A DNA stretch of 64,000 bases from Zoogloeaceae bacterium G21618-S1 (lineage in GTDB: Bacteria > Pseudomonadota > Gammaproteobacteria > Burkholderiales > Rhodocyclaceae), in NCBI GenBank assembly GCA_027214125.1, contig JAPWHF010000001.1, forward strand, positions 1 through 64,000. The letters are read 5' to 3'. Position 1 is the stretch's first letter, and every line of letters starts with the position of its first letter. The position numbers were made by a program, and so were the translations under genes. A model generated the notes under the pieces. It was not told where the DNA came from, did not search any database, and saw only the letters and a list, made by a program, of their open reading frames with translations. Shown here one piece after another: positions 1-64,000 of the stretch.

Positions 1-594
1 GGCAAGAAGGTCGGCGCCGACAAGGCCGGCGTGATCGTCACCGATCGCGGCTTCATCCCGGTCGATGCCCAGATGCGTACCAACGTGCCGCACATCTTCG
101 CCATCGGCGACATCGTCGGACAGCCCATGCTCGCCCACAAGGCGGTGCATGAAGCTCACGTGGCCGCCGAAGTCGCCGCCGGCGAAAAGTCTGCCTTCGA
201 CGCCACCGTCATTCCGGGCGTGGCCTACACGCACCCCGAAGTGGCATGGGTCGGCTACACCGAGGCGCAAGCCAAGGCCGAAGGCAAGAAGGTCGAAACC
301 GCCAAGTTCCCCTGGGCGGCCTCCGGCCGGGCCATCGCCAACGGCGCCGACTACGGCTTCACCAAGCTGATCTTCGACGCCGACACGCATCGCGTCATCG
401 GCGGCACCATCGTCGGCCCCTCGGCCGGCGACATGATCGGCGAAGTGTGTCTGGCCATCGAAATGGGCGCGGATGCGGTGGATATCGGCAAGACCATCCA
501 CCCCCACCCGACCCTCGGCGAGACCGTGGGCATGGCCGCCGAGGTGGCGCATGGCAGTTGCACCGACGTGCCGGCGGCGAGGAAGAAGAAGTAG
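1..594 (+). CDS. lpdA: dihydrolipoyl dehydrogenase (E3), 3' part only
   Basis: The frame is open from the first base, so the gene starts outside the window. About 197 C-terminal residues are present. The E3 subunit reoxidises dihydrolipoamide in the pyruvate or 2-oxoglutarate dehydrogenase complex using FAD and NAD+. Visible hallmarks are the second FAD-contact segment (IFAIGDIVG), the dimerisation domain, and the active-site base motif HPHPTLGE near the C-terminus. The N-terminal redox CxxxxC region is off the window. It is separated from aceEF by four minus-strand genes, so it could be the E3 of a sucAB-lpd operon to the left or serve both complexes. The sequence here cannot decide. Confidence 0.95.
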   Translation, partial: GKKVGADKAGVIVTDRGFIPVDAQMRTNVPHIFAIGDIVGQPMLAHKAVHEAHVAAEVAAGEKSAFDATVIPGVAYTHPEVAWVGYTEAQAKAEGKKVETAKFPWAASGRAIANGADYGFTKLIFDADTHRVIGGTIVGPSAGDMIGEVCLAIEMGADAVDIGKTIHPHPTLGETVGMAAEVAHGSCTDVPAARKKK

Positions 595-603
595 TGTGTC
601 GGT

Positions 604-647
604 CAGACAGGTAAACGGCGACCTTCGGGCCGCCGTTTGCCTGTCTG
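604..647. terminator. long hairpin between convergent genes
   Basis: A 17-base stem (604-620 with 631-647) has a single mismatch and a 10-base loop. It lies between the stop of the E3 gene and the stop of the convergent PEP-synthase-like gene. No T-run follows on either strand, so it is a weak intrinsic terminator at best. It may act as a bidirectional transcript-end stabiliser. Confidence 0.5.
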
Positions 648-682
648 CAGGACGCTCGGCGACGAGCGATCGCCCCCGCATC

Positions 683-3166
683 TCAGTCGAGGGGTTGCAC
701 TTCTCCGCGCGAACCGTCGACACGCAGGCGCTGCCCGGTCTGCAACGCTTCGACGATGCCGGGCAGGTTCACCACCGCGGGAATCCCGAACTCGCGGGCG
801 ACGATGGCGCCGTGTGACAGATAGCCTCCGGTTTCCATGACCAGGCCGCCGGCGCGCAAGAACAGAGGCGTCCAGGCCGGATCGGTCGAGGGAGCGATCA
901 GAATGTCTCCGCCCGCAAGGCCAAGCGCGTGCTCGGGCGTCCGCGCCACATAGGCGGCCCCTTCGGCGATTCCGCTACCCACCGCCACACCGCGCCAGAC
1001 ACCATCGTCCGACCGGGTGGCCAGCGCAGGCGGCTGGGCTTGACGGCCGATCACGACTTCCGGCGCGCACTGGCTGTCCCAGGCCTGCCGTTGCTGTCGG
1101 CGGTGGGTCACCCGTTCGCGCACGGCGGCAGCGTCAAGCCGGCCGGCCAGCGCGTCGAACAGCTCGTGCGGCGTGATATCGAAAACCGCGTCCCGATCGG
1201 CCAACAGGCCACGTCGGCACAGGCGTTCGGCCGCCGCCAGGATCAGACCTCGGCAGACCTCGGTGTGGGCAATCAACGCGCTGCGTGCCAGCTCCCGGTC
1301 GCGCGCCTCCTGCCGGGCCGCTCGCACCAGTCGACCGACGAGCCACCGCCGGGGTGCCGGCAGGGCATCGCGCAGCGTCTGCCAGGCCTCGTCCTGTTGG
1401 CGCCGACGCTGCGCCTCGTGGCCGGTATCCGCCCCATCCAACATGCCCGCGATCAACGCGAACAGATAGTTCGGGTCCTCGCGGAAGCGCGGACGGGACA
1501 GATAGCTTTCGTAGATGCCACGATGACCGTAGCAGTCGATGAACTGCTCGAAGCCACGGCGGAAGGGATTGGCCTGCGGCAAGGCCGACAAGTCCCACGG
1601 TGCGCCGGCGCGCAGCATCGCGCTTGCCGCCTCGTCCGATGCCGCCACGCGTGCCAAGGCATCGAACTCGTAGGCTTGCCGGGCCGTGACGCTGGGTTCC
1701 CCGCCAGCCATGATGGCCGCCACCAGCGCATGACTTTGCGCCGGGAGGTCGCGGCCGATCAGTTCGAGCAGGAAGCACAGATTGCCGCCACTCGATGCCT
1801 GCAGAAACATCATGCCATCACGGCTGCGGATGAGGTCACACAGCGTTTGCAGCCGCTCGGTGAGCCCGGCGTCGTCCAGGTCATCCGTGGATTCGCAGCG
1901 CCAGCGCGACATGTCGGCGAAGGCCTGGGTTGCCTGCCGGCGTCCTCGTCGGCGCCAGGCACTGGCACTCACGGCATAGCGCAGGATGCCGCCGAGGCGA
2001 CGAAGCCGGTCTTGCCAGCCCGTTGCCGGCACCGAAATCTCGGGATGGTGACCACCGAGCAGCGCGTTCATTGCGCGCGGCTCGACGCCCAGCGCGTCGA
2101 AGGCTTCCCACTGGATCAGCGACGCATTGAGATAGAGCCGGCCGCCGATCAGCGCGGTACGCCGTACCCCCGGCAGCAGCCGGAAGCCCGCCAGCCGATA
2201 GCCCAGTTCGAGCATCATGTCGGGCATGCGGCGCCAGGTGATCCAGTCCATGGCGCCCATCACGTCGGGCACCACGTCGCGCGTATTGCCGTTCGACCAG
2301 ATCGCGCTCTGAGCGGCCAGTCCCGGATAAGCGCGCCAGGGAAACGCCGTGACCGGCCGGGCCTGGACCAGACAGAAGCGCTCACCATCGAAAACCCATT
2401 CGAAATCCCACGCCGGATCGGCGTAGTCGAGCGCCTGAGCCGCCTCGCGCAGCAGCTGCGCCAACGCGAGCACCTGCGCGTCGGAGAGCACCGTGTTGGC
2501 GCCCGCCTCCCCCGTCTGACGGGAGACAACACCGAGCACATCGCGACGCCGATCTTCCTGAACCACCAGCACCTCGCCGTTCTGCGCGCCGCTGACCAGG
2601 CGGTCGCCCAGACCATGCACCGCATTGATGACGATTTGATCGTCGCGGCCGCTCTGCGGATCGCAGGTAAAGGCCACGCCCGCGGCTACCGCCGGCAGCA
2701 TCGGCATGATCAATACCGCCATGCCGGCGTCGGGAAGCGCATGGTGCGCGCGATACGCTTTTGCCTGCGGTGTCCCCAGCGATGCCAGCACGGCATCGAC
2801 GGCCTCCCACAGCGCGGGCAAACCGCAAACCCCGAGCACGCTGTGGTAGATGCCAGCGAAGGAAGCGTCGGCGGAATCCTCGTGCGGCGCCGAGGAGCGC
2901 ACGGCCAGCGGCACCGTGTCCCAGCCGCGGCGGGTGAGCTCGGCAGCCACACGCGCGCGGCACGCTTCTGGCATGCCCTGAGCCAAGGCCGACGCCGGAA
3001 TCACGAGCCCGTCGGGCGTCGGCAGACCGAGCCGGCGCAGCAAACCCAGGCGGCGGCTCTTGCCGCCCACCGCACCGACGGGCGCCGATGCGGCGGCGAC
3101 CAGATCGATCCAGTCGCCGTCGCTGCACTCTCCCTCGTGCAAATCGACCCCGCTGCGGCCGGCCAT
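683..3166 (-). CDS. PEP synthase / rifampin-phosphotransferase-like protein
   Basis: An 827-residue protein with the PEP-utilising enzyme layout. An N-terminal ATP-grasp/PPDK-type nucleotide-binding domain covers about residues 25-275, with GGKSRRLG, VRSSAPHED and DASFAG, ending in LVQARPVT. A long helical middle domain follows, then a C-terminal swivelling phosphohistidine domain. The likely phosphorylated histidine is His785, in GGYLSHGAIVAREFG. Size and domain order resemble rifampin phosphotransferases and PEP-synthase-like orphans more than housekeeping PpsA, because the PEP-binding TIM barrel is missing. The substrate is unknown. A GGAG Shine-Dalgarno sequence precedes the ATG. The start lies two bases after the stop of the upstream PEP-CTERM gene, so the two are probably co-translated. 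Confidence 0.85.
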   Translation of the reverse strand: MAGRSGVDLHEGECSDGDWIDLVAAASAPVGAVGGKSRRLGLLRRLGLPTPDGLVIPASALAQGMPEACRARVAAELTRRGWDTVPLAVRSSAPHEDSADASFAGIYHSVLGVCGLPALWEAVDAVLASLGTPQAKAYRAHHALPDAGMAVLIMPMLPAVAAGVAFTCDPQSGRDDQIVINAVHGLGDRLVSGAQNGEVLVVQEDRRRDVLGVVSRQTGEAGANTVLSDAQVLALAQLLREAAQALDYADPAWDFEWVFDGERFCLVQARPVTAFPWRAYPGLAAQSAIWSNGNTRDVVPDVMGAMDWITWRRMPDMMLELGYRLAGFRLLPGVRRTALIGGRLYLNASLIQWEAFDALGVEPRAMNALLGGHHPEISVPATGWQDRLRRLGGILRYAVSASAWRRRGRRQATQAFADMSRWRCESTDDLDDAGLTERLQTLCDLIRSRDGMMFLQASSGGNLCFLLELIGRDLPAQSHALVAAIMAGGEPSVTARQAYEFDALARVAASDEAASAMLRAGAPWDLSALPQANPFRRGFEQFIDCYGHRGIYESYLSRPRFREDPNYLFALIAGMLDGADTGHEAQRRRQQDEAWQTLRDALPAPRRWLVGRLVRAARQEARDRELARSALIAHTEVCRGLILAAAERLCRRGLLADRDAVFDITPHELFDALAGRLDAAAVRERVTHRRQQRQAWDSQCAPEVVIGRQAQPPALATRSDDGVWRGVAVGSGIAEGAAYVARTPEHALGLAGGDILIAPSTDPAWTPLFLRAGGLVMETGGYLSHGAIVAREFGIPAVVNLPGIVEALQTGQRLRVDGSRGEVQPLD

Positions 3167-3168
3167 GG

Positions 3169-3966
3169 CTATCTCCGTGCCCGCTGGCGTGCGCCGGCAC
3201 CCCGGCGCCGCATCGTTGCGAGCATCGCCCCGGCCAGACCGATCAGCAGCGCGGACGACGGCTCCGGCACGGTCCCCGGCGGCAGGGTCGAGCCGGACGC
3301 TTCGTACTCATACACCAGGCTCAGCGTGCCGAACCCGCCCTCCGACGCAAAATCGTAGCCCGCCGCGGTATCCATGCTCAACTTCGAGAAGTCTTCGCTC
3401 CAGGGGACGAACGGCGAATTCTGGTATTCCATGATGGTCGCGACCTGCTGGTTGAAACTGCCGATGCCGGCGAAAGCGAGCAGATCGGTTGCAACGATCT
3501 GGCCCATCAGATCGGCATGGAGTTGCAGATCGAGGATGCAGCCCTGGAGTTTGGTGGCGATGCAACTATCGTTCGCCTCCTGGTACACCGAGAAGATGCC
3601 GGTGCCGCCGGTGCCGAGCAGCCAGTCCGTGCCGGAGAGGAAATGCGCATCGAGCATGCCACCTTCGAAAACGTTGTTCAGAGCCGTCGACGTGACGATC
3701 GATCGCGCGTTGGCGCGTACCGACGAATCGATGACCCAGCGCGCACCGGTCAGAGTGCCCAGCGTCGCGTCGAAGAGGTTGAACTGCAACAGCGAGCTCT
3801 GCTGGCGGGAATGCCAGCCCACGCCGTTGACACCGCCGTCCAGATCGGCCACCGAAAAATTTCGAGTCTGCACGATCACATCGGCCCAGGCATTGGCGGC
3901 CACGGTCATCGAGAGGGCAAGCGCGAGCAACCCGCCGACAAGGCGCGGCATGGCAAAACTTTTCAT
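3169..3966 (-). CDS. PEP-CTERM sorting-domain exported protein
   Basis: A 265-residue predicted exported protein. A signal peptide (MKSFAMPRLVGGLLALALS..., likely cut after AWA at residue 28) leads into a beta-rich body of unknown function with one close cysteine pair. The tail from about residue 233 is a PEP-CTERM signal: VPEP, then a hydrophobic helix, then RRR. Such tails are processed by exosortase in exopolysaccharide-producing Gram-negatives. No exosortase gene is in this window. The frame is open further upstream, but this ATG is chosen because AGGAG lies just before it and the signal peptide starts there. It is followed after two bases by the PEP-synthase-like gene and preceded by a TetR gene on the same strand. 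Confidence 0.85.
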   Translation of the reverse strand: MKSFAMPRLVGGLLALALSMTVAANAWADVIVQTRNFSVADLDGGVNGVGWHSRQQSSLLQFNLFDATLGTLTGARWVIDSSVRANARSIVTSTALNNVFEGGMLDAHFLSGTDWLLGTGGTGIFSVYQEANDSCIATKLQGCILDLQLHADLMGQIVATDLLAFAGIGSFNQQVATIMEYQNSPFVPWSEDFSKLSMDTAAGYDFASEGGFGTLSLVYEYEASGSTLPPGTVPEPSSALLIGLAGAMLATMRRRGAGARQRARR

Positions 3967-3982
3967 GGTGTACTCCTGATTC

Positions 3983-3997
3983 GACCCGATCCGGGTC
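3983..3997. promoter_or_regulatory. palindrome upstream of PEP-CTERM gene
   Basis: A perfect inverted repeat GACCCG-ATC-CGGGTC lies 17-31 bases before the ATG of the PEP-CTERM gene. It could be an operator or an mRNA hairpin next to the ribosome-binding site. A second perfect repeat (CGAACCGG, 5-base loop, CCGGTTCG) lies at 4061-4081 in the same 159-base gap. The function of both is unproven. Confidence 0.3.
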
Positions 3998-4125
3998 ACA
4001 AGGGGGTTGGGGGAGCCTTTCTCGTTTCTGGCGGGTTCATGTCGGCCGGACGCCGAACCGCGAACCGGCGGCACCGGTTCGAATCGCGGCACCCGCCGCA
4101 TGGGGCTCAGTCAGGACACGGTCCG

Positions 4126-4743
4126 TCATGGCCGAGCCCTGGCCACGCAACCGTTGAAGAAGAGGTCGAGCATGTCGTCCAGCGCATCGCGCAGCGCCAA
4201 ATCCGGCGTCGCGAGCCAGCGCAACAAGGTGGACAAGTGCAGGAAGTGCAAGGCTTCGGCCAGTTGTTGCGGCGAATGGCGCGTCGCGATCTCACCGGCG
4301 CCCTGCCCCTCGGCGAGCAAGCCGGCATAGATGCGATCCAGCCCGCTCCCGCCTTCGGCACTAGACGCGCCGGCCGGCTGGCTCAGGCGGTAGCGGATGT
4401 AATGCGGCAGGTAATCGCGCATGTCAGCCGCGTAGTCGCCGGTGGCAAGCAGGAAGATACGCAAGCGCTCCGCACAACTCGCCGCGGTCGGAAGGGCTGC
4501 GAGGACGCCGGGCATGCGCGCGACCAGATCGGCATGCATGCGGTGGCGCACCAGCGCTTCCTTGACCGGAAAGTGGTTGTACAACGTGCCCTTCGCCACA
4601 TCCGCGGCCGCGGCGATCTGCTCCATCGTCACCGCCTCGTAGCCATGCGCCTCGAACAGATCGAAAGCGATGGTCACGACATGATCGGCGGTTTGCTGAC
4701 GCTTGCGCGAGCGGCGAGATAGGGGGGAAGACACTTGAGACAT
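4126..4743 (-). CDS. TetR/AcrR family transcriptional regulator
   Basis: A 205-residue TetR-type repressor. The N-terminal helix-turn-helix covers about residues 20-65 (AFDLFEAHGYEAVTMEQIA then GTLYNHFPVKEAL, a classic TetR recognition-helix signature). The C-terminal ligand-binding domain is not recognisable to a specific effector class. It begins with an Arg/Lys-rich stretch (RRSRKRQQ). The Shine-Dalgarno sequence is weak. It points the same way as the PEP-CTERM and PEP-synthase-like genes 159 bases downstream, which may be its targets. A pair of direct repeats sits about 40-70 bases upstream of its own start, suggesting autoregulation. Confidence 0.93.
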   Translation of the reverse strand: MSQVSSPLSRRSRKRQQTADHVVTIAFDLFEAHGYEAVTMEQIAAAADVAKGTLYNHFPVKEALVRHRMHADLVARMPGVLAALPTAASCAERLRIFLLATGDYAADMRDYLPHYIRYRLSQPAGASSAEGGSGLDRIYAGLLAEGQGAGEIATRHSPQQLAEALHFLHLSTLLRWLATPDLALRDALDDMLDLFFNGCVARARP

Positions 4744-5104
4744 GGGCGGATCATGGCAAGTTGAAAGGAGAACGCGACATAACTATACGTCGTCTAATTT
4801 TATACGTCGACTATTTTTTTGTCCGTCCGCCGCCCACCCATTTCCAGGTGAATTGCATGGCGCCCTTGTCATCTCACGGAAATGCGCAGCAAAACGGCCG
4901 CCCGGTGACAGATCAATGGGCGAACGACACGGAAGGAAAGACCGGGCTGAGGGCCATGGATCGGCGTCATTTCGTTGCCACCCGCCCACGCAATCCGGCC
5001 GAGCGTCGCAGCGCTCATACCGCGGACCTTCGACCGATCCACCACCGCTCCCGGATTCCGCTGCGCGGCGTCCGGGCTACGGATGAGCTCCGCCCGGGCG
5101 TCAC
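4744..5104. other. gene-free stretch between TetR gene and Lrp gene
   Basis: 361 bases. The TetR-proximal part is locally AT-rich and holds the direct repeats listed separately plus a TATAAAAT-like minus-strand element overlapping them. The rest is GC-rich. Open frames here look non-coding: odd composition, no family resemblance and no conserved start context. Confidence 0.5.
4784..4813. promoter_or_regulatory. direct-repeat candidate TetR operator
   Basis: Two 13-base direct repeats, TATACGTCGTCTA (4784-4796) and TATACGTCGACTA (4801-4813), differ at one base and start 17 bases apart. They overlap the AT-rich promoter region of the TetR gene. Repeat spacing and position suit autorepression. 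This is inference from position only. Confidence 0.45.
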
Positions 5105-5593
5105 TCAGGCCAGTTCGATCGGCAACGCCGTTTTGTACTTCACTTGCTTGAGCGTCATGCTCGAGCGGATGTTTGACACATGCGGGATGCGCGCCAGCCG
5201 GTCGACGATGAAGCTCTGCAGGGCTTTCAGGTCGGGCGCCACCACGCGCAGCAGGTAGTCCGAGTCGCCGGTCATGAGGTAGCACTCCATGACTTCGGGG
5301 TAGCTGTCGATGGTCTCCTCGAACACCCGTAGCGCGCTGCCGACCTGCTTTTCGAGGCTCACCTGGATGAACATCGAGATGTCCAGGCCGACCGCCTCGG
5401 GGTCGAGCAAGGTGACATAACCGCGGATCACCCCGGAGGTTTCCAGGTCGCGCACCCGACGCAGACAGGGCGCGGGCGACAGGTGGGCGCTCTCGGCCAG
5501 GGCGACGTTGGTGATGCGGGCATCGGCCTGCAAGCGGTTGAGCAGCGCGATGTCCGTCTGGTCCATCGCTGCAGCGTTTCTTTTGTTGCGCAA
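5105..5593 (-). CDS. Lrp/AsnC family transcriptional regulator
   Basis: A 162-residue Lrp-type regulator. The N-terminal winged helix-turn-helix ([20 protein letters not shown], then [14 protein letters not shown]) is followed by the RAM/AsnC ligand-binding domain with the typical [19 protein letters not shown] segment. The start given is TTG, preceded by AGGGG at 7 bases. An ATG nine codons further in (5566) gives MDQTDIALL, which also fits the family, but has no clear Shine-Dalgarno sequence. It is transcribed away from aceE. Family members sense amino acids or related small molecules; its effector is unknown. It may regulate the neighbouring aceEF, which I cannot show. Confidence 0.93.
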
Positions 5594-5869
5594 TGCGCTA
5601 CCCCTAAGTGATTTTATTGCTCATTCAAGCACTTCTTCAGCCCATTTAGCAACAAATCGACCGCACTCTGACGCTACAGTTTGCGGTGCGCCCGGCGGTG
5701 CGACGGCCAGGCGTGACGGCCGTGGGCGCCTCCGTCCAAAAAATCGATCCCAGTGAACTAGGACAATCGATTCGCCGGATCAGCACATTAGACTGAATCG
5801 CAACCTGCAACCCCCATCACCGCGTCTTGCCTCATCACGCGTGCGGTCTTTTCAAGGAGCCCGAGGGCC

Positions 5870-8560
<2,691 letters not shown>

Positions 8561-8623
8561 GACCACATTGGTGGCGGCGCGGGGCAGCCCGCGCCCCCTC
8601 ACCACCCCGTTCGAGGTAGAGAC

Positions 8624-9919
8624 ATGAGCCGACTGATAGATGTGAACGTGCCGGACATCGGCGACTACAACGATGTGCCGGTCATCGAGCTGCTGGTGCA
8701 GGTCGGCGACACCGTCGCCGCCGACGACGCCATCGTCACGCTCGAATCCGACAAAGCCACCATGGACGTGCCCAGCCCGCAGGCCGGCGTAGTGCGCGAG
8801 CTGCTGGTCAAGGTCGGCGACCGCGTGTCCGAAGGCAGCGCCCTGGCGCGGATCGAAGCCGCCGATGCGGCCAGCGCCACCGCGCCCGCGCCCGCCGAGC
8901 CGACCCCGGCCCCCACGCCTGTCGCAGCCGCCGCGGTCCCGCCGCCGGCCGCGCCGGAAGCCGTCTCGGCGCCGCCAGCCTCGGGCAAGCGCACTCACGC
9001 CAGCCCCTCGGTGCGCCAGTACGCCCGTGAACACGGCGTCGATCTGGCCGGTGTCAAGGCCAGCGGACGCAACGGTCGCATCACTCGCGAAGACGTCATC
9101 GCGCATATCAAGGCAGTCATGCAAGGCGCCGCCACACCGGCCAAGGCGGCACAAGCCGCGCCGGGCACCCTGCTTGATCTGCTGCCCTGGCCGAAAGTCG
9201 ATTTCGCCAAATTTGGCCCGATCGACACCGCGCCGTTGTCGCGCATCAAGAAGATTTCCGGCGCCAATCTGTCGCGCAACTCGGTGGTGATTCCCCATGT
9301 CACCAACTTCGACGAGGCCGACATCACCGATCTGGAAGCCTTCCGCCAGCAGATCAACACCGAAAATGCCAAGAACCCGGCGACCGCCAAGCTCACCCTG
9401 CTGGCTTTCCTCATCAAGGCCAGTGTGGCTGCGCTGAAGAAATTCCCCGAGTTCAACACCAGTATCGACGGCGACAAGCTCATCACCAAGCAGTACTACA
9501 ACATCGCGTTCGCCGCCGACACGCCCAACGGGCTGGTGGTGCCGGTGATCCGCGATGCTGACAAGAAGAACCTCTATGCCATCGCCGACGAGGCCGGCGC
9601 CCTCGCCAAGAAAGCACGCGACGGCAAGCTCGGCCCTGCCGACATGAGCGGGGGCTGCTTTACCGTTTCGAGTCTCGGCGGGATCGGCGGCACCGGCTTC
9701 ACGCCGATCATCAACGCCCCTGAAGTCGCGATCCTCGGCGTCACGCGCTCACAGATGAAACCGGTCTGGAACGGCCAGACTTTCGTCCCCCGCCTCATTC
9801 TTCCGCTGTGTCTGAGCTGGGATCACCGCGTCATCGACGGCGTCATGGCCGCGCGCTTTCTGGTCTACCTGCAGCAGATCCTCGGCGACTTCCGCCGTGT
9901 CAGCCTGGATGGGTCATAG
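8624..9919 (+). CDS. aceF: pyruvate dehydrogenase E2, dihydrolipoyl acetyltransferase
   Basis: A 431-residue E2 core protein. It has one N-terminal lipoyl domain, with the lipoylated lysine in ESDKATMDVP (Lys44), then an Ala/Pro-rich linker. The peripheral subunit-binding domain follows (ASPSVRQYAREHGVDL, about 125-160). The C-terminal acetyltransferase domain has the catalytic DHRVIDG near residue 400. The E. coli protein carries three lipoyl domains; this one has only one. GAGG precedes the ATG. No lpd gene follows, unlike in many relatives: the next genes are tRNAs on the other strand. Confidence 0.98.
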   Translation: MSRLIDVNVPDIGDYNDVPVIELLVQVGDTVAADDAIVTLESDKATMDVPSPQAGVVRELLVKVGDRVSEGSALARIEAADAASATAPAPAEPTPAPTPVAAAAVPPPAAPEAVSAPPASGKRTHASPSVRQYAREHGVDLAGVKASGRNGRITREDVIAHIKAVMQGAATPAKAAQAAPGTLLDLLPWPKVDFAKFGPIDTAPLSRIKKISGANLSRNSVVIPHVTNFDEADITDLEAFRQQINTENAKNPATAKLTLLAFLIKASVAALKKFPEFNTSIDGDKLITKQYYNIAFAADTPNGLVVPVIRDADKKNLYAIADEAGALAKKARDGKLGPADMSGGCFTVSSLGGIGGTGFTPIINAPEVAILGVTRSQMKPVWNGQTFVPRLILPLCLSWDHRVIDGVMAARFLVYLQQILGDFRRVSLDGS

Positions 9920-10240
9920 GCCGATGTCACCCGGCACACAGTGCAACCTCCATAAGCTCATCAGCCACGCTCCGCGAGCGTGTTGATCGATTGGATTGCA
10001 CGCGTGCCGAGGTGAGGCATCGAGCGGCCCGACAGCTCGCGCGCGGATCGCAACAGACGGGCAACTCACATCACTCCTCCACGCTCGCGCGAACGGCCTG
10101 CGGACTCCGGGCCTCACGAGCAGACCAAGCAAGCGTCACGCGCTGAGGCCAGAATCGCCGCCGCGTGAGCGCTGCGCCTTGAATTCCGCCAACGGGCGAC
10201 GACGCCGCACCATCCGGGCGTGTCGTCCTGGCGCCGCCCG
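9920..10240. other. gene-free stretch after aceF
   Basis: About 320 bases without a credible gene. It contains one perfect short hairpin (CACGCTC, CGC, GAGCGTG at 9966-9982), 46 bases past the aceF stop, without a T-run. This could be the end of the aceEF transcript. Nothing else is recognisable until the tRNA terminator. Confidence 0.5.
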
Positions 10241-10287
10241 TAGAACAAAAACAAAAAACCCAACCACCGTGAAGTGATTGGGTTTTT
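10241..10287 (-). terminator. Rho-independent terminator of the tRNA operon
   Basis: On the minus strand a stem of about 14 base pairs (10274-10287 with 10254-10267, one G-T pair, six-base loop) runs straight into a T-rich tract. It sits 9 bases beyond the CCA end of tRNA-fMet, so it ends the tRNA-Thr/tRNA-fMet transcript. Confidence 0.85.
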
Positions 10288-10296
10288 GCACAAATT

Positions 10297-10372
<76 letters not shown>

Positions 10373-10430
10373 TCAGAGAAACAACACTTTAGACCAATCA
10401 ATTAGCTTCGTCAAGGCCAATTTGTAGAAC

Positions 10431-10506
10431 TGGTGCCGGTTGCAGGAGTCGAACCCGCGACCTACCGCTTACAAGGCGGTTGCTCTACCAACTGAGCTAA
10501 ACCGGC
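10431..10506 (-). tRNA. tRNA-Thr (UGU)
   Basis: 76 bases including CCA. The acceptor stem GCCGGTT pairs with AACCGGC. The anticodon loop is CTTGTAA with anticodon UGU, and the T arm is GGTTCGACTCC. It lies 58 bases upstream of tRNA-fMet and has a TATAAT box just upstream. Confidence 0.97.
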
Positions 10507-10516
10507 AAGGGGCTGG

Positions 10517-10522
10517 ATTATA
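10517..10522 (-). promoter_or_regulatory. -10 box of the tRNA operon
   Basis: A perfect TATAAT on the minus strand lies 10 bases before the mature 5' end of tRNA-Thr. The -35 match is poor (TGCCCA at about 17 bases), so only the -10 is called. Confidence 0.6.
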
Positions 10523-10630
10523 GCGCAAGGTGGCGTTTGTGGGCATAGCCGGATTTGGTGCTCGGACGGTCGCGCGGCATAATCAATGCGTTGATCTCGA
10601 GACCGCTGCCCTCACCCACGGAATTGAACG

Positions 10631-12151
10631 ATGCCACCCGACTCACCGCGAGGCTTGTGCTTGCGCGTGCTCCTCATTGAAGACAGTGAAGATGATGCGC
10701 TGTTGCTGGTCCATCGCTTTCACAACAGCGGTTACACACTTGACGTTCTGCGAGTCGATACGCCAGCGCAAACCGAGGAAGCCCTGCGATCACGCGAGTG
10801 GGACGTGGTGATCAGCGATCACGACCTGCCGGGCTTTAGCGCCATTGCGGCCTTGGGCATCATTAAACAGCTTGAGCTCGATGTGCCCTTCATCATCGTA
10901 TCGGGGGTGATTCGCGAGGAGACCGCAATTGCGGCGATGCGCGCAGGTGCCCACGACTATCTGACCAAGAATCAACTTGAGCGCCTGATACCAGCTGTCG
11001 AGCGCGAAGTACGTGAAGCCGGGAACCGGCGGCAGCGGCAGCTTGCCCTGGCAGCCCAGCACGAAGCGGATGTCCGATTCCAGGCCGTGGCGGCAAGTAC
11101 GCCCGGGGTAATCTTCCAGATGACCCGGCACGACAACGGGCAGTTGCGCTTTGCTTACGCGAGCGACGCGGCCGACATGTTGCTCGGGGTGTCGGCGCGG
11201 CAATTGTGCGAAGACGGCACGCATTTTTCTCGTCTGTTGCTCGCAGAAGATCGCCAGGCGCTGGACGCCGCGCTCGCGGCCTCGGCAAGCAGCGGCAGTC
11301 GTCTCAACTGGGAGGGGCGCATCCAGACGGATGTCGGTGACACAAAATGGATCAACGTCCGCGGCTCAGTACGACACGGCCCGTCGGGGGCGTCGATCTG
11401 GGAAGGCGTGATGTGGAACATCACACACAGCAAGCAGACCGAGTCCGAACTCAGAGCCTCGCAGGACCACCTCAAGGCGCTCTCCAACCACTTGCAACAT
11501 GCAAAGGAAGAAGAACGCGAACGGATCGCGCGCGACGTTCATGATGTGCTGGGCGGGCACTTGGTGGCACTCAAGTTTTCAACCTCACTCATGGCCTCGC
11601 GGCTGGACGCCCCCGCGGAGCAACGGCAGGCCCAGGTCGCGAGCGTTGAGGCGCTGATTGACGAAGCCATCGACACTGTCAGTCGGGTCACGCGCGAACT
11701 GCGGCCAGGCATCCTCAAGGATTTCGGCCTCGCGGCGGCGATCGAGAGCCACGCGGAAGATTTTTCAAAGCGTACCGGCATCCGTTGCCATGTCCTGTGT
11801 GCAGACGATGACATCGCGCTGCCAGAGCCAGAATCCATTGCCCTGTTCCGAATTTTTCAGGAATCGCTGACCAACGTCAGCAAGCATGCGCAGGCCGAGA
11901 ACGTCGAAATCCGGCTTGTTCACACCGGCGACGGCGTCAGTCTGGAGGTCGGCGACGATGGCATCGGGCTCGCCGACGCCGATCTGCTCAAGCCGCACTC
12001 GTTCGGATTGCGGGGCGTGCGCGAGCGGGTCACCAGCCTCGGCGGTTGTGTCGATATCGCACGCCGGATTCCCAGCGGAACACGCCTTCAAGTCGTACTC
12101 CCCCTCTCGGATGTCTCCACTGCCGCCTCGAACCAGGAACCTTCTTCATGA
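10631..12151 (+). CDS. receiver-PAS-histidine kinase (NarX/UhpB-type kinase core)
   Basis: A 506-residue cytoplasmic sensor kinase. Residues 10-125 are a CheY-like receiver with acidic pocket E17/D18, phospho-acceptor Asp63 (VISDHDLPG) and the YLTK lysine near 113. Residues 146-266 are a PAS domain (FQAVAASTPGVIFQM to WEGVMWNITHSK). A coiled linker leads to a HisKA_3 dimerisation domain with His304 in RDVHDVLGGHLVALK, then an HATPase_c domain (FQESLTNVSKHAQ, then GDDGIG). No transmembrane segment is visible, so the signal is probably intracellular, or phosphate arrives from another kinase through the receiver. The stop overlaps the start of the response regulator gene (ATGA), indicating co-translation with its partner. 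Confidence 0.93.
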   Translation: MPPDSPRGLCLRVLLIEDSEDDALLLVHRFHNSGYTLDVLRVDTPAQTEEALRSREWDVVISDHDLPGFSAIAALGIIKQLELDVPFIIVSGVIREETAIAAMRAGAHDYLTKNQLERLIPAVEREVREAGNRRQRQLALAAQHEADVRFQAVAASTPGVIFQMTRHDNGQLRFAYASDAADMLLGVSARQLCEDGTHFSRLLLAEDRQALDAALAASASSGSRLNWEGRIQTDVGDTKWINVRGSVRHGPSGASIWEGVMWNITHSKQTESELRASQDHLKALSNHLQHAKEEERERIARDVHDVLGGHLVALKFSTSLMASRLDAPAEQRQAQVASVEALIDEAIDTVSRVTRELRPGILKDFGLAAAIESHAEDFSKRTGIRCHVLCADDDIALPEPESIALFRIFQESLTNVSKHAQAENVEIRLVHTGDGVSLEVGDDGIGLADADLLKPHSFGLRGVRERVTSLGGCVDIARRIPSGTRLQVVLPLSDVSTAASNQEPSS

Positions 12152-12789
12152 GCAAACGCATCCGCGTGATGATTGCCGACGACCACGCCATTGTCCGACA
12201 AGGGCTGCGCCAGATTCTGTCGGATATCGAAGACATGGAAGTAGCCGGTGAAGCCTGCAACGGCGTCGAGGCGCTCCAGCTCAGTCGAGAGAGCCAGTGG
12301 GATGTGGTCCTGATGGATGTGTCCATGCCTGACCGCAATGGCATCGACGCGCTCAAGCTGATCCGCAAGGAGCAACCCAAGCTGCCGGTCCTGATCCTCA
12401 GCATGTATCCGGAAGAGCAATACGCAATTCGCGCCCTCAAGGCCGGGGCGGCGGGCTACTTGACCAAGCAGAGCGCGCCGGAACAACTCGTCACGGCCAT
12501 TCGGCAAGTCGCCAGCGGCAAGAAATACGTCAGCGCCTCCCTCGCCATGGAGCTGGCCGACGCAATCGGCGAAGACACCGACCGCCCCCTGCACGAAAAA
12601 CTCTCCGATCGCGAGTACCAGACGCTGTGCATGATCGCTTCGGGCAAGACGCTGACCCAGATTGCCGACGAGTTAAACCTCAGCGTGAAAACAATCAGCG
12701 TTTACCGGGCCCGCCTGCTTGAGAAAATGCGCCTTAGGAATAATGCGGAACTCACCCACTACGGACTGAAGTTCGGTCTGGTCGAATAG
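12148..12789 (+). CDS. NarL/FixJ-type response regulator
   Basis: A 213-residue two-domain regulator. The receiver has D11/D12 in the acidic pocket, phospho-acceptor Asp57 (VVLMDVSMP) and lysine in GYLTKQ. The C-terminal LuxR-type helix-turn-helix reads LSDREYQTLCMIASGKTLTQ, then IADELNLSVKTISVYRARLL. The frame is open upstream, but this ATG overlaps the kinase stop and starts MSKRIRVMIADDH, as expected for the family. It is the obvious phosphotransfer partner of the upstream kinase. Target genes are unknown. Confidence 0.95.
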   Translation: MSKRIRVMIADDHAIVRQGLRQILSDIEDMEVAGEACNGVEALQLSRESQWDVVLMDVSMPDRNGIDALKLIRKEQPKLPVLILSMYPEEQYAIRALKAGAAGYLTKQSAPEQLVTAIRQVASGKKYVSASLAMELADAIGEDTDRPLHEKLSDREYQTLCMIASGKTLTQIADELNLSVKTISVYRARLLEKMRLRNNAELTHYGLKFGLVE

Positions 12790-12921
12790 TCGGCGCCGCG
12801 CGGGCACCCCATCTGACGCCGCGCGTCCGCCCGGCTGCGCCAGAATCGCTAAAGATGTTTTGCTTGAATCCGATGTAGACCTGTACCGTCGGCACCTCTT
12901 ATCTAAGGCACGATTGCACTC

Positions 12922-14691
12922 ATGGCGGATTTCTCCTCTCCCTCCGAAATTGCACGCGAGTCACTCAAGCGGCTCGCCATGGATCGCGTCGCACCAACGC
13001 CTGACAACTATCGCGCCTACTACCACCGCATTGCCGGAACAAAGAGCGACGATAGCTTTCCTCAGCAAACCTTTCGCGGAATCGCCAGTGAGCTTCCGCG
13101 CAAATCACCCGCCCAGCAGCGCTTTGCCCGACGCTTCGAAGAAGCCATCGGAAATCAGTCCTGGCCGAATGTTCGCGCCGCACTGCGAGAAATCGCCGAT
13201 GCAACCGACACGCCAGACGTCCCCTGGGCACCGCTGATCCAGCAAATCATCGACCACATGGACCGGCACCACGTCGCGTTCACCAAGGCACGCAAGAAAG
13301 AATCGCTCAAGCATGTGCTTGACGCCTCAAGCACCGCCGCACCGATTCTCCATAGCCGACTCAGCAATCTGATCAAACACTGGTCATCGAGCGGCGGCGA
13401 TGAAGAAACGACAGACACCGAACCCACAGCATCTATCGACACAGCGCCCAGCGCGACCGCGCCGAGCCCGACCGATGCACCGGTTCAGCCCGGCGTTTCC
13501 GTCGAGATCTCCAGTGCGCTCGATGAGCTCTTCCGCCGAGGCGTCGGTGCGCTCCTGTCGGACGCACCAGAGCTTCAAACCCGCGTCACCCACTTCGGCC
13601 AACGACTCAACCCCTGGCCAGATAGAACGACACATCCAGCCCTGCTGGCCGATCTACATGAACTCATCCTCAAACTCGAATGGACCGGTGAAGATCAATC
13701 GGGCATCCGCCGGGCGCTGATCGCCCTGCTGCAGCTGCTGATCGACAATATCAGCAAGCTCGTCAGTGACGACAAATGGCTCACCGGGCAACTCAGCGTG
13801 GTCAGCGAAGCCTTTTCGCAACCGCTGGACATCCGCATCCTCGACGAAGTCGAGCGCCGCCTGCGCGACGTCATCGACCAGCAAGGCCGGCTCAAGCAAG
13901 AACTGACCGACGCGCAATTGCGCCTCAAGCAAATGCTCGCCGGTTTCGTTGACCGGCTCGCCGACATGAGTGAATCGGCCGGCAGCTTCCACGACAACCT
14001 GGAGCGCTCCTCGATACGTATCGCCGGCGCCAAAGACATCAGCGAATTGAGCAATGTCGTTGAAGACATGTTGCGCGAGACCCGCGTCGCCCAGGAAGAC
14101 GCCCGCCGCTCCCGCGACGACCTCAACTCCCTGCAGCAACAGGTCGAACAGGCCAACGTCGAGATCGGCAAACTCCAGCATGAGTTGCATCACACCAGCG
14201 AACTGGTACGTCACGACCCGCTCACCGGCGCCCTCAACCGCAAGGGGCTGGACGAAGCCCTGGAACGCGAAATCTCCCGCGCCCGTCGCCGCGACGTTCC
14301 GCTCTGTGTCGGCCTGCTCGACGTCGACAACTTCAAACGCATCAACGACACCCACGGCCACCACGCCGGCGACGCCGCCCTGCAGCACCTGGCCGACGTC
14401 ATTCGCGCCAATCTCCGCCCGCAAGACAGCCTTGGCCGCTACGGCGGTGAAGAGTTCGTCGTCATTCTGCCCGACACCGATGTCGAGCACGCCGTCGCTG
14501 CCGTCACGCGCCTGCAGCGCGCCCTGACCACGCGCTACTTCCTGGCCGAAGGGGAAAAACTGCTGATCACCTTCAGCGCTGGCGTGGCTCGCCTTGAAGC
14601 CGAAGAAGCCGCTGCGGCTGCCATCGACCGCGCCGACAAAGCCATGTACCGCGCCAAGCGCGCCGGCAAAAATCGCGTCATGGTCGCCTGA
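12922..14691 (+). CDS. diguanylate cyclase (GGDEF protein)
   Basis: A 589-residue protein that should make cyclic di-GMP. The N-terminal 400 residues are a helical region without a recognisable sensor domain, opening SPSEIARESLKRLAMDRVAP and followed by a predicted coiled coil around 380-420. The GGDEF domain starts near residue 430 with HDPLTGALNRKGLDEAL. The active-site motif is GGEEF (508-512). An intact inhibitory I-site RPQD (499-502) lies five residues before it, so product feedback is likely. No transmembrane segment or EAL domain is present. The PilZ-type YcgR encoded about 17 kb downstream is a possible effector. Confidence 0.93.
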   Translation: MADFSSPSEIARESLKRLAMDRVAPTPDNYRAYYHRIAGTKSDDSFPQQTFRGIASELPRKSPAQQRFARRFEEAIGNQSWPNVRAALREIADATDTPDVPWAPLIQQIIDHMDRHHVAFTKARKKESLKHVLDASSTAAPILHSRLSNLIKHWSSSGGDEETTDTEPTASIDTAPSATAPSPTDAPVQPGVSVEISSALDELFRRGVGALLSDAPELQTRVTHFGQRLNPWPDRTTHPALLADLHELILKLEWTGEDQSGIRRALIALLQLLIDNISKLVSDDKWLTGQLSVVSEAFSQPLDIRILDEVERRLRDVIDQQGRLKQELTDAQLRLKQMLAGFVDRLADMSESAGSFHDNLERSSIRIAGAKDISELSNVVEDMLRETRVAQEDARRSRDDLNSLQQQVEQANVEIGKLQHELHHTSELVRHDPLTGALNRKGLDEALEREISRARRRDVPLCVGLLDVDNFKRINDTHGHHAGDAALQHLADVIRANLRPQDSLGRYGGEEFVVILPDTDVEHAVAAVTRLQRALTTRYFLAEGEKLLITFSAGVARLEAEEAAAAAIDRADKAMYRAKRAGKNRVMVA

Positions 14692-14760
14692 GGCGCCGCA
14701 CCCCGCCCGAGCGTGCCAAAATGGCCGCCCGATCACCCCGCACAAGCGCCCCGCCCGCCC

Positions 14761-15411
14761 ATGCCCCGCTACGCCCACATCATTTTTGACCTCGACGGCA
14801 CGCTGATCGACTCCGCGCCGGCCATTCTCGCCAGCTTTCAGGCCGCCTTCGACGCCGCCGGCCTCACCCCGATGCGCCCCATCACGGCAGACATCATCGG
14901 GCCCCCACTGACCGAAACCCTGCAACTGCTCAGCGGCAGCCACGACGCCGACACCATCGCGATGCTCACCGAGCACTTCAAGGCCGCCTACGACGGCGAA
15001 GGCCTCAAGCAAACCGCCGCCTACCCGGGCGTCGGCGACATGCTCGCCCAGCTGCATAGCCAGGGCGTCACTATGCATATCGCCACAAACAAACGCCTCG
15101 CCCCCACCCTCACGATTCTCGACATGCTGGGCTGGCGCGCGTACTTCGACGCCGTCTACGCCCTCGATATGCTCACCCCACGACTCCCCAACAAGGCCGC
15201 CATGATCGCCCGCCTGCTGGCCGACCTGACCATCTCCACCGACACCGCCGCCTATGTCGGCGACCGCCTCGAAGACGGCGAATCGGCCAGCGCCAACGCC
15301 CTGCCCTTCTTTGCCGCCACCTGGGGCTATGGCGCCATCGCGCCGGACGACTTGGGCCCCGGCTGGACCCACCTCCCCGCGCCCACCGCCCAAACCCTGC
15401 TTGCCCCCTGA
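14761..15411 (+). CDS. HAD-superfamily hydrolase, phosphoglycolate-phosphatase-like
   Basis: A 216-residue HAD phosphatase. Motif I FDLDGTLIDS lies near the N-terminus with nucleophile and acid aspartates. The Thr of motif II is in HIATNKR, and motif III/IV is YVGDRLEDGESA. It has the size and helical cap of Gph-like enzymes. The true substrate is not readable from sequence: phosphoglycolate or another small phosphate ester. The ATG gives the motif-proximal N-terminus expected for the family. No clear Shine-Dalgarno sequence. It sits between the diguanylate cyclase and the sugar cluster. Confidence 0.88.
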   Translation: MPRYAHIIFDLDGTLIDSAPAILASFQAAFDAAGLTPMRPITADIIGPPLTETLQLLSGSHDADTIAMLTEHFKAAYDGEGLKQTAAYPGVGDMLAQLHSQGVTMHIATNKRLAPTLTILDMLGWRAYFDAVYALDMLTPRLPNKAAMIARLLADLTISTDTAAYVGDRLEDGESASANALPFFAATWGYGAIAPDDLGPGWTHLPAPTAQTLLAP

Positions 15412-15509
15412 GTCCGGCGCCGAATTGGGGGTAAAACGCCCGCCTGTTTTCGCCATCAAACACGGCCGATCCGGCTACCATGTGCCTTAAAGATGAAAGG
15501 CGCATGCGT

Positions 15510-16283
15510 ATGAAAGCAGTCATCCTCGCCGGTGGGCTGGGCAGCCGGCTATCCGAAGAGACCCACCTCAAGCCCAAACCAATGGTCGACATCGGCGGCC
15601 GGCCGATCCTGTGGCATCTGATGAAGATCTTCACCTGCCACGGCGTCACCGAGTTCATCATCTGCCTCGGCTACAAGGGCTATGTGGTGAAGGAGTACTT
15701 CGCCAACTACTTCCTGCACACCTCCGACGTCACCTTCGACATGCGCGACAACCGCATGGAAGTGCACGAACAGCACACCGAGCCCTGGCGCGTCACGCTC
15801 GTCGACACTGGCGAGCACACCATGACCGGCGGTCGCCTGGCCCGGGTGCGGCGCTACCTTGAAGACGAAGAGGCGTTTTTCTTCACCTACGGCGACGGCC
15901 TCGGCAATGTCGATCTCACGGCCCTCGCCCGTCACCACAAGGCGCACGGCAAGCTGGCGACGGTCACCGCCGTCGCACCACCGGGGCGCTTCGGCACGCT
16001 GGCGCTCGACGGCGACACCGTCAGCGGCTTCAAGGAGAAACCCGCTGGCGACGGCAATCTGATCAACGGCGGCTTTTTCGTTCTCTCACCCAAGGTCATC
16101 GACACCATCGCCGACGACGCCACCACCTGGGAGAACGAACCGGTGGCGGAGCTCATCCGCCGCGACGAGCTGCGCGCCTTCCGCCACAGCGGCTTCTGGC
16201 AGCCGATGGACACGCTACGCGAGAAGAACCTGCTCGAAACACTCTGGGCCTCAGGCAAGGCACCCTGGAAATGCTGGGGTTGA
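15510..16283 (+). CDS. rfbF: glucose-1-phosphate cytidylyltransferase
   Basis: A 257-residue nucleotidyltransferase that makes CDP-glucose from CTP and glucose 1-phosphate, the first step of CDP-deoxyhexose synthesis. Signatures are the N-terminal [20 protein letters not shown] and [12 protein letters not shown] at the metal site, with NGGFFV and [11 protein letters not shown] near the C-terminus. The second of two close ATGs is used because AAAGG lies nine bases before it. The stop overlaps the start of rfbG by 13 bases, so the genes are coupled. This gene opens the sugar cluster. Confidence 0.95.
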
Positions 16284-17386
16284 TCCGCAAAGCCTTCGCT
16301 GGCCGACGGGTGTTCCTGACCGGCCATACCGGCTTCAAGGGCGGCTGGCTGAGCCTGTGGCTCAAGCACCTCGGCGCCGAGGTGTACGGCTATGCGCTGG
16401 CGCCAGACACCACCCCCAACCTGTTCACGCTGGCCAAGATCGGCGATCACCTTGACTCGACCGTCGGCGACATCCGCGATGCCGACGCCCTGCACACTGC
16501 CTTGGTCCGCGCCCGGCCCGACATCGTGCTGCACCTGGCCGCGCAGCCGCTGGTCCGCCTGTCCTACCGCGAACCGGTCGCCACCTTTGCCACCAATGTC
16601 ATGGGCACGGCACACCTGCTCGACGCCGTTCGCACGGTCGACTCAGTCCGCGCCGTGCTCGTGGTCAGCAGCGACAAATGCTACGACAACCGCCCCGGCA
16701 AATTACCGCCCGGCGGGTTTCGCGAAACCGACGCCATGGGCGGCACCGACCCGTATAGCGCCAGCAAGGGCTGCACCGAACTGGTTGTCGACAGCTGGCG
16801 GGCAAGCTTTTTCCCGCCCGAGCGGATCGCAGAACACGGCGTGGCGGTGGCCTCGGCCCGCGCCGGCAATGTCATCGGCGGCGGCGACTGGGCCGGCGAC
16901 CGACTCATCCCCGACATGATCCGCGCCTTCGCCCAAGACCAGTCGGCGCTCATCCGCAATCCCGCGGCCGTGCGCCCCTGGCAGCATGTGCTCGAACCGC
17001 TGTGGGGCTATCTGCTGCTGAGCGCGCGCCTGCTGCAACATGATCCGGCCGATGCCACCGGCTGGAACTTCGGCCCCGACAATCGCGACGCCCTGCCGGT
17101 GGCTGAGGTTGCCGATGCGCTGTGCCGTCACTGGGGCGACACCGCCCGCTGGCACACCGACACGCCGACGGGTGCGGTGCTGCATGAAGCCGAACAACTT
17201 CGCCTCGACTGCACCCAGGCCCGCGCTCGCCTCGGCTGGCAGCCGGTCTGCCCGCTACCAGAAGCCCTCGCCCGCACCGCGCGGTGGTATCGCGAGGTCC
17301 GGCACGGCGCCGATGCAGCCGCGCTGTGCCTGACGCAAATCGCCGCGCAGGAAGCGGCCATCGCCACACTCGGAAGACCCGCATGA
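16271..17386 (+). CDS. rfbG: CDP-glucose 4,6-dehydratase
   Basis: A 371-residue short-chain dehydrogenase/reductase of the extended type. It converts CDP-glucose to CDP-4-keto-6-deoxyglucose. The NAD-binding motif is [14 protein letters not shown]. The catalytic pair lies in [11 protein letters not shown], and [10 protein letters not shown] is typical of RfbG. Overlaps with rfbF upstream and the epimerase-like gene downstream (ATGA) show a tight operon. Confidence 0.95.
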
Positions 17387-17970
17387 GCAGCCCCGACCGC
17401 CGCGTCGCCAACGGGCGCTTTCTGGTCGAAGACACGCCGCTGGCCGGGCTCAAACGGGTCCAGCGCTTTCCGCTGGAAGATGCGCGCGGCGCGCTTGAGC
17501 GCCTGTATTGCAGCAGTCTGTTTACTGCCTGCGGCATCGACGCGGCGATTGCCCAGATCAACCGGACCCGCACCTACGCCGCCGGCACGGTTCGTGGCCT
17601 GCACTTCCAGCACCCGCCGCACGCCGAGGTCAAGTTCGTGCAGTGCCTGCGCGGCGCGGTGTTTGACGTCGCGGTCGATCTGCGCGCCGGCTCGCCAACC
17701 TTCCTCCAGTGGCATGCCGAAGTGCTGTCGCGGGACAACCTCACCGGCCTGCTCATCCCAGCCGGTTTCGCCCACGGCCTGCAAACACTCAGCGACGACA
17801 CCGAGTTGCTCTACCTGCACACCGCCGCCTACACACCCGAGGCCGAAGACGGTATCGACGCACTCGACCCGCAACTCGCGATCGACTGGCCGCTGCCCAT
17901 TGCCGAGCGCTCCGAACGCGATCTCGCGCTGCCCCACATTCACCCGGATTTCACAGGTCTGAGCGCATGA
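17383..17970 (+). CDS. dTDP-4-dehydrorhamnose 3,5-epimerase-like protein (RmlC family)
   Basis: A 195-residue cupin of the RmlC family. Conserved pieces are GTVRGLHFQHPPHAEVKFVQ, FDVAVDLRAGSPTF, IPAGFAHG and the C-terminal DPQLAIDWPLP. It should epimerise the 4-keto-6-deoxy sugar made by RfbG. Given the CDP pathway it probably acts on a CDP sugar rather than the dTDP sugar of rhamnose synthesis; that is inferred from neighbours. The ATG overlaps the rfbG stop and its own stop overlaps the next start. Confidence 0.9.
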   Translation: MSSPDRRVANGRFLVEDTPLAGLKRVQRFPLEDARGALERLYCSSLFTACGIDAAIAQINRTRTYAAGTVRGLHFQHPPHAEVKFVQCLRGAVFDVAVDLRAGSPTFLQWHAEVLSRDNLTGLLIPAGFAHGLQTLSDDTELLYLHTAAYTPEAEDGIDALDPQLAIDWPLPIAERSERDLALPHIHPDFTGLSA

Positions 17971-19193
17971 AATGCCGCCACTGCCAAAGTCCGCTTCAGC
18001 TATCGCTGGTTGACCTGGCCACCTCGCCCCCGTCGAACGCCTATCTGCGCACCGACCAGCTCGACAGCCCCGAGCGCTGGTATCCGCTGCGCGTGCTGGT
18101 CTGCGAGCACTGCTGGCTGGTGCAGACCGAAGACTTCACCCAGGCCGACCAGCTGTTCGACGCCGACTACGCCTACTTCAGCAGTTTTTCAGACGCCTGG
18201 CTGAAGCACGCCCAAACCTATGTCACGACGATGATCGAACGCTTCGGCCTCAGCGCCGCGCACCGCGTGGTCGAAATCGCCTCCAACGACGGCTACCTGC
18301 TCCAATACGTGCAGGCCGCGGGCATCCCCTGCTACGGCATCGAACCCACCGCCAGCACCGCGGCGGCGGCGCGCGCCAAGGGCGTCGAAAGCATCGAACG
18401 ATTCTTTGGCACCGCTCTGGCGGATGAACTGGCAACGGCAGGCCGGCGGGCGGACCTGATCGCGGCCAACAATGTGCTTGCCCATGTGCCCGACATCAAC
18501 GACTTCGTGGCCGGCTTTGCCCGGCTGCTCACACCAGCCGGCGTCGCCACCTTCGAGTTTCCGCACCTGCTCAAGCTGCTCGAACACTGCCAGTTCGACA
18601 CCATCTATCACGAACACTTTTCCTATCTGTCGCTGACCGCCGTGGCGCGCATCTTCAAGGCCAATGGCCTGCAGGTGTTTGATGTCGAGGAATGGCCCAC
18701 GCATGGCGGCAGCCTGCGGGTCTTTGCGCAACGCACTGGTGGGCCACACGAAGTGTCGCCCGCGGTCGCGGCGATGTTGGCGCGAGAATTCCAGGCCGGA
18801 CTCACGCAGCGCGACACCTATCACAGCTTCCAGGCGCGCGCCGAGGCCATCAAGAACGCCTTTGTCGGCTTCTTGCTCGAGTGCAAGGCGCGTGGCGAGC
18901 GGGTCGCCGCCTACGGGGCGGCCGCCAAGGGCAATACGCTGATCAACTTCGCCGGCATCCGCGCCGACCTGCTGGCCTACGTCGTCGACCGCAACCCCGC
19001 CAAGCAGGGCAAGTTTCTGCCCGGCAGCCGCATCCCCATCGTGTCGCCCGAGCACCTGATCGCCGACCAGCCGGCGTGGATCGTGATCCTGCCCTGGAAC
19101 CTGCGTGATGAGGTCATCGGCCAGATGGCCGAGGCCCGGCAGTGGGGCGCGCGCTTCGTCACCGCCATCCCCGAACTTACGGTGCACGCATGA
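17967..19193 (+). CDS. sugar C-methyltransferase (zinc-binding, SAM-dependent)
   Basis: A 408-residue protein of the NDP-hexose C-methyltransferase type (TylCIII/NovU-like). The N-terminal domain has two zinc-binding cysteine pairs (CRHC at the start, CEHC near residue 52). The SAM-binding motif EIASNDGYLLQ follows, then YHEHFSYLSL and the GAAAKGNTLIN segment of the C-terminal domain. It would add a methyl branch to the keto-sugar, giving a branched-chain deoxyhexose. The ATGA start overlap puts it in the operon. Confidence 0.9.
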   Translation: MKCRHCQSPLQLSLVDLATSPPSNAYLRTDQLDSPERWYPLRVLVCEHCWLVQTEDFTQADQLFDADYAYFSSFSDAWLKHAQTYVTTMIERFGLSAAHRVVEIASNDGYLLQYVQAAGIPCYGIEPTASTAAAARAKGVESIERFFGTALADELATAGRRADLIAANNVLAHVPDINDFVAGFARLLTPAGVATFEFPHLLKLLEHCQFDTIYHEHFSYLSLTAVARIFKANGLQVFDVEEWPTHGGSLRVFAQRTGGPHEVSPAVAAMLAREFQAGLTQRDTYHSFQARAEAIKNAFVGFLLECKARGERVAAYGAAAKGNTLINFAGIRADLLAYVVDRNPAKQGKFLPGSRIPIVSPEHLIADQPAWIVILPWNLRDEVIGQMAEARQWGARFVTAIPELTVHA

Positions 19194-20107
19194 AGCATGT
19201 GCTGGTCACCGGCGCCAACGGCTTCATCGGCCGCGCAGTACTGCCGTTGCTGGCCGCACGCGGATGGCAGATCAGCGCCATCAGCCGCAGGCCACAGGGC
19301 GCGACGACCACATCGACCACTTGGCACACCGCCAATCTGTTCGACACCGACGCCACCGCCCAACTGCTCGGCCACCTGCGCCCCACCCACTTGCTGCATC
19401 TGGCCTGGAACACCGAACACGGCCGCTTCTGGCAGGCGCCCGACAATCTGCGCTGGATGAGCGCCAGCTTGTCGCTGCTGCAAGCCTTCGCCCAGGCGGG
19501 CGGCAAGCGCGCCGTGGTTGCCGGCACCTGCGCGGAATACGACTGGCAACATGGTTTCTGCCACGAAGACATCACCCCCTGCACGCCCCACAGCCTCTAC
19601 GGCGAGGCCAAGCTGGCCACCCACCGCCTGGCCCGCCACCTCCTCGTCGGCACCGGCACACAACTGGCCTGGGGCCGGGTATTTTTTCCCTACGGCCCGG
19701 GCGAGGCCACCGGCCGGCTGATCCCCTCGGTCATGCAGGCCATGGACACCGGCGGCCCGGTGCGTTGCAGCCACGGCCGGCAGTTTCGCGATTTTGTGCA
19801 TGTGGATGATGTCGCGGCGGCCTTCGCGCATCTGCTCGACATGGCCGACGACGGCGTCTTCAACATTGCTTCCGGCATGCCGACCCAGCTACGCCAGATC
19901 GTCCTCACCCTGGCGCGGCTGATGCATTGGACCGGCACCCCCGACTTCGGCGCCATCGCCGTGCCCGCCGACGATCCGCCCCTGCTCGTCGGCGACATCA
20001 CCCGGCTGCGCGCGACTGGCTGGCAACCAACGGTCACGCTTGAAGACGGCCTCATTCACACGCTTGCCGACTGGCGCCAGCCGCGCCAGCAACCCAGGAG
20101 CCCGTAA
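19190..20107 (+). CDS. NAD-dependent epimerase/dehydratase (sugar 4-ketoreductase-like)
   Basis: A 305-residue extended SDR. The nucleotide motif is GANGFIGRAVLPLL and the catalytic YGEAKLA matches YxxxK. FCHEDITPCTPHSLYG and RQFRDFVHVDD are typical of NDP-sugar reductases and epimerases. In context it is the best candidate for reducing the 4-keto group after epimerisation and methylation. The exact product is not known. It starts inside the methyltransferase stop and ends with TAATG shared with the next gene. Confidence 0.9.
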   Translation: MKHVLVTGANGFIGRAVLPLLAARGWQISAISRRPQGATTTSTTWHTANLFDTDATAQLLGHLRPTHLLHLAWNTEHGRFWQAPDNLRWMSASLSLLQAFAQAGGKRAVVAGTCAEYDWQHGFCHEDITPCTPHSLYGEAKLATHRLARHLLVGTGTQLAWGRVFFPYGPGEATGRLIPSVMQAMDTGGPVRCSHGRQFRDFVHVDDVAAAFAHLLDMADDGVFNIASGMPTQLRQIVLTLARLMHWTGTPDFGAIAVPADDPPLLVGDITRLRATGWQPTVTLEDGLIHTLADWRQPRQQPRSP

Positions 20108-20835
20108 TGGACGACCACCAACAATTCGCTGCCGATTGCGCAAAAGAAATCCAGGCCCAGGCCGACGATGCCGAATTCCGGCAGCTGTCTCGCGCCTGGA
20201 TGGACCGCGCCCAGCAACTGCGCTACTCCTACCATTTCGAGTGGATGGGGCGGCCGATCATCCAGTACCCCACCGACATCCTCGCCATGCAGGAGCTGAT
20301 GTGGCGCATTCAGCCCGAGCTGGTGATCGAGACCGGCATCGCCCGCGGCGGTTCACTCATCTTCTACGCCTCGATGATGCAGATGCTCGGACGCGGCGAG
20401 GTGCTGGGCATCGACATCGATATCCGCGCACACAATCGCGAAGCCATCGAATCACACCCCATGGCCAGCCGCATCCGCATGATCGAAGGCTCCAGCCTGG
20501 ATGCCGCCATCGTCGCGCAGGCCGCCGCAGCGGCCGAGGGCAAGAAGGTGATGGTGGTGCTCGACTCCAACCACACCCATGAACACGTGCTCGGCGAACT
20601 CGAACGCTACGCCCCGTTCACCTCACCCGGCAGCTATTGCGTGGTGATGGACACCGTGGTCGAAGACATGCCGGCCTCGCTGTTCGGCGACCGCCCCTGG
20701 GCGCCAGGCGATAACCCGAAAACCGCCGTCCACGCCTGGCTCAAGACCCACCCGGAGTTCGAGATTGACCACGCCATGGACGCCAAACTCGCCGTCTCCG
20801 TCGCGCCGCACGGCTACCTGCGCCGTCGCGCCTGA
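20107..20835 (+). CDS. cephalosporin-hydroxylase-family (CmcI-like) methyltransferase
   Basis: A 242-residue protein of the CmcI family. Despite the name, members are mostly SAM-dependent O-methyltransferases, often acting on sugars. The Rossmann core is seen in ETGIARGGSLIFYASMMQML and GIDIDIRAHNREA, and VVLDSNHTHEHVL is typical. It probably O-methylates the deoxyhexose in the glycan. It starts within the previous stop (TAATG) and is followed by the large glycosyltransferase after 25 bases. Confidence 0.88.
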   Translation: MDDHQQFAADCAKEIQAQADDAEFRQLSRAWMDRAQQLRYSYHFEWMGRPIIQYPTDILAMQELMWRIQPELVIETGIARGGSLIFYASMMQMLGRGEVLGIDIDIRAHNREAIESHPMASRIRMIEGSSLDAAIVAQAAAAAEGKKVMVVLDSNHTHEHVLGELERYAPFTSPGSYCVVMDTVVEDMPASLFGDRPWAPGDNPKTAVHAWLKTHPEFEIDHAMDAKLAVSVAPHGYLRRRA

Positions 20836-20860
20836 CCCGCTCATTCAAGGACGCCCCGCC

Positions 20861-23800
20861 ATGGCCGAGCACCGCATCGACATCATCATCCCCTGCTACA
20901 ACTACGCCCACTTCCTCGACGAATGTCTGGCGGCCATCGCCGCGCAGACCCGGGGCGACTACCAGGTGCTGGTGATGGACAACGCCTCGACCGACGACAC
21001 CCCCGAGGTCGCCGCGCGGTGGATGGCGCAGGACAGCCGCATCCGCTATCACCGCAACGACACCAACCTCGGCGCGGTCGGCAACATGAAGCGCGGCTAC
21101 GAGCTGACGGCAGCAGAGTACGTGGTGATCCTGCCGGCCGACGACCTGTGGGGCCCGACATTTCTCGAGGCCACCTGCAACGGACTCGACGCCTACCCCG
21201 AGTGCAGCTACGCCTACACCGGCTGGCACACCACGCATGGCGGGCTGGACGCCCCCGAACAGCCAATGACCTGGATTCCACATGATCGCAGCGGCGTGGT
21301 CGAGGACATGGCCTCGCTCATCATCCAGAACTACATCCCGCTGTCCTTCGGGGTGTTCCGTCGCAGCCTGTGCGAAAAGGTCGGCGGCGCCTACCCGCTG
21401 TTCCTGCCCATGCTTGGCGACCTGTATCTGTGGATGCGCCTGGCGGCGGTCGGGCCGGCCTATTACGTTAACGAAAACATCTGCCGCCTGCGCATGCACG
21501 GCGCCAACGAGTCCTTCGCCCTGCATGCCACCGGCCGCAGCGCCTTCGACCACATCCACCTGCTCGATCTCGTCTTCCAGTCCGACCAATGGCCGATGTC
21601 GCTGCGCCTGCTCGCCAAGGCGCGACAGATGCAGCTACTCACCGGCGCCAAGCTCACAGACATCGTCAACAGCCTCGGCAGCAAGGAGGCGATACCGATC
21701 TTCAAGGAGTACGTAGACGGCGCCCGCGACGATCTCATCGTCGTCACCGCCATGGCGATTCGCGCCTGCAGCGGCCGCGCCGCCGGCTTGAGCGACACCT
21801 TGCATGACGCCAACGCCATGCTGGCCCGCATGGCCGCCGAAAAGACCGGCACCCAGGCACTGAACCTGCTCGGCCAGACACCAGACAGTCAGTCTGGCGC
21901 CATGAATCGCGACTACGAGAGCTTTCTCAACGCGCGCAACTATCTCGAAACCGATCACACCCTGCTCCAGCGTGTCATGCGCCGCTGGCCGCAGGAACCG
22001 CGCATTCACATGCTGGTGCACGCAGTCGCCGCCGACTATGGTCTGCTCGCCGACACTCTCGACAGCGTCGCCCAACAACCCTACCCGCTGTGGACCCTGA
22101 CCGTACTGGCACCCACGCCCTGCCCCGATCCCGCGATCGAAGACGTTGCCAATATCGAATGGCGGATCGCCCCGACGCACCGAGACGTCAAAGCGGTCAG
22201 CGATGCAGCCGTTGCCGAAAACGGCTGCGACGTCGTCGCCCTCCTGCCCCCGGGCAGCCGCCTCGACCCGTTCTGTCTGTGGCGGATCGCGCATGAGTTC
22301 GCCACCAACACCTCCATCGGCGCGTGCTACTGCGATGACGACGTCAGCCGACACGGCGACGACCGGGTCGAACCGCGCTTCAAGCCAGACATGCTCCCCG
22401 ACATGCTCACCGCAACCGATTACGTCGGCCCACTGTGGATGCGTCGCACGGCGTACGCCGCCGCCGGGGGATGCAGCGAACTGCCGGGCGCGCATTTCTA
22501 CGACCTGACGCTGCGCGTCCTCGACCAGATCGGCGCCCCGGCCATCGGACACATTTCGGATCCGCTGCTGAGCCTGCCGGTGTCGCCGCATGTGCTCATC
22601 TCCGACGGCGACGCGATGGCCGCGGTGCAGGCCCATCTGGCACGGCGCGGCGTGTCCGGACAAGTGCGCCCGGGACATCTGCACGCCACCTGGCGCATCG
22701 AGTACCAGCACAGCACCACGCCCTCGGTCGACATCATCATTCCCTTCCGCAATCACCTCGAGTACCTGTCGCCCTTGCTCGAGAGCCTGCTCGACAAGAC
22801 AGACTACGCCGAGGCCCGCATCACGCTGGTCAACAACGCCTCCGACGATCCGGACATGCTCGCCTGGCTGGCAACCCAGATCGCCACGCACCCCGACCGC
22901 CTGCGACGCATGGACATCGACGGCGAATGGAATATCTGCCAGCTATTCAATACCGCCGTCGCAGCGAGCGAAGCCGAATTCGTCGTGCTGATGCATAACG
23001 ACGTACAAGTGCTGAACGGCAACTGGCTGTCCCGACTGCTCAACCACGGCCAACGCCCCGAGGTCGCGGGCGTCGCGCCACGACTGGTCACCCCGGGCAG
23101 TCAGGCGCTCGACTTCACCGGCAGCGTCGTCGGTCTGGCCCCGTTCATCGGCTCGCCAGACACCGGCGAACGCACCATGCTCCACCCCGGCTACCTGGGG
23201 CGGCAACAGACTGACGTCAATTGCTCGGCACTCGACAGTGCAGTGCTCCTGCTGCGGCGCTCACATTTCAATGCCATCGGTGGCATGGACGAATCACAGC
23301 ATTTGAGCTACCCCACCGCCGAACTGACCCTAAGGCTCGCCGCACACGGCCGCCTGGTGTGGACGCCGTGGAGCACGGTCGCCCACTACGACGACGACGC
23401 CCCGCCACGCGAAGCCATCGCCATCGTCGAGCACGAAGCCGAACTGGCGCGCAACGAACTGACCCGACTCACCCAGGAGCGGCAGTTGATCACGCGCTGC
23501 CTGCCCCTGATCCGCCACGACCCGGCCTGGAACCCCAATCTGCTGCTCGGCCACCAGGACACCCGCATCGACACCGGCTGCGCGGTCGGCTGGCGACACC
23601 TGCCGGTTCCCGACATGCCACGCATCATCGCCGACCCGGTCAGCGGCGCGGGCGAGTATCGCGTCACCGGGCCATTACGCGCCGCACGTCGGGCCGGCAA
23701 GGCGCTGGGCGCCTTCTTCAGCTATCCGGACACCCGCAAACGGCGCATCCCGACCCTGGCCGACCTCGCCCGGCTCGACGGCGCGAGCAGCTTCATCCTT

Positions 23801-24610
23801 CACCACGGCTTCTCGAATCAGCACATCCAGTTGCTCCAGCAGATGCAAACCTATCTGCCCTCGCTGCTGCGCGTCGCCTCGATGGACGACCTCGCCACCG
23901 CCGTGCCGGAGAAGAGCAATCTGTTCGATCACTGGTCGCGCGACACCCGCTCCCGGGTGCGCAATGCCATTGGGCTGTGCGACCGCCTCATTGTGTCGAC
24001 CGAACCGCTGGCCGAGTTCGCCCGGCACATGATCGACGACATCCGTGTCGTTCCCAACCGGCTCGAATGGGCACGCTGGGGGCATGTCGCATCACAACGC
24101 CGGGTCAGCACCAAACCACGGATCGGCTGGGCCGGCGCGATGCAGCACGCCGGCGATCTGGCCTTGATCCGGGACGCGATCATCGAAACCCACCAGGAGG
24201 CCGACTGGGTCTTCTTCGGCATGTGCCCGGAGGACATCAAACCCTATGTCCGGGAGGTGCATGACTGGGTGAATTTCGATGACTATCCGGAAAAACTCGC
24301 CAGCCTGAATCTGGATCTGGCAGTCGCGCCATTGGAAATCAATGCGTTCAACGAGGCCAAGAGCAACTTGCGCCTCCTGGATTACGGTCTGCTCGGCTGG
24401 CCGGTGGTGTGCACCGATGTCGCGCCCTACCGCAGCGCGCCTGTTACACGGGTTAACAATTCCACCCGCGAATGGGTCGACGCCATTCGTGCACATTTAA
24501 ACGACCTTGACGCCACCGCGAAAGCCGGTGACCGCCTGCGCGACTGGGTGCTCGCCGACTACATTCTTGAGCATCACGTGGACGACTGGCTGGCCCAGCA
24601 CCTGCCCTAA
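20861..24610 (+). CDS. very large multi-module glycosyltransferase
   Basis: A 1249-residue protein with four recognisable glycosyltransferase-like parts. (1) A family-2 GT-A domain, about residues 5-230 (IDIIIPCYNYAHFLDECL, VVILPADDLW). (2) A second, divergent family-2 domain, about 370-600 (SIGACYCDDDVSRHGDDR, then FKPDMLPDML). (3) A third family-2 domain, about 620-870 (SVDIIIPFRNHLEYLSPLL, VVLMHNDVQVLNGNWL). (4) A C-terminal GT-B-like half, about 980-1249 (RIGWAGAMQHAGDLALI, SNLRLLDYGLLGWPVVCTD). No transmembrane segment or signal peptide. It is the last gene of the sugar operon and is followed by a strong terminator, then by flagellin genes. It probably builds an oligosaccharide, perhaps directly on flagellin in the cytoplasm. 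The ATG is chosen for AAGG upstream and for matching the GT2 start. Confidence 0.88.
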   Translation: MAEHRIDIIIPCYNYAHFLDECLAAIAAQTRGDYQVLVMDNASTDDTPEVAARWMAQDSRIRYHRNDTNLGAVGNMKRGYELTAAEYVVILPADDLWGPTFLEATCNGLDAYPECSYAYTGWHTTHGGLDAPEQPMTWIPHDRSGVVEDMASLIIQNYIPLSFGVFRRSLCEKVGGAYPLFLPMLGDLYLWMRLAAVGPAYYVNENICRLRMHGANESFALHATGRSAFDHIHLLDLVFQSDQWPMSLRLLAKARQMQLLTGAKLTDIVNSLGSKEAIPIFKEYVDGARDDLIVVTAMAIRACSGRAAGLSDTLHDANAMLARMAAEKTGTQALNLLGQTPDSQSGAMNRDYESFLNARNYLETDHTLLQRVMRRWPQEPRIHMLVHAVAADYGLLADTLDSVAQQPYPLWTLTVLAPTPCPDPAIEDVANIEWRIAPTHRDVKAVSDAAVAENGCDVVALLPPGSRLDPFCLWRIAHEFATNTSIGACYCDDDVSRHGDDRVEPRFKPDMLPDMLTATDYVGPLWMRRTAYAAAGGCSELPGAHFYDLTLRVLDQIGAPAIGHISDPLLSLPVSPHVLISDGDAMAAVQAHLARRGVSGQVRPGHLHATWRIEYQHSTTPSVDIIIPFRNHLEYLSPLLESLLDKTDYAEARITLVNNASDDPDMLAWLATQIATHPDRLRRMDIDGEWNICQLFNTAVAASEAEFVVLMHNDVQVLNGNWLSRLLNHGQRPEVAGVAPRLVTPGSQALDFTGSVVGLAPFIGSPDTGERTMLHPGYLGRQQTDVNCSALDSAVLLLRRSHFNAIGGMDESQHLSYPTAELTLRLAAHGRLVWTPWSTVAHYDDDAPPREAIAIVEHEAELARNELTRLTQERQLITRCLPLIRHDPAWNPNLLLGHQDTRIDTGCAVGWRHLPVPDMPRIIADPVSGAGEYRVTGPLRAARRAGKALGAFFSYPDTRKRRIPTLADLARLDGASSFILHHGFSNQHIQLLQQMQTYLPSLLRVASMDDLATAVPEKSNLFDHWSRDTRSRVRNAIGLCDRLIVSTEPLAEFARHMIDDIRVVPNRLEWARWGHVASQRRVSTKPRIGWAGAMQHAGDLALIRDAIIETHQEADWVFFGMCPEDIKPYVREVHDWVNFDDYPEKLASLNLDLAVAPLEINAFNEAKSNLRLLDYGLLGWPVVCTDVAPYRSAPVTRVNNSTREWVDAIRAHLNDLDATAKAGDRLRDWVLADYILEHHVDDWLAQHLP

Positions 24611-24625
24611 AACCAAGCGAACACG

Positions 24626-24660
24626 GGGGATGCAGACCATGCAATCCCCTTTTTCCTTTT
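24626..24660 (+). terminator. intrinsic terminator of the sugar/glycosyltransferase operon
   Basis: GGGGATGCA (24626-24634) pairs with TGCAATCCCC (24640-24649, one bulged A), followed by a run of T with two C interruptions to 24660. It sits 15 bases after the glycosyltransferase stop and separates this transcript from the flagellin genes. Confidence 0.85.
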
Positions 24661-24697
24661 AGGCAAAGTCGCCCGGCATTGCCACTGCACCGCAGCA

Positions 24698-24733
24698 TTC
24701 GGCGCCGACGTCCCTCAAGGGCGCGGCGCCGAA
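24698..24733. repeat. GC-rich inverted repeat before the flagellins
   Basis: A perfect 10-base inverted repeat, TTCGGCGCCG (24698-24707) and CGGCGCCGAA (24724-24733), with a 16-base spacer that can fold further (CCCTCAAGGG). It lies between the terminator and the candidate flagellin promoter. Each arm contains the palindrome GGCGCC. No T-run. It could be an operator or a second transcription barrier. Confidence 0.5.
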
Positions 24734-24783
24734 ATCCTTTGCGGCAGGGCGATTGACGCCTATCGCCAAATGAAAAATCAGTC

Positions 24784-24810
24784 TTCAGTTTTTTACTGCG
24801 TCGCCGTAGG
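24784..24810 (+). promoter_or_regulatory. candidate sigma-28 (FliA) promoter of flagellin genes
   Basis: TTCAGTTT, 11 bases, GCCGTAGG resembles the FliA consensus TAAAGTTT-N11-GCCGATAA: 6 of 8 at -35, and GCCG intact at -10. It lies about 85 bases before the first flagellin ATG. The 5' leader would contain a small hairpin, TGGCA/TGCCA (24826-24841). Confidence 0.5.
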
Positions 24811-24893
24811 TAGGGCCATGGGGACTGGCACATCAATGCCAAACAGATCCTCAGTCAGACCAGAGCTGAACCAGTTGAATCAGGAGATTTACC

Positions 24894-25688
24894 ATGGCAC
24901 AAGTTATCAACACCAACGTGTACTCGCTGAATGCCCAGCGAAACCTCAACCGCAGCCAGGAAGGCTTGGCCACGTCGCTGCAGCGCCTGTCCTCCGGCCT
25001 GCGCATCAACAGCGCCCGTGACGACGCCGCCGGCCTCGCCGTGGCTCAGCGCATGGAAGCCGACGCCCGCGGCCTGACTGTCGCCATGCGTAACGCCTCT
25101 GATGGTATCTCATTCGCCCAGACCGCTGACGGCGCACTGGCAACGTCCGCCGACATGCTGCAACGGATGCGCGAACTGGCCGTCCAATCGCTCAACGGCA
25201 CCATCTCCAACACCGAACGCGGCTACCTCAACGCCGAATTTGGCCAACTGGATGCCGAGCTGGGTCGTCTGCAAGGCGCAGCCAAACTCAATAACCAGTC
25301 GGCATTCGGCGCCTTTACTTTCCAGATCGGCGCAGCAGCGGCCGACAGCATGGCCGCCACCTTTACCAGCGTGGCCTCCATCGGCGGCGCGGTCAGTACC
25401 GCCGCAGCGGCGGCACTGGCCATTGCCTCAATCGACAACGCACTCAACAGCGTCGCCAGTAACCGCGCCACCGTCGGCGGCGTGATGGGCCGGATGCAAT
25501 TCACCATTCAGCAGCTTGAAACGGCACGTGAGAATCAGTACGCCGCACGAAGCCGGATCATGGACGCAGACTTCGCGATGGAAACGGCCAGTCTGACCCG
25601 CGCGCAGATTCTGCAGCAGTCGGGTACCGCGATGGTGGCCCAGGCCAACAGCGTGCCGCAAAACGTGCTCTCGCTGCTGCGCGGCTAA
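24894..25688 (+). CDS. fliC: flagellin, copy 1
   Basis: A 264-residue short flagellin, the structural subunit of the flagellar filament. It has the conserved N-terminal D0/D1 domain (MAQVINTNVYSLNAQRNL, RLSSGLRINSARDDAAGLA) and C-terminal D1/D0 domain (ENQYAARSRIMDADFA, ending VLSLLRG). The D2/D3 outer domains of long enteric flagellins are missing. Between about residues 150 and 180 lies a Ser/Thr/Ala-rich segment, the most variable part among the three copies here. AGGAG precedes the ATG. It is the first of three tandem copies and has the best candidate FliA promoter. By hand comparison it differs from copy 2 at about 19 residues. Confidence 0.97.
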   Translation: MAQVINTNVYSLNAQRNLNRSQEGLATSLQRLSSGLRINSARDDAAGLAVAQRMEADARGLTVAMRNASDGISFAQTADGALATSADMLQRMRELAVQSLNGTISNTERGYLNAEFGQLDAELGRLQGAAKLNNQSAFGAFTFQIGAAAADSMAATFTSVASIGGAVSTAAAAALAIASIDNALNSVASNRATVGGVMGRMQFTIQQLETARENQYAARSRIMDADFAMETASLTRAQILQQSGTAMVAQANSVPQNVLSLLRG

Positions 25689-25702
25689 CAACATCTATTG
25701 AC

Positions 25703-25726
25703 GGGCTGAGCCATTCGGCTCAGCCC
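25703..25726. repeat. hairpin between flagellin copies 1 and 2
   Basis: A perfect 10-base inverted repeat GGGCTGAGCC / GGCTCAGCCC with a 4-base loop, in the 67-base gap. No T-run follows, so it may stabilise the 3' end of the first flagellin message rather than terminate it. Confidence 0.6.
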
Positions 25727-25755
25727 CAGCAACATCGATCGCCAAGGAGATCGTC

Positions 25756-26550
25756 ATGGCACAAGTCATCAACACCAACGTCTATTCGTTGAACGCTCAA
25801 CGTAACCTCAATCGCAGCCAGGAAGGCCTCGCCACCTCCCTCCAGCGCCTGTCCTCCGGCCTGCGCATCAACAGCGCCCGTGACGACGCCGCCGGCCTCG
25901 CCGTGGCTCAGCGCATGGAAGCCGATGCCCGCGGCCTGACTGTCGCCATGCGTAACGCCTCGGACGGCATCTCCTTTGCACAGACGGCTGACGGCGCATT
26001 GTCAACATCCGCCGACATGCTGCAGCGGATGCGCGAACTGGCCGTCCAATCGCTCAACGGCACCATCTCCGACACCGAACGCGGCTACCTCAACGCCGAA
26101 TTCGGCCAACTGGATGCCGAGCTGGCTCGCCTCCAAGGTGCGGCAAAACTCAATAACCAATCGGCGTTTGGCGCCTTCACCTTCCAGATTGGCGCAGCAG
26201 CGGCCGACAGCATGGCGGCCAACTTTGCCAGCGTTGCTGCCGTCGGTGGTGGCGTGGGCACCTCGGCCACCGCGTCCGCCGCCATCTCCGCGATCGACAA
26301 TGCGCTGAACAGCATCGCCAGCAACCGCGCCACCATCGGCGGTGTGATGGGCCGGATGCAATTCACCATCCAGCAGCTCGAAACGGCACGTGAGAATCAA
26401 TACGCTGCACGTAGCCGGATCATGGATGCAGACTTCGCCTCTGAAACCGCCAATCTCACGCGGGCACAGATTTTGCAACAGTCGGGTACCGCGATGGTAG
26501 CGCAAGCGAACAGCGTCCCGCAGAACGTGTTGTCGCTGCTACGTGGCTAA
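25756..26550 (+). CDS. flagellin, copy 2
   Basis: 264 residues, the same length as copy 1 and nearly identical in the filament-core domains. Changes cluster in the central segment: about 12 replacements between residues 150 and 180, where this copy reads GGGVGTSATASAAISA. A strong AAGGAG precedes the ATG. The 67-base gap to copy 1 has no clear promoter of its own, so it may be read from the copy 1 promoter. The high DNA identity of the ends suggests recent duplication or ongoing gene conversion. Confidence 0.96.
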   Translation: MAQVINTNVYSLNAQRNLNRSQEGLATSLQRLSSGLRINSARDDAAGLAVAQRMEADARGLTVAMRNASDGISFAQTADGALSTSADMLQRMRELAVQSLNGTISDTERGYLNAEFGQLDAELARLQGAAKLNNQSAFGAFTFQIGAAAADSMAANFASVAAVGGGVGTSATASAAISAIDNALNSIASNRATIGGVMGRMQFTIQQLETARENQYAARSRIMDADFASETANLTRAQILQQSGTAMVAQANSVPQNVLSLLRG

Positions 26551-26608
26551 TCCAACCAATTTGGGATCGTCCGACTGACCGACAGCCGGACGCCAAAAGG
26601 AGGCTGTC

Positions 26609-27403
26609 ATGGCACAGGTCATCAACACAAACGTCTACTCGCTGAATGCTCAGCGCAACCTCAACCGTAGCCAGGAAGGTCTGGCCACATCGCTCCAACG
26701 GCTCTCGTCCGGCCTGCGCGTCAATAGCGCCCGTGACGATGCTGCCGGTCTGGCGGTGGCTCAACGGATGGAGGCAGACGCACGTGGTTTGACCGTTGCC
26801 ATGCGCAACGCTTCGGACGGCATCTCCTTTTCCCAAACCGCCGATGGCGCCCTGGGCACATCGGCGGACATTCTTCAACGCATGCGAGAACTGGCAGTGC
26901 AATCGCTCAACGGCACCATTTCCGACACCGAGCGCGGCTATCTGAATGCAGAATTTACGCAACTCGATACCGAACTCGGCCGTCTGCAAGGCGCCGCCAA
27001 ACTCAACAACCAGTCGGTGTTCGGCACCTTCACCTTCCAGATTGGCGCAGGCGCCGCCGACAGCATGTCGGCCACCTTCACCAGCGTGGCCTCGATTGGT
27101 GGCGCGGTCAGCACGAGTGCCACTGCCGCACTGGCCATCGCCTCGATCGACAACGCGCTGAACAGTGTCGCCAGCAACCGCGCCACCATTGGTGGTGTGA
27201 TGGGTCGGATGCAATTCACGATCCAGCAACTCGAAACCGCGCGCGAGAATCAATACGCCGCACGCAGTCGCATCATGGACGCCGACTTTGCCGCGGAAAC
27301 CGCTGCCCTGACGCGCGCCCAGATTTTGCAGCAATCCGGCACCGCCATGGTGGCTCAGGCCAACAGCGTGCCACAAAGCGTTTTGTCTTTATTGCAGGGT
27401 TAA
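26609..27403 (+). CDS. flagellin, copy 3
   Basis: 264 residues with intact flagellin N- and C-terminal domains. It is the most divergent copy at DNA level: synonymous changes run through the 5' third. It has unique replacements such as RVNSARDD, SFSQTADG, VFGTFTF, and VLSLLQG at the end. The central segment is closer to copy 1. AAAGGAGG lies just before the ATG. Retention of three intact copies argues for distinct use, for example filament zones or antigenic or glycan variation. Confidence 0.96.
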   Translation: MAQVINTNVYSLNAQRNLNRSQEGLATSLQRLSSGLRVNSARDDAAGLAVAQRMEADARGLTVAMRNASDGISFSQTADGALGTSADILQRMRELAVQSLNGTISDTERGYLNAEFTQLDTELGRLQGAAKLNNQSVFGTFTFQIGAGAADSMSATFTSVASIGGAVSTSATAALAIASIDNALNSVASNRATIGGVMGRMQFTIQQLETARENQYAARSRIMDADFAAETAALTRAQILQQSGTAMVAQANSVPQSVLSLLQG

Positions 27404-27421
27404 GCCTTGCTTAGCGCCGAA

Positions 27422-27444
27422 CGACCGGCAAAGCCTGCCGGTCG
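27422..27444. repeat. hairpin after flagellin copy 3
   Basis: A perfect 9-base inverted repeat CGACCGGCA / TGCCGGTCG with a 5-base loop, 18 bases after the third flagellin stop and 54 bases before flaG. No T-run. It is likely an mRNA-stabilising or attenuating structure separating highly expressed flagellin messages from flaG-fliD. Confidence 0.55.
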
Positions 27445-27498
27445 GATCTGCCGGTATCGGCAAACGATGCCACCGGCCTCGGCAATCAGGAGAACACC

Positions 27499-27918
27499 AT
27501 GAGCATCCAGCCCGTCACCTCTACCGCTGCACAGTTTGTGTCACCGCAAGCCGCGTCTGGCGGCCGGGCAGGATCCGCTCCAGGACAACCCAATGCAGCC
27601 GAGCAGATTCAGCAGGCTCAGGCCCTGGAAAAGGCCAACGCGGCACGCGACGCGCAGGCCAAGACAGCACTTGAGCAGGATCCGGCTAAACTGAAAGAGG
27701 CCGTCGAGCGAGCCCAAGCGTCACTGCAAGCCATCGCTCGTGACATCACCTTCAGCCTGAACGACAAATCAGGCACGGTGGTGATCAAGGTCATTGAACG
27801 CGAGTCCAAGGAAGTGATCCGACAGATTCCGTCGGAAGAGTTTCTGAAAATCGCCGAAATGCTCAACGACAACATCGCCGACATCCGCGCGGGCTTGCTC
27901 GTCGAGCAAAAAGCGTAA
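27499..27918 (+). CDS. flaG: FlaG family flagellar protein
   Basis: A 139-residue protein with a Gln/Ala-rich variable N-terminal half. The conserved FlaG domain covers about residues 75-135 (FSLNDKSGTVVIKVIERESK, then EVIRQIPSEEFLKI). FlaG lies between flagellin and FliD in many polar-flagellated bacteria and affects filament length. CAGGAG precedes the ATG. fliD follows after 14 bases. Confidence 0.93.
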   Translation: MSIQPVTSTAAQFVSPQAASGGRAGSAPGQPNAAEQIQQAQALEKANAARDAQAKTALEQDPAKLKEAVERAQASLQAIARDITFSLNDKSGTVVIKVIERESKEVIRQIPSEEFLKIAEMLNDNIADIRAGLLVEQKA

Positions 27919-27932
27919 CAGGGAGGCTAATC

Positions 27933-29279
27933 ATGGCCACCGGCAGCATTTCATCACTGGGTATCGGCTCCGGCCTCAACTCGAACGACATCGTCAGCCA
28001 ACTGATGGCGCTCGAGCGTCGTCCGCTGACCGCGCTGACCCAAAAAGAATCGTCCTTCTCGGCCAAGATTTCGGCACTCGGTTCGGTCAAAAGCAAACTG
28101 TCCGAACTGCAGACCGCCTCGAAGACGCTCAGCGACCCCAACAAGCTGGCCGCTTTTGCCGCCACGGTCGGTGACAGCGACATCATATCTGCCACGGCAG
28201 ATACCTTTGCCAAGAACGGCAGCTACGCCATTGACGTGGTGCAGCTGGCCAAAGCACAGAAATCCTTTTCGTCCATTCAGGCCGGCGGCACCACCTTTGG
28301 TGCCGGCACACTCAGTTTTTCGATCAACGGCAATACCCAGGATGTTGTACTCGCCAGCGGTGGCAACAGCCTGCAGGATGTGGCCAACGCCATCAACGAC
28401 GCCGGTATCGACGTGCGCGCAACCGTGGTCACCGGCGACGCCGGCAGCCGTCTGGTGCTCACCTCGAAAGAGACCGGCACCGACAATGCCTTTACGCTGT
28501 CGGTGAGCGGAGGCGACCCCAACCTGACCGGTCTGGCCACCTTCGACGGCGCACACCCCAACGCGACCACGGCGCTCAATTCGATCATCACCATCGAAGG
28601 CGAAACCGTTACCTCGCAAAGCAATACCGTCACCAGCGGTATTTCCAATGTCACCGTCACGGCGAAAGCAATCGGGTCCAGCACACTCGACGTGGCGCGG
28701 GACAGCACCGGCATCGAAACCGCGGTCAAAGCCATGGTCGACGCCTACAACAGCCTACGCCTCGACATCGGCACCAAGAGCGCCTACAACGCCGAGACCA
28801 AGGTCGGCGAGCCGCTCAACGGCGACTCCGTCACCCGCACGCTGCTCGGCCGCATGCGCGACACCATGGGCACCGTGCCCACCAGCATTGCCGGCAGCGA
28901 CTATCAATACTTGTTCAGTATCGGCGTCTCCTTTGCGCAAGACGGCACGCTGACGCTCGACAGTACCAAGCTCAACAACGCGGTCGCCACCGATTTTGAC
29001 GGCGTCGTCAATACACTCGGCGCCTACGGCACCGCCATCGACACGATGGCCACCGCCTTCACCCAGTCCGACGGCCTGATCGACAGCAGCGTCACCGGCA
29101 TCGAATCTTCGATTTCAAACATCGACAGCCAGCGCGAACGACTGGAGCGCCAGTTTGATCTCACCGAAGCGCGTTTGCGTGCGCAATTCACCGCGCTCGA
29201 CACGCTCGTGGCCAGCCTCAACACCACAAGCACTTACCTCACACAGCAACTGAGCAGCTTGAGCAACCTGAACCAGTAG
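27933..29279 (+). CDS. fliD: flagellar filament cap protein FliD (HAP2)
   Basis: A 448-residue cap protein that folds newly exported flagellin at the filament tip. The FliD N-terminal domain starts SISSLGIGSGLNSNDIVSQL. The FliD C-terminal domain includes MVDAYNSLRLDI and ends in a coiled coil (QRERLERQFDLTEARLRAQF, then LNTTSTYLTQQL). Two similar VTSQSNTVTSGISNVTVTA segments mark the middle domain. GGGAGG precedes the ATG. It lies directly before its export chaperone fliT and near fliS. Confidence 0.97.
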   Translation: MATGSISSLGIGSGLNSNDIVSQLMALERRPLTALTQKESSFSAKISALGSVKSKLSELQTASKTLSDPNKLAAFAATVGDSDIISATADTFAKNGSYAIDVVQLAKAQKSFSSIQAGGTTFGAGTLSFSINGNTQDVVLASGGNSLQDVANAINDAGIDVRATVVTGDAGSRLVLTSKETGTDNAFTLSVSGGDPNLTGLATFDGAHPNATTALNSIITIEGETVTSQSNTVTSGISNVTVTAKAIGSSTLDVARDSTGIETAVKAMVDAYNSLRLDIGTKSAYNAETKVGEPLNGDSVTRTLLGRMRDTMGTVPTSIAGSDYQYLFSIGVSFAQDGTLTLDSTKLNNAVATDFDGVVNTLGAYGTAIDTMATAFTQSDGLIDSSVTGIESSISNIDSQRERLERQFDLTEARLRAQFTALDTLVASLNTTSTYLTQQLSSLSNLNQ

Positions 29280-29315
29280 TAATCAACGCGATCAGGACAA
29301 CAGGAAAACAGCCAC

Positions 29316-29726
29316 ATGTTCACTCATACCACCAACCCCGCTGCTGCCTACCGCACTGGCGGTATTGAAGCCGAAGCCCTGGGCACCTCACCCCACGGCC
29401 TGATCGTCATGCTGTTCAACGGCGCCCTGCTGTCCATCAATCTCGCCAAAGCCCATATGCTTGAGGGTAAAACCGGCGCCAAGGCCGAATCGATCAACAA
29501 GGCCATCGACATCATCGGCAGCGGCCTGCGCGCCGCACTGAATATCAAGGAAGGCGGCGAGCTGGCACAAAATCTCGACGACCTCTACGAGTACGTTGTC
29601 ATGCTTCTGCTCAAAGCCAACCTGAGCAACGACGCTACCTTGCTTGACGAAGCTTATCGCCTGCTCGCCGACATCGGCAGTGCCTGGACAGAGCTGGGCC
29701 AGAAGCAAGCGGCCGGCACGCCCTGA
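29316..29726 (+). CDS. fliS: flagellin export chaperone FliS
   Basis: A 136-residue helical protein. The FliS pattern is clear: AYRTGGIEAEALGTSPHGLI, then VMLFNGALLSINLAKAHM, and later LDDLYEYVVMLLLKANL. FliS binds the C-terminus of flagellin in the cytoplasm and prevents early polymerisation. It would meet the three flagellins encoded upstream, before or after any glycosylation. AGGAAA precedes the ATG. Confidence 0.95.
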   Translation: MFTHTTNPAAAYRTGGIEAEALGTSPHGLIVMLFNGALLSINLAKAHMLEGKTGAKAESINKAIDIIGSGLRAALNIKEGGELAQNLDDLYEYVVMLLLKANLSNDATLLDEAYRLLADIGSAWTELGQKQAAGTP

Positions 29727-29737
29727 GGAGACTCTCC

Positions 29738-30049
29738 ATGACCGCCCCCATCACCGACTTCACCCGTCTGGCTAGCACACTCGAAGCGCTTTCCAGCGCT
29801 GCCGAGAAAGGCGACTGGGAGCAGATGAGCACACTCCAGACCCAACAGGAGCAATTGCTCGACGCCATTCGCCAGCGGCCACATGGCCCGCAAGATCGTA
29901 GCCAGACCGCCGCACTGGCAGCGCTGATCGAACGCGCACTTGCCAGCATCCGTGCCGCGCAACCGCACATCGACACCTTGCGACAACGCACTAAAGACGA
30001 AATGGCTGGCACAAACAACCACCGAAAACTATCGCAGAGTTATCGTTAA
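29738..30049 (+). CDS. fliT: FliT-like flagellar chaperone
   Basis: A 103-residue all-helical protein, 11 bases after fliS, with TGAGGAG before its ATG. Size, position after fliS and helical pattern (EALSSAAEKGDWEQMSTLQT) fit FliT, the export chaperone of FliD. Sequence conservation of this family is low, so the call leans on context. Confidence 0.75.
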   Translation: MTAPITDFTRLASTLEALSSAAEKGDWEQMSTLQTQQEQLLDAIRQRPHGPQDRSQTAALAALIERALASIRAAQPHIDTLRQRTKDEMAGTNNHRKLSQSYR

Positions 30050-30105
30050 AGCGTTCTGCCGACAGACGCTCTGCGGTACGAAAACCCTGGCCGGACGGAC
30101 AGACC

Positions 30106-31185
30106 ATGATTCCCGGTGACCTCGCAGCACGCCTGAGACTGCTGACCGAGGCCAGTTTCTTTGCCGACGAACCCCCTCTCGAGCCGCTGCAGCCGGCTCG
30201 CGCCGTGCCGTCGCAATTGCCGGAATATCGCGCCGGCGATAAATTCAGTGCGCTCATCCAGAAGGCATTGCCCGACGGCACCTTCGAGGCCATCGTCGAC
30301 GGCCGCACGATCAAGCTTGCCCTGCCACAACAAGCGCAGGTGGGCGAACGCCTGGCGCTGGTCGTCGCCCGCAACACGCCCCACGCCGTCCTCGCAAACC
30401 CCGCCGCGCCAGCGCCGACCGAGACCGCCGCCCGTGCAGCATTGAGCCCGACCGGTCGGCTGATCAGCTTTCTTCTCACCGGCCAGCCCGCACCCGAGAC
30501 CCCGACCATTGCCCGCGGTCAGCCCCTGCAAACCAGCGCCGGCCCACTCAACCCAGCCGCCCTGGCCGTGGCACTGCGCCAGGGCATCAGCGAAAGCGGA
30601 ATGTTCTATGAATCCCATCTGGCCCGCTGGAGTGCTGGCGACCTGAGCACCGAAGTGCTTCGCAGGGAACCGCAGGCTCGCCAGCCCGTCGCGCAGGCGA
30701 GCAACCCGGGCGCGCAAAACGCACCAACCTCGCAGAGCGCCACCGTCGCTGAAAGCAGTGCAACTGCGCGCTCCGCCGCCACGACGGCCCAAGCGGCGGT
30801 CAGTGCGCGCACCGACACGATTCCAGACCGGCTGCTACCGGTCATGCACCAACAGCTCGATGCCCTCGCCACCCAGAACTACGCCTGGGTGGGACAAGCG
30901 TGGCCGGGTCAAGTCATGGAACTGGAAATCGAAGACCCGCAGCACGACGATGGCGACTCACCGGCCGAGGACGCCCCCTGGAAAACCACCTTGCGTCTGA
31001 GCCTGCCGACGCTCGGCGGCGTCGAAGCGCGCATCGCCCTCGACGCCAGTGGCATCCGTATCCGGTTGTCTGCCGACAACCCGGCCACCGCCGATACACT
31101 GGCCCAGCATCGCGGCACCTTGTCCGACGCGATGGGGCAAGCCAACATCACCGTGAAAGAGCTCCTGGTAGGACCGGGCTCATGA
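30106..31185 (+). CDS. FliK-like flagellar hook-length control protein
   Basis: A 359-residue protein with an Ala/Pro/Gln-rich disordered middle (about 190-245). The C-terminal FliK (Flg_hook) domain covers about 270-355: TTLRLSLPTLGGVEARIALD, then IRIRLSADNPATADTL. The N-terminal part (FEAIVDGRTIKLALP, then QVGERLALVV) is typical of the longer FliK-like proteins found with stand-alone FlhB tails. It overlaps the next gene (ATGA). It may measure hook length, or be a second FliK paralogue next to the filament genes; the main hook operon is not in this window. Confidence 0.82.
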   Translation: MIPGDLAARLRLLTEASFFADEPPLEPLQPARAVPSQLPEYRAGDKFSALIQKALPDGTFEAIVDGRTIKLALPQQAQVGERLALVVARNTPHAVLANPAAPAPTETAARAALSPTGRLISFLLTGQPAPETPTIARGQPLQTSAGPLNPAALAVALRQGISESGMFYESHLARWSAGDLSTEVLRREPQARQPVAQASNPGAQNAPTSQSATVAESSATARSAATTAQAAVSARTDTIPDRLLPVMHQQLDALATQNYAWVGQAWPGQVMELEIEDPQHDDGDSPAEDAPWKTTLRLSLPTLGGVEARIALDASGIRIRLSADNPATADTLAQHRGTLSDAMGQANITVKELLVGPGS

Positions 31186-31481
31186 GCGCAACACCGGACG
31201 ACCTTCTCGACGACACGCCACGCGCCGAAGCCGTCGCCCTGGCCTACTCGGCCGGCGATGCCGCGCCGCGCGTGGTCGCCAAGGGACGCGGCCTGATCGC
31301 CCGCCAGATCATCGAGCAAGCCAAGAAAGCCGGCGTCTATGTGCACGAATCGCCCGAAATGCTTGCCTTGCTGATGCAGGTCGACCTCGACGAACGCATT
31401 CCCCCGCAACTCTATGTGGCGGTGGCCGAGCTTCTCGCCTGGCTCTACCGCATGGAGCACGACGAAAACGTAAAAAGCTGA
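31182..31481 (+). CDS. stand-alone FlhB C-terminal-domain protein (YlqH/FlhX type)
   Basis: A 99-residue protein matching only the cytoplasmic C-terminal domain of the export-gate protein FlhB: AVALAYSAGDAAPRVVAKGR, then AGVYVHESPEMLALLMQVDL, and IPPQLYVAVAELLAWLYRME. The membrane part and the NPTH autocleavage site are missing, which is normal for this small family. Such proteins can substitute for the cleaved FlhB tail and interact with FliK. Its coupling to the FliK-like gene by ATGA overlap supports that. The longer frame upstream is rejected because it lies inside the FliK-like gene. Confidence 0.88.
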   Translation: MSATPDDLLDDTPRAEAVALAYSAGDAAPRVVAKGRGLIARQIIEQAKKAGVYVHESPEMLALLMQVDLDERIPPQLYVAVAELLAWLYRMEHDENVKS

Positions 31482-31556
31482 CGAGCCGCACTCTGCCCCG
31501 CCCACCGCACGTGCTATAACAACGCTTTCATCCAAGCTCGCCTTGCTGCCGAACGC

Positions 31557-32330
31557 ATGACTCAAACCGACAACGCCGCACTCAAGTTCGAACTCCTGCA
31601 GTCCGACGATTTTGGTCGCTACCTGCTGCGCGATCGCAACGAGATCACCCAGGTCTTGCGCCAGCTCATCGCCAAGCGCGCCATGGTGACAGCCTATTTG
31701 AGCGGTGGCCGGGACTTCCTCCTCACCGCGGTACTGGCCATTGAGGACGACGACCTGATCTTCGACGTCGCGCCCGACGAAAACCGCAACCGCCAGGCCG
31801 AAGCGGCAGAAGAGCTGATCTGCATCACCCAGATCGAAAACGTCAAAGTGCAATTTCCGATCCCCGGTTTGACCAGCACGCAATTCGAAGGCGCGCCCGC
31901 ATTCAAGGCGCCACTACCCGACCGCCTGCTGCGTTTGCAGCGCCGCGAGTACTACCGCCTGATCGCACCGGTGGCGCATTCGCTGATCTGCCAGATCCCG
32001 GTGCCCGCCGAAGACGGCCCACCCAACACCTTCGAGGCCCGCGTGCTGGACATCTCCGGCGGCGGCGTGGCGGTGATCGTGCCGCCCGAAGGGGTTGAAT
32101 TCAAACCCGACACCGAGTTTACCCAGTGCCAGATCCAGCTCCCCGAGATTGGCACCGTGCAGGCCCGGCTGCGCGTGCGCAACCTCTTCCGCGTCACCAA
32201 CCGCAACGGCATCTCGATGCTGCGTGCCGGCTGCGAATTCGTCGACCTGCCCGAGCGCCTGGCCTCTGTCATCCACCGATACATCCTCAAAGTCGAGCGC
32301 GATCGCAATTCGCGCGAGCGGCGCCTTTAA
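31557..32330 (+). CDS. ycgR: flagellar brake protein YcgR (PilZN-PilZ)
   Basis: A 257-residue c-di-GMP receptor. The N-terminal YcgR domain (residues 10-115) is followed by a PilZ domain with both ligand motifs intact: RLQRREYYR (RxxxR, near 125) and DISGGG (near 165). On binding c-di-GMP, YcgR slows the flagellar motor. The preceding 75-base gap contains a TATAAC -10-like box at about 31514. The gene ends at a strong hairpin. The diguanylate cyclase encoded at 12.9-14.7 kb is a possible supplier of the signal. Confidence 0.93.
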   Translation: MTQTDNAALKFELLQSDDFGRYLLRDRNEITQVLRQLIAKRAMVTAYLSGGRDFLLTAVLAIEDDDLIFDVAPDENRNRQAEAAEELICITQIENVKVQFPIPGLTSTQFEGAPAFKAPLPDRLLRLQRREYYRLIAPVAHSLICQIPVPAEDGPPNTFEARVLDISGGGVAVIVPPEGVEFKPDTEFTQCQIQLPEIGTVQARLRVRNLFRVTNRNGISMLRAGCEFVDLPERLASVIHRYILKVERDRNSRERRL

Positions 32331-32346
32331 AATCTATAGCCCATGA

Positions 32347-32372
32347 CAATGGCCACCCGAGGGTGGCCATTG
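32347..32372. terminator. bidirectional hairpin between ycgR and chemoreceptor gene
   Basis: A perfect 12-base inverted repeat, CAATGGCCACCC and GGGTGGCCATTG, separated by GA (4-base loop if one pair opens). It lies between the convergent ycgR and chemoreceptor genes. A short T-rich stretch (ACTTATTTC) follows on the plus strand. It probably ends both transcripts. Confidence 0.7.
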
Positions 32373-32397
32373 ACTTATTTCGGCAAACACCGCCCGG

Positions 32398-34035
32398 TCA
32401 GGTCCGGAACCGATCGATCAACTGCTTCAATTCGCTGGCCGTACCCTCCAACACCGCCGTGGCGTCGGCATTGCGCTCCGTCGCATCCGTGCTGCGACTG
32501 GCCATCTCGGTAATCGCCTCCATATTCTTGGCAATCGCGTCGGCCCCGGCGCTCAACTCCTTCATCGACAGCGCCACATCGCTGACGCGCTGCATGGTGC
32601 CGCGGGCACTGTCCTGAATCGAGCGCAGCGAACCGGCCGCCTGCGCCGACAATTCGCTGCCCTTTTGCACCTTGGGCGTAATCGCCTCGATACTTTCGAC
32701 GGCGATGTTGGTCTCTTTCTGAACAGCCACGATCACTTCCGAAATCTTCGAGGTTGCAGCCCCCGTGCGCTCCGCCAAGCCGCGCACCTCGTCCGCCACG
32801 ACCGCAAAACCCCGCCCCTGCTCGCCGGCACGGGCCGCTTCGATAGCGGCATTGAGCGCCAGCAGATTGGTCTGATCGGCAATCTCGCGAATCACCTGGG
32901 CAATGGTGCCGATCTCGCTCGAGCGGGATTTGAGCACCTGAATCTGGGCAGCCGCTTGCGCCACCGTCTCTGAGACATTGGCAATGCTCTCGGAAGCCAC
33001 CGACGACTGCTGCTCGCCCTCGCTGGCTGCCGCACACGTGCGCTCGGAGTTGGCCTGCGATTCTTCGGTATTCGCCGCCACATGGGCCACGCTGACCGCA
33101 ATTTCTTCCACCGCAGCCGCTGTCGACTCGGCCGCCGAGGCCTGACCGCCCGCGGCCTCGCGAACCGTCGCCGACGCCTGTGCCACCGCCTGTGCCGACA
33201 CCGCAATCTGCTCTGCCTGCCGACGCACCGCCTGAATCATGGTTTTGAGATCCGCCTGCATCCTGTGGATTGCGAACACCACGCTGCTGCTATCCCCTTT
33301 GGGCACCACCACGTCACCACTCAAATCACCCGACGCAATCCGCTGTGTCACATGGGCCAGCATGTCGGGCTCGCCACCCAGCGCACGCAAAATGCTGCGA
33401 CCAATCAACCAGCAAACGCCCAGCGTGACGATGAAGCCTAACGCCACCAGAATGAGCGAATTCGACGCATGCGACCAGAAGATGGTTTTCAGGTCACTCA
33501 CATACACGCCGGTACCGATCACCCAGTTCCACGGTGCAAAGCCCTTCACGAACGAAATCTTCGGCTGTGGCGCGTCCTCACCCGGCTTGGGCCAAAGGTA
33601 GTCCACAAAGCCCTGTCCCTTTTGGCTTACAGCCGCCACCATATCCTTGAAGATCAGCTTGCCATTGGCGTCCTTGAGCGCTGACAAGTCCTTGCCATTG
33701 AGGTCCGGCTTGACCGCATGCATGACCATGGCCTGGTTCATGTCGTTGATCCAGAAGTACTCGCCATCACCGTAGCGCATTGCACCGACCGCGGCGGCGG
33801 CCTGCGCTTTGGCGTCGTCCATGCTCATCTGTCCCTTTTCAGCCAGGCCATGGAAGTACGCAACAGTGGCATGCGCCGACTCGGTGAGCCGCTCAATGCT
33901 GCTGCGTCGCTCGGCGGTTAAAAGCTCGTCCAGCGAACGAAGTGCGCCGGCCGCCACGACGGCCAGCGACACCAACGACAACAGCGCCAGCACGAACAAG
34001 CGCACCGACAGTTTCATTCGGTTAAAAATCTGCAT
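32398..34035 (-). CDS. methyl-accepting chemotaxis protein with single Cache domain
   Basis: A 545-residue chemoreceptor. TM1 is about residues 8-30. A periplasmic sCache_2 domain covers about 35-185 ([32 protein letters not shown]), then TM2 ([18 protein letters not shown]), HAMP, and a full signalling domain with the hairpin tip [20 protein letters not shown]. The ligand is unknown; related Cache domains bind small organic acids. The inner ATG is chosen because GGGGA precedes it. The alternative GTG is four codons upstream. A FliA-like promoter lies at 34073-34099. Confidence 0.95.
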
Positions 34036-34072
34036 GTCTATCCCCACGGATCCAGCGTAAGTTCTAAGACTG

Positions 34073-34099
34073 ATAACGTCTTCCAGCGGATCAACTTGA
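34073..34099 (-). promoter_or_regulatory. candidate sigma-28 promoter of chemoreceptor gene
   Basis: On the minus strand TCAA, 15 bases, GACGTTAT resembles TAAA-N15-GCCGATAA (3 of 4 and 5 of 8 matches). It sits 38 bases before the chemoreceptor ATG. FliA control is usual for such genes. Confidence 0.45.
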
Positions 34100-34135
34100 G
34101 ACTAGGCCAGTCGACAATCCATATCGGGATCCCTC

Positions 34136-34726
34136 ATGCAAAAGCCCTTTTCCCTAGCCTGTGAGCGAAATCGCGAACCGATCTGCCAGGTACTCACAAC
34201 GCACTTCCCGGATCGCCGCCATGTGCTTGAAATTGGCACCGGCACCGGGCAGCACGCGGTCCACTTCGCCGCCGCGTTGCCACACCTGACCTGGCAGTGC
34301 TCCGATCGTGAGCAGAATCTTCCCGGCATTCGCGCGTGGCTTGACGAAGCGGCGCTGCCAAACACGCCGGCCCCGCTGGTGCTCGACGTGTGCGACACAT
34401 GGCCGCAACTTCAGGTCGACGCGGTGTATTCGGCCAATACGCTGCACATCATGGGCTGGGCCGAAGTCGAGCAGCTATTTGCCGGCCTGCCCGCCATACT
34501 CACATCAGATGCGCGCGTGCTCATTTACGGCCCCTTCCGCATCAGCGGCCAGCACACCAGCGACAGCAACGCCCTGTTTGACGCCCGCCTGCGGGCCGAG
34601 GCGCCACACATGGGCATTCGGGATCTCGAGGCCGTCAATGCGCTGGCCCACGCCGCGGGCTTGCGCCATCTGGCCGACATCCCCATGCCCGCGAATAATC
34701 GCTGCCAACTCTGGCAAACCATCTGA
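34136..34726 (+). CDS. DUF938 family SAM-dependent methyltransferase
   Basis: A 196-residue class I methyltransferase-like protein of the DUF938 family. The SAM motif is VLEIGTGTGQHAVHFAAALP, followed by WQCSDREQNLPGIRAWL and the NTLHIMGWAEVEQLF and YGPFRISGQHTSDSN segments typical of the family. The substrate is unknown. It ends seven bases before the FNR-like box of the nor gene set, and its relation to those genes is probably only neighbourhood. Confidence 0.9.
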   Translation: MQKPFSLACERNREPICQVLTTHFPDRRHVLEIGTGTGQHAVHFAAALPHLTWQCSDREQNLPGIRAWLDEAALPNTPAPLVLDVCDTWPQLQVDAVYSANTLHIMGWAEVEQLFAGLPAILTSDARVLIYGPFRISGQHTSDSNALFDARLRAEAPHMGIRDLEAVNALAHAAGLRHLADIPMPANNRCQLWQTI

Positions 34727-34733
34727 CCCATGT

Positions 34734-34747
34734 TTGGTTCACATCAA
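34734..34747 (+). promoter_or_regulatory. FNR/Dnr-type box upstream of norE
   Basis: TTGGT-TCAC-ATCAA differs at one base from the FNR/Dnr/NnrR consensus TTGAT-N4-ATCAA. Its centre is 72 bases before the norE ATG. A -10-like CAATTA at 34766-34771 puts a start site about 40 bases downstream of the box centre, the spacing of a class II activated promoter. Anaerobic or nitric-oxide-dependent induction is inferred. Confidence 0.6.
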
Positions 34748-34812
34748 GGTCGACAAGGCCGAACCCAATTAGCCTTCGCTGATCTGTTGATCCACTACTA
34801 CAAGACAGAACA

Positions 34813-35415
34813 ATGACCCCAACAAGTACCGCACTCCCCGAGTCGGCGGACGAGCTGCATATTGCGCCGCCCGGCGATCTCGCCATCTGGTTTTTCATCC
34901 TCGCCGAACTGCTGGCCTTCGCGGTGTTCTTTGCCGCCTACGCCTTTGCACGCGCAAAAAACCCGGCGCTTTTCGACGAAATGCAGCGCACCCTCAATCG
35001 GGATGCGGGCGCCGTCAACACCTTGCTGCTGATCACCGCCAGCTGGTGCGTGGCGCGCGGCGTGCATGCCGTCGTCAAGTACAACGACAGCGCCAAGGCG
35101 AGCCGCTGGTTGCTCGGCGGCATCGCCGGTGGCGCGGGCTTTCTGGTAGTCAAACTGTCCGAATATGCCCATGTGTTTGGCGAAGGCATCACGCTGTCGA
35201 CCAACACCTTCTACATGTTCTACATCTCACTCACCTTCTTTCACTTCATGCACGTCATTCTCGGCATGGTGATTCTGACGGTGCTGTGGGCACAGACCCG
35301 GAAAGGCCTCTACACCCCTGACAGCGCCAACGGCCTGGAAAGTGGTGCGGCCTACTGGCACATGGTCGACCTGGTGTGGATCGTGCTATTTCCACTCGTC
35401 TATGTGATGCGATGA
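34813..35415 (+). CDS. norE: NorE-like cytochrome c oxidase subunit III family protein
   Basis: A 200-residue five-helix membrane protein of the cytochrome oxidase subunit III family, short form. The NorE features are DLAIWFFILAELLAFAVFFA, NTLLLITASWCVARGVHAV, NTFYMFYISLTFFHFMHVIL and the C-terminal AAYWHMVDLVWIVLFPLVYV. NorE is an accessory protein of nitric oxide reductase, not part of the purified NorCB. It is the first gene after the FNR-like box, with norF 9 bases downstream. Confidence 0.88.
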   Translation: MTPTSTALPESADELHIAPPGDLAIWFFILAELLAFAVFFAAYAFARAKNPALFDEMQRTLNRDAGAVNTLLLITASWCVARGVHAVVKYNDSAKASRWLLGGIAGGAGFLVVKLSEYAHVFGEGITLSTNTFYMFYISLTFFHFMHVILGMVILTVLWAQTRKGLYTPDSANGLESGAAYWHMVDLVWIVLFPLVYVMR

Positions 35416-35424
35416 GGACCTGAC

Positions 35425-35706
35425 ATGAGCCCGATCATTCCCGCCCGCAAACTCGACCTCGCCTACGCCATCCTTGTCATCGCCACCATCGTTACGTGGC
35501 TGATCGGCGACTGGTGGCAAGACCACAACGTGCTGCTGCCGGTCATGGCCGGCCTGCTGACACTCACCTTCATCAAGTGCCGCCTGGTCATTCTCGACTT
35601 CATGGCATTGCGCCCCGTCAAATTCTTCTGGCGAGGCATCGTGATAGGGTGGGTGCTTCTGGTGCTGGGGCTGATCAGCGTCGCCTACCTGATCAGCCTG
35701 CCCTGA
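35425..35706 (+). CDS. norF: NorF-like small membrane protein
   Basis: A 93-residue protein with three predicted helices (YAILVIATIVTWLIGDWW; LLPVMAGLLTLTFIKCRLVI; GIVIGWVLLVLGLISVAYLI). It belongs to the small cytochrome-oxidase-subunit-IV-like group that pairs with NorE. GAGGA overlaps the norE stop. Conservation is low, so the name rests on order and topology. Confidence 0.8.
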   Translation: MSPIIPARKLDLAYAILVIATIVTWLIGDWWQDHNVLLPVMAGLLTLTFIKCRLVILDFMALRPVKFFWRGIVIGWVLLVLGLISVAYLISLP

Positions 35707-35735
35707 TCCGAACCCTCACAGAACAAGCCAAAAAG

Positions 35736-36533
35736 ATGGATACCCGCGTGAACACCGACCTGCCGTTTTACGAAGCTTCCGGGAACGAAATCGAACTCTT
35801 CGAGCACGCCTGGAAGAACCGCCTGCCCCTGCTCATCAAAGGTCCGACCGGCGTCGGCAAGACCCGCTTCGTCGCCCACATGGCGGCCCGCCTCAAGCTG
35901 CCGTTGCACACCGTCGCCTGCCATGACGATCTGACCGCCGCCGACCTGGTCGGCCGCCACCTCATCGGCGACGGCGAAACCGTCTGGTGCGACGGCCCAC
36001 TCACCCGCGCCGTGCGTGAAGGCGGCATCTGCTACCTCGACGAAGTCGTCGAAGCGCGCAAGGACACCACCGTGGTGCTGCATCCGCTGGCCGACGACCG
36101 CCGCGTACTGCCTATCGACCGCACCGGTGAGCTGCTCCAGGCCCCGCCGGGATTCATGCTCGTCATCAGCTACAACCCGGGCTACCAGAACTTCCTCAAG
36201 GGCCTCAAGCCGTCGACCCGCCAGCGCTTCGTGAGCATGCGTTTCGACTTCCCCACTGCCGAGCGCGAGCAGTCCGTACTGATCGGCGAAACCGCCTGCG
36301 ACCCGATGCTGGCCACCCGCCTCGTCAACATCGGCCGCAGCCTGCGCGCGCTCAAAGACATCGACCTCGAAGAAGTCGTCTCCACCCGTTTGCTGGTGTA
36401 CGCGGCCACGCTGATTCGCGAAGGCCTCGATCCGGTTGAATCATGCCGCGCGGCGATTGTCGAAAGTCTGACCGACGACGTCGAAACCGCTGACGCGCTG
36501 ATGGAAGTGGTCAACGCGACTTTCGGCCGCTGA
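35736..36533 (+). CDS. norQ: NorQ/CbbQ family AAA+ ATPase
   Basis: A 265-residue MoxR-type AAA+ ATPase. Walker A is GPTGVGKTRFVAHMA, Walker B GGICYLDEVVEA, and the sensor-1 region ISYNPGYQ. The stretch VACHDDLTAADLVGRHLIGD is highly typical of NorQ. With NorD it is thought to insert or activate the metal centre of nitric oxide reductase. The ATG follows norF by 29 bases. A hairpin-forming GC-rich stretch follows the stop. Confidence 0.93.
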   Translation: MDTRVNTDLPFYEASGNEIELFEHAWKNRLPLLIKGPTGVGKTRFVAHMAARLKLPLHTVACHDDLTAADLVGRHLIGDGETVWCDGPLTRAVREGGICYLDEVVEARKDTTVVLHPLADDRRVLPIDRTGELLQAPPGFMLVISYNPGYQNFLKGLKPSTRQRFVSMRFDFPTAEREQSVLIGETACDPMLATRLVNIGRSLRALKDIDLEEVVSTRLLVYAATLIREGLDPVESCRAAIVESLTDDVETADALMEVVNATFGR

Positions 36534-36600
36534 TTCGCCCGCATCGCGCGGGCGGCCTGCTACGCTGAAAGCATTCCCCTCCCGCCGAGCGAAACCTGCC

Positions 36601-36999
36601 ATGGACACCACCTCCCCCGCCGCATCCGAAGAAGGCCTGGCACTTGCCGTCGCAGCCGAAGCGCTGTATCTGCTGAATCTGATGGTCGTGCCGGGGCTGG
36701 CCTTCCTCGGGATTGCCTGGATGTGGTTTACCAAGCGAAAACCCGCTACGGCACTGGCGCGCTGCCACCTTGATCAGGTGTTCTTCGCCAGCCTGTGGGC
36801 CGGCGTCCTGCTTGTCATCGCCAACGCAGCGATCATCTTTTTTGGCGGCTACCAGTCACCGCACACCTGGGTGATCGTGATTCTCTACTTCACCACCTGC
36901 CATACCACGCTGATCTGCTTCGGCGCGATCGGACTGGCCCGCGCGCTCGCCGGCAAGCCCTATCGTTTCCCGCTGATCGGCCGACCCTGTGATACCTGA
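36601..36999 (+). CDS. small three-helix membrane protein in the nor cluster
   Basis: 132 residues with three predicted transmembrane helices (ALYLLNLMVVPGLAFLGIAW; FFASLWAGVLLVIANAAIIF; WVIVILYFTTCHTTLICFGA). I recognise no family with certainty. There are histidine and cysteine residues near the third helix (TTCHTTLICFG) and a basic RCHLDQ between helices 1 and 2. It overlaps the polyferredoxin gene by 11 bases, which suggests a joint membrane complex, perhaps an electron-transfer or maturation partner. The function is unknown. Confidence 0.8.
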   Translation: MDTTSPAASEEGLALAVAAEALYLLNLMVVPGLAFLGIAWMWFTKRKPATALARCHLDQVFFASLWAGVLLVIANAAIIFFGGYQSPHTWVIVILYFTTCHTTLICFGAIGLARALAGKPYRFPLIGRPCDT

Positions 37000-37984
37000 A
37001 TTGTCTGAGCGCATCATCCCGATCATCCCGGCCGGCAGCGGCGCACCCGATGGCGGTCGACAACGCACGCGGCTATGGGCGCAGATCGGCTTCTTCGTCC
37101 TGTTCGTCCTGGCGCCAGTGTTCGACCTGCTGCGCTACGACCTCGTCGCCGGTCATGCCTGGTTTCTCGGCATGGAATGGCGCGTCGGACTGGCCGACTA
37201 CAGCGCCGGCCTGATCGGCCTCGGCCAGTTGTGGATCAACATCGGCCTGAAGATCTTTCTGCCCATTCTCGGCACGGGTGCCGTGCTGATCTGGGTCTCA
37301 TGGAAATGGGGCCGGCTCTACTGCGGCTGGCTCTGCCCGCATTTCTCGGTGGTCGAAACCATCAACCAGCTCATGCGCCGCGCCACCGCCAAACCCAGCA
37401 TCTGGGAAAAGCGCGCCCTGCCCACCCGCGAGCCCGACGGCACCACGTGGCGCGCCGATCCGCGCTGGTGGTTCATCACCGTGCCACTGGCCGTCGGCTT
37501 TGCGTTTGTGTGGGCCGTGGTCCTGCTCACCTATCTGCTGCCACCCTTCGAGGTATACAACAATTTGCTGGCCGGCACGCCCACGCGCAACCAGTTCGTC
37601 TTCATCACCGCCGGCACCGTGGTGCTGAGCGCCGAATTTCTCTTCGCTCGCCACCTGTTCTGCCGCTTTGCCTGCGCCGTCGGCCTGTTCCAGTCGCTCG
37701 CCTGGATGGGCAACCGTGACGCCATGGTGGTCGGATTCGAACGCAAGCGCGGCGCCGATTGCAACGACTGCTATTCCGCCTGCGACCACGTCTGCCCGAT
37801 GCGCCTCAAGCCGCGCAACATCAAGCGCCAGATGTTCACCTGCACCCAGTGCGCGCAGTGCGTCAGCGCCTGCGCCACCACCCAAAAAGACAACCCCAAC
37901 GGCCCGCTGCTCTCGTGGGTCAGCGGTGAAGCCGCACGACAGAACGAAGCCGGCCTGCGCGCCGCCGCAAAGGTAAAAAGCTAA
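36989..37984 (+). CDS. membrane-bound 4Fe-4S polyferredoxin (CcoG/NapH/NosR-like)
   Basis: A 331-residue integral membrane protein with several predicted helices. The CGWLCPH motif is near residue 112 and a second membrane motif CRFACAVG near 225. Two cytoplasmic-type 4Fe-4S motifs follow: CNDCYSACDHVCP and CTQCAQCVSACATT. The layout resembles CcoG/RdxA and NapH, which move electrons in copper or nitrate/nitrous-oxide metabolism. It starts at GTG inside the previous gene and ends TAATG with norD, so it is translationally tied to both. Its position between norQ and norD suggests a role in nitric oxide reductase maturation or electron supply. Confidence 0.87.
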   Translation: MIPELSERIIPIIPAGSGAPDGGRQRTRLWAQIGFFVLFVLAPVFDLLRYDLVAGHAWFLGMEWRVGLADYSAGLIGLGQLWINIGLKIFLPILGTGAVLIWVSWKWGRLYCGWLCPHFSVVETINQLMRRATAKPSIWEKRALPTREPDGTTWRADPRWWFITVPLAVGFAFVWAVVLLTYLLPPFEVYNNLLAGTPTRNQFVFITAGTVVLSAEFLFARHLFCRFACAVGLFQSLAWMGNRDAMVVGFERKRGADCNDCYSACDHVCPMRLKPRNIKRQMFTCTQCAQCVSACATTQKDNPNGPLLSWVSGEAARQNEAGLRAAAKVKS

Positions 37985-39828
37985 TGGAAGAATACGTCGG
38001 CGATCTCTGGCATAAATTCATCACCCGCAGCGCCCGGCGCGACTACCCCGACGCCATCGTGCATCTCGAAGACATCGAGAAAACCGCCGGCGTGCTGTTT
38101 CGCGCCCTCGGCGGCGACCCCGGTCTGCGCGTTGCCGCCGCGGCCGAAGTCGAGCACGGCGGCCGACGCCGCTGGCTGGCGCGCATCGCCCACGTCGAAG
38201 ACCGTGTCGCCCACGCCACCCGCGACGCCGAAACCCTCAACCTGCCGCCCAGCCTGGCATTGTTTCCCGATCGCGCCACCAACCGCGACCTCTACCTGTG
38301 GCTGATCGCCCAGGCCGCCGCCACCGGCCGCGCCACCGGCGACTGGCTCATCGCCAATCAGCAGGCCACGCTGTTCACGCTGCAGCGCTACCCGGGCTTC
38401 GAATCGCGCTATCGCCGGCTGGTCACCGCCTGCCTGGCGCTGCGCATTCCGCCCGAAAAGCTACCCAAGGATGAAGCCGCCGTCGAAACCGCCATCCGGC
38501 AGGCCCTCCACGAACCCGGCAGCATCGGCCCGCTGCCCGCCAGCAAACGCGCACCACAACCCGTGCCATTGTGGCTCTACCCCTCGCCGGCGCAGATTGA
38601 CCGCCGCACCCGGCCAGACGACGCGCAAAGCGATCCGCAAGATCCCGACGAAGAACGCGGCAAGACCGTCGATGCCGCCCAGCAACGCCAACAGGCCACG
38701 CGCGAAGACATGCCCGACGGCAAGGATGGCTTCATCCTCCCCTTCCGGGCCGAGTCTCTGGTGTCATGGGCAGAGTACGTGAAGGTCAATCGCGGCCTCG
38801 ACGAAGACCCCGAAGAGGACGCCGCCAAGGCCGCGCCCGACATGGACAAGCTCGCCATCGCCCGCGACGGCAAGACCATCGCCTCACGCGTGCGCTTCGA
38901 CCTCGACCTGCCCTCCGCTGCCGCCGACGACATCCCACTGCAAAGCGGCATCCTGCTGCCCGAGTGGGACTGGAAAAAGCGCATCCTCAAGAAAAACCAG
39001 TGCCGGCTCGACCTGCTCGACGCCCGCGATGCCCCACCCATCGACGTGCCCGAACGCTTGCGCAAACCGGTGCGCAAAGTGCGCCAGCAACTCGAAGCGC
39101 TCGCCCCCTCGCGCCGCTGGTTCAAAAACCAGCCCGATGGCTCCGAACTTGACGTCGACGCCTGCGTGCGCAGCTGGTCAGACCGCCGCGCCGGCCACAG
39201 CGACAACGACTTTGGCAGCTACCTCAAGCTGGAGCGCCACGAGCGCGACATGGCCTGCCTGGTGCTCGCCGACCTCTCGCTATCGACCGACGCCTGGGTC
39301 AGCGACCACGCCCGCGTCATCGACGTGATCCGCGACAGCCTCATGATGTTCTCCGAAGCGCTCGGCGCCACCGGCGACAACTTCGCGCTCTACGGCTTCT
39401 CCAGCCTGCGGCGCGAAAACATCCGTTTCCACCAGATCAAGACCTTCGACGAAAAGCACGGCGCCGCCACCCGTGGCCGCATCGCCGCGCTCAAACCCGG
39501 CTACTACACCCGCATGGGCGCCGCCATCCGCTACGCCAGCCGCATCCTCGAAAAGCAGCCCAACGCCCTGCGCCTGATGCTCATCCTCTCCGACGGCAAG
39601 CCCAACGACCTCGACCAGTACGACAGCCGCTACGGCATCGAAGACACCCGCATGAGCCTCATCGAAGCGCGCAACGCAGGCCTCAAACCCTTCTGTGTCA
39701 CCATCGACAAGGAAGGCGAAGGCTACCTGCCCCACCTCTTCGGCCCCGCCGGCTTCACTGTCATCCGCAAACCCGAAGACCTGCCGTCGCGGCTGCCAAT
39801 GCTGTATGCGCAGCTGACGGCGATGTAG
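37984..39828 (+). CDS. norD: NorD-like von Willebrand factor A domain protein
   Basis: A 614-residue cytoplasmic protein. The helical N-terminal domain starts EEYVGDLWHKFITRSARRDY. A charged linker is at about 215-260. The C-terminal VWA domain, about 415-610, has the metal-site pattern in LADLSLSTDAW and LILSDGKPNDLDQYDSRYGI. NorD works with NorQ in activating NorCB. It is the last gene of the run (TAATG overlap upstream). The 239 bases after it hold no gene. Confidence 0.92.
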   Translation: MEEYVGDLWHKFITRSARRDYPDAIVHLEDIEKTAGVLFRALGGDPGLRVAAAAEVEHGGRRRWLARIAHVEDRVAHATRDAETLNLPPSLALFPDRATNRDLYLWLIAQAAATGRATGDWLIANQQATLFTLQRYPGFESRYRRLVTACLALRIPPEKLPKDEAAVETAIRQALHEPGSIGPLPASKRAPQPVPLWLYPSPAQIDRRTRPDDAQSDPQDPDEERGKTVDAAQQRQQATREDMPDGKDGFILPFRAESLVSWAEYVKVNRGLDEDPEEDAAKAAPDMDKLAIARDGKTIASRVRFDLDLPSAAADDIPLQSGILLPEWDWKKRILKKNQCRLDLLDARDAPPIDVPERLRKPVRKVRQQLEALAPSRRWFKNQPDGSELDVDACVRSWSDRRAGHSDNDFGSYLKLERHERDMACLVLADLSLSTDAWVSDHARVIDVIRDSLMMFSEALGATGDNFALYGFSSLRRENIRFHQIKTFDEKHGAATRGRIAALKPGYYTRMGAAIRYASRILEKQPNALRLMLILSDGKPNDLDQYDSRYGIEDTRMSLIEARNAGLKPFCVTIDKEGEGYLPHLFGPAGFTVIRKPEDLPSRLPMLYAQLTAM

Positions 39829-40067
39829 GCCCGGATTCATCCGGTGGCATGCGCGCTCAACCAAACGAAAAGCCCCACTTTCCGAAGCTTCAACCCATCT
39901 TCGCAAATGTCATAGAACGGCCACCAAAGTGTACGCGCCACCAAGCGTGACAGGCCCGACCCATCATCTCGAGTCGCCCGAGATGAATGCAACAACATCA
40001 AGGCCTGCATAGACAGCATTCGCCTCAACAGCGAAAAACAAGAGCATAGAATCGAGTGTCATCACGC

Positions 40068-40757
40068 TCAGCTACCGAGCCGCGAAATCACCCGCACCGG
40101 CACCTCGCAGTAGTCCTCGAAGCCCATCCGCTGATACAAGCCATGGGCCGTGACGTTGTCACGCATCACATGCAGAAACGGCGTTTCGCCGCGCAGCAAC
40201 TGGCGCCGTATCAAGGCCAGCATCAAGCGTTTTGCCAGGCCGCGGGCCTGAAAATCCGGGTGTGTGCACACCCCGCTGATCTCATGAAACACGTCGGCCT
40301 GCATGCGCTCGCCCGCCATCGCCACGAGTTGGCCGTTTTCAAAACTGCCGACATAGTCACCCAGTTCAAGCGTGCGCAGGCCAAAGGGGCCAGGATTGGT
40401 GAGCGTCGCGAGCGCAAGCGCCGCCTCGGCATGCTCAGCAGTCAGGCGCACGACCCCGGCATCGCCAAGCGCACCGTCTGCCGGCGTCTCGGCCGCCCAC
40501 ACCATGCGAAACATGCTGGCTTCTGCCTCCAGGCGCCAGCCGGCCGGCACCACGCCCGTCCAGCCTGCGCAATAGAAATGCTCATCCGCATTGCAAAGCG
40601 GCTTGAGCGCAGCCAGATCCGGCTTCAGCACATCCGCAAAACCGATGATCGGCGAAAAGCCCGGCGCGTAGCGGCGCACACTGTCCGTGCCCACCGAGAA
40701 CCGGGCGTGTGGGCCCGACAGCGTGTGCCAGAGGATATTGTCGAGAATCGGATTCAT
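40068..40757 (-). CDS. GNAT family N-acetyltransferase
   Basis: A 229-residue protein with a C-terminal GNAT fold of the FR47 type. The acetyl-CoA-binding motif is VCTHPDFQARGLAKRLMLAL, followed by FLHVMRDNVTAHGLYQRMGF. The N-terminal half is not recognisable. The substrate is unknown. It is followed on the same strand by nothing; upstream on the same strand, 36 bases away, is the alpha/beta hydrolase gene. Confidence 0.9.
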   Translation of the reverse strand: MNPILDNILWHTLSGPHARFSVGTDSVRRYAPGFSPIIGFADVLKPDLAALKPLCNADEHFYCAGWTGVVPAGWRLEAEASMFRMVWAAETPADGALGDAGVVRLTAEHAEAALALATLTNPGPFGLRTLELGDYVGSFENGQLVAMAGERMQADVFHEISGVCTHPDFQARGLAKRLMLALIRRQLLRGETPFLHVMRDNVTAHGLYQRMGFEDYCEVPVRVISRLGS

Positions 40758-40793
40758 CAGTTGTCCAGGTATCGGCCAAACCGAGCGGCGCGC

Positions 40794-41639
40794 TCACTCA
40801 CGCAGCCAGCCCAGCATCGCCAGAAACGCCGCGACCCGTTCATTGGTCGCGTCGAAATACACGCGATCATTCTCGCGCAGATTGAAAAAACCATGCTTTG
40901 CGCCCTCATACAAAGCCAGCTCGCAGCGCCCACCGTGGCTGATCACCGCATCGCAAAATGCTTGCGCGCTGGCCACGGGCACTTCCCGATCTTCGGTGCC
41001 GAGCAAAATCAAGCTCGGTGGCAAGACTGAGTTGATCAACTGCAGCGGCGACACGTCCTGCCAGAATTCCGCCACCAGATGATGGTCCGGCTTGCCCGGC
41101 GACAGATCCAGCATCGGGTTGTACAACACCAATGCCGACGGCCTGTCGCCGCCATCCGACGCCACCCCCAGCATCGCCGCCAGATGCCCGCCCGATGAGC
41201 CTCCGCCCACGGCAATGCGCGCGGCGTCGACGCCCAAATCGCCCGCGCGATTGCGCACATGGGCAAACACCGCATGCGCATCTTCAAGCGCCGCGCGCGG
41301 ATCGGTGTCATGTCGCGATGCGATCCGGTATTCTGCGCTGATACAGCTCACGCCGCGCGCCGCAAACACCCGGCACTGCGGGAAGAACGCTTCGGGGCTG
41401 CCGTACTGCCAGGCGCCACCATGAAACAGCAGCAGCGCGGGCGCCCCTGCCGAGGGCGCCTCGCCTTTTGCCGCAAACACATGCAGACGCAAGTCGTGCC
41501 CATCAACCGTCCGATAGACCACCACCCGGTCCGGCCCCTCCAGCGCACTGACCACCCGCCGAAGCACCGCCGGACCAAACGCCAGCCCGAGCCCGAGTAC
41601 CAGCCCGGCAACAAAGTAGAAGAGCCTGTGATCAAGCAT
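40794..41639 (-). CDS. alpha/beta hydrolase (esterase-like)
   Basis: A 281-residue esterase/lipase-like hydrolase. An N-terminal hydrophobic anchor (FYFVAGLVLGLGLAFGPAVL) suggests membrane attachment or export. The oxyanion HGGAW motif, nucleophile elbow GGGSSGGHLA, acid in LGTEDREVP and histidine in GAKHGFF form the expected hormone-sensitive-lipase-type set. The ATG at 41639 is preferred over an upstream TTG; AGGAGG lies 12 bases before it. The physiological substrate is unknown. Confidence 0.87.
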   Translation of the reverse strand: MLDHRLFYFVAGLVLGLGLAFGPAVLRRVVSALEGPDRVVVYRTVDGHDLRLHVFAAKGEAPSAGAPALLLFHGGAWQYGSPEAFFPQCRVFAARGVSCISAEYRIASRHDTDPRAALEDAHAVFAHVRNRAGDLGVDAARIAVGGGSSGGHLAAMLGVASDGGDRPSALVLYNPMLDLSPGKPDHHLVAEFWQDVSPLQLINSVLPPSLILLGTEDREVPVASAQAFCDAVISHGGRCELALYEGAKHGFFNLRENDRVYFDATNERVAAFLAMLGWLRE

Positions 41640-41669
41640 GTGTGATGCGTGCCTCCTGGCTGACAAGGC

Positions 41670-42152
41670 CTAGACCCGGATATCCGCCCAATCCGCCCCC
41701 GTGAGCGTCGGCAAGACCTCCGGGCGCAAGGGGAACACCGAAAACGGCGTCCCCGCCGCCGCCCACACGGTCTCGAAACGCTGCAAGTCCTCATCCAGCA
41801 GCAATTTGACGGGCTGCGCATGGCCCAGCGGCGCGACACCGCCAATGGCATAACCCGTGGCGCTGCGGACAAAGTCAGCACCCGCACGCGCCAGCGCTTC
41901 GCCGACCGCCGCGGCCACCTTGGTTTCGCTGACCCGGTTGTCACCGCTCGCTACCACAATCACTGCCAGGCCGCTGTGTTCGCCACGAAACACGATGGAT
42001 TTTGCAATTTCTGCCACCGAACACCCAATCGCCGCAGCGGCTTCGGCACTGGTGCGGGTTGGCTGTTCAAACTCGACAACCTGGGTGTCGATGCCGGCGT
42101 TTTTCAGCAACTGCGCGGTACGCAGCGCCGTGGGATGCTGGGCGGGTTTCAT
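41670..42152 (-). CDS. YbaK/EbsC-type aminoacyl-tRNA deacylase
   Basis: A 160-residue protein of the YbaK/ProX editing family, which hydrolyses mischarged aminoacyl-tRNAs. Characteristic pieces are EIAKSIVFRGEHSGLAVIVV, the lysine of AKSIVF, and ATGYAIGGVAPLGH. Its closest look is to the EbsC/YbaK subgroup rather than the ProRS insertion domain. It is 30 bases upstream of the hydrolase gene on the same strand. Confidence 0.92.
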   Translation of the reverse strand: MKPAQHPTALRTAQLLKNAGIDTQVVEFEQPTRTSAEAAAAIGCSVAEIAKSIVFRGEHSGLAVIVVASGDNRVSETKVAAAVGEALARAGADFVRSATGYAIGGVAPLGHAQPVKLLLDEDLQRFETVWAAAGTPFSVFPLRPEVLPTLTGADWADIRV

Positions 42153-42246
42153 GATCGTATCTCTTGTCTGAAAAGGGCCGGGCGGTCGTCGCCGAAAGGT
42201 CGAGGCGGACGCTCGCCCGCCTCACGCGATGATAGTCTGCCCTTGC

Positions 42247-42669
42247 CTACTGCTTGGCAAACAAGCGCCCGATATCCGCAAAGGCCTTGAACTCCAGTGC
42301 ATTGCCGGACGGATCGAGGAAAAACATGGTCGCCTGCTCGCCGGGCAAACCGGCAAAACGGATGTGCGGCGCGATGACGAAGCGCACGCCTGCGGCCTTC
42401 AGTCGCGCAGCCAGCGCATCGAAGTCGGCCATCGTCAGCACCACGCCAAAATGTGGCACCGGCACGTCGTCGCCATCGACCGCGTTGCTGGCTTTGCGGC
42501 CACCGCGGCCGGGGGCGAGATGGGCGACGATCTGATGGCCGAAGAGATCGAAATCGATCCAGTGATCAGAGCTGCGGCCCTCGGGGCAGCCGAGCACATC
42601 GGCGTAAAAGCTTCGTGTGGCATCGAGGTCGTCGACAGGAAACGCAAGATGGAAGGGTTGAATGGCCAT
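42247..42669 (-). CDS. VOC family (glyoxalase/dioxygenase-like) protein
   Basis: A 140-residue vicinal-oxygen-chelate protein with paired beta-alpha-beta-beta-beta modules. The metal-ligand positions are seen in [26 protein letters not shown] and [13 protein letters not shown]. It is likely metal-dependent; the reaction is unknown. The inner ATG is used because CGGAG lies just before it. Confidence 0.9.
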
Positions 42670-42756
42670 GGTGGGTCTCCGGTTGGGGAGACTCATTGTG
42701 CGCCATTGGCCGGGCAGCTTTGAAGCCCCGTCAGGGCCCCGAGCAGACGCCCCGCG

Positions 42757-43533
42757 CTAAGCGACCACCAATCGCCGCCGCAGCCAGCCACTCAGGGCAT
42801 CGACCAGCAGTGACAGCAACAACATGGCCACAATCAGCGTGGCCGCCCGCGCCTCGTGAAACAGCGACAACGCGTAGTAGAGCTGCGCACCGAGACCGCC
42901 CGCACCCACAAAGCCGAGGATGGCCGCCATGCGGATGTTCATCTCCCAGCGATACAGCCCGTAGGCCACCCACTGCGGCGCAACCGCCGGCAAGGTACCG
43001 TACAAGAACGCCGCAACGGCCCCGCTGCCCGCGCCACGCAGCGCGGTTTCGGGCGCGGGTGGGGCGTTCTCTAGCGCCTCCGCGTAAAGCCGGCCGAGCA
43101 CGCCGGTGGTGTGCAAGGCCAGGGCCAGCGTGCCGGCAAACGGGCCGAGCCCGGCGGCGAGCACGGTGAGCGTGGCCCACACCAGCTCGGGCACCGAGCG
43201 CAGCAGGTTCAGCATAAAACGCGACGCGGTCTGGCCAAGGCGTCCAAAACGACCGCTGGCCGGCAGCGCCAGCGCAACGCCCGCAAGCACCGCCAGCAGC
43301 GTGCCGATCAGCGAGATGGCCAGCGTCTCGATGGCGCCCTGCCCGACCTTGCTCAAAAAGGCCGGTGACGTGTCAGGTGCCGCGAAGCGCTGCAGGAATC
43401 CGAACAATTCGCCCAGACTGTCCTGGCCCTCGGCGAAAGCGGCGATCAGGTCGAGCCGCCACACGCTGGCGAGCACCGCCGCCAGCACCAGCACACTCAG
43501 CGTCAGTCCGCGACGCGGGATCACCGGCGACAT
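42757..43533 (-). CDS. phnE: ABC transporter permease, PhnE family (second)
   Basis: A 258-residue inner-membrane permease of the phosphonate/phosphite family. The permease loop reads RFMLNLLRSVPELVWATL and the EAA-like segment AEALENAPPAPETALRGAGS. About six helices are predicted. It starts with ATG inside the stop of the other permease gene (TGATG) and is last in the phnDCEE order. The pair would form the channel of the importer. Confidence 0.9.
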   Translation of the reverse strand: MSPVIPRRGLTLSVLVLAAVLASVWRLDLIAAFAEGQDSLGELFGFLQRFAAPDTSPAFLSKVGQGAIETLAISLIGTLLAVLAGVALALPASGRFGRLGQTASRFMLNLLRSVPELVWATLTVLAAGLGPFAGTLALALHTTGVLGRLYAEALENAPPAPETALRGAGSGAVAAFLYGTLPAVAPQWVAYGLYRWEMNIRMAAILGFVGAGGLGAQLYYALSLFHEARAATLIVAMLLLSLLVDALSGWLRRRLVVA

Positions 43534-44351
43534 CAGCGCACCTGCCGGCGCAACCATGCGCTCAAGGCGTCCGCCGCCATCACCAGCAGCAAAAAGGTGA
43601 TCAGAATGCTGCAGGCTTCACCGCCGTTGAGCATCTTCATCGACTGGTCCATCAACTGCCCCAGCCCGCCGGCGCCCACGAAGCCCATCACCACCGAGGC
43701 GCGCACCGCGCACTCCCAGCGATACACGGTGTAAGACACCAGCTCATCCGAGGCCACGGGCAGCAGGCCGTAACCCAGCGCGGCAAGCCGGCCGCTGCCG
43801 GCGGCCAGCAAGGCGCGGGTCGGCGACAGATCACTGGATTCAAGAATTTCGGCATACACCTTGGCCAGCATGCCGCCATAGGTGATCGCCAGCGCGGCCA
43901 CGCCAGCGGCCGGGCCCAGTCCGAAAATGCGCACAAACACCAGCGCCCACACCAGCTCGGGCACGCCGCGCAGCACCAGCGTGAGCCCGCGGGCGCACAC
44001 TCGAATCACTTCCGACACCGGGCGCAGGCGGCCGTCGAGCCGGCCAATCGACAGACTACGGGTCGACAGCAGCGCCAGCGGCACGGCGATCAGCATGGCG
44101 AGCGCGATGCCGATGGTAGCAATGGCGAGGGTGTCCAGCGTGGCGGACGCCAGGAAGCCGAGAAAAAGCGCGTCGGTCGCGGGCGGCAGAAAAGTGCCAA
44201 GAAAGCCGCCGAGCGTGGCGAGGTTGCCGGCGTCGAACAAGACCGCGGGCTCAAACTGCGCGACCTGCAGCAAGGGCCACAGCACGCACACGGCCATCAC
44301 CAGCGCGGTGGCCCGACCGCGTGCGGCCGGGTCGTGCTGCGAGACACTCAT
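43533..44351 (-). CDS. phnE: ABC transporter permease, PhnE family (first)
   Basis: A 272-residue permease homologous to the next gene. The matching segments are GLTLVLRGVPELVWALVFVR and AKVYAEILESSDLSPTRALLAAGS. It overlaps the ATPase gene by ATGA, fixing the start at MSVSQHD; a TTG start two codons upstream is less likely. Two separate PhnE-type permeases are common in the selenate/phosphonate subgroup. Confidence 0.9.
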   Translation of the reverse strand: MSVSQHDPAARGRATALVMAVCVLWPLLQVAQFEPAVLFDAGNLATLGGFLGTFLPPATDALFLGFLASATLDTLAIATIGIALAMLIAVPLALLSTRSLSIGRLDGRLRPVSEVIRVCARGLTLVLRGVPELVWALVFVRIFGLGPAAGVAALAITYGGMLAKVYAEILESSDLSPTRALLAAGSGRLAALGYGLLPVASDELVSYTVYRWECAVRASVVMGFVGAGGLGQLMDQSMKMLNGGEACSILITFLLLVMAADALSAWLRRQVR

Positions 44352-45157
44352 GCGCAACGCGTCAGCCGCGGTTTGGCAGACGGTGCATCGAGGCTTGACT
44401 CCGCAGACGCCGCAGGGTTCGACGCGCCAGCATACAGCGCATCGATGTCGGCGCTTCGAACCTGTGCGGCCGGCCGATCGAAAACGATACGCCCTTCACG
44501 AAGGCCGATCACCCGAGAGAACTCCGACAGCGCGAGCTCCACCGCATGCAGGCTGGCGATGAGCGTCGCCTCGCGTCGCTTGGCATCTTCATTGAGCGCC
44601 ACGGCCACCGAGCGGGCGAGCGTGGGGTCCAGTGCCGACACGGGCTCATCCGCCAGCACCAACTGCGGCTGCTGATAAAACAGCCGCGCCAGCGCAACCC
44701 GCTGTAACTGCCCACCCGAGAGTTGATCGCAACGGTCGAACAGGCGCTCGGCCAGACCCAGCGGTGCGAGTGCGGCACGGGCACCATCGATATCCAGTGG
44801 ATAGACCAAGGAGGCGACGGCGCGCCATAGCGGCCACTGCCCCAGTCGCCCGGCCAGCACCGCGGTGATCACGCGCTGGCGCGGCGGGATCGGCGGGGCT
44901 TGGTACATCTTGCCGATGTGCGCGCGCAGGCCTTGCAACTGGCGTGCGCTCAGCGCCCAGGGATCAAGGCCGTCGAGCTGAAGTTGCCCGCGAGTCGGTC
45001 GCAAGTTGGCGCCAATCACCCGCAGCAAGGTGGTCTTGCCAGCGCCCGACGGGCCGATCAAGGCCACCCGCTCGCCGGGCGCGATCGACAGGTCAACCCC
45101 GTCGAGCGCGCGCCGGCTGTCGCCGTAGGCGACACTGAGTGCGGCAAGCGAGATCAT
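44348..45157 (-). CDS. phnC: ABC transporter ATPase, PhnC family
   Basis: A 269-residue ATPase. Walker A is GPSGAGKTTLLRVIG, the signature LSGGQLQRVALARL, and Walker B QLVLADEPVSALDP. The switch histidine is in ASLHAVELAL. GKMYQAPPIPPRQRVITAVL, with one Gln-loop, is typical of PhnC-like proteins. The C-terminal 35 residues are an unconserved tail. It starts five bases after the phnD stop. Confidence 0.93.
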   Translation of the reverse strand: MISLAALSVAYGDSRRALDGVDLSIAPGERVALIGPSGAGKTTLLRVIGANLRPTRGQLQLDGLDPWALSARQLQGLRAHIGKMYQAPPIPPRQRVITAVLAGRLGQWPLWRAVASLVYPLDIDGARAALAPLGLAERLFDRCDQLSGGQLQRVALARLFYQQPQLVLADEPVSALDPTLARSVAVALNEDAKRREATLIASLHAVELALSEFSRVIGLREGRIVFDRPAAQVRSADIDALYAGASNPAASAESSLDAPSAKPRLTRCA

Positions 45158-45162
45158 CCAGC

Positions 45163-46038
45163 CTACTTGAGCAGACCGGCCGCGCGGGCGGCGGATTCGA
45201 TGCCGTCGTAGTTGGCCGGCTCGGTCGGAATGAAGCGCGCGGCGCGTTGCAGATCAAGAATGGCCTTGTGCTCCGGCTTGGCAGGATCCAGCGCCAGGAA
45301 GGCGGCCTTGATCTTGGCCTGCAGGGCCGCGTCGAGGTCGCCGCGCACCGTCCAGTTGTAGTCAAAATACGGCGGTGTGGTGGCGAACACGCGCACCTTG
45401 GCCGTATCGACCTTGCCGCTCGCCACGAGCTTGTCCCACACCGAGGCGTTGAGCGCGCCGGCGTCGACTTTGCCGGCGGCGACGAAGGCTGCGGTAGCGT
45501 CATGCGCGCCCGAGAAAGCGACGTTGGCGAAATCGGTGTCGGGCGAGATGCCTTCCTTGCCGAGGAAGAAGCGCGGCATCAGGTGACCTGAGGTGGACGA
45601 CGGCGAACCGAAAGCAAAGCGCTTGCCCTTGAGGTCGGCAAAAGTCTTGATGTCGTCGCTGGCGGTAATGAATTTGGAGGTGAAGCGGGCGTCTTCTTCG
45701 CGCTGAACGAGCGGCACGGCGGTGCCATTGGTGCGCAACTTGGCCTGCACATAAGTAAAGCCACCCAGCCAGGCCAGATCGACCTTGCCAGCGCCCAGCG
45801 CTTCGACCACGGCGGCGTAATCGGTGACCGGCACGAACTTGACCGGCATGCCGATCTGCTGCTCGAGATAAGCGCCCAGCGGCGCGAACTTTCGCTGCAA
45901 CTCGGTCGGGGATTCGTCGGGAATGGCGGACACGCGGAGGGTATTGGCCGCAAACACGGGGCTTGCCGGCAACGCAAAAGCGAGACCGACAGCGGTGAGC
46001 GCGCGCAGCATGGCGCGACGCATCGACAACTGCATCAT
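45163..46038 (-). CDS. phnD: PhnD-type substrate-binding protein, selenate subgroup-like
   Basis: A 291-residue periplasmic binding protein. A Sec signal peptide with an RRAMLRALTAVGLAFALP core is likely cut after VFAA. The mature part begins NTLRVSAIPDESPTELQRKF and contains DLAWLGGFTYVQAKLRTNG, FGSPSSTSGHLMPRFFL and AFSGAHDATAAFVAAGKVDA. From memory these match the putative selenate ABC transporter binding proteins more closely than true phosphonate PhnD, but the ligand is unproven. The second of the upstream candidates (MMQLSM) is chosen because AAGGAA lies just before it. Confidence 0.9.
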   Translation of the reverse strand: MMQLSMRRAMLRALTAVGLAFALPASPVFAANTLRVSAIPDESPTELQRKFAPLGAYLEQQIGMPVKFVPVTDYAAVVEALGAGKVDLAWLGGFTYVQAKLRTNGTAVPLVQREEDARFTSKFITASDDIKTFADLKGKRFAFGSPSSTSGHLMPRFFLGKEGISPDTDFANVAFSGAHDATAAFVAAGKVDAGALNASVWDKLVASGKVDTAKVRVFATTPPYFDYNWTVRGDLDAALQAKIKAAFLALDPAKPEHKAILDLQRAARFIPTEPANYDGIESAARAAGLLK

Positions 46039-46144
46039 GGTGGATTCCTTGTTTTCAACCGTCAGGGCGCGATCCATCACACCTCGACTTACGGTGGGCA
46101 CTCAGGCCCGGGACAGCTCAAGCGGTAACGCAGACCGCGGCCGG

Positions 46145-46173
46145 ACTATAGCTGCCGAAAGGCTTCAAAACAA
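46145..46173 (-). promoter_or_regulatory. sigma-70 promoter of the phnDCEE operon
   Basis: On the minus strand TTGTTT, 17 bases, TATAGT, pointing at phnD. The predicted start near 46138 leaves a leader of about 100 bases before the ATG. Confidence 0.7.
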
Positions 46174-46189
46174 GGAATCTGTTGCGGGT

Positions 46190-46642
46190 TCAAGCGCCCA
46201 TTTTCTCGCCGGCGGGCAACAAAATGATCGCGGTACGCGCCAGTCGGTCGTGCGCGAACTGGCGGTCGCGGTCGATCAGCGCCCACCACAGACCCGCGCC
46301 AAACAAGCACACCGAGGGCCAGGCCAGTGCATAACGCAGCACGCCCTGCCGAAGCGGCACCGGCTTGCCTTCATCGGCTGTCACCAGCCGCAGCCGCCAG
46401 GTCTGCATGGCCAGCGTCTGGCCACTGCGACACCAATAAAACAAAAAATAGGCGCCGAGCACGATGAATATGTGCAACCAGCTGAACCAGCCTGGCGCGG
46501 CACGCTCGAAAACCATGCCGTACGCCAAGTGCGGGATAAGGTAGAGCAAGGCCAGCACACCGACCAGCAACAGGGATTCATACACCAGCGCGGCCAGGCG
46601 TCGGCGCAGGCCGGCCAGTTCGACTTGAGGGCGATCGGTCAA
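46190..46642 (-). CDS. RDD family membrane protein
   Basis: A 150-residue RDD-domain protein. It begins AGLRRRLAALVYESLLLVG, the RDD signature region with Arg and a following acidic residue, then two or three more helices and GQTLAMQTWRLRLVT. The function is unknown; some RDD proteins are linked to ion exchange. It is the last gene of the sigma-factor operon and overlaps the DUF3106 gene by ATGA. Confidence 0.9.
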   Translation of the reverse strand: MTDRPQVELAGLRRRLAALVYESLLLVGVLALLYLIPHLAYGMVFERAAPGWFSWLHIFIVLGAYFLFYWCRSGQTLAMQTWRLRLVTADEGKPVPLRQGVLRYALAWPSVCLFGAGLWWALIDRDRQFAHDRLARTAIILLPAGEKMGA

Positions 46643-47082
46643 TTGCGGTCCTTGTCTTTCTTCGACTTGCGGTCTTTTCGTGAAGCTTTGCGTGAGTCTT
46701 TGAGGGCACGATCGCGCGCCTCGGGTGACAGTTCCTGGTATTCCTGCCAGCGCTGTTGCAGCGCCTCGCGTTGTTCGGGCGGGATACGGCGCAGCGCCCG
46801 GTATTGATCCACCGCTTTTGCACGCTCATTGGGCGACAGACTCGACCAGTTGCGCATCCGCCCTTGTACCCGAGACTGCTCTTCGGGTGTGAGCTGATCA
46901 AACCGGTCGGTCATGCGCAGCCAGCGGTTTCGCGATCCGGCGTCCAGCGACTGCCATTGTCCGGCCAGCGGCGACAGCGCGCGTTGCTGCTCGCGGCTCA
47001 GTTCTCGCCACTCATTGCCCGCCAGAGCCAGCGAGGTGAGCGCGCTCAGGAACGCGAAGAGGACGATTCGACCAGCAGCCAT
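46639..47082 (-). CDS. DUF3106 family exported protein
   Basis: A 147-residue protein with a signal peptide (IVLFAFLSALTSLALAG). Repeated short motifs follow: WRELSREQQRALSPLAGQW, RFDQLTPEEQSRVQGRM and YQELSPEARDRALKD. It ends in a very lysine-rich tail (RKDRKSKKDKDRN). The family is common in betaproteobacteria downstream of this sigma factor. The function is unknown; it is probably periplasmic. It overlaps the DUF3619 gene by 37 bases. Confidence 0.88.
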   Translation of the reverse strand: MAAGRIVLFAFLSALTSLALAGNEWRELSREQQRALSPLAGQWQSLDAGSRNRWLRMTDRFDQLTPEEQSRVQGRMRNWSSLSPNERAKAVDQYRALRRIPPEQREALQQRWQEYQELSPEARDRALKDSRKASRKDRKSKKDKDRN

Positions 47083-47423
47083 GCGCGGAATCCTTGATCC
47101 AGGTAAGCGTCAATCGGGAGGTCGTCGGCCAGCAGTGCGGTTTCCACCTCACCCTGCACCGCCTGCGTACGCGCCGTATTGACATAGCCTCCGGCAAACA
47201 AGATGCCCAACACCAGCACAGCGGCCACCGCGGGCTTGGCGCTAGCCCACCAGGACATCGCGGCACGCGGTGCGCGAAAGCTGCCGAAATGCCGCTCGCT
47301 GGCGGCCGCTACCGCTTGGCGACGTGCCTCGGCCAGCGCAGCGCGTGCCTCGGGCCCAAGCTGCGCATTGCGCTGGCTAAGCATGCCGCCAATGCGCCGG
47401 CCGAAACGTGCTTCGTCGTTCAT
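47046..47423 (-). CDS. DUF3619 family protein (possible anti-sigma factor)
   Basis: A 125-residue protein with an N-terminal cytoplasmic part (MNDEARFGRRIGGMLSQRN), one central transmembrane helix (AVAAVLVLGILFAGGYV) and a short periplasmic tail ending in DDLPIDAYLDQGFRAWL. Single-helix topology and ATGA overlap with the sigma gene fit a membrane anti-sigma factor, but no zinc motif is present. AAGGAA precedes the ATG. The longer upstream frame is rejected because it lies in the sigma gene. Confidence 0.85.
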   Translation of the reverse strand: MNDEARFGRRIGGMLSQRNAQLGPEARAALAEARRQAVAAASERHFGSFRAPRAAMSWWASAKPAVAAVLVLGILFAGGYVNTARTQAVQGEVETALLADDLPIDAYLDQGFRAWLLVESSSSRS

Positions 47424-47986
47424 AAACTGATTCCTTTTGCCCGGAGCGCCGCCGCCAGCGTATGGGTTGCGCGAGAACAATGAGTTTTCACACTGCCCTC
47501 CGAGCAGCCCATCGCCGCGGCAGTCTCTGCCGTACTCATGTCTTCCCAATAACGCATCAAGAATGCTTCACGTTGACGTGCAGGCAAACGGGCCAGCTCG
47601 GCCTCGATCAGCGCCAGAGTCTCCTCCCGCCCGACCAGGGTTTCCGGCGAGAGGTTGAAATTACTGTCATCGGCGGCCACCAGGGTATCGAGCGGGTCAT
47701 CGGCCTCATCGGCGTCTTTGCCGCCAAAACCCGACCACATCGACACCCACAACTGGCGTACCTTCTGCCGACGCAGCATGTCGCGGATCACGTTTTGCAG
47801 GATGCGCTGAAACAGCGGCGGCCATTCGTCGGCGCCGCGATCGGCGTATTTGGTCGCCAGGCGCATCATCGCCTCCTGTACCGCATCGAGCGCGCCAGCC
47901 TCGTTACGCAGCGCGAGCATCGCATGCCGAAAGGCGTGGCGTTCGACGCCGGCCAGAAAAACGTTCAGTTGAGTCGCTGAATCCAG
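47420..47986 (-). CDS. ECF-type RNA polymerase sigma factor, probable CTG start
   Basis: 188 residues if started at CTG (47984-47986). Region 2 includes RHAMLALRNEAGALDAVQEA then LFQRILQNVIRDMLRRQKV, and region 4 LARLPARQREAFLMRYWEDM, then TAETAAAMGCSEGSVKTHCS. The first ATG (47920) would cut off the first helix of region 2. In-frame codons upstream read LDSATQLNVFLAGVERHAFR, as expected for this family, back to a stop at 47993-47995. Within that stretch the only start-like codon with a good Shine-Dalgarno sequence (GAGGA, 6 bases away) is CTG. It heads the operon with DUF3619, DUF3106 and RDD genes. Confidence 0.85.
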   Translation of the reverse strand: MDSATQLNVFLAGVERHAFRHAMLALRNEAGALDAVQEAMMRLATKYADRGADEWPPLFQRILQNVIRDMLRRQKVRQLWVSMWSGFGGKDADEADDPLDTLVAADDSNFNLSPETLVGREETLALIEAELARLPARQREAFLMRYWEDMSTAETAAAMGCSEGSVKTHCSRATHTLAAALRAKGISL

Positions 47987-48043
47987 GGGAAATCCTCACT
48001 GCGCCATGGCTTTTCAGCGCGTTGTGCTACGCACAAGATAGGC

Positions 48044-48072
48044 TTGACCTGCCTCAACCCGATGCGTACTGT
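48044..48072 (+). promoter_or_regulatory. ilvB: sigma-70 promoter of ilvB
   Basis: TTGACC, 17 bases, TACTGT. The expected start is near 48079, giving a short leader of about 35 bases, too short for a classical ilv attenuator. Confidence 0.7.
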
Positions 48073-48112
48073 TACGGGTTTCCCACGCAAATACAGAGAA
48101 TTAGGGGCAGTA

Positions 48113-49822
48113 ATGGTCTTGACTGGGGCGGAAATTGTAATCAGGTGCCTGCAGGAAGAAAAGGTCGACTATGTGTTCGGCTATCCTGGCGGTGCAGTGC
48201 TTTTCATTTATGACGCGCTGTTCCAGCAAGAAAAGGTACGTCACATCCTGGTACGCCACGAGCAAGCTGCCATCCATGCAGCCGACGCCTATGCGCGCTC
48301 GACGGAAACCGTCGGCGTTGCGCTGGTAACCTCCGGCCCGGGGGCAACCAACGCCGTCACCGGCATCGCCACCGCTTACTGCGACTCGATTCCGATGGTG
48401 ATCATCAGCGGTCAGGTACCGACCGCCGCGATCGGCCAGGACGCCTTCCAGGAAGTGGACACCGTGGGCATTACCCGCCCCTGTGTCAAACACAACTTCC
48501 TGGTCAAGGACCCGGCCGATATCGCCGTGACCATCAAGAAAGCCTTCCATCTGGCCAAGACCGGCCGGCCAGGCCCGGTGCTGGTGGACATCCCCAAGGA
48601 CGTCTCCGCACAAAGTGCCGAGTATCACTACCCGAAATCGGTCGAAATGCGCTCGTACAACCCGGTGGTCAAAGGCCATCAGGGTCAGATCAAGAAAGCC
48701 CTCAAACTGCTGCTCGAAGCCAAACGCCCGATGATCTACACCGGCGGTGGCGTGATCCTGTCCGATGCTGCTGCACCGCTGACCAAGCTGGTGCGCAAAC
48801 TGGGCATGCCGATCACCAACACGCTGATGGGGCTGGGCGGCTATCCGGCCACCGACAAGCAATACCTCGGCATGCCGGGCATGCACGGCACCTACGAAGC
48901 CAACATGTCGATGCACTTCTCCGATGTGCTGCTGGCCATCGGCGCCCGTTTCGATGACCGTGTGATCGGTGACCCGGCGCACTTCGCCGCCGAGCCGCGC
49001 AAAATCATCCATATCGACATCGACCCCTCGTCCATCTCCAAGCGTGTGAAGGTCGACGTGCCCATCGTCGGCGACGTCAAGGAAGTGCTCGAAGAGCTCG
49101 CCCGTCTGCTCGACGAGAGCAAGCACGAGCAGGACACGGCCTCGCTGGCCACCTGGTGGAAGCAGATCGACGAGTGGCGCAGCCGCGACTGCATGAAGTA
49201 CAAGAACTCGGACGAGATCATCAAGCCGCAGTATGTGGTTGAAAAACTGTGGGAAGTGACCGGCGGCGACGCCTTCATCACCTCCGACGTCGGCCAGCAC
49301 CAAATGTGGGCCGCGCAGTACTACAAATTCGACAAGCCGCGCCGCTGGCTCAACTCCGGCGGCCTGGGCACCATGGGTGTCGGCATGCCCTACGCCATGG
49401 GCGCCCAGCTGGCCCACCCCGACGCGCAGGTCGCCTGCGTGACCGGCGAAGCCTCGATCCAGATGAACATCCAGGAGCTGTCGACCTGCAAGCAGTTCCG
49501 CCTGCCGATCAAGATCTGCAACCTGAACAACCGCTACCTGGGCATGGTGCGCCAGTGGCAAGAGCTGTTCCACGGCGGGCGATACTCCGAGTCCTACATG
49601 GATTCGCTACCCGATTTTGCCAAGCTGGCCGAAGCATATGGTCACATCGGCATTCGGGTGGATCGCCCTGCCGACGTCGAAGGCGCGCTGCGCGAAGCCT
49701 TCTCACGCAAGAACGACCTCGTCTTCCTGGACTTCCAGATTGATCAGACCGAAAACGTCTATCCGATGGTCCAGGGCGGCAAGGGGCTGACCGAGATGAT
49801 TCTGTCGGCCGAGGATCTGTAA
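48113..49822 (+). CDS. ilvB: acetolactate synthase large subunit
   Basis: A 569-residue thiamine-diphosphate enzyme, first common step of valine, leucine and isoleucine synthesis. The catalytic Glu lies in HILVRHEQAAIHAADAYARS and the ThDP motif starts GEASIQMNIQELSTCKQFRL, with the FAD region between. The ATG is chosen because AGGGG lies five bases before it and MVLTGAEIVIRCLQEEKVDY matches the family N-terminus; the frame is open 69 bases further upstream. It forms the holoenzyme with IlvH encoded 147 bases downstream. Confidence 0.97.
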   Translation: MVLTGAEIVIRCLQEEKVDYVFGYPGGAVLFIYDALFQQEKVRHILVRHEQAAIHAADAYARSTETVGVALVTSGPGATNAVTGIATAYCDSIPMVIISGQVPTAAIGQDAFQEVDTVGITRPCVKHNFLVKDPADIAVTIKKAFHLAKTGRPGPVLVDIPKDVSAQSAEYHYPKSVEMRSYNPVVKGHQGQIKKALKLLLEAKRPMIYTGGGVILSDAAAPLTKLVRKLGMPITNTLMGLGGYPATDKQYLGMPGMHGTYEANMSMHFSDVLLAIGARFDDRVIGDPAHFAAEPRKIIHIDIDPSSISKRVKVDVPIVGDVKEVLEELARLLDESKHEQDTASLATWWKQIDEWRSRDCMKYKNSDEIIKPQYVVEKLWEVTGGDAFITSDVGQHQMWAAQYYKFDKPRRWLNSGGLGTMGVGMPYAMGAQLAHPDAQVACVTGEASIQMNIQELSTCKQFRLPIKICNLNNRYLGMVRQWQELFHGGRYSESYMDSLPDFAKLAEAYGHIGIRVDRPADVEGALREAFSRKNDLVFLDFQIDQTENVYPMVQGGKGLTEMILSAEDL

Positions 49823-49969
49823 CGCGGCTTGATTGATGCGGGGCCCGGCGTTCACCGATGCCGGGCCGTCGTCGGCACTCACCGGTGCCAGCGACAGCGG
49901 ATGCCGGCCTCCGGCAATCCGTACGGCAACACAAGCGGCTCTTCAACACTCTCCCAACGAGGGAAAACC

Positions 49970-50461
49970 ATGCGTCATGTCATCGCACTGTTGATCGAAA
50001 ACGAGTCGGGTGCCCTGTCACGGGTTTCCGGCCTGTTCTCGGCACGCGGCTACAACATCGAGTCGCTCACCGTCGCGCCCACCGAGGATGCCTCGCTGTC
50101 GCGCATGACCATCGTCACCACCGGCTCGGACGACATCATCGAGCAGATCACCAAGCAGCTGAACAAGCTGGTGGACGTGGTCAAGGTGGTCGACATCTCC
50201 GAGTCGGCGCACGTCGAGCGCGAACTCATGCTGATCAAGGTGCGCGCCACGGGCAAGGATCGGGAAGAAATGAAGCGCATGGCGGACATTTTCCGCGGCC
50301 GCATCATCGACGCCACCGACTCCAGCTACATCATCGAGCTGACCGGCAACCAGACCAAGCTCGATTCGTTTATTGGCGCCATCGACACCACCCTGATTCT
50401 CGAAACGGTACGCTCCGGTATCGTCGGCATTGGCCGCGGCGACCGTATCCTGAAGCTCTGA
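49970..50461 (+). CDS. ilvH: acetolactate synthase small regulatory subunit
   Basis: A 163-residue regulatory subunit. The ACT domain, residues 3-75, includes HVIALLIENESGALSRVSGL and FSARGYNIESLTVAPTED, followed by the small-subunit C-terminal domain (ETVRSGIVGIGRGDRILKL). It mediates valine feedback on IlvB. GAGGGA precedes the ATG. The 147-base gap after ilvB holds hairpins (GCCCGGC/GCCGGGC at 49843-49866) but no convincing terminator. Confidence 0.97.
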   Translation: MRHVIALLIENESGALSRVSGLFSARGYNIESLTVAPTEDASLSRMTIVTTGSDDIIEQITKQLNKLVDVVKVVDISESAHVERELMLIKVRATGKDREEMKRMADIFRGRIIDATDSSYIIELTGNQTKLDSFIGAIDTTLILETVRSGIVGIGRGDRILKL

Positions 50462-51559
<1,098 letters not shown>

Positions 51560-51577
51560 TCCTGACCGCCGCTTGAG

Positions 51578-51617
51578 CGGGCCGGAGTCCTCCACGCGGC
51601 GGATTCCGGCCCGTTTT
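51578..51617 (+). terminator. intrinsic terminator after ilvC
   Basis: A 13-base-pair stem with one G-T pair (51578-51590 with 51601-51613) has a 10-base loop and runs into TTTTC. It lies 18 bases after the ilvC stop and 16 bases before psd, so psd probably depends on read-through or its own weak promoter. Confidence 0.75.
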
Positions 51618-51633
51618 CATTGGAGCGCTGTCC

Positions 51634-52281
51634 ATGTCCAATCCGTATCCGCACCCCGTCATTGCGCGCGAAGGCTGGCCGTTCATCGGCATCGCCCTCG
51701 CGCTGGCATTGCTCGTCAACAGCGCGACCGGGTGGTTTCTGGCCCTGCCCTTCTGGATTCTGTTCCTCATCGTGCTGCAGTTCTTTCGCGATCCGCCACG
51801 CGCCATCCCCACCGGCACCCGCATGGTGCTCTCGCCGGCCGACGGGCGCATCGTCGCCATCGAGCGCGCGCGCGACCCCTATCTGGACCGCGACAGCCTG
51901 AAGATCAGCATCTTCATGAACATCTTCAACGCGCATTCGAACCGCAGCCCGGCCGACGGCGAGGTCAAGCAACTGTGGTATCACCCAGGGCGCTTCTTCA
52001 ACGCCACGCTGGACAAAGCGTCGGACGAGAACGAGCGCAACGCGATGTGGCTGCACACCGCCGACGGCGACGACATCACCTGCGTACAGATTGCCGGCCT
52101 CGCCGCACGCCGCATTCTCTGCTACACCCGCGAGGGCGACACCCTGCAGCGCGGTGAGCGCTATGGTTTCATCCGCTTTGGTTCGCGCGTCGACCTCTAT
52201 CTGCCAATCGGCAGCAAAGCGAGTATCACCCTTGGCGACAAGGTGCTCGCCTCGGCCAGCGTGATCGCAAAACTGCCCTGA
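51634..52281 (+). CDS. psd: phosphatidylserine decarboxylase proenzyme, short type
   Basis: A 215-residue proenzyme converting phosphatidylserine to phosphatidylethanolamine. Two N-terminal helices ([20 protein letters not shown]) anchor it in the membrane. The conserved [13 protein letters not shown] and [13 protein letters not shown] are present. The self-cleavage serine that becomes the pyruvoyl group is in [13 protein letters not shown]. This is the short type found next to pssA in betaproteobacteria. Confidence 0.95.
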
Positions 52282-52371
52282 CTCGGCGCCCTGCGACCCC
52301 GCACGGGGTCGCGAGGTGCGGTAGAATCGGCCTCATTGCCCCACTCGGCGGGCGTTTTCAAAGGTTTCACC

Positions 52372-53145
52372 ATGGCCGACGTGCCTCCGCGCAAACCCCT
52401 CTTCGACCCCGAAAAGCGTCGCCGCGGCATTTACATCCTTCCCAATCTGTTTACCACCGCGGCCCTGTTCGCGGGCTTCTACGCCATCGTGCAGGCCATG
52501 AACGATCGCTTCGAGCACGCCGCCGTGGCGATTTTCATCGCCATGATCCTCGATGGACTCGATGGCCGCATCGCCCGCCTCACCCATACACAAAGCGCCT
52601 TCGGTGCCGAGTACGACTCGCTCTCCGACATGGTGTCCTTCGGTGCCGCGCCGGCGCTTGTGGCCTATGAATGGGCGCTGCGCGGCATGGGCAAACTCGG
52701 CTGGATCGCCGCCTTCATCTACTGCGCCGGCGCCGCCCTGCGTCTGGCGCGCTTCAACACCAATATCGACGTGGTCGACAAGCGTTACTTCCAGGGCTTG
52801 CCCAGCCCGGCCGCCGCTGCGCTGATTGCCGGCCTCGTCTGGGTCGGTATCGACAACGGCTTTACCGGGCCGGATCTGCGCTGGGTGGTGTGCTTCTTCA
52901 CCATTTTTGGCGGTCTGACCATGGTCAGCAACGTGCTCTACTTCAGCGGCAAAGAATTCAACCTGCGCCGCCGGGTGCCGTTTTTTGCCGTACTGGCAAT
53001 CATGCTGGGCTTTGCACTGATCTCGCTCGACCCCGCGTCAGTGCTGTTTTTGCTGTTTCTGGTTTACGCCGCCTCGGGCTACGTGCTGTACGGCATGCAC
53101 CGCCTCGGCAAGAAAATCCCGGGCCACGAACCGCCCGCCTCCTAA
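52372..53145 (+). CDS. pssA: CDP-diacylglycerol-serine O-phosphatidyltransferase
   Basis: A 257-residue membrane enzyme of the CDP-alcohol phosphatidyltransferase family. The catalytic motif is DGLDGRIARL then GAEYDSLSD, with the spaced aspartates. Several transmembrane helices follow and the tail is basic. It makes phosphatidylserine, the substrate of the Psd enzyme encoded just upstream. The inner ATG is used since AAAGG precedes it and MADVPPRKPLFDPEKRRRGI is the typical N-terminus. Confidence 0.95.
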   Translation: MADVPPRKPLFDPEKRRRGIYILPNLFTTAALFAGFYAIVQAMNDRFEHAAVAIFIAMILDGLDGRIARLTHTQSAFGAEYDSLSDMVSFGAAPALVAYEWALRGMGKLGWIAAFIYCAGAALRLARFNTNIDVVDKRYFQGLPSPAAAALIAGLVWVGIDNGFTGPDLRWVVCFFTIFGGLTMVSNVLYFSGKEFNLRRRVPFFAVLAIMLGFALISLDPASVLFLLFLVYAASGYVLYGMHRLGKKIPGHEPPAS

Positions 53146-53187
53146 GCCGATTGTCAGACGCCCGGCCAGTGGCCTATATTCAAGAAC

Positions 53188-53283
53188 ATGCCCGCCTTCG
53201 AGCCGCCCTTCGACACCTCTGCACGCAATGCGTCTGCGCGCGTGCTGTGGCCGCTCGGCCCGCTGCTGCGCCTCGTGCGCTGA
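53188..53283 (+). CDS. 31-codon leucine-rich open frame, possible leuA leader peptide
   Basis: MPAFEPPFDTSARN, then ASARVLWPLGPLLRLVR and a stop. Five of the last twelve codons are Leu (CTG/CTC). It ends 95 bases before leuA. Inverted repeats overlap it: GCACGC/GCGTGC at 53221-53245 and GGCCG/CGGCC at 53249-53260. The Shine-Dalgarno sequence is weak. A Leu-rich frame just before leuA suggests translation-dependent attenuation, but no T-run terminator is seen. Chance is possible in GC-rich DNA. Confidence 0.4.
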   Translation: MPAFEPPFDTSARNASARVLWPLGPLLRLVR

Positions 53284-53378
53284 TCCCATCAATACTTCCC
53301 GCCGATTGTTTTCCGCCCCGCCATCACCAGCGGGCGACCCCCTGAATCCCGAACTTCGGAACCCCACAGGAGCCGACC

Positions 53379-54914
53379 ATGACTGACCAACTGATCGTTT
53401 TCGACACCACCTTGCGCGATGGCGAGCAAAGCCCCGGCGCCTCAATGACCCGCGACGAAAAGCTGCGCATCGCCCGCCAGCTCGAACGCATGCGGGTAAA
53501 CGTGATCGAGGCCGGCTTTGCTGCTGCCTCGAACGGTGACTTCGAATCGGTACGCGCCATCGCCGAGGTCATCAAGGACTCCACCATCTGTTCGCTGGCC
53601 CGTGCCAATGAAAACGATATCCGGCGCTCCGGCGAGGCCATCAAGCCAGCCGCCAGCGGCCGCATCCACACCTTCATCGCCACCAGCCCGATCCATATGG
53701 AGAAGAAGCTGCGCATGAGCCCCGACCAGGTGCTCGATCAGGCGGTCAAGGCCATCGGCTGGGCGCGCGAGTACACCGACGATATCGAGTTTTCGGCCGA
53801 AGACGCCGGACGCTCGGAGATCGATTACCTGTGCCGTATCTTCGAAGCCGTCATCAAGGCTGGCGCCACCACCATCAACGTGCCCGATACCGTGGGCTAC
53901 AACGTGCCCGAACAGTTCGCGGCCACCATCCGCACCCTGATCGAGCGCGTACCGAATGCCGACAAGGTGGTGTGGTCCGTGCATTGTCACAATGACCTCG
54001 GCCTCGCCGTGGCCAATTCGCTGGCCGCCGTACGCGCCGGTGCGCGACAAGTCGAATGCACCGTCAACGGCCTCGGCGAGCGGGCCGGCAACGCATCGCT
54101 CGAAGAAGTGGTGATGGCGGTGCGCACACGGCGCGACATCTACAACTGTGACACCCGCATCGACGCCACCCAGATCGTGCCGGCCTCCAAACTGGTGTCC
54201 GGCATCACCGGCTTCCCGGTGCAGCCGAACAAGGCCATCGTCGGCGCCAACGCCTTCTCGCACGAATCCGGTATCCACCAGGATGGCGTGCTCAAGCACC
54301 GCGAAACCTACGAAATCATGCGCGCCGAAGATGTGGGCTGGGGCGCCAACAAGCTGGTGCTGGGCAAGCACAGCGGCCGCAATGCCTTCCGCAGCCGCCT
54401 GATCGAACTGGGTGCGGCGATTGAGTCCGAAGCACACCTCAACCATGCCTTCGCCCGCTTCAAAGAGCTGGCCGACAAGAAACACGAAATTTTCGACGAA
54501 GACTTGCAAGCGCTGATTTCCGACGAGGCCGTCACGCCCGAGCAGGAACACTATCGCTTGGTCGCCTCACGCTTCCACTCCGAAACCGGCGAAACGCCGG
54601 CGGCCCGCCTGACACTCAACGTGGGTGATAAGGAAATCCAGGCCGAAGCCGAGGGGTCGGGGCCGGTCGACGCCGCCTTCAAGGCCATCGAGACCGTGGC
54701 CAAGAGCGGCACCGAGTTGCTGCTGTATTCGGTCAATGCCATTACCACTGGCACCGACGCTCAAGGTGAGGTCACCGTGCGCCTGTCGCGCGACGGCAAG
54801 GTGGTTAACGGCCAAGGCGCCGACACCGACATCATCGTCGCCTCGGCCAAGGCTTACCTCAACGCACTGAACAAGCTGCACAACAAATTCGAAAGGCTCA
54901 ACCCGCAGATCTGA
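53379..54914 (+). CDS. leuA: 2-isopropylmalate synthase
   Basis: A 511-residue enzyme of the first leucine-specific step. The catalytic HMGL-like TIM barrel starts [36 protein letters not shown] and the [11 protein letters not shown] motif supply metal ligands. The C-terminal allosteric LeuA dimer domain (about 390-505) should bind leucine for feedback. CAGGAG precedes the ATG. It is separated from pssA by 233 bases that hold a small Leu-rich open frame. Confidence 0.97.
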
Positions 54915-54923
54915 GGCGGGCTC

Positions 54924-54950
54924 AAGCGCCGCCCGCCGCCGGGGCGGCGC

Positions 54951-54952
<2 letters not shown>
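54924..54952. terminator. bidirectional hairpin between leuA and DUF2069 gene
   Basis: A perfect 11-base inverted repeat AAGCGCCGCCC / GGGCGGCGCTT with a 7-base loop, starting ten bases after the leuA stop. It includes the first bases of the convergent DUF2069 stop codon. There is no long T-run. Confidence 0.65.
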
Positions 54953-55978
<1,026 letters not shown>

Positions 55979-56025
55979 CTACAATGGCGCGATTATAGCC
56001 AAAGCCGCCCCCGGCCCCGAACGCA

Positions 56026-57249
56026 TTGCCCAAGCTCTTCATCCATCTTCGGGATTTTGCCCGCCTGCTCGCCCAGCGTTTTGTCGACACGCGCTGCCCG
56101 GAAGTGGCCGGCAGCCTGACGTTCACGACGCTGCTGGCGCTGGTGCCCTTGCTCACCGTCACCATCGCGGTGTTCAGCAACTTCCCCGGCTTTTCGCACC
56201 TGGGCGAGACCCTGAGCGATTTTCTGCTGCAGAACCTCTTGCCCGAAAAAGCCGGCCAGATCGTCGCGACCTACGCCCTGCAATTCTCGCAAAAGGCCGC
56301 CAACCTGACGCTGATCGGCACCGCCTTCCTGATTGTCACCGCGCTGATGCTGATGCTGACCATCGACGGCGTGCTCAACACCATCTGGGGCGTGCGAAAA
56401 TCGCGTCCGCTGATGGCGCGCATTTCCATTTACTGGGTGGTACTGACCCTCGGCCCGCTGTTTCTGGGCGCCAGCCTGGCCGCCACGAGCTACCTGATCA
56501 GTACCTCGCTCGGCCTGGTCAATGACCCGCAATGGCTACGCATTATCGTCTTCCGTACGCTACCGATCTTGCTGCTCGGCCTGCTGTTCACCTTTCTCTA
56601 CTTCAGCATTCCGAACACCCGCGTCAACGCCTGGCACGCCCTCATTGGCGGCATGTCGGCAGCGGTGGCCTTCGTATTGATGCAGCGCGCGCTGGGCCTG
56701 TATTTCGCACGCTTTCCGAGCTATACGCTGATCTACGGCACCTTCGCCACGCTGCCGATTTTCCTGCTCTGGCTATACGCCTCCTGGGTGGTGATCCTGC
56801 TCGGCGCCATTCTCGCAGCGACCTTTCCCGCCTACGCCTCGAGTGTGCGCACACTGCCCGACTTTCCGGGCGCGCCCGCCTACAGTGCCTTGATGATGCT
56901 AGAGCAGCTCACCCGCGCCCAGCGCAGCGGTGAAACCGTCAGCGCCGAAGATTTGTACCGCGCCGCGCGCCAGCCCACGGCCGTTGGCGAAAACCTGCTT
57001 GAACTCATGCGGGAATTTGGCTGGATCGCCCGGTCCGACGACGAAGCCTGGCTGCTGGCCAGACGCGCTGAAGACATCTTCCTCTCGGACGTTGTTCGCC
57101 ACCTTGCGCTTTGCCCCGCTGTCGCTCGAGCGCAGGCCGACGGGAAACTGATCAAGCGCATCGACAGCCGCATCACTCATCTGCTCGCGACAGGTGACGT
57201 GCCGATTACCGCAGTGTTTTCAGACGAGATGCCCGCTCAGAGCGGATAG
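56026..57249 (+). CDS. YihY/BrkB family membrane protein (UPF0761)
   Basis: 407 residues. The N-terminal about 290 residues carry six predicted helices of the YihY family, with RCPEVAGSLTFTTLLALVPL and YGTFATLPIFLLWLYASWVV as signatures. The C-terminal about 115 residues are a soluble, winged-helix-like extension. The old RNase BN name is not correct for this family, whose role is unknown. TTG is used as start since a stop lies 10 codons upstream and no ATG/GTG intervenes. The end overlaps the convergent PilZ-like gene by 13 bases. Confidence 0.9.
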   Translation: MPKLFIHLRDFARLLAQRFVDTRCPEVAGSLTFTTLLALVPLLTVTIAVFSNFPGFSHLGETLSDFLLQNLLPEKAGQIVATYALQFSQKAANLTLIGTAFLIVTALMLMLTIDGVLNTIWGVRKSRPLMARISIYWVVLTLGPLFLGASLAATSYLISTSLGLVNDPQWLRIIVFRTLPILLLGLLFTFLYFSIPNTRVNAWHALIGGMSAAVAFVLMQRALGLYFARFPSYTLIYGTFATLPIFLLWLYASWVVILLGAILAATFPAYASSVRTLPDFPGAPAYSALMMLEQLTRAQRSGETVSAEDLYRAARQPTAVGENLLELMREFGWIARSDDEAWLLARRAEDIFLSDVVRHLALCPAVARAQADGKLIKRIDSRITHLLATGDVPITAVFSDEMPAQSG

Positions 57250-58766
57250 GGATCGTATTCGAACTGAAACAGCTCGACGCTGGACGTCTGCATGTCCAGA
57301 CTCAACAAGCGGCCTTGTGCCACATAGATGCGCTCGGCCTCATGCACCAGCAAGAAACGGCGCGAGCGATAGGCCCCGGCTGGCGCCAGAATCGCCTGAT
57401 GCCGCCGCACGGCGGCCACTGGAGGCAGCACCAGCGCCGGCACCATCTCGCCCGGCCCCTCGCCACCCCGGAAACCGATCCGCACCGGCGTAGCCGCCGA
57501 GCTGATGGTCTGCAGGCCCAGCTCGACTTGCGTGGGCGAATCGGAACGCACCCAGCGAACCACACAAATTGACCAGGCGCTGTCAGTGGCTCGACGCACC
57601 GCCATCGCCATGCCGGCTGACAGCGAGCCGGTATTGGCCTCGATACTCATGATTGCGTAGCCACCCGGGCTCTCGTTGACCACCCGCCAGTTGAGAATCT
57701 CAGCAGCCTGCTCGCCGGCATGCTTGAGCTTCCAGATCGAACGCAGCCCAACACAGACTTCGACCTCATACTGGCAACGTCGGCGCAATTGCTCACGACG
57801 CGGCGGCATCGCCCAGCGTTCGCGCAGGCAGCGCAACAGCTTGGAAATTTCGCCGGGGGGCAGGCCGGCCGGCAACTCGGGCAGATCGGCCCCGGGCACC
57901 ACCTCGCCGCCGCCATCGAGCGCGGCCTCCAGACGCTCCAGATGCCCAGTGGCGCCTCGCGCCAGTTCGGCTGCAGAAAAATACAGCATGCCATCCACGG
58001 GCGGCGGCGCGCGGCGCACCATGGCGATCGGGCCCACGTCCTGCGCCGGGTCGATCCAGTAGTCCCAGGTTTCGATATCGGTGCGAGGATTGGGCGAAAG
58101 TTCGGAACGCCAGGCGCACTGTTCAAGATAACGCACCGTCCAGTCCAGCTCGCGCGCGGTGAGTGCTTCAGGCTGCGCTGCGGCCAATGCCAGCAAGCGC
58201 TTATAGGCGGCCTGCACCTGGCCGCGCGGGATCTCGGCCGGCAATGCCGCCGAACCGGCCGCGATCGCGGCATTGCCAAAAATACGATGTGCCTCGCTCC
58301 ACAAGCCCGCCCGCGGCGTGGCGCCTTTCATGCCGGCCAGCCACAAAACATCGCCCAGCAGCGTCAGCGCCTGCGTCGCCAGCACCTCGGGGCGACGTCT
58401 CTGTGTCACGACGCCAGGGCCCAGGTCAGCCATTACCCGCTCATAGCCAGTGGCCAGCACGAGACAAATGCTCTCGAGCCGACTCACGGCATTGAAGATT
58501 TTTGAGGGCAACGGCAGCGCGCGTTCGACCAGCCGGGGCACCAGCACCTCGCGCACGTCGCGCACACGCATGAAAAACAACTCGACGCCCCGATGCAACT
58601 GAATGGGCGTCAGTTCGGCGCGCATCAATTCGTCGAGCTTGTCCGACAGCTCCTGCAAGCCCTCGACCGGGTCGTCAGCGGGCTCGCCGGCCAACCAGGC
58701 GAGGACTGACGCTGCGGGTCCGGCATCCTGCATGAGAGGTTCTGACATGAGTCGCGGGCTCGTCAT
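57237..58766 (-). CDS. large protein with a C-terminal PilZ-like domain
   Basis: A 509-residue cytoplasmic protein that I do not recognise as a named family. The N-terminal 320 residues are mainly helical. A C-terminal part of about 170 residues looks PilZ-like: RREQLRRR (RxxxR-like, about 323-330) and NESPGG (NxSxxG, about 364-369), with beta-strand-rich sequence between and after. It may bind c-di-GMP, but the first motif is in a loose context. The Shine-Dalgarno sequence is weak and two further Met codons lie 6 and 11 codons in. It diverges from pyrF and overlaps yihY tail to tail. Confidence 0.75.
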   Translation of the reverse strand: MTSPRLMSEPLMQDAGPAASVLAWLAGEPADDPVEGLQELSDKLDELMRAELTPIQLHRGVELFFMRVRDVREVLVPRLVERALPLPSKIFNAVSRLESICLVLATGYERVMADLGPGVVTQRRRPEVLATQALTLLGDVLWLAGMKGATPRAGLWSEAHRIFGNAAIAAGSAALPAEIPRGQVQAAYKRLLALAAAQPEALTARELDWTVRYLEQCAWRSELSPNPRTDIETWDYWIDPAQDVGPIAMVRRAPPPVDGMLYFSAAELARGATGHLERLEAALDGGGEVVPGADLPELPAGLPPGEISKLLRCLRERWAMPPRREQLRRRCQYEVEVCVGLRSIWKLKHAGEQAAEILNWRVVNESPGGYAIMSIEANTGSLSAGMAMAVRRATDSAWSICVVRWVRSDSPTQVELGLQTISSAATPVRIGFRGGEGPGEMVPALVLPPVAAVRRHQAILAPAGAYRSRRFLLVHEAERIYVAQGRLLSLDMQTSSVELFQFEYDPYPL

Positions 58767-58893
58767 TGATCCGATTCGTTTGCCATTCTAATGAAGAAAC
58801 GCCCAGTTCTGGCACAATGCCGGCTACTCGCCTCGACCAGATGCCCCAAGAGACGGGATAATTAGTGCTACTTTCCCATTGACTGCCACCACA

Positions 58894-59631
58894 ATGCAAA
58901 CATCCGCGCCAGATTACCGCTCCTCCAAGGCCATCACACCCGCCGACCGACTGATCATGGCGCTCGACGTCGCCGACGCCGCCACCGCCCGTGAGCTGGT
59001 CGAACGGCTCGAAAACAGTGTCACCTTCTACAAGATCGGCCTTGAGCTGTTCATGACCAGCGGTTACTTTGACCTGCTGGACTGGCTGGTGGCGCGCGAC
59101 AAGAAAGTTTTTGTCGACCTGAAATTTTTTGACGTCCCCGAAACTGTACGCTCCGCCATCCGCTCGCTGTCCGGCAGCGGCGCCACGCTGGCGACCATTC
59201 ACGGCAACCAGTCGATCATGGACGCGGCGGTCAAGGACAAGGGCGACCTCAAAGTGCTCGCTGTCACCGCGTTGACCAGCCTCGACCAGGGCGACCTGAA
59301 CGACCTCGGCTTTCAGTGCAATGTAAACGAGCTTGTCCTGTCCCGCGCCCGTCGCGCGCTTGAGACCGGCATCGACGGCATTGTCTCCTCCGGGCTCGAA
59401 GCGCCGATGATCCGCCGCGAGCTGGGCGATCGTCTGCTGGTGGTCACGCCGGGCATCCGCCCGGTGGAGAACCGGCCGGCCGACGACCAGAAGCGCACGG
59501 TCGATGTCGCCCAGGCATTTCACAACGGCGCCGACTACATCGTGGTTGGCCGCCCCATCCGTCAGGCCGCCGATCCGCTGGCCGCCGCCCGGGCCATTCA
59601 GCAAACCATCGCGGAAGTCTTTCCGTCGTAA
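58894..59631 (+). CDS. pyrF: orotidine 5'-phosphate decarboxylase
   Basis: A 245-residue enzyme of the last UMP-synthesis step. The catalytic Lys/Asp array reads KKVFVDLKFFDVPETV and the substrate lysine is in TFYKIGLEL. The phosphate-binding end is ADYIVVGRPI. It is the E. coli-type short family. ATG at 58894 is chosen over a TTG five codons upstream; neither has a clear Shine-Dalgarno sequence. Confidence 0.96.
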   Translation: MQTSAPDYRSSKAITPADRLIMALDVADAATARELVERLENSVTFYKIGLELFMTSGYFDLLDWLVARDKKVFVDLKFFDVPETVRSAIRSLSGSGATLATIHGNQSIMDAAVKDKGDLKVLAVTALTSLDQGDLNDLGFQCNVNELVLSRARRALETGIDGIVSSGLEAPMIRRELGDRLLVVTPGIRPVENRPADDQKRTVDVAQAFHNGADYIVVGRPIRQAADPLAAARAIQQTIAEVFPS

Positions 59632-59643
59632 GCCCCAAAGAGA

Positions 59644-59672
59644 TTGTTTTCCTTGGGGAAATCGCTTAAAAT
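59644..59672 (+). promoter_or_regulatory. rpsP: sigma-70 promoter of the rpsP operon
   Basis: TTGTTT, 17 bases, TAAAAT, 40 bases before the rpsP ATG. Strong match and spacing for a ribosomal protein operon. Confidence 0.8.
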
Positions 59673-59712
59673 TCCGCCCTTTTCTCGATTCATTAGTCAG
59701 GACGAACACAAC

Positions 59713-59961
59713 ATGGTGGTTATTCGCCTTGCCCGCAGCGGCGCCAAGAAGCGCCCGTTTTACAACATCGTTGCCGCCGATTCGCGTAATCGCCGCGACG
59801 GCCGCTTCATCGAGCGCGTTGGTTTCTACAACCCGATGGCACCGGAAGCCGTTCAGGGCCTGGTGATCGACACCGAGCGTCTGGCGCACTGGCAGCAACA
59901 CGGCGCCCAGCTGTCCCCGACGGTTGCCCGTCTGGTCAAGCAAGCCGCCAAGGCCGCCTGA
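59713..59961 (+). CDS. rpsP: 30S ribosomal protein S16
   Basis: 82 residues, standard for bS16. [20 protein letters not shown] at the start and [13 protein letters not shown] are diagnostic. It is the first gene of the conserved rpsP-rimM-trmD-rplS operon. The ATG is fixed by the family N-terminus; the frame is open upstream through the promoter. Confidence 0.98.
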
Positions 59962-59984
59962 ACGACAGCATCGGAGAGCATCCG

Positions 59985-60491
59985 ATGATCATACTGGGGC
60001 GCATCGTCGCCCCTTTTGGTGTCCAGGGCTGGGTCAAGCTTCATCCTTTCGGGGATGACCCCCTGTCCTGGAAAAAGATGCCGCAATGGTGGCTCTCGCC
60101 AGATGACACCGCCGAGGCGCCGGCCTGGAAAGCCTACAAGCTGGCCGGTTGCCGAGCACACGGAAAGGGCTGGATCGCTGCATTCGAGGGCGTTGCAGAT
60201 CGTACCGGCGCGGAAGCGCTGACGCGGCAATACATCGCCGCGCCGCGTGAAGCCATGCCGGCGACCGACAGCAACGAGTACTACTGGGGCGATCTGATCG
60301 GCCTGCAGGTTGAGAATGAAGCGGGCGAGCCCCTGGGCACCGTCACTTCCCTGCTCTCGGCCGGCGCGCATGATGTGCTCCAGATCGCCGACGGCGAAGA
60401 CGAACATCTGATTCCCTTCGTTGCCGCGTATGTCCTCGATGTCGATCTTGCTGAAAAGCGGATTCGGGTCGTTTGGCAGAAGGATTGGTAA
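59985..60491 (+). CDS. rimM: 16S rRNA processing protein RimM
   Basis: 168 residues. The RimM N-terminal beta-barrel ([20 protein letters not shown]) and PRC-barrel C-terminal domain ([20 protein letters not shown]) are present. It binds S19 and helps 30S maturation. It lies 23 bases after rpsP and 4 bases before trmD. GGAGA precedes the ATG. Confidence 0.97.
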
Positions 60492-60495
60492 GCGG

Positions 60496-61284
60496 GTGCG
60501 TCGATACGACGTCATCACCCTGTTTCCGGAGATGTTCTCCGCGCTGACAGGCAGTGGCATCAGCCGACGCGCCCAGGAACGCAGCCTTTACGCGCTGCAA
60601 TGCTGGAATCCGCGCGACTTTGCGCACGATGTACACCGCACGGTGGATGACCGGCCTTATGGCGGTGGCCCCGGCATGGTGATGCAGGCGCCGCCACTGG
60701 AAGCGGCCATTGCGGCGGCCGGCACGGCGCAGCAAGAAGCGCTCGGCCAGGCCGGACGCGTGATCTATCTGTCCCCCCAGGGGCGACCGCTCGATCACGC
60801 CAAGGTGATGGAATTGGTACAGACGCCGACACTGACACTGTTGTGCGGGCGTTATGAAGGGGTTGATCAACGCTTGATCGACCACTGTGTGGATGAAGAA
60901 ATATCGCTGGGCGACTTTGTGTTGTCCGGCGGCGAACTGCCGGCGATGGTGCTGCTCGACGCCATCATCCGTCAGTTGCCCGGGGCGCTGAACGATGCGG
61001 ACTCGGCAGTCGAAGACTCGTTTGTTGATGGTCTGCTCGATTGCCCGCACTACACCCGCCCCGAGGTGGATGTCCACGGCCAGGCCGTGCCGCCCGTGCT
61101 GCTGTCGGGAAACCACGCCGAGATCCGGCGCTGGCGACTCAAGATGGCGCTGGGGCGCACCTGGCTGCGGCGACCGGAATTGCTGGCTCAGCGCAAGCTG
61201 GGCCGTAACGAGATGAAACTGCTTGAAGCTTTCAAGCAGGATCATGAGGCGGCCTCCCCGACGCTGTCGGACGAGGTCGAATGA
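60496..61284 (+). CDS. trmD: tRNA (guanine-37-N1)-methyltransferase
   Basis: A 262-residue SPOUT-class methyltransferase that makes m1G37 and prevents frameshifting. The trefoil-knot SAM site includes [36 protein letters not shown] and [20 protein letters not shown]. The GTG start four bases after rimM gives the family N-terminus (V)[13 protein letters not shown]; the frame is open further upstream within rimM. Confidence 0.96.
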
Positions 61285-61363
61285 AAAAACGCATGCATCA
61301 GGTGGCGACCTGCTCTGCCTGCAAGGCCACAGGCCATCGCGAACTGACCAAGGAGTCACGCAC

Positions 61364-61735
61364 ATGAATCTGATCGAACAACTCGAGCAAGAAGAAATTG
61401 CTCGCCTGACCGAAAACAAGACCCTCCCCGATTTCGCCCCGGGCGACACCGTGGTGGTTCAGGTGAAGGTCAAGGAAGGTACGCGTGAGCGTCTTCAGGC
61501 ATACGAAGGCGTGGTTATCGCCAAACGCAACCGTGGTCTCAACTCCAACTTCATCGTGCGCAAGATTTCGTCCGGTGAAGGCGTTGAGCGCACGTTCCAG
61601 ACCTACTCGCCGCTGGTCGCCAGCGTTGAAGTGAAGCGTCGTGGCGATGTGCGCCGCGCCAAGCTTTACTACCTGCGCGGTCGTACCGGCAAATCGGCAC
61701 GTATCAAGGAAAAGCTCACCCGCAAGAAGGGCTGA
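61364..61735 (+). CDS. rplS: 50S ribosomal protein L19
   Basis: 123 residues, standard for bL19. Diagnostic segments are [39 protein letters not shown] and [26 protein letters not shown] lies eight bases before the ATG. It ends the operon before a strong terminator. Confidence 0.98.
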
Positions 61736-61758
61736 TCCTGGTAGTCGCTGGAAAAGAG

Positions 61759-61786
61759 AACGGGACCTTCGCGGTCCCGTTTTTTT
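61759..61786 (+). terminator. intrinsic terminator of the rpsP-rplS operon
   Basis: AACGGGACC (61759-61767), a 5-base loop, GGTCCCGTT, then a run of T: a perfect nine-base-pair stem. It sits 23 bases after the rplS stop. On the other strand it lies downstream of lptG and may serve both. Confidence 0.93.
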
Positions 61787-61813
61787 ATGTCAGGCCCAAC
61801 GGCGCTACGCCGA

Positions 61814-62887
61814 TCAGCGCCGATCAACACCATGCAGCATGACCGCCGCCGCGATCAGGAAGAGCGTACTCGGCGCCAGTGCCGCCACCGCCGGCGGCCA
61901 GGCGTTGATCACGCCCAGGTTCGAGAACAATCCGTTGAGCAGATGGAAGGCGACGCCGAGCATGATGCCGGCGAACACTTTCACACTGACGCCACCCATG
62001 CGGTCATGGGTGTAGGCGAAGGGCAGCGCCAGCGCCATCATCACGAGCACGGCAAAGGGATAGACAATCTTCTTCCACAAGGCGATCTCGTAACGGTCGG
62101 TCTTTTGGTTGTTGTCGATCAGATGGCGCAAATAGGCGTACAAAGTCGTCACCGACATGCGCTCGGGTGTCACCATCAGCACACTGAGCACTTCGGGCGT
62201 GAGCTCGGACGCCCACGACAACTCGTCGAGCGTCGCGACCCGCGTGCGATCGGCCTCGAAAATGGTCTGTGCGATGTCGGTCAGGCGCCAGCCGGCCCCC
62301 TCGACAAACAGGCCATGCTTGGCGTCGCTGATAGTCCGCAGCGTGAGCTTGTCGTCAAACTCATAGATGCGGATGCCCTGCAACTCGCGCTGCGGCGTCA
62401 GTGACTGCACGTTGATGAAGCGATGACCATCCCGCACCCACAGCCCCGAGCGCAACTCGTTCGACACGGTCGATCCGGTGGCGGTCAGTCGCCATTGCTG
62501 TGCGGCCTTTTCGGCGGGCGGCGCGACGTATTCGCCGAACACGAAGGTCAGCACGACAAAGAGCGAGCCAATCAATGACAACTCGCGCAGCAAGCGCGAG
62601 GTCGACAAGCCGGACGCCCGCATGACGGTAATTTCGGAGTGCCGCGCCAGCGTGGTCAGGGCAAACAGGCTGCCGATCAGCACCGCAATCGGCATCAACT
62701 CATACACCCGGCCAGGCAGAATCAGCGCCACGTAGACCAGCGCGTGGTGCACCTGGTAGCCGTCCTTGCCGATCGAGTCGAGTTCATTGATGAAGTCGAA
62801 GAAGGCGAACAGCCCGAGGAAGGCCAGCAGCACCATGAAGGTGGCGCCGATGATTTCCCGTGCGAGATAGCGGCGAAGAATACGCAT
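61814..62887 (-). CDS. lptG: LPS export ABC transporter permease LptG
   Basis: 357 residues with three helices at each end and a periplasmic beta-jellyroll between. The N-terminal RRYLAREIIGATFMVLLAFL and TVMRASGLSTSRLL, and the C-terminal RMGGVSVKVFAGIMLGVAFH, mark the LptF/LptG family. LptG with LptF and LptB extracts lipopolysaccharide from the inner membrane. It overlaps lptF by ATGA. Confidence 0.96.
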   Translation of the reverse strand: MRILRRYLAREIIGATFMVLLAFLGLFAFFDFINELDSIGKDGYQVHHALVYVALILPGRVYELMPIAVLIGSLFALTTLARHSEITVMRASGLSTSRLLRELSLIGSLFVVLTFVFGEYVAPPAEKAAQQWRLTATGSTVSNELRSGLWVRDGHRFINVQSLTPQRELQGIRIYEFDDKLTLRTISDAKHGLFVEGAGWRLTDIAQTIFEADRTRVATLDELSWASELTPEVLSVLMVTPERMSVTTLYAYLRHLIDNNQKTDRYEIALWKKIVYPFAVLVMMALALPFAYTHDRMGGVSVKVFAGIMLGVAFHLLNGLFSNLGVINAWPPAVAALAPSTLFLIAAAVMLHGVDRR

Positions 62888-63969
62888 CAGGCCGGCCGCC
62901 TCCGCCAGATCGAATACACCGCCAGACGGCGATAGAACAACGCGGCCAGCACCGCCACCATCACCAGATGCGGCGCCATGGCGCCGACCAAAAAGCTCAC
63001 CTTGCCCTGGGCAATCCAGGCCTGACTCACGCTGATGGCATTGCTATAGATGAGATAGGTCAGAATCGCCACGATCAGATTATTGGTACGCCCGGCCCGT
63101 GGGTTCACAAACGACAGCGGAATCGCCAGCAGGGCCAGAATCAAGGAGGCCATCGGCAGGCCCACCCGCGAGGCCAGCTCGCCGAGGTTGGCCGGATTCG
63201 GGTCATCCAGCAGCGTCTTGAGCGGCAGCATGCGATTGCGCACCGGCACATCGGTGGCGCCTTGTGCGGCCATCTGCAGGGTATAGCGGTCGAAACGCAT
63301 CACCCGATAGTCGGGCGAGCCCGGGGTGCCGTCATAGCGCCGGCCACGCTCGAGCACCACAAAGCGCTCACCGTTTTCGCCAGTGCGCAGGTAGCCCTCT
63401 TCGGCCACCATCACCCCCAGCTTGCCATCTTGCACCGAACTGACAAACACATTGCGCACCCGCCCATCCTCGCCAGCGCCGACTTCGACGAAAAACACCC
63501 GCCGTGCGCCCGCCGATTCGCGAAACACGCCCGGCGCGACGCGCGCCGCGTCATCCTGATTGTTCAGCCGTTCCTTGTACTCCACACTCTTGTATTGCGC
63601 CCAGGGCGCCAGCACCAGCGTAACGCCCGCAATGACCACCGCCACCGGCACGGCAAAGCGCAGCACGGGCGAGATCCAGCGGGTCAGCGGCACGCCCGCG
63701 GCGAACCACACCACCATCTCGGAGTCGCGATAGCTGCGGGACAAGCTCATCAAAACGGCGATGAAGACCGTCAAGGACAGCACGATCGGCAATTGCGCCA
63801 GGGCGCCAAAGCCGATCAGCGCCAGCACGGCATCGGACGGCACACGCCCACCCGCCGCCTGTCCGAGCAGGCGGATCAGCACCGTGGTCACCAAAATGGC
63901 GAACAGGGCCACGAACACCGCCATGGCGGTGTTGGCGAATTCTCGCTGAGCGGCGCGCAGAAAGATCAT
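62887..63969 (-). CDS. lptF: LPS export ABC transporter permease LptF
   Basis: A 360-residue YjgP/YjgQ-family permease with the same topology as LptG. Features are MIFLRAAQREFANTAMAVFV at the start, the coupling segment YRDSEMVVWFAAGVPLTRWI, a periplasmic domain, and three C-terminal helices. It partners LptG. Its start is 31 bases from the window edge; whatever diverges to the right is not visible. Confidence 0.96.
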   Translation of the reverse strand: MIFLRAAQREFANTAMAVFVALFAILVTTVLIRLLGQAAGGRVPSDAVLALIGFGALAQLPIVLSLTVFIAVLMSLSRSYRDSEMVVWFAAGVPLTRWISPVLRFAVPVAVVIAGVTLVLAPWAQYKSVEYKERLNNQDDAARVAPGVFRESAGARRVFFVEVGAGEDGRVRNVFVSSVQDGKLGVMVAEEGYLRTGENGERFVVLERGRRYDGTPGSPDYRVMRFDRYTLQMAAQGATDVPVRNRMLPLKTLLDDPNPANLGELASRVGLPMASLILALLAIPLSFVNPRAGRTNNLIVAILTYLIYSNAISVSQAWIAQGKVSFLVGAMAPHLVMVAVLAALFYRRLAVYSIWRRRPA

Positions 63970-64000
63970 TGCGCTAATGACGGTTGAATGATGGGGTGCA

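Follow-up and report, generated by a model that had tools for sequence, protein, structure and literature searches.

The window analysed here is a 64,000-nucleotide stretch from a Denitromonas-like betaproteobacterium. At 15510-24610 it carries seven genes on the forward strand, after which come three flagellin genes. With corrected starts used for all seven, neighboring genes overlap by 13, 4, 4, 4, and 1 nt along the run, and a 25-nt gap then precedes the last of them; this spacing is that of an operon rather than of chance. The run encodes a route from CDP-glucose to a 6-deoxy, C-methylated, O-methylated sugar, together with a 1249-aa glycosyltransferase (GT). An initial annotation had described seven overlapping or closely spaced genes with flagellins next in line, and its coordinates proved right. 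By family, TIGR02623, TIGR02622, dTDP_sugar_isom, Methyltransf_13/14, Epimerase, RMNT_CmcI, and Glycos_transf_2 all match over cut-off.

The first gene, rfbF (15510-16283), encodes a glucose-1-phosphate cytidylyltransferase that forms CDP-glucose (TIGR02623, 450 bits; cut-off, 300), and the second, rfbG (16271-17386), a CDP-glucose 4,6-dehydratase that forms CDP-4-keto-6-deoxyglucose (TIGR02622, 455 bits; cut-off, 278). Both lie above NCBIfam equivalog cut-offs, which marks a CDP-6-deoxyhexose pathway, and in RfbG, S-D-K occupies residues 134-136 while YSASK lies at 162, the pairing of S-D-K with YxxxK that Table 1 of PMC8987622 gives as the fingerprint of CDP-glucose dehydratases. The third gene (17383-17970) encodes an RmlC-like 3- or 3,5-epimerase (PF00908, dTDP_sugar_isom, 181.6 bits), whose sequence can be aligned with those of solved RmlC enzymes throughout. 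The fourth (17967-19193) encodes a sugar C-methyltransferase of the Methyltransf_13/Methyltransf_14 type, in which the zinc-binding, methyltransferase, and C-terminal domains are all over cut-off (PF08421, PF13489, and PF08484); its residues 3-402 align with the 3-C-methyltransferase 4rv9 (1.6e-71), with a YHEH stretch common to both, and by homology its target is probably C-3, next to the 4-keto group. An SDR-type 4-ketoreductase or epimerase follows (19190-20107; PF01370, Epimerase, 136.9 bits), with MoeE5 and a GDP-6-deoxy-4-hexulose reductase among its nearest solved chains. The sixth gene, cmcI-like (20107-20835), encodes a CmcI/rhamnosyl O-methyltransferase-like protein (PF04989, RMNT_CmcI, 299.4 bits) that scores far under the curated rhamnosyl O-methyltransferase cut-off (NF045824, 98 versus 400 bits), its assignment being a match to the Pfam family only.

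These enzymes may decorate flagellin with something other than a 3-C-methyl-6-deoxyhexose, through methylation at C-5 or by skipping epimerization. Regiochemistry varies among Methyltransf_13/14 enzymes, NovU of the novobiocin pathway methylating at C-5, and the RmlC-like protein scores under the NCBIfam rmlC equivalog cut-off (140.5 versus 155.75). Against this, every solved full-length relative of the methyltransferase that is listed with a regiochemical name is a 3-C-methyltransferase. A different product seems unlikely to us, if far from negligible.

The last gene of the run (20861-24610) encodes a three-part GT, with an exchangeable N-terminal GT2 domain, a middle GT2/GT-A domain, and a C-terminal GT-B domain; Glycos_transf_2 is found twice. 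When the predicted model of residues 600-1249 (pLDDT 90.9, pTM 0.85) was compared by Foldseek, polypeptide GalNAc-transferases and GT-B enzymes were among the matches. The initial annotation had the run ending at a terminator, and a terminator-like signal is indeed found at 24625-24654 on the forward strand, in the form of a bulged hairpin (24625-24649) followed by T5; it is a weak one, however, since the fold of 24608-24665 has a z of -2.26, with 7 of 200 shuffles equally good, and the hairpin is absent from the list given by a simple terminator scan.

Beyond it, at 24784-24810 and ahead of flagellin 1, lies a block on the forward strand that is kept in side-by-side sequences from five Denitromonas genomes and that is, going by the consensus, a candidate sigma-28-like promoter. 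The three flagellin genes (24894-25688, 25756-26550, and 26609-27403) lie on the same strand and each has a Flagellin_N match, with Flagellin_C displayed for flagellin 1 (264 aa), to which flagellins 2 and 3 are identical at 245 and 246 of 264 residues, respectively. Open frames that we named by eye as flaG, fliD, fliS, and fliT-like follow at 27499-30049 (forward), an order retained with fliC in relatives. On the other side of the run, also on the forward strand, is an open frame named by eye as a HAD (gph-like) gene (14713-15411). A foreign island recognizable by composition was considered and rejected, G+C being 65-68% in the cassette region and 64% in the window.

The GT is of a type associated with flagellin loci. 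GTs of this type adjoin fliC across beta- and gammaproteobacteria, and among GT matches that reach the C-terminal end, a flagellin gene lies near the C-terminal core in 31 of 35 family loci (in the DNA fetched, at most 20 kb), the other 4 having none in reach; for matches stopping near residue 844-912, the figure is 0 of 5. In named genomes, 61 of 80 loci have a flagellin within the 10-kb flanks of the GT core, and of the 19 without, 2 were later found to have it and some others stop at contig ends. The pairing holds with or without the sugar genes. The N-terminal GT2 domain does not travel strictly with the cassette, an idea that we tried and dropped: its top match outside the genus (65%) adjoins a cassette (L066), and further matches occur in L064 and L065 (53% and 48%), which are flagellin loci without a cassette, and in G060 (48%), a genome without the C-methyltransferase.

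The sugar genes themselves are mobile. The initial annotation had proposed asking whether they always accompany fliC, and they do not: in 11 of 30 cassette loci of the family, the five core genes (rfbF-rfbG-rmlC-C-methyltransferase-cmcI, mostly in the same order) stand by a polysaccharide-export or polymerase-type gene (Wzx, ABC2-type, or Wzy_C), without flagellin. This recurrence is what favors the view that the cassette serves lipopolysaccharide or exopolysaccharide and adjoins fliC by accident. The GT, however, divides the loci. Where its core is present (7 of 30), flagellin is found in 7 of 7 with no Wzx alongside; where it is absent (23 of 30), 2 loci have flagellin and 14 have an export/polymerase-type gene within 10 kb, the PF01061 and PF04932 searches covering 18 genomes, of which G000 is the only one among the seven GT-core cassette genomes. 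The same seven genes in lipopolysaccharide loci of relatives would, by the initial annotation, have spoken against a flagellar role; five of the six sugar genes do recur in relatives by export- or polymerase-type genes and without flagellin, whereas the seventh, the GT, does not, and because it stays away from export-type loci, the flagellin role is supported rather than refuted. The accidental-neighborhood view is also opposed by the operon ending in a GT of a fliC-linked family, by the repetition of this arrangement in several lineages, and by the contig itself. The initial annotation saw no flippase or polymerase in the run, and this extends to the whole of the window's contig, C11, the genome's own Wzx (PF01943) and Wzy_C (PF04932) matches being on other contigs. 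We rejected an O-antigen cluster on these grounds. The ABC2_membrane genes of C11 are two, at 91 and 132 kb, beyond the window. A purely polysaccharide role is very improbable.

Because the cassette is an O-antigen-type module in relatives, the sugar made here could also reach another acceptor, being used both on flagellin and, by other glycosyltransferases, for O-antigen. Nucleotide sugars diffuse, and polysaccharide genes do occur in this genome (contigs C55, C8, and C22); still, rfbG is the only CDP-glucose dehydratase over cut-off in the genome, and there was no tool-based sign of the sugar being used elsewhere. Such sharing strikes us as improbable, if less so than a purely polysaccharide role.

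Flagellin glycosylation, the reading of the initial annotation and in our view the best one, gains further from Methylophaga and from two strains of Pseudomonas, where the cassette is flanked by an flgL-like gene and by fliC; one of the two Pseudomonas strains has pseudaminic-acid-type genes in the same stretch; cassette loci beyond the family are those reached via the GT. The locus also has the makings of a flagellin island, with sugar and GT genes inside the flagellin region, alike in five Denitromonas-group genomes, and variable content between fixed flagellar flanks. The HAD gene lies beside this slot in 10 of 10 Denitromonas-group genomes mapped and forms its left border. Between it and fliC, five Denitromonas genomes have the C-methyl cassette, two (G060 and G175) have an rfbFGH set for a CDP-3,6-dideoxy sugar, and one has no CDP genes. 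Judging from gene content and synteny, we consider it probable that the locus is a flagellin glycosylation island that builds a glycan on the filament.

We infer the following order of events. RfbF and RfbG would supply CDP-4-keto-6-deoxyglucose, which the RmlC-like enzyme would epimerize and the Methyltransf_13/14 enzyme would methylate on a ring carbon beside the keto group, most likely C-3 and possibly C-5. Reduction of the 4-keto group by the SDR would then yield a CDP-6-deoxy-C-methylhexose of presumed stereochemistry, and the CmcI-like enzyme would O-methylate the sugar before or after transfer. The large GT would act in the cytoplasm, so that Ser/Thr residues of the three flagellins would receive a short glycan prior to export; its conserved middle and C-terminal domains would add the inner sugars and its exchangeable N-terminal GT2 domain, probably, the special one.

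A wider reading, to which we give an even chance, is that a CDP-derived O-methylated 6-deoxy-C-methylhexose decorates the flagellar filaments of Denitromonas and of some Methylophaga, Pseudomonas, and other bacteria, that the cassette is a shared currency passed between loci of the O-antigen type and those of flagellin, and that the Denitromonas slot alternates C-methyl with 3,6-dideoxy CDP sugars. With rfbFG and the GT core kept in place, exchange of the tailoring genes would then alter the flagellar surface type. If true, a branched-chain CDP sugar would join the known flagellin decorations, and the cassette would be a clear case of sugar genes serving O-antigen or flagellin depending only on the adjacent transferase. 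The C-methyl, dideoxy, and empty versions of the Denitromonas slot would form a ready-made series for studying how flagellin glycans serve free-living bacteria, for instance when they meet phages or grazers.

The system is not of a new kind, since CDP-sugar genes in flagellin islands have already been published as predictions. The CDP route, thought unusual in the initial annotation, has precedents there (PMC4875605, PMC13317340), as far as these accounts describe them, while the C-methyl branch was not found in the literature searched, nor was sharing with O-antigen-type loci or a within-genus swap. Enterobacterial FGI type 23, in four strains, likewise has CDP-4-keto-6-deoxyglucose genes in a flagellin island, with other GT families and, in the section devoted to it, no mention of a C-methyl branch (PMC4875605). 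The island of Clostridium butyricum DSM 10702, as described, has RfbF, RfbG, RfbH, and RfbS and a predicted CDP-paratose for flagellin (PMC13317340); it agrees with the rfbFGH version of G060 and G175 and differs from the present locus in being 3,6-dideoxy rather than C-methyl and in its GTs (a glucosyltransferase; Maf in other strains). Pseudomonas islands (PAK; P. syringae fgt1/fgt2, viosamine) also have large flagellin GT genes just upstream of fliC and dedicated deoxysugar synthesis and methylation genes, with content differing by strain, but they use dTDP-rhamnose and dTDP-viosamine derivatives in place of a CDP sugar with a C-methyl branch (PMC3927599). The O-antigen-type loci have the same five sugar genes as here, but with an export/polymerase-type gene close by and with neither flagellin nor such a GT. 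Finally, TylC3 and TcaB9 (4rv9 and 3ndi) belong to the same three-domain family as the C-methyltransferase and align with it over nearly the full length, but they are antibiotic-pathway enzymes whose substrates we take to be dTDP sugars, whereas the sugar here is CDP-linked by gene context.

The seven sugar genes of the window lie on the plus strand at 15510-24610 and are, as the initial annotation described them, overlapping or tightly spaced, with five overlaps (13, 4, 4, 4, and 1 nt) and a single 25-nt gap 5' of the last gene. In profile searches, the glucose-1-phosphate cytidylyltransferase (RfbF) and the CDP-glucose 4,6-dehydratase (RfbG) both score well above curated cut-offs, and the RmlC-type epimerase scores above its Pfam cut-off and below its NCBIfam cut-off. 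By the same searches, the next three products are a sugar C-methyltransferase (Methyltransf_13/14), an SDR, and a methyltransferase of CmcI type; the last is a 1249-residue glycosyltransferase (GT) with two Glycos_transf_2 stretches. RfbG carries the S-D-K...Y-x3-K pattern, given for CDP-glucose dehydratases in PMC8987622. Methylation at C-3 of the sugar is a somewhat favored prediction from these genes, and the exact sugar is less sure than flagellin glycosylation itself.

The first flagellin gene begins 284 bases past the operon end, preceded by a sequence block that is kept in five genomes. The terminator proposed to end the sugar run corresponds to a hairpin in this interval, but the hairpin is weak and only terminator-like. 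The three flagellins (24894-27403) have 264 residues each, with 238 to 246 in common between pairs; judging by this length, they are short and without outer domains. Residues 139-180 contain 9, 8, and 13 Ser/Thr of 42 in the three proteins, a candidate glycosylation region.

The closest named matches to the GT are in Denitromonas iodatirespirans (86%; L153) and D. ohlonensis (62%; L154), and some match occurs in 82 of 121 Rhodocyclaceae genomes. The organism is not known to be a pathogen. We examined 40 DNA stretches around the stronger family matches, not counting the window; excluded from the matches above ~130 bits were G062:C21, limited to the N-terminal domain, and G084:C230, a short fragment. 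Where the match runs through to the C-terminal end (35 of 40), flagellin is present in 31, at up to about 10 kb from the GT in some; the other four are L052 and L075, at contig ends, L077, and L080. Where it stops at residues 844-912 (5 of 40), flagellin is present in none. Among named genomes (80 loci listed of 511 relatives), flagellin lies inside the 10-kb flanks at 61, and the remaining 19 include two Pseudomonas loci (P. putida 700447 and RIT288).

Residues 600-1249 of the GT, modeled from 40 relatives, gave a confident structure (mean pLDDT 90.9, pTM 0.85), in which secondary structure would make the first half GT-A and the second half GT-B. The top Foldseek matches were polypeptide GalNAc-transferases (E = 8e-14, with a TM-score by target of about 0.4), and below them came GT-B enzymes, among them GlgM, PglA, and BshA (0.58-0.68); the pairing of halves with matches is our own, as the output carries no ranges. 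A protein acceptor would suit this fold-level kinship with enzymes that add sugars to protein Ser/Thr. The N-terminal domain changes among relatives. By eye, the D. ohlonensis GT core (the conserved C-terminal part; L154 9489-10060, L245 12155-15421) is fused to a SAM-methyltransferase-like N-terminal domain, not GT2.

The C-methyltransferase occurs in 36 of 297 family genomes at a cut-off of E 1e-40, and neighbors within 10 kb were tabulated for the best 30 of these, several on short contigs. rfbF, rfbG, rmlC, the C-methyltransferase, and cmcI are complete in 23 of the 30. It had been asked whether the sugar genes always accompany fliC in relatives; they do not, flagellin being near in 9 of 30 (G000, the window's own genome, G110, G145, G199, G238, G095, G094, G129, and G166). 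Seven loci, all within these nine, also have the GT core nearby (Fisher's P = 2e-5, ignoring kinship, five of the seven being from one genus). Wzx is near in 6 loci, ABC2_membrane in 7, and Wzy_C in 1, together 14. PF01943 was searched in all 30 genomes; PF01061, which takes in many transporters, and PF04932 were searched in 18, among which G000 is the sole member of the GT-core set. Flagellin is near in 0 of these 14, 11 of which hold all five sugar genes and are O-antigen-type; seven further loci have neither kind of neighbor. The sugar genes thus travel between settings. A cmcI gene lies within 10 kb in 26 of the 30 loci whatever the setting, which makes the sugar a likelier substrate of its product than flagellin. 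Contig C54 of G037 carries both a cassette adjoining an ABC2_membrane gene (47-58 kb) and a GT-flagellin locus without the cassette (~95 kb).

In a tree of 39 C-methyltransferases, flagellin and O-antigen copies are intermixed. Seven changes of flagellin label are needed, at least three forced by starred branches, with L135 labeled flagellin although it has no GT, and with L131, which lies 8 kb from flagellin, and loci with ABC2 or Wzy_C entered as other. One starred group unites Denitromonas with G095; the SZAS MAGs, Methylophaga, L169, and Pseudomonas fall outside it. The cassette has been recruited several times.

Within Denitromonas, the genus name we infer for the window and its relatives, the variable slot is bordered by sensor kinase-GGDEF-HAD genes and by fliC. 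The slot contains the C-methyl cassette in G000, G110, G145, G199, and G238, each of which has three flagellins. G060 and G175 have rfbF, rfbG, RfbH (674 and 693 bits against a cut-off of 423), an RmlC-like gene, and an SDR gene, with flagellin 18-21 kb past the rfbF start; this set is predicted to be a CDP-3,6-dideoxy route, presumably ascarylose-like. Radical-SAM proteins, one near B12-binding types, lie between their dideoxy genes and the GT (L240 3912-5600; L242 2106-3440 and 5568-7040). In G220, a 178-base gap precedes a GT with a different N terminus, and no CDP-glucose dehydratase was found at E = 1e-60. G253 and G266 read HAD-rfbF-rfbG on contigs that stop short of fliC; adjoining rfbFG in G253 (L243 2082-9979) are NeuB-cupin, TylF-like, and FkbM-type proteins and an iron alcohol dehydrogenase. 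Hence, 9 of the 10 genomes have rfbFG beside HAD, with tailoring genes that vary from one genome to another.

The cassette also meets flagellin in lineages outside Denitromonas. At the Methylophaga locus L163, rfbF begins at 4311, following a protein that matches Flagellin_N but not Flagellin_C (probably FlgL) and ends at 4274; two flagellins lie 3' of the GT. P. putida 700447 has, on one contig (L231 is identical to the start of G297:C12), a flgL-like gene, GT, cassette, GT, pseudaminic-acid-type genes (by Pfam), a FabH-like gene, and two flagellins; CDP C-methyl and pseudaminic-acid-type genes there share one flagellin island (L234 3709-11265). In Pseudomonas sp. RIT288, the cassette is flanked by a flgL-like gene and fliC. 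Cassette, GT, and flagellin also co-occur at L169, L188, L191, and L197 (Paludibacterium yongneupense), where tblastn did not find RfbG.

Taken together, gene content and order make glycosylation of the flagellins by the window locus likely. The initial annotation considered a CDP route with C-methylation unusual at flagellin. Searches of the open-licence literature turned up no report of a C-methyl CDP cassette at flagellin genes, but CDP genes as such are in print: four enterobacterial strains are listed with flagellin islands that include genes for CDP-4-keto-6-deoxyglucose (PMC4875605), and CDP-paratose is predicted in Clostridium butyricum (PMC13317340). In P. syringae, fgt1 and fgt2 are described as lying upstream of fliC (PMC3927599). 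Given these published CDP-sugar and fgt islands, the kind of system in the window is already known.
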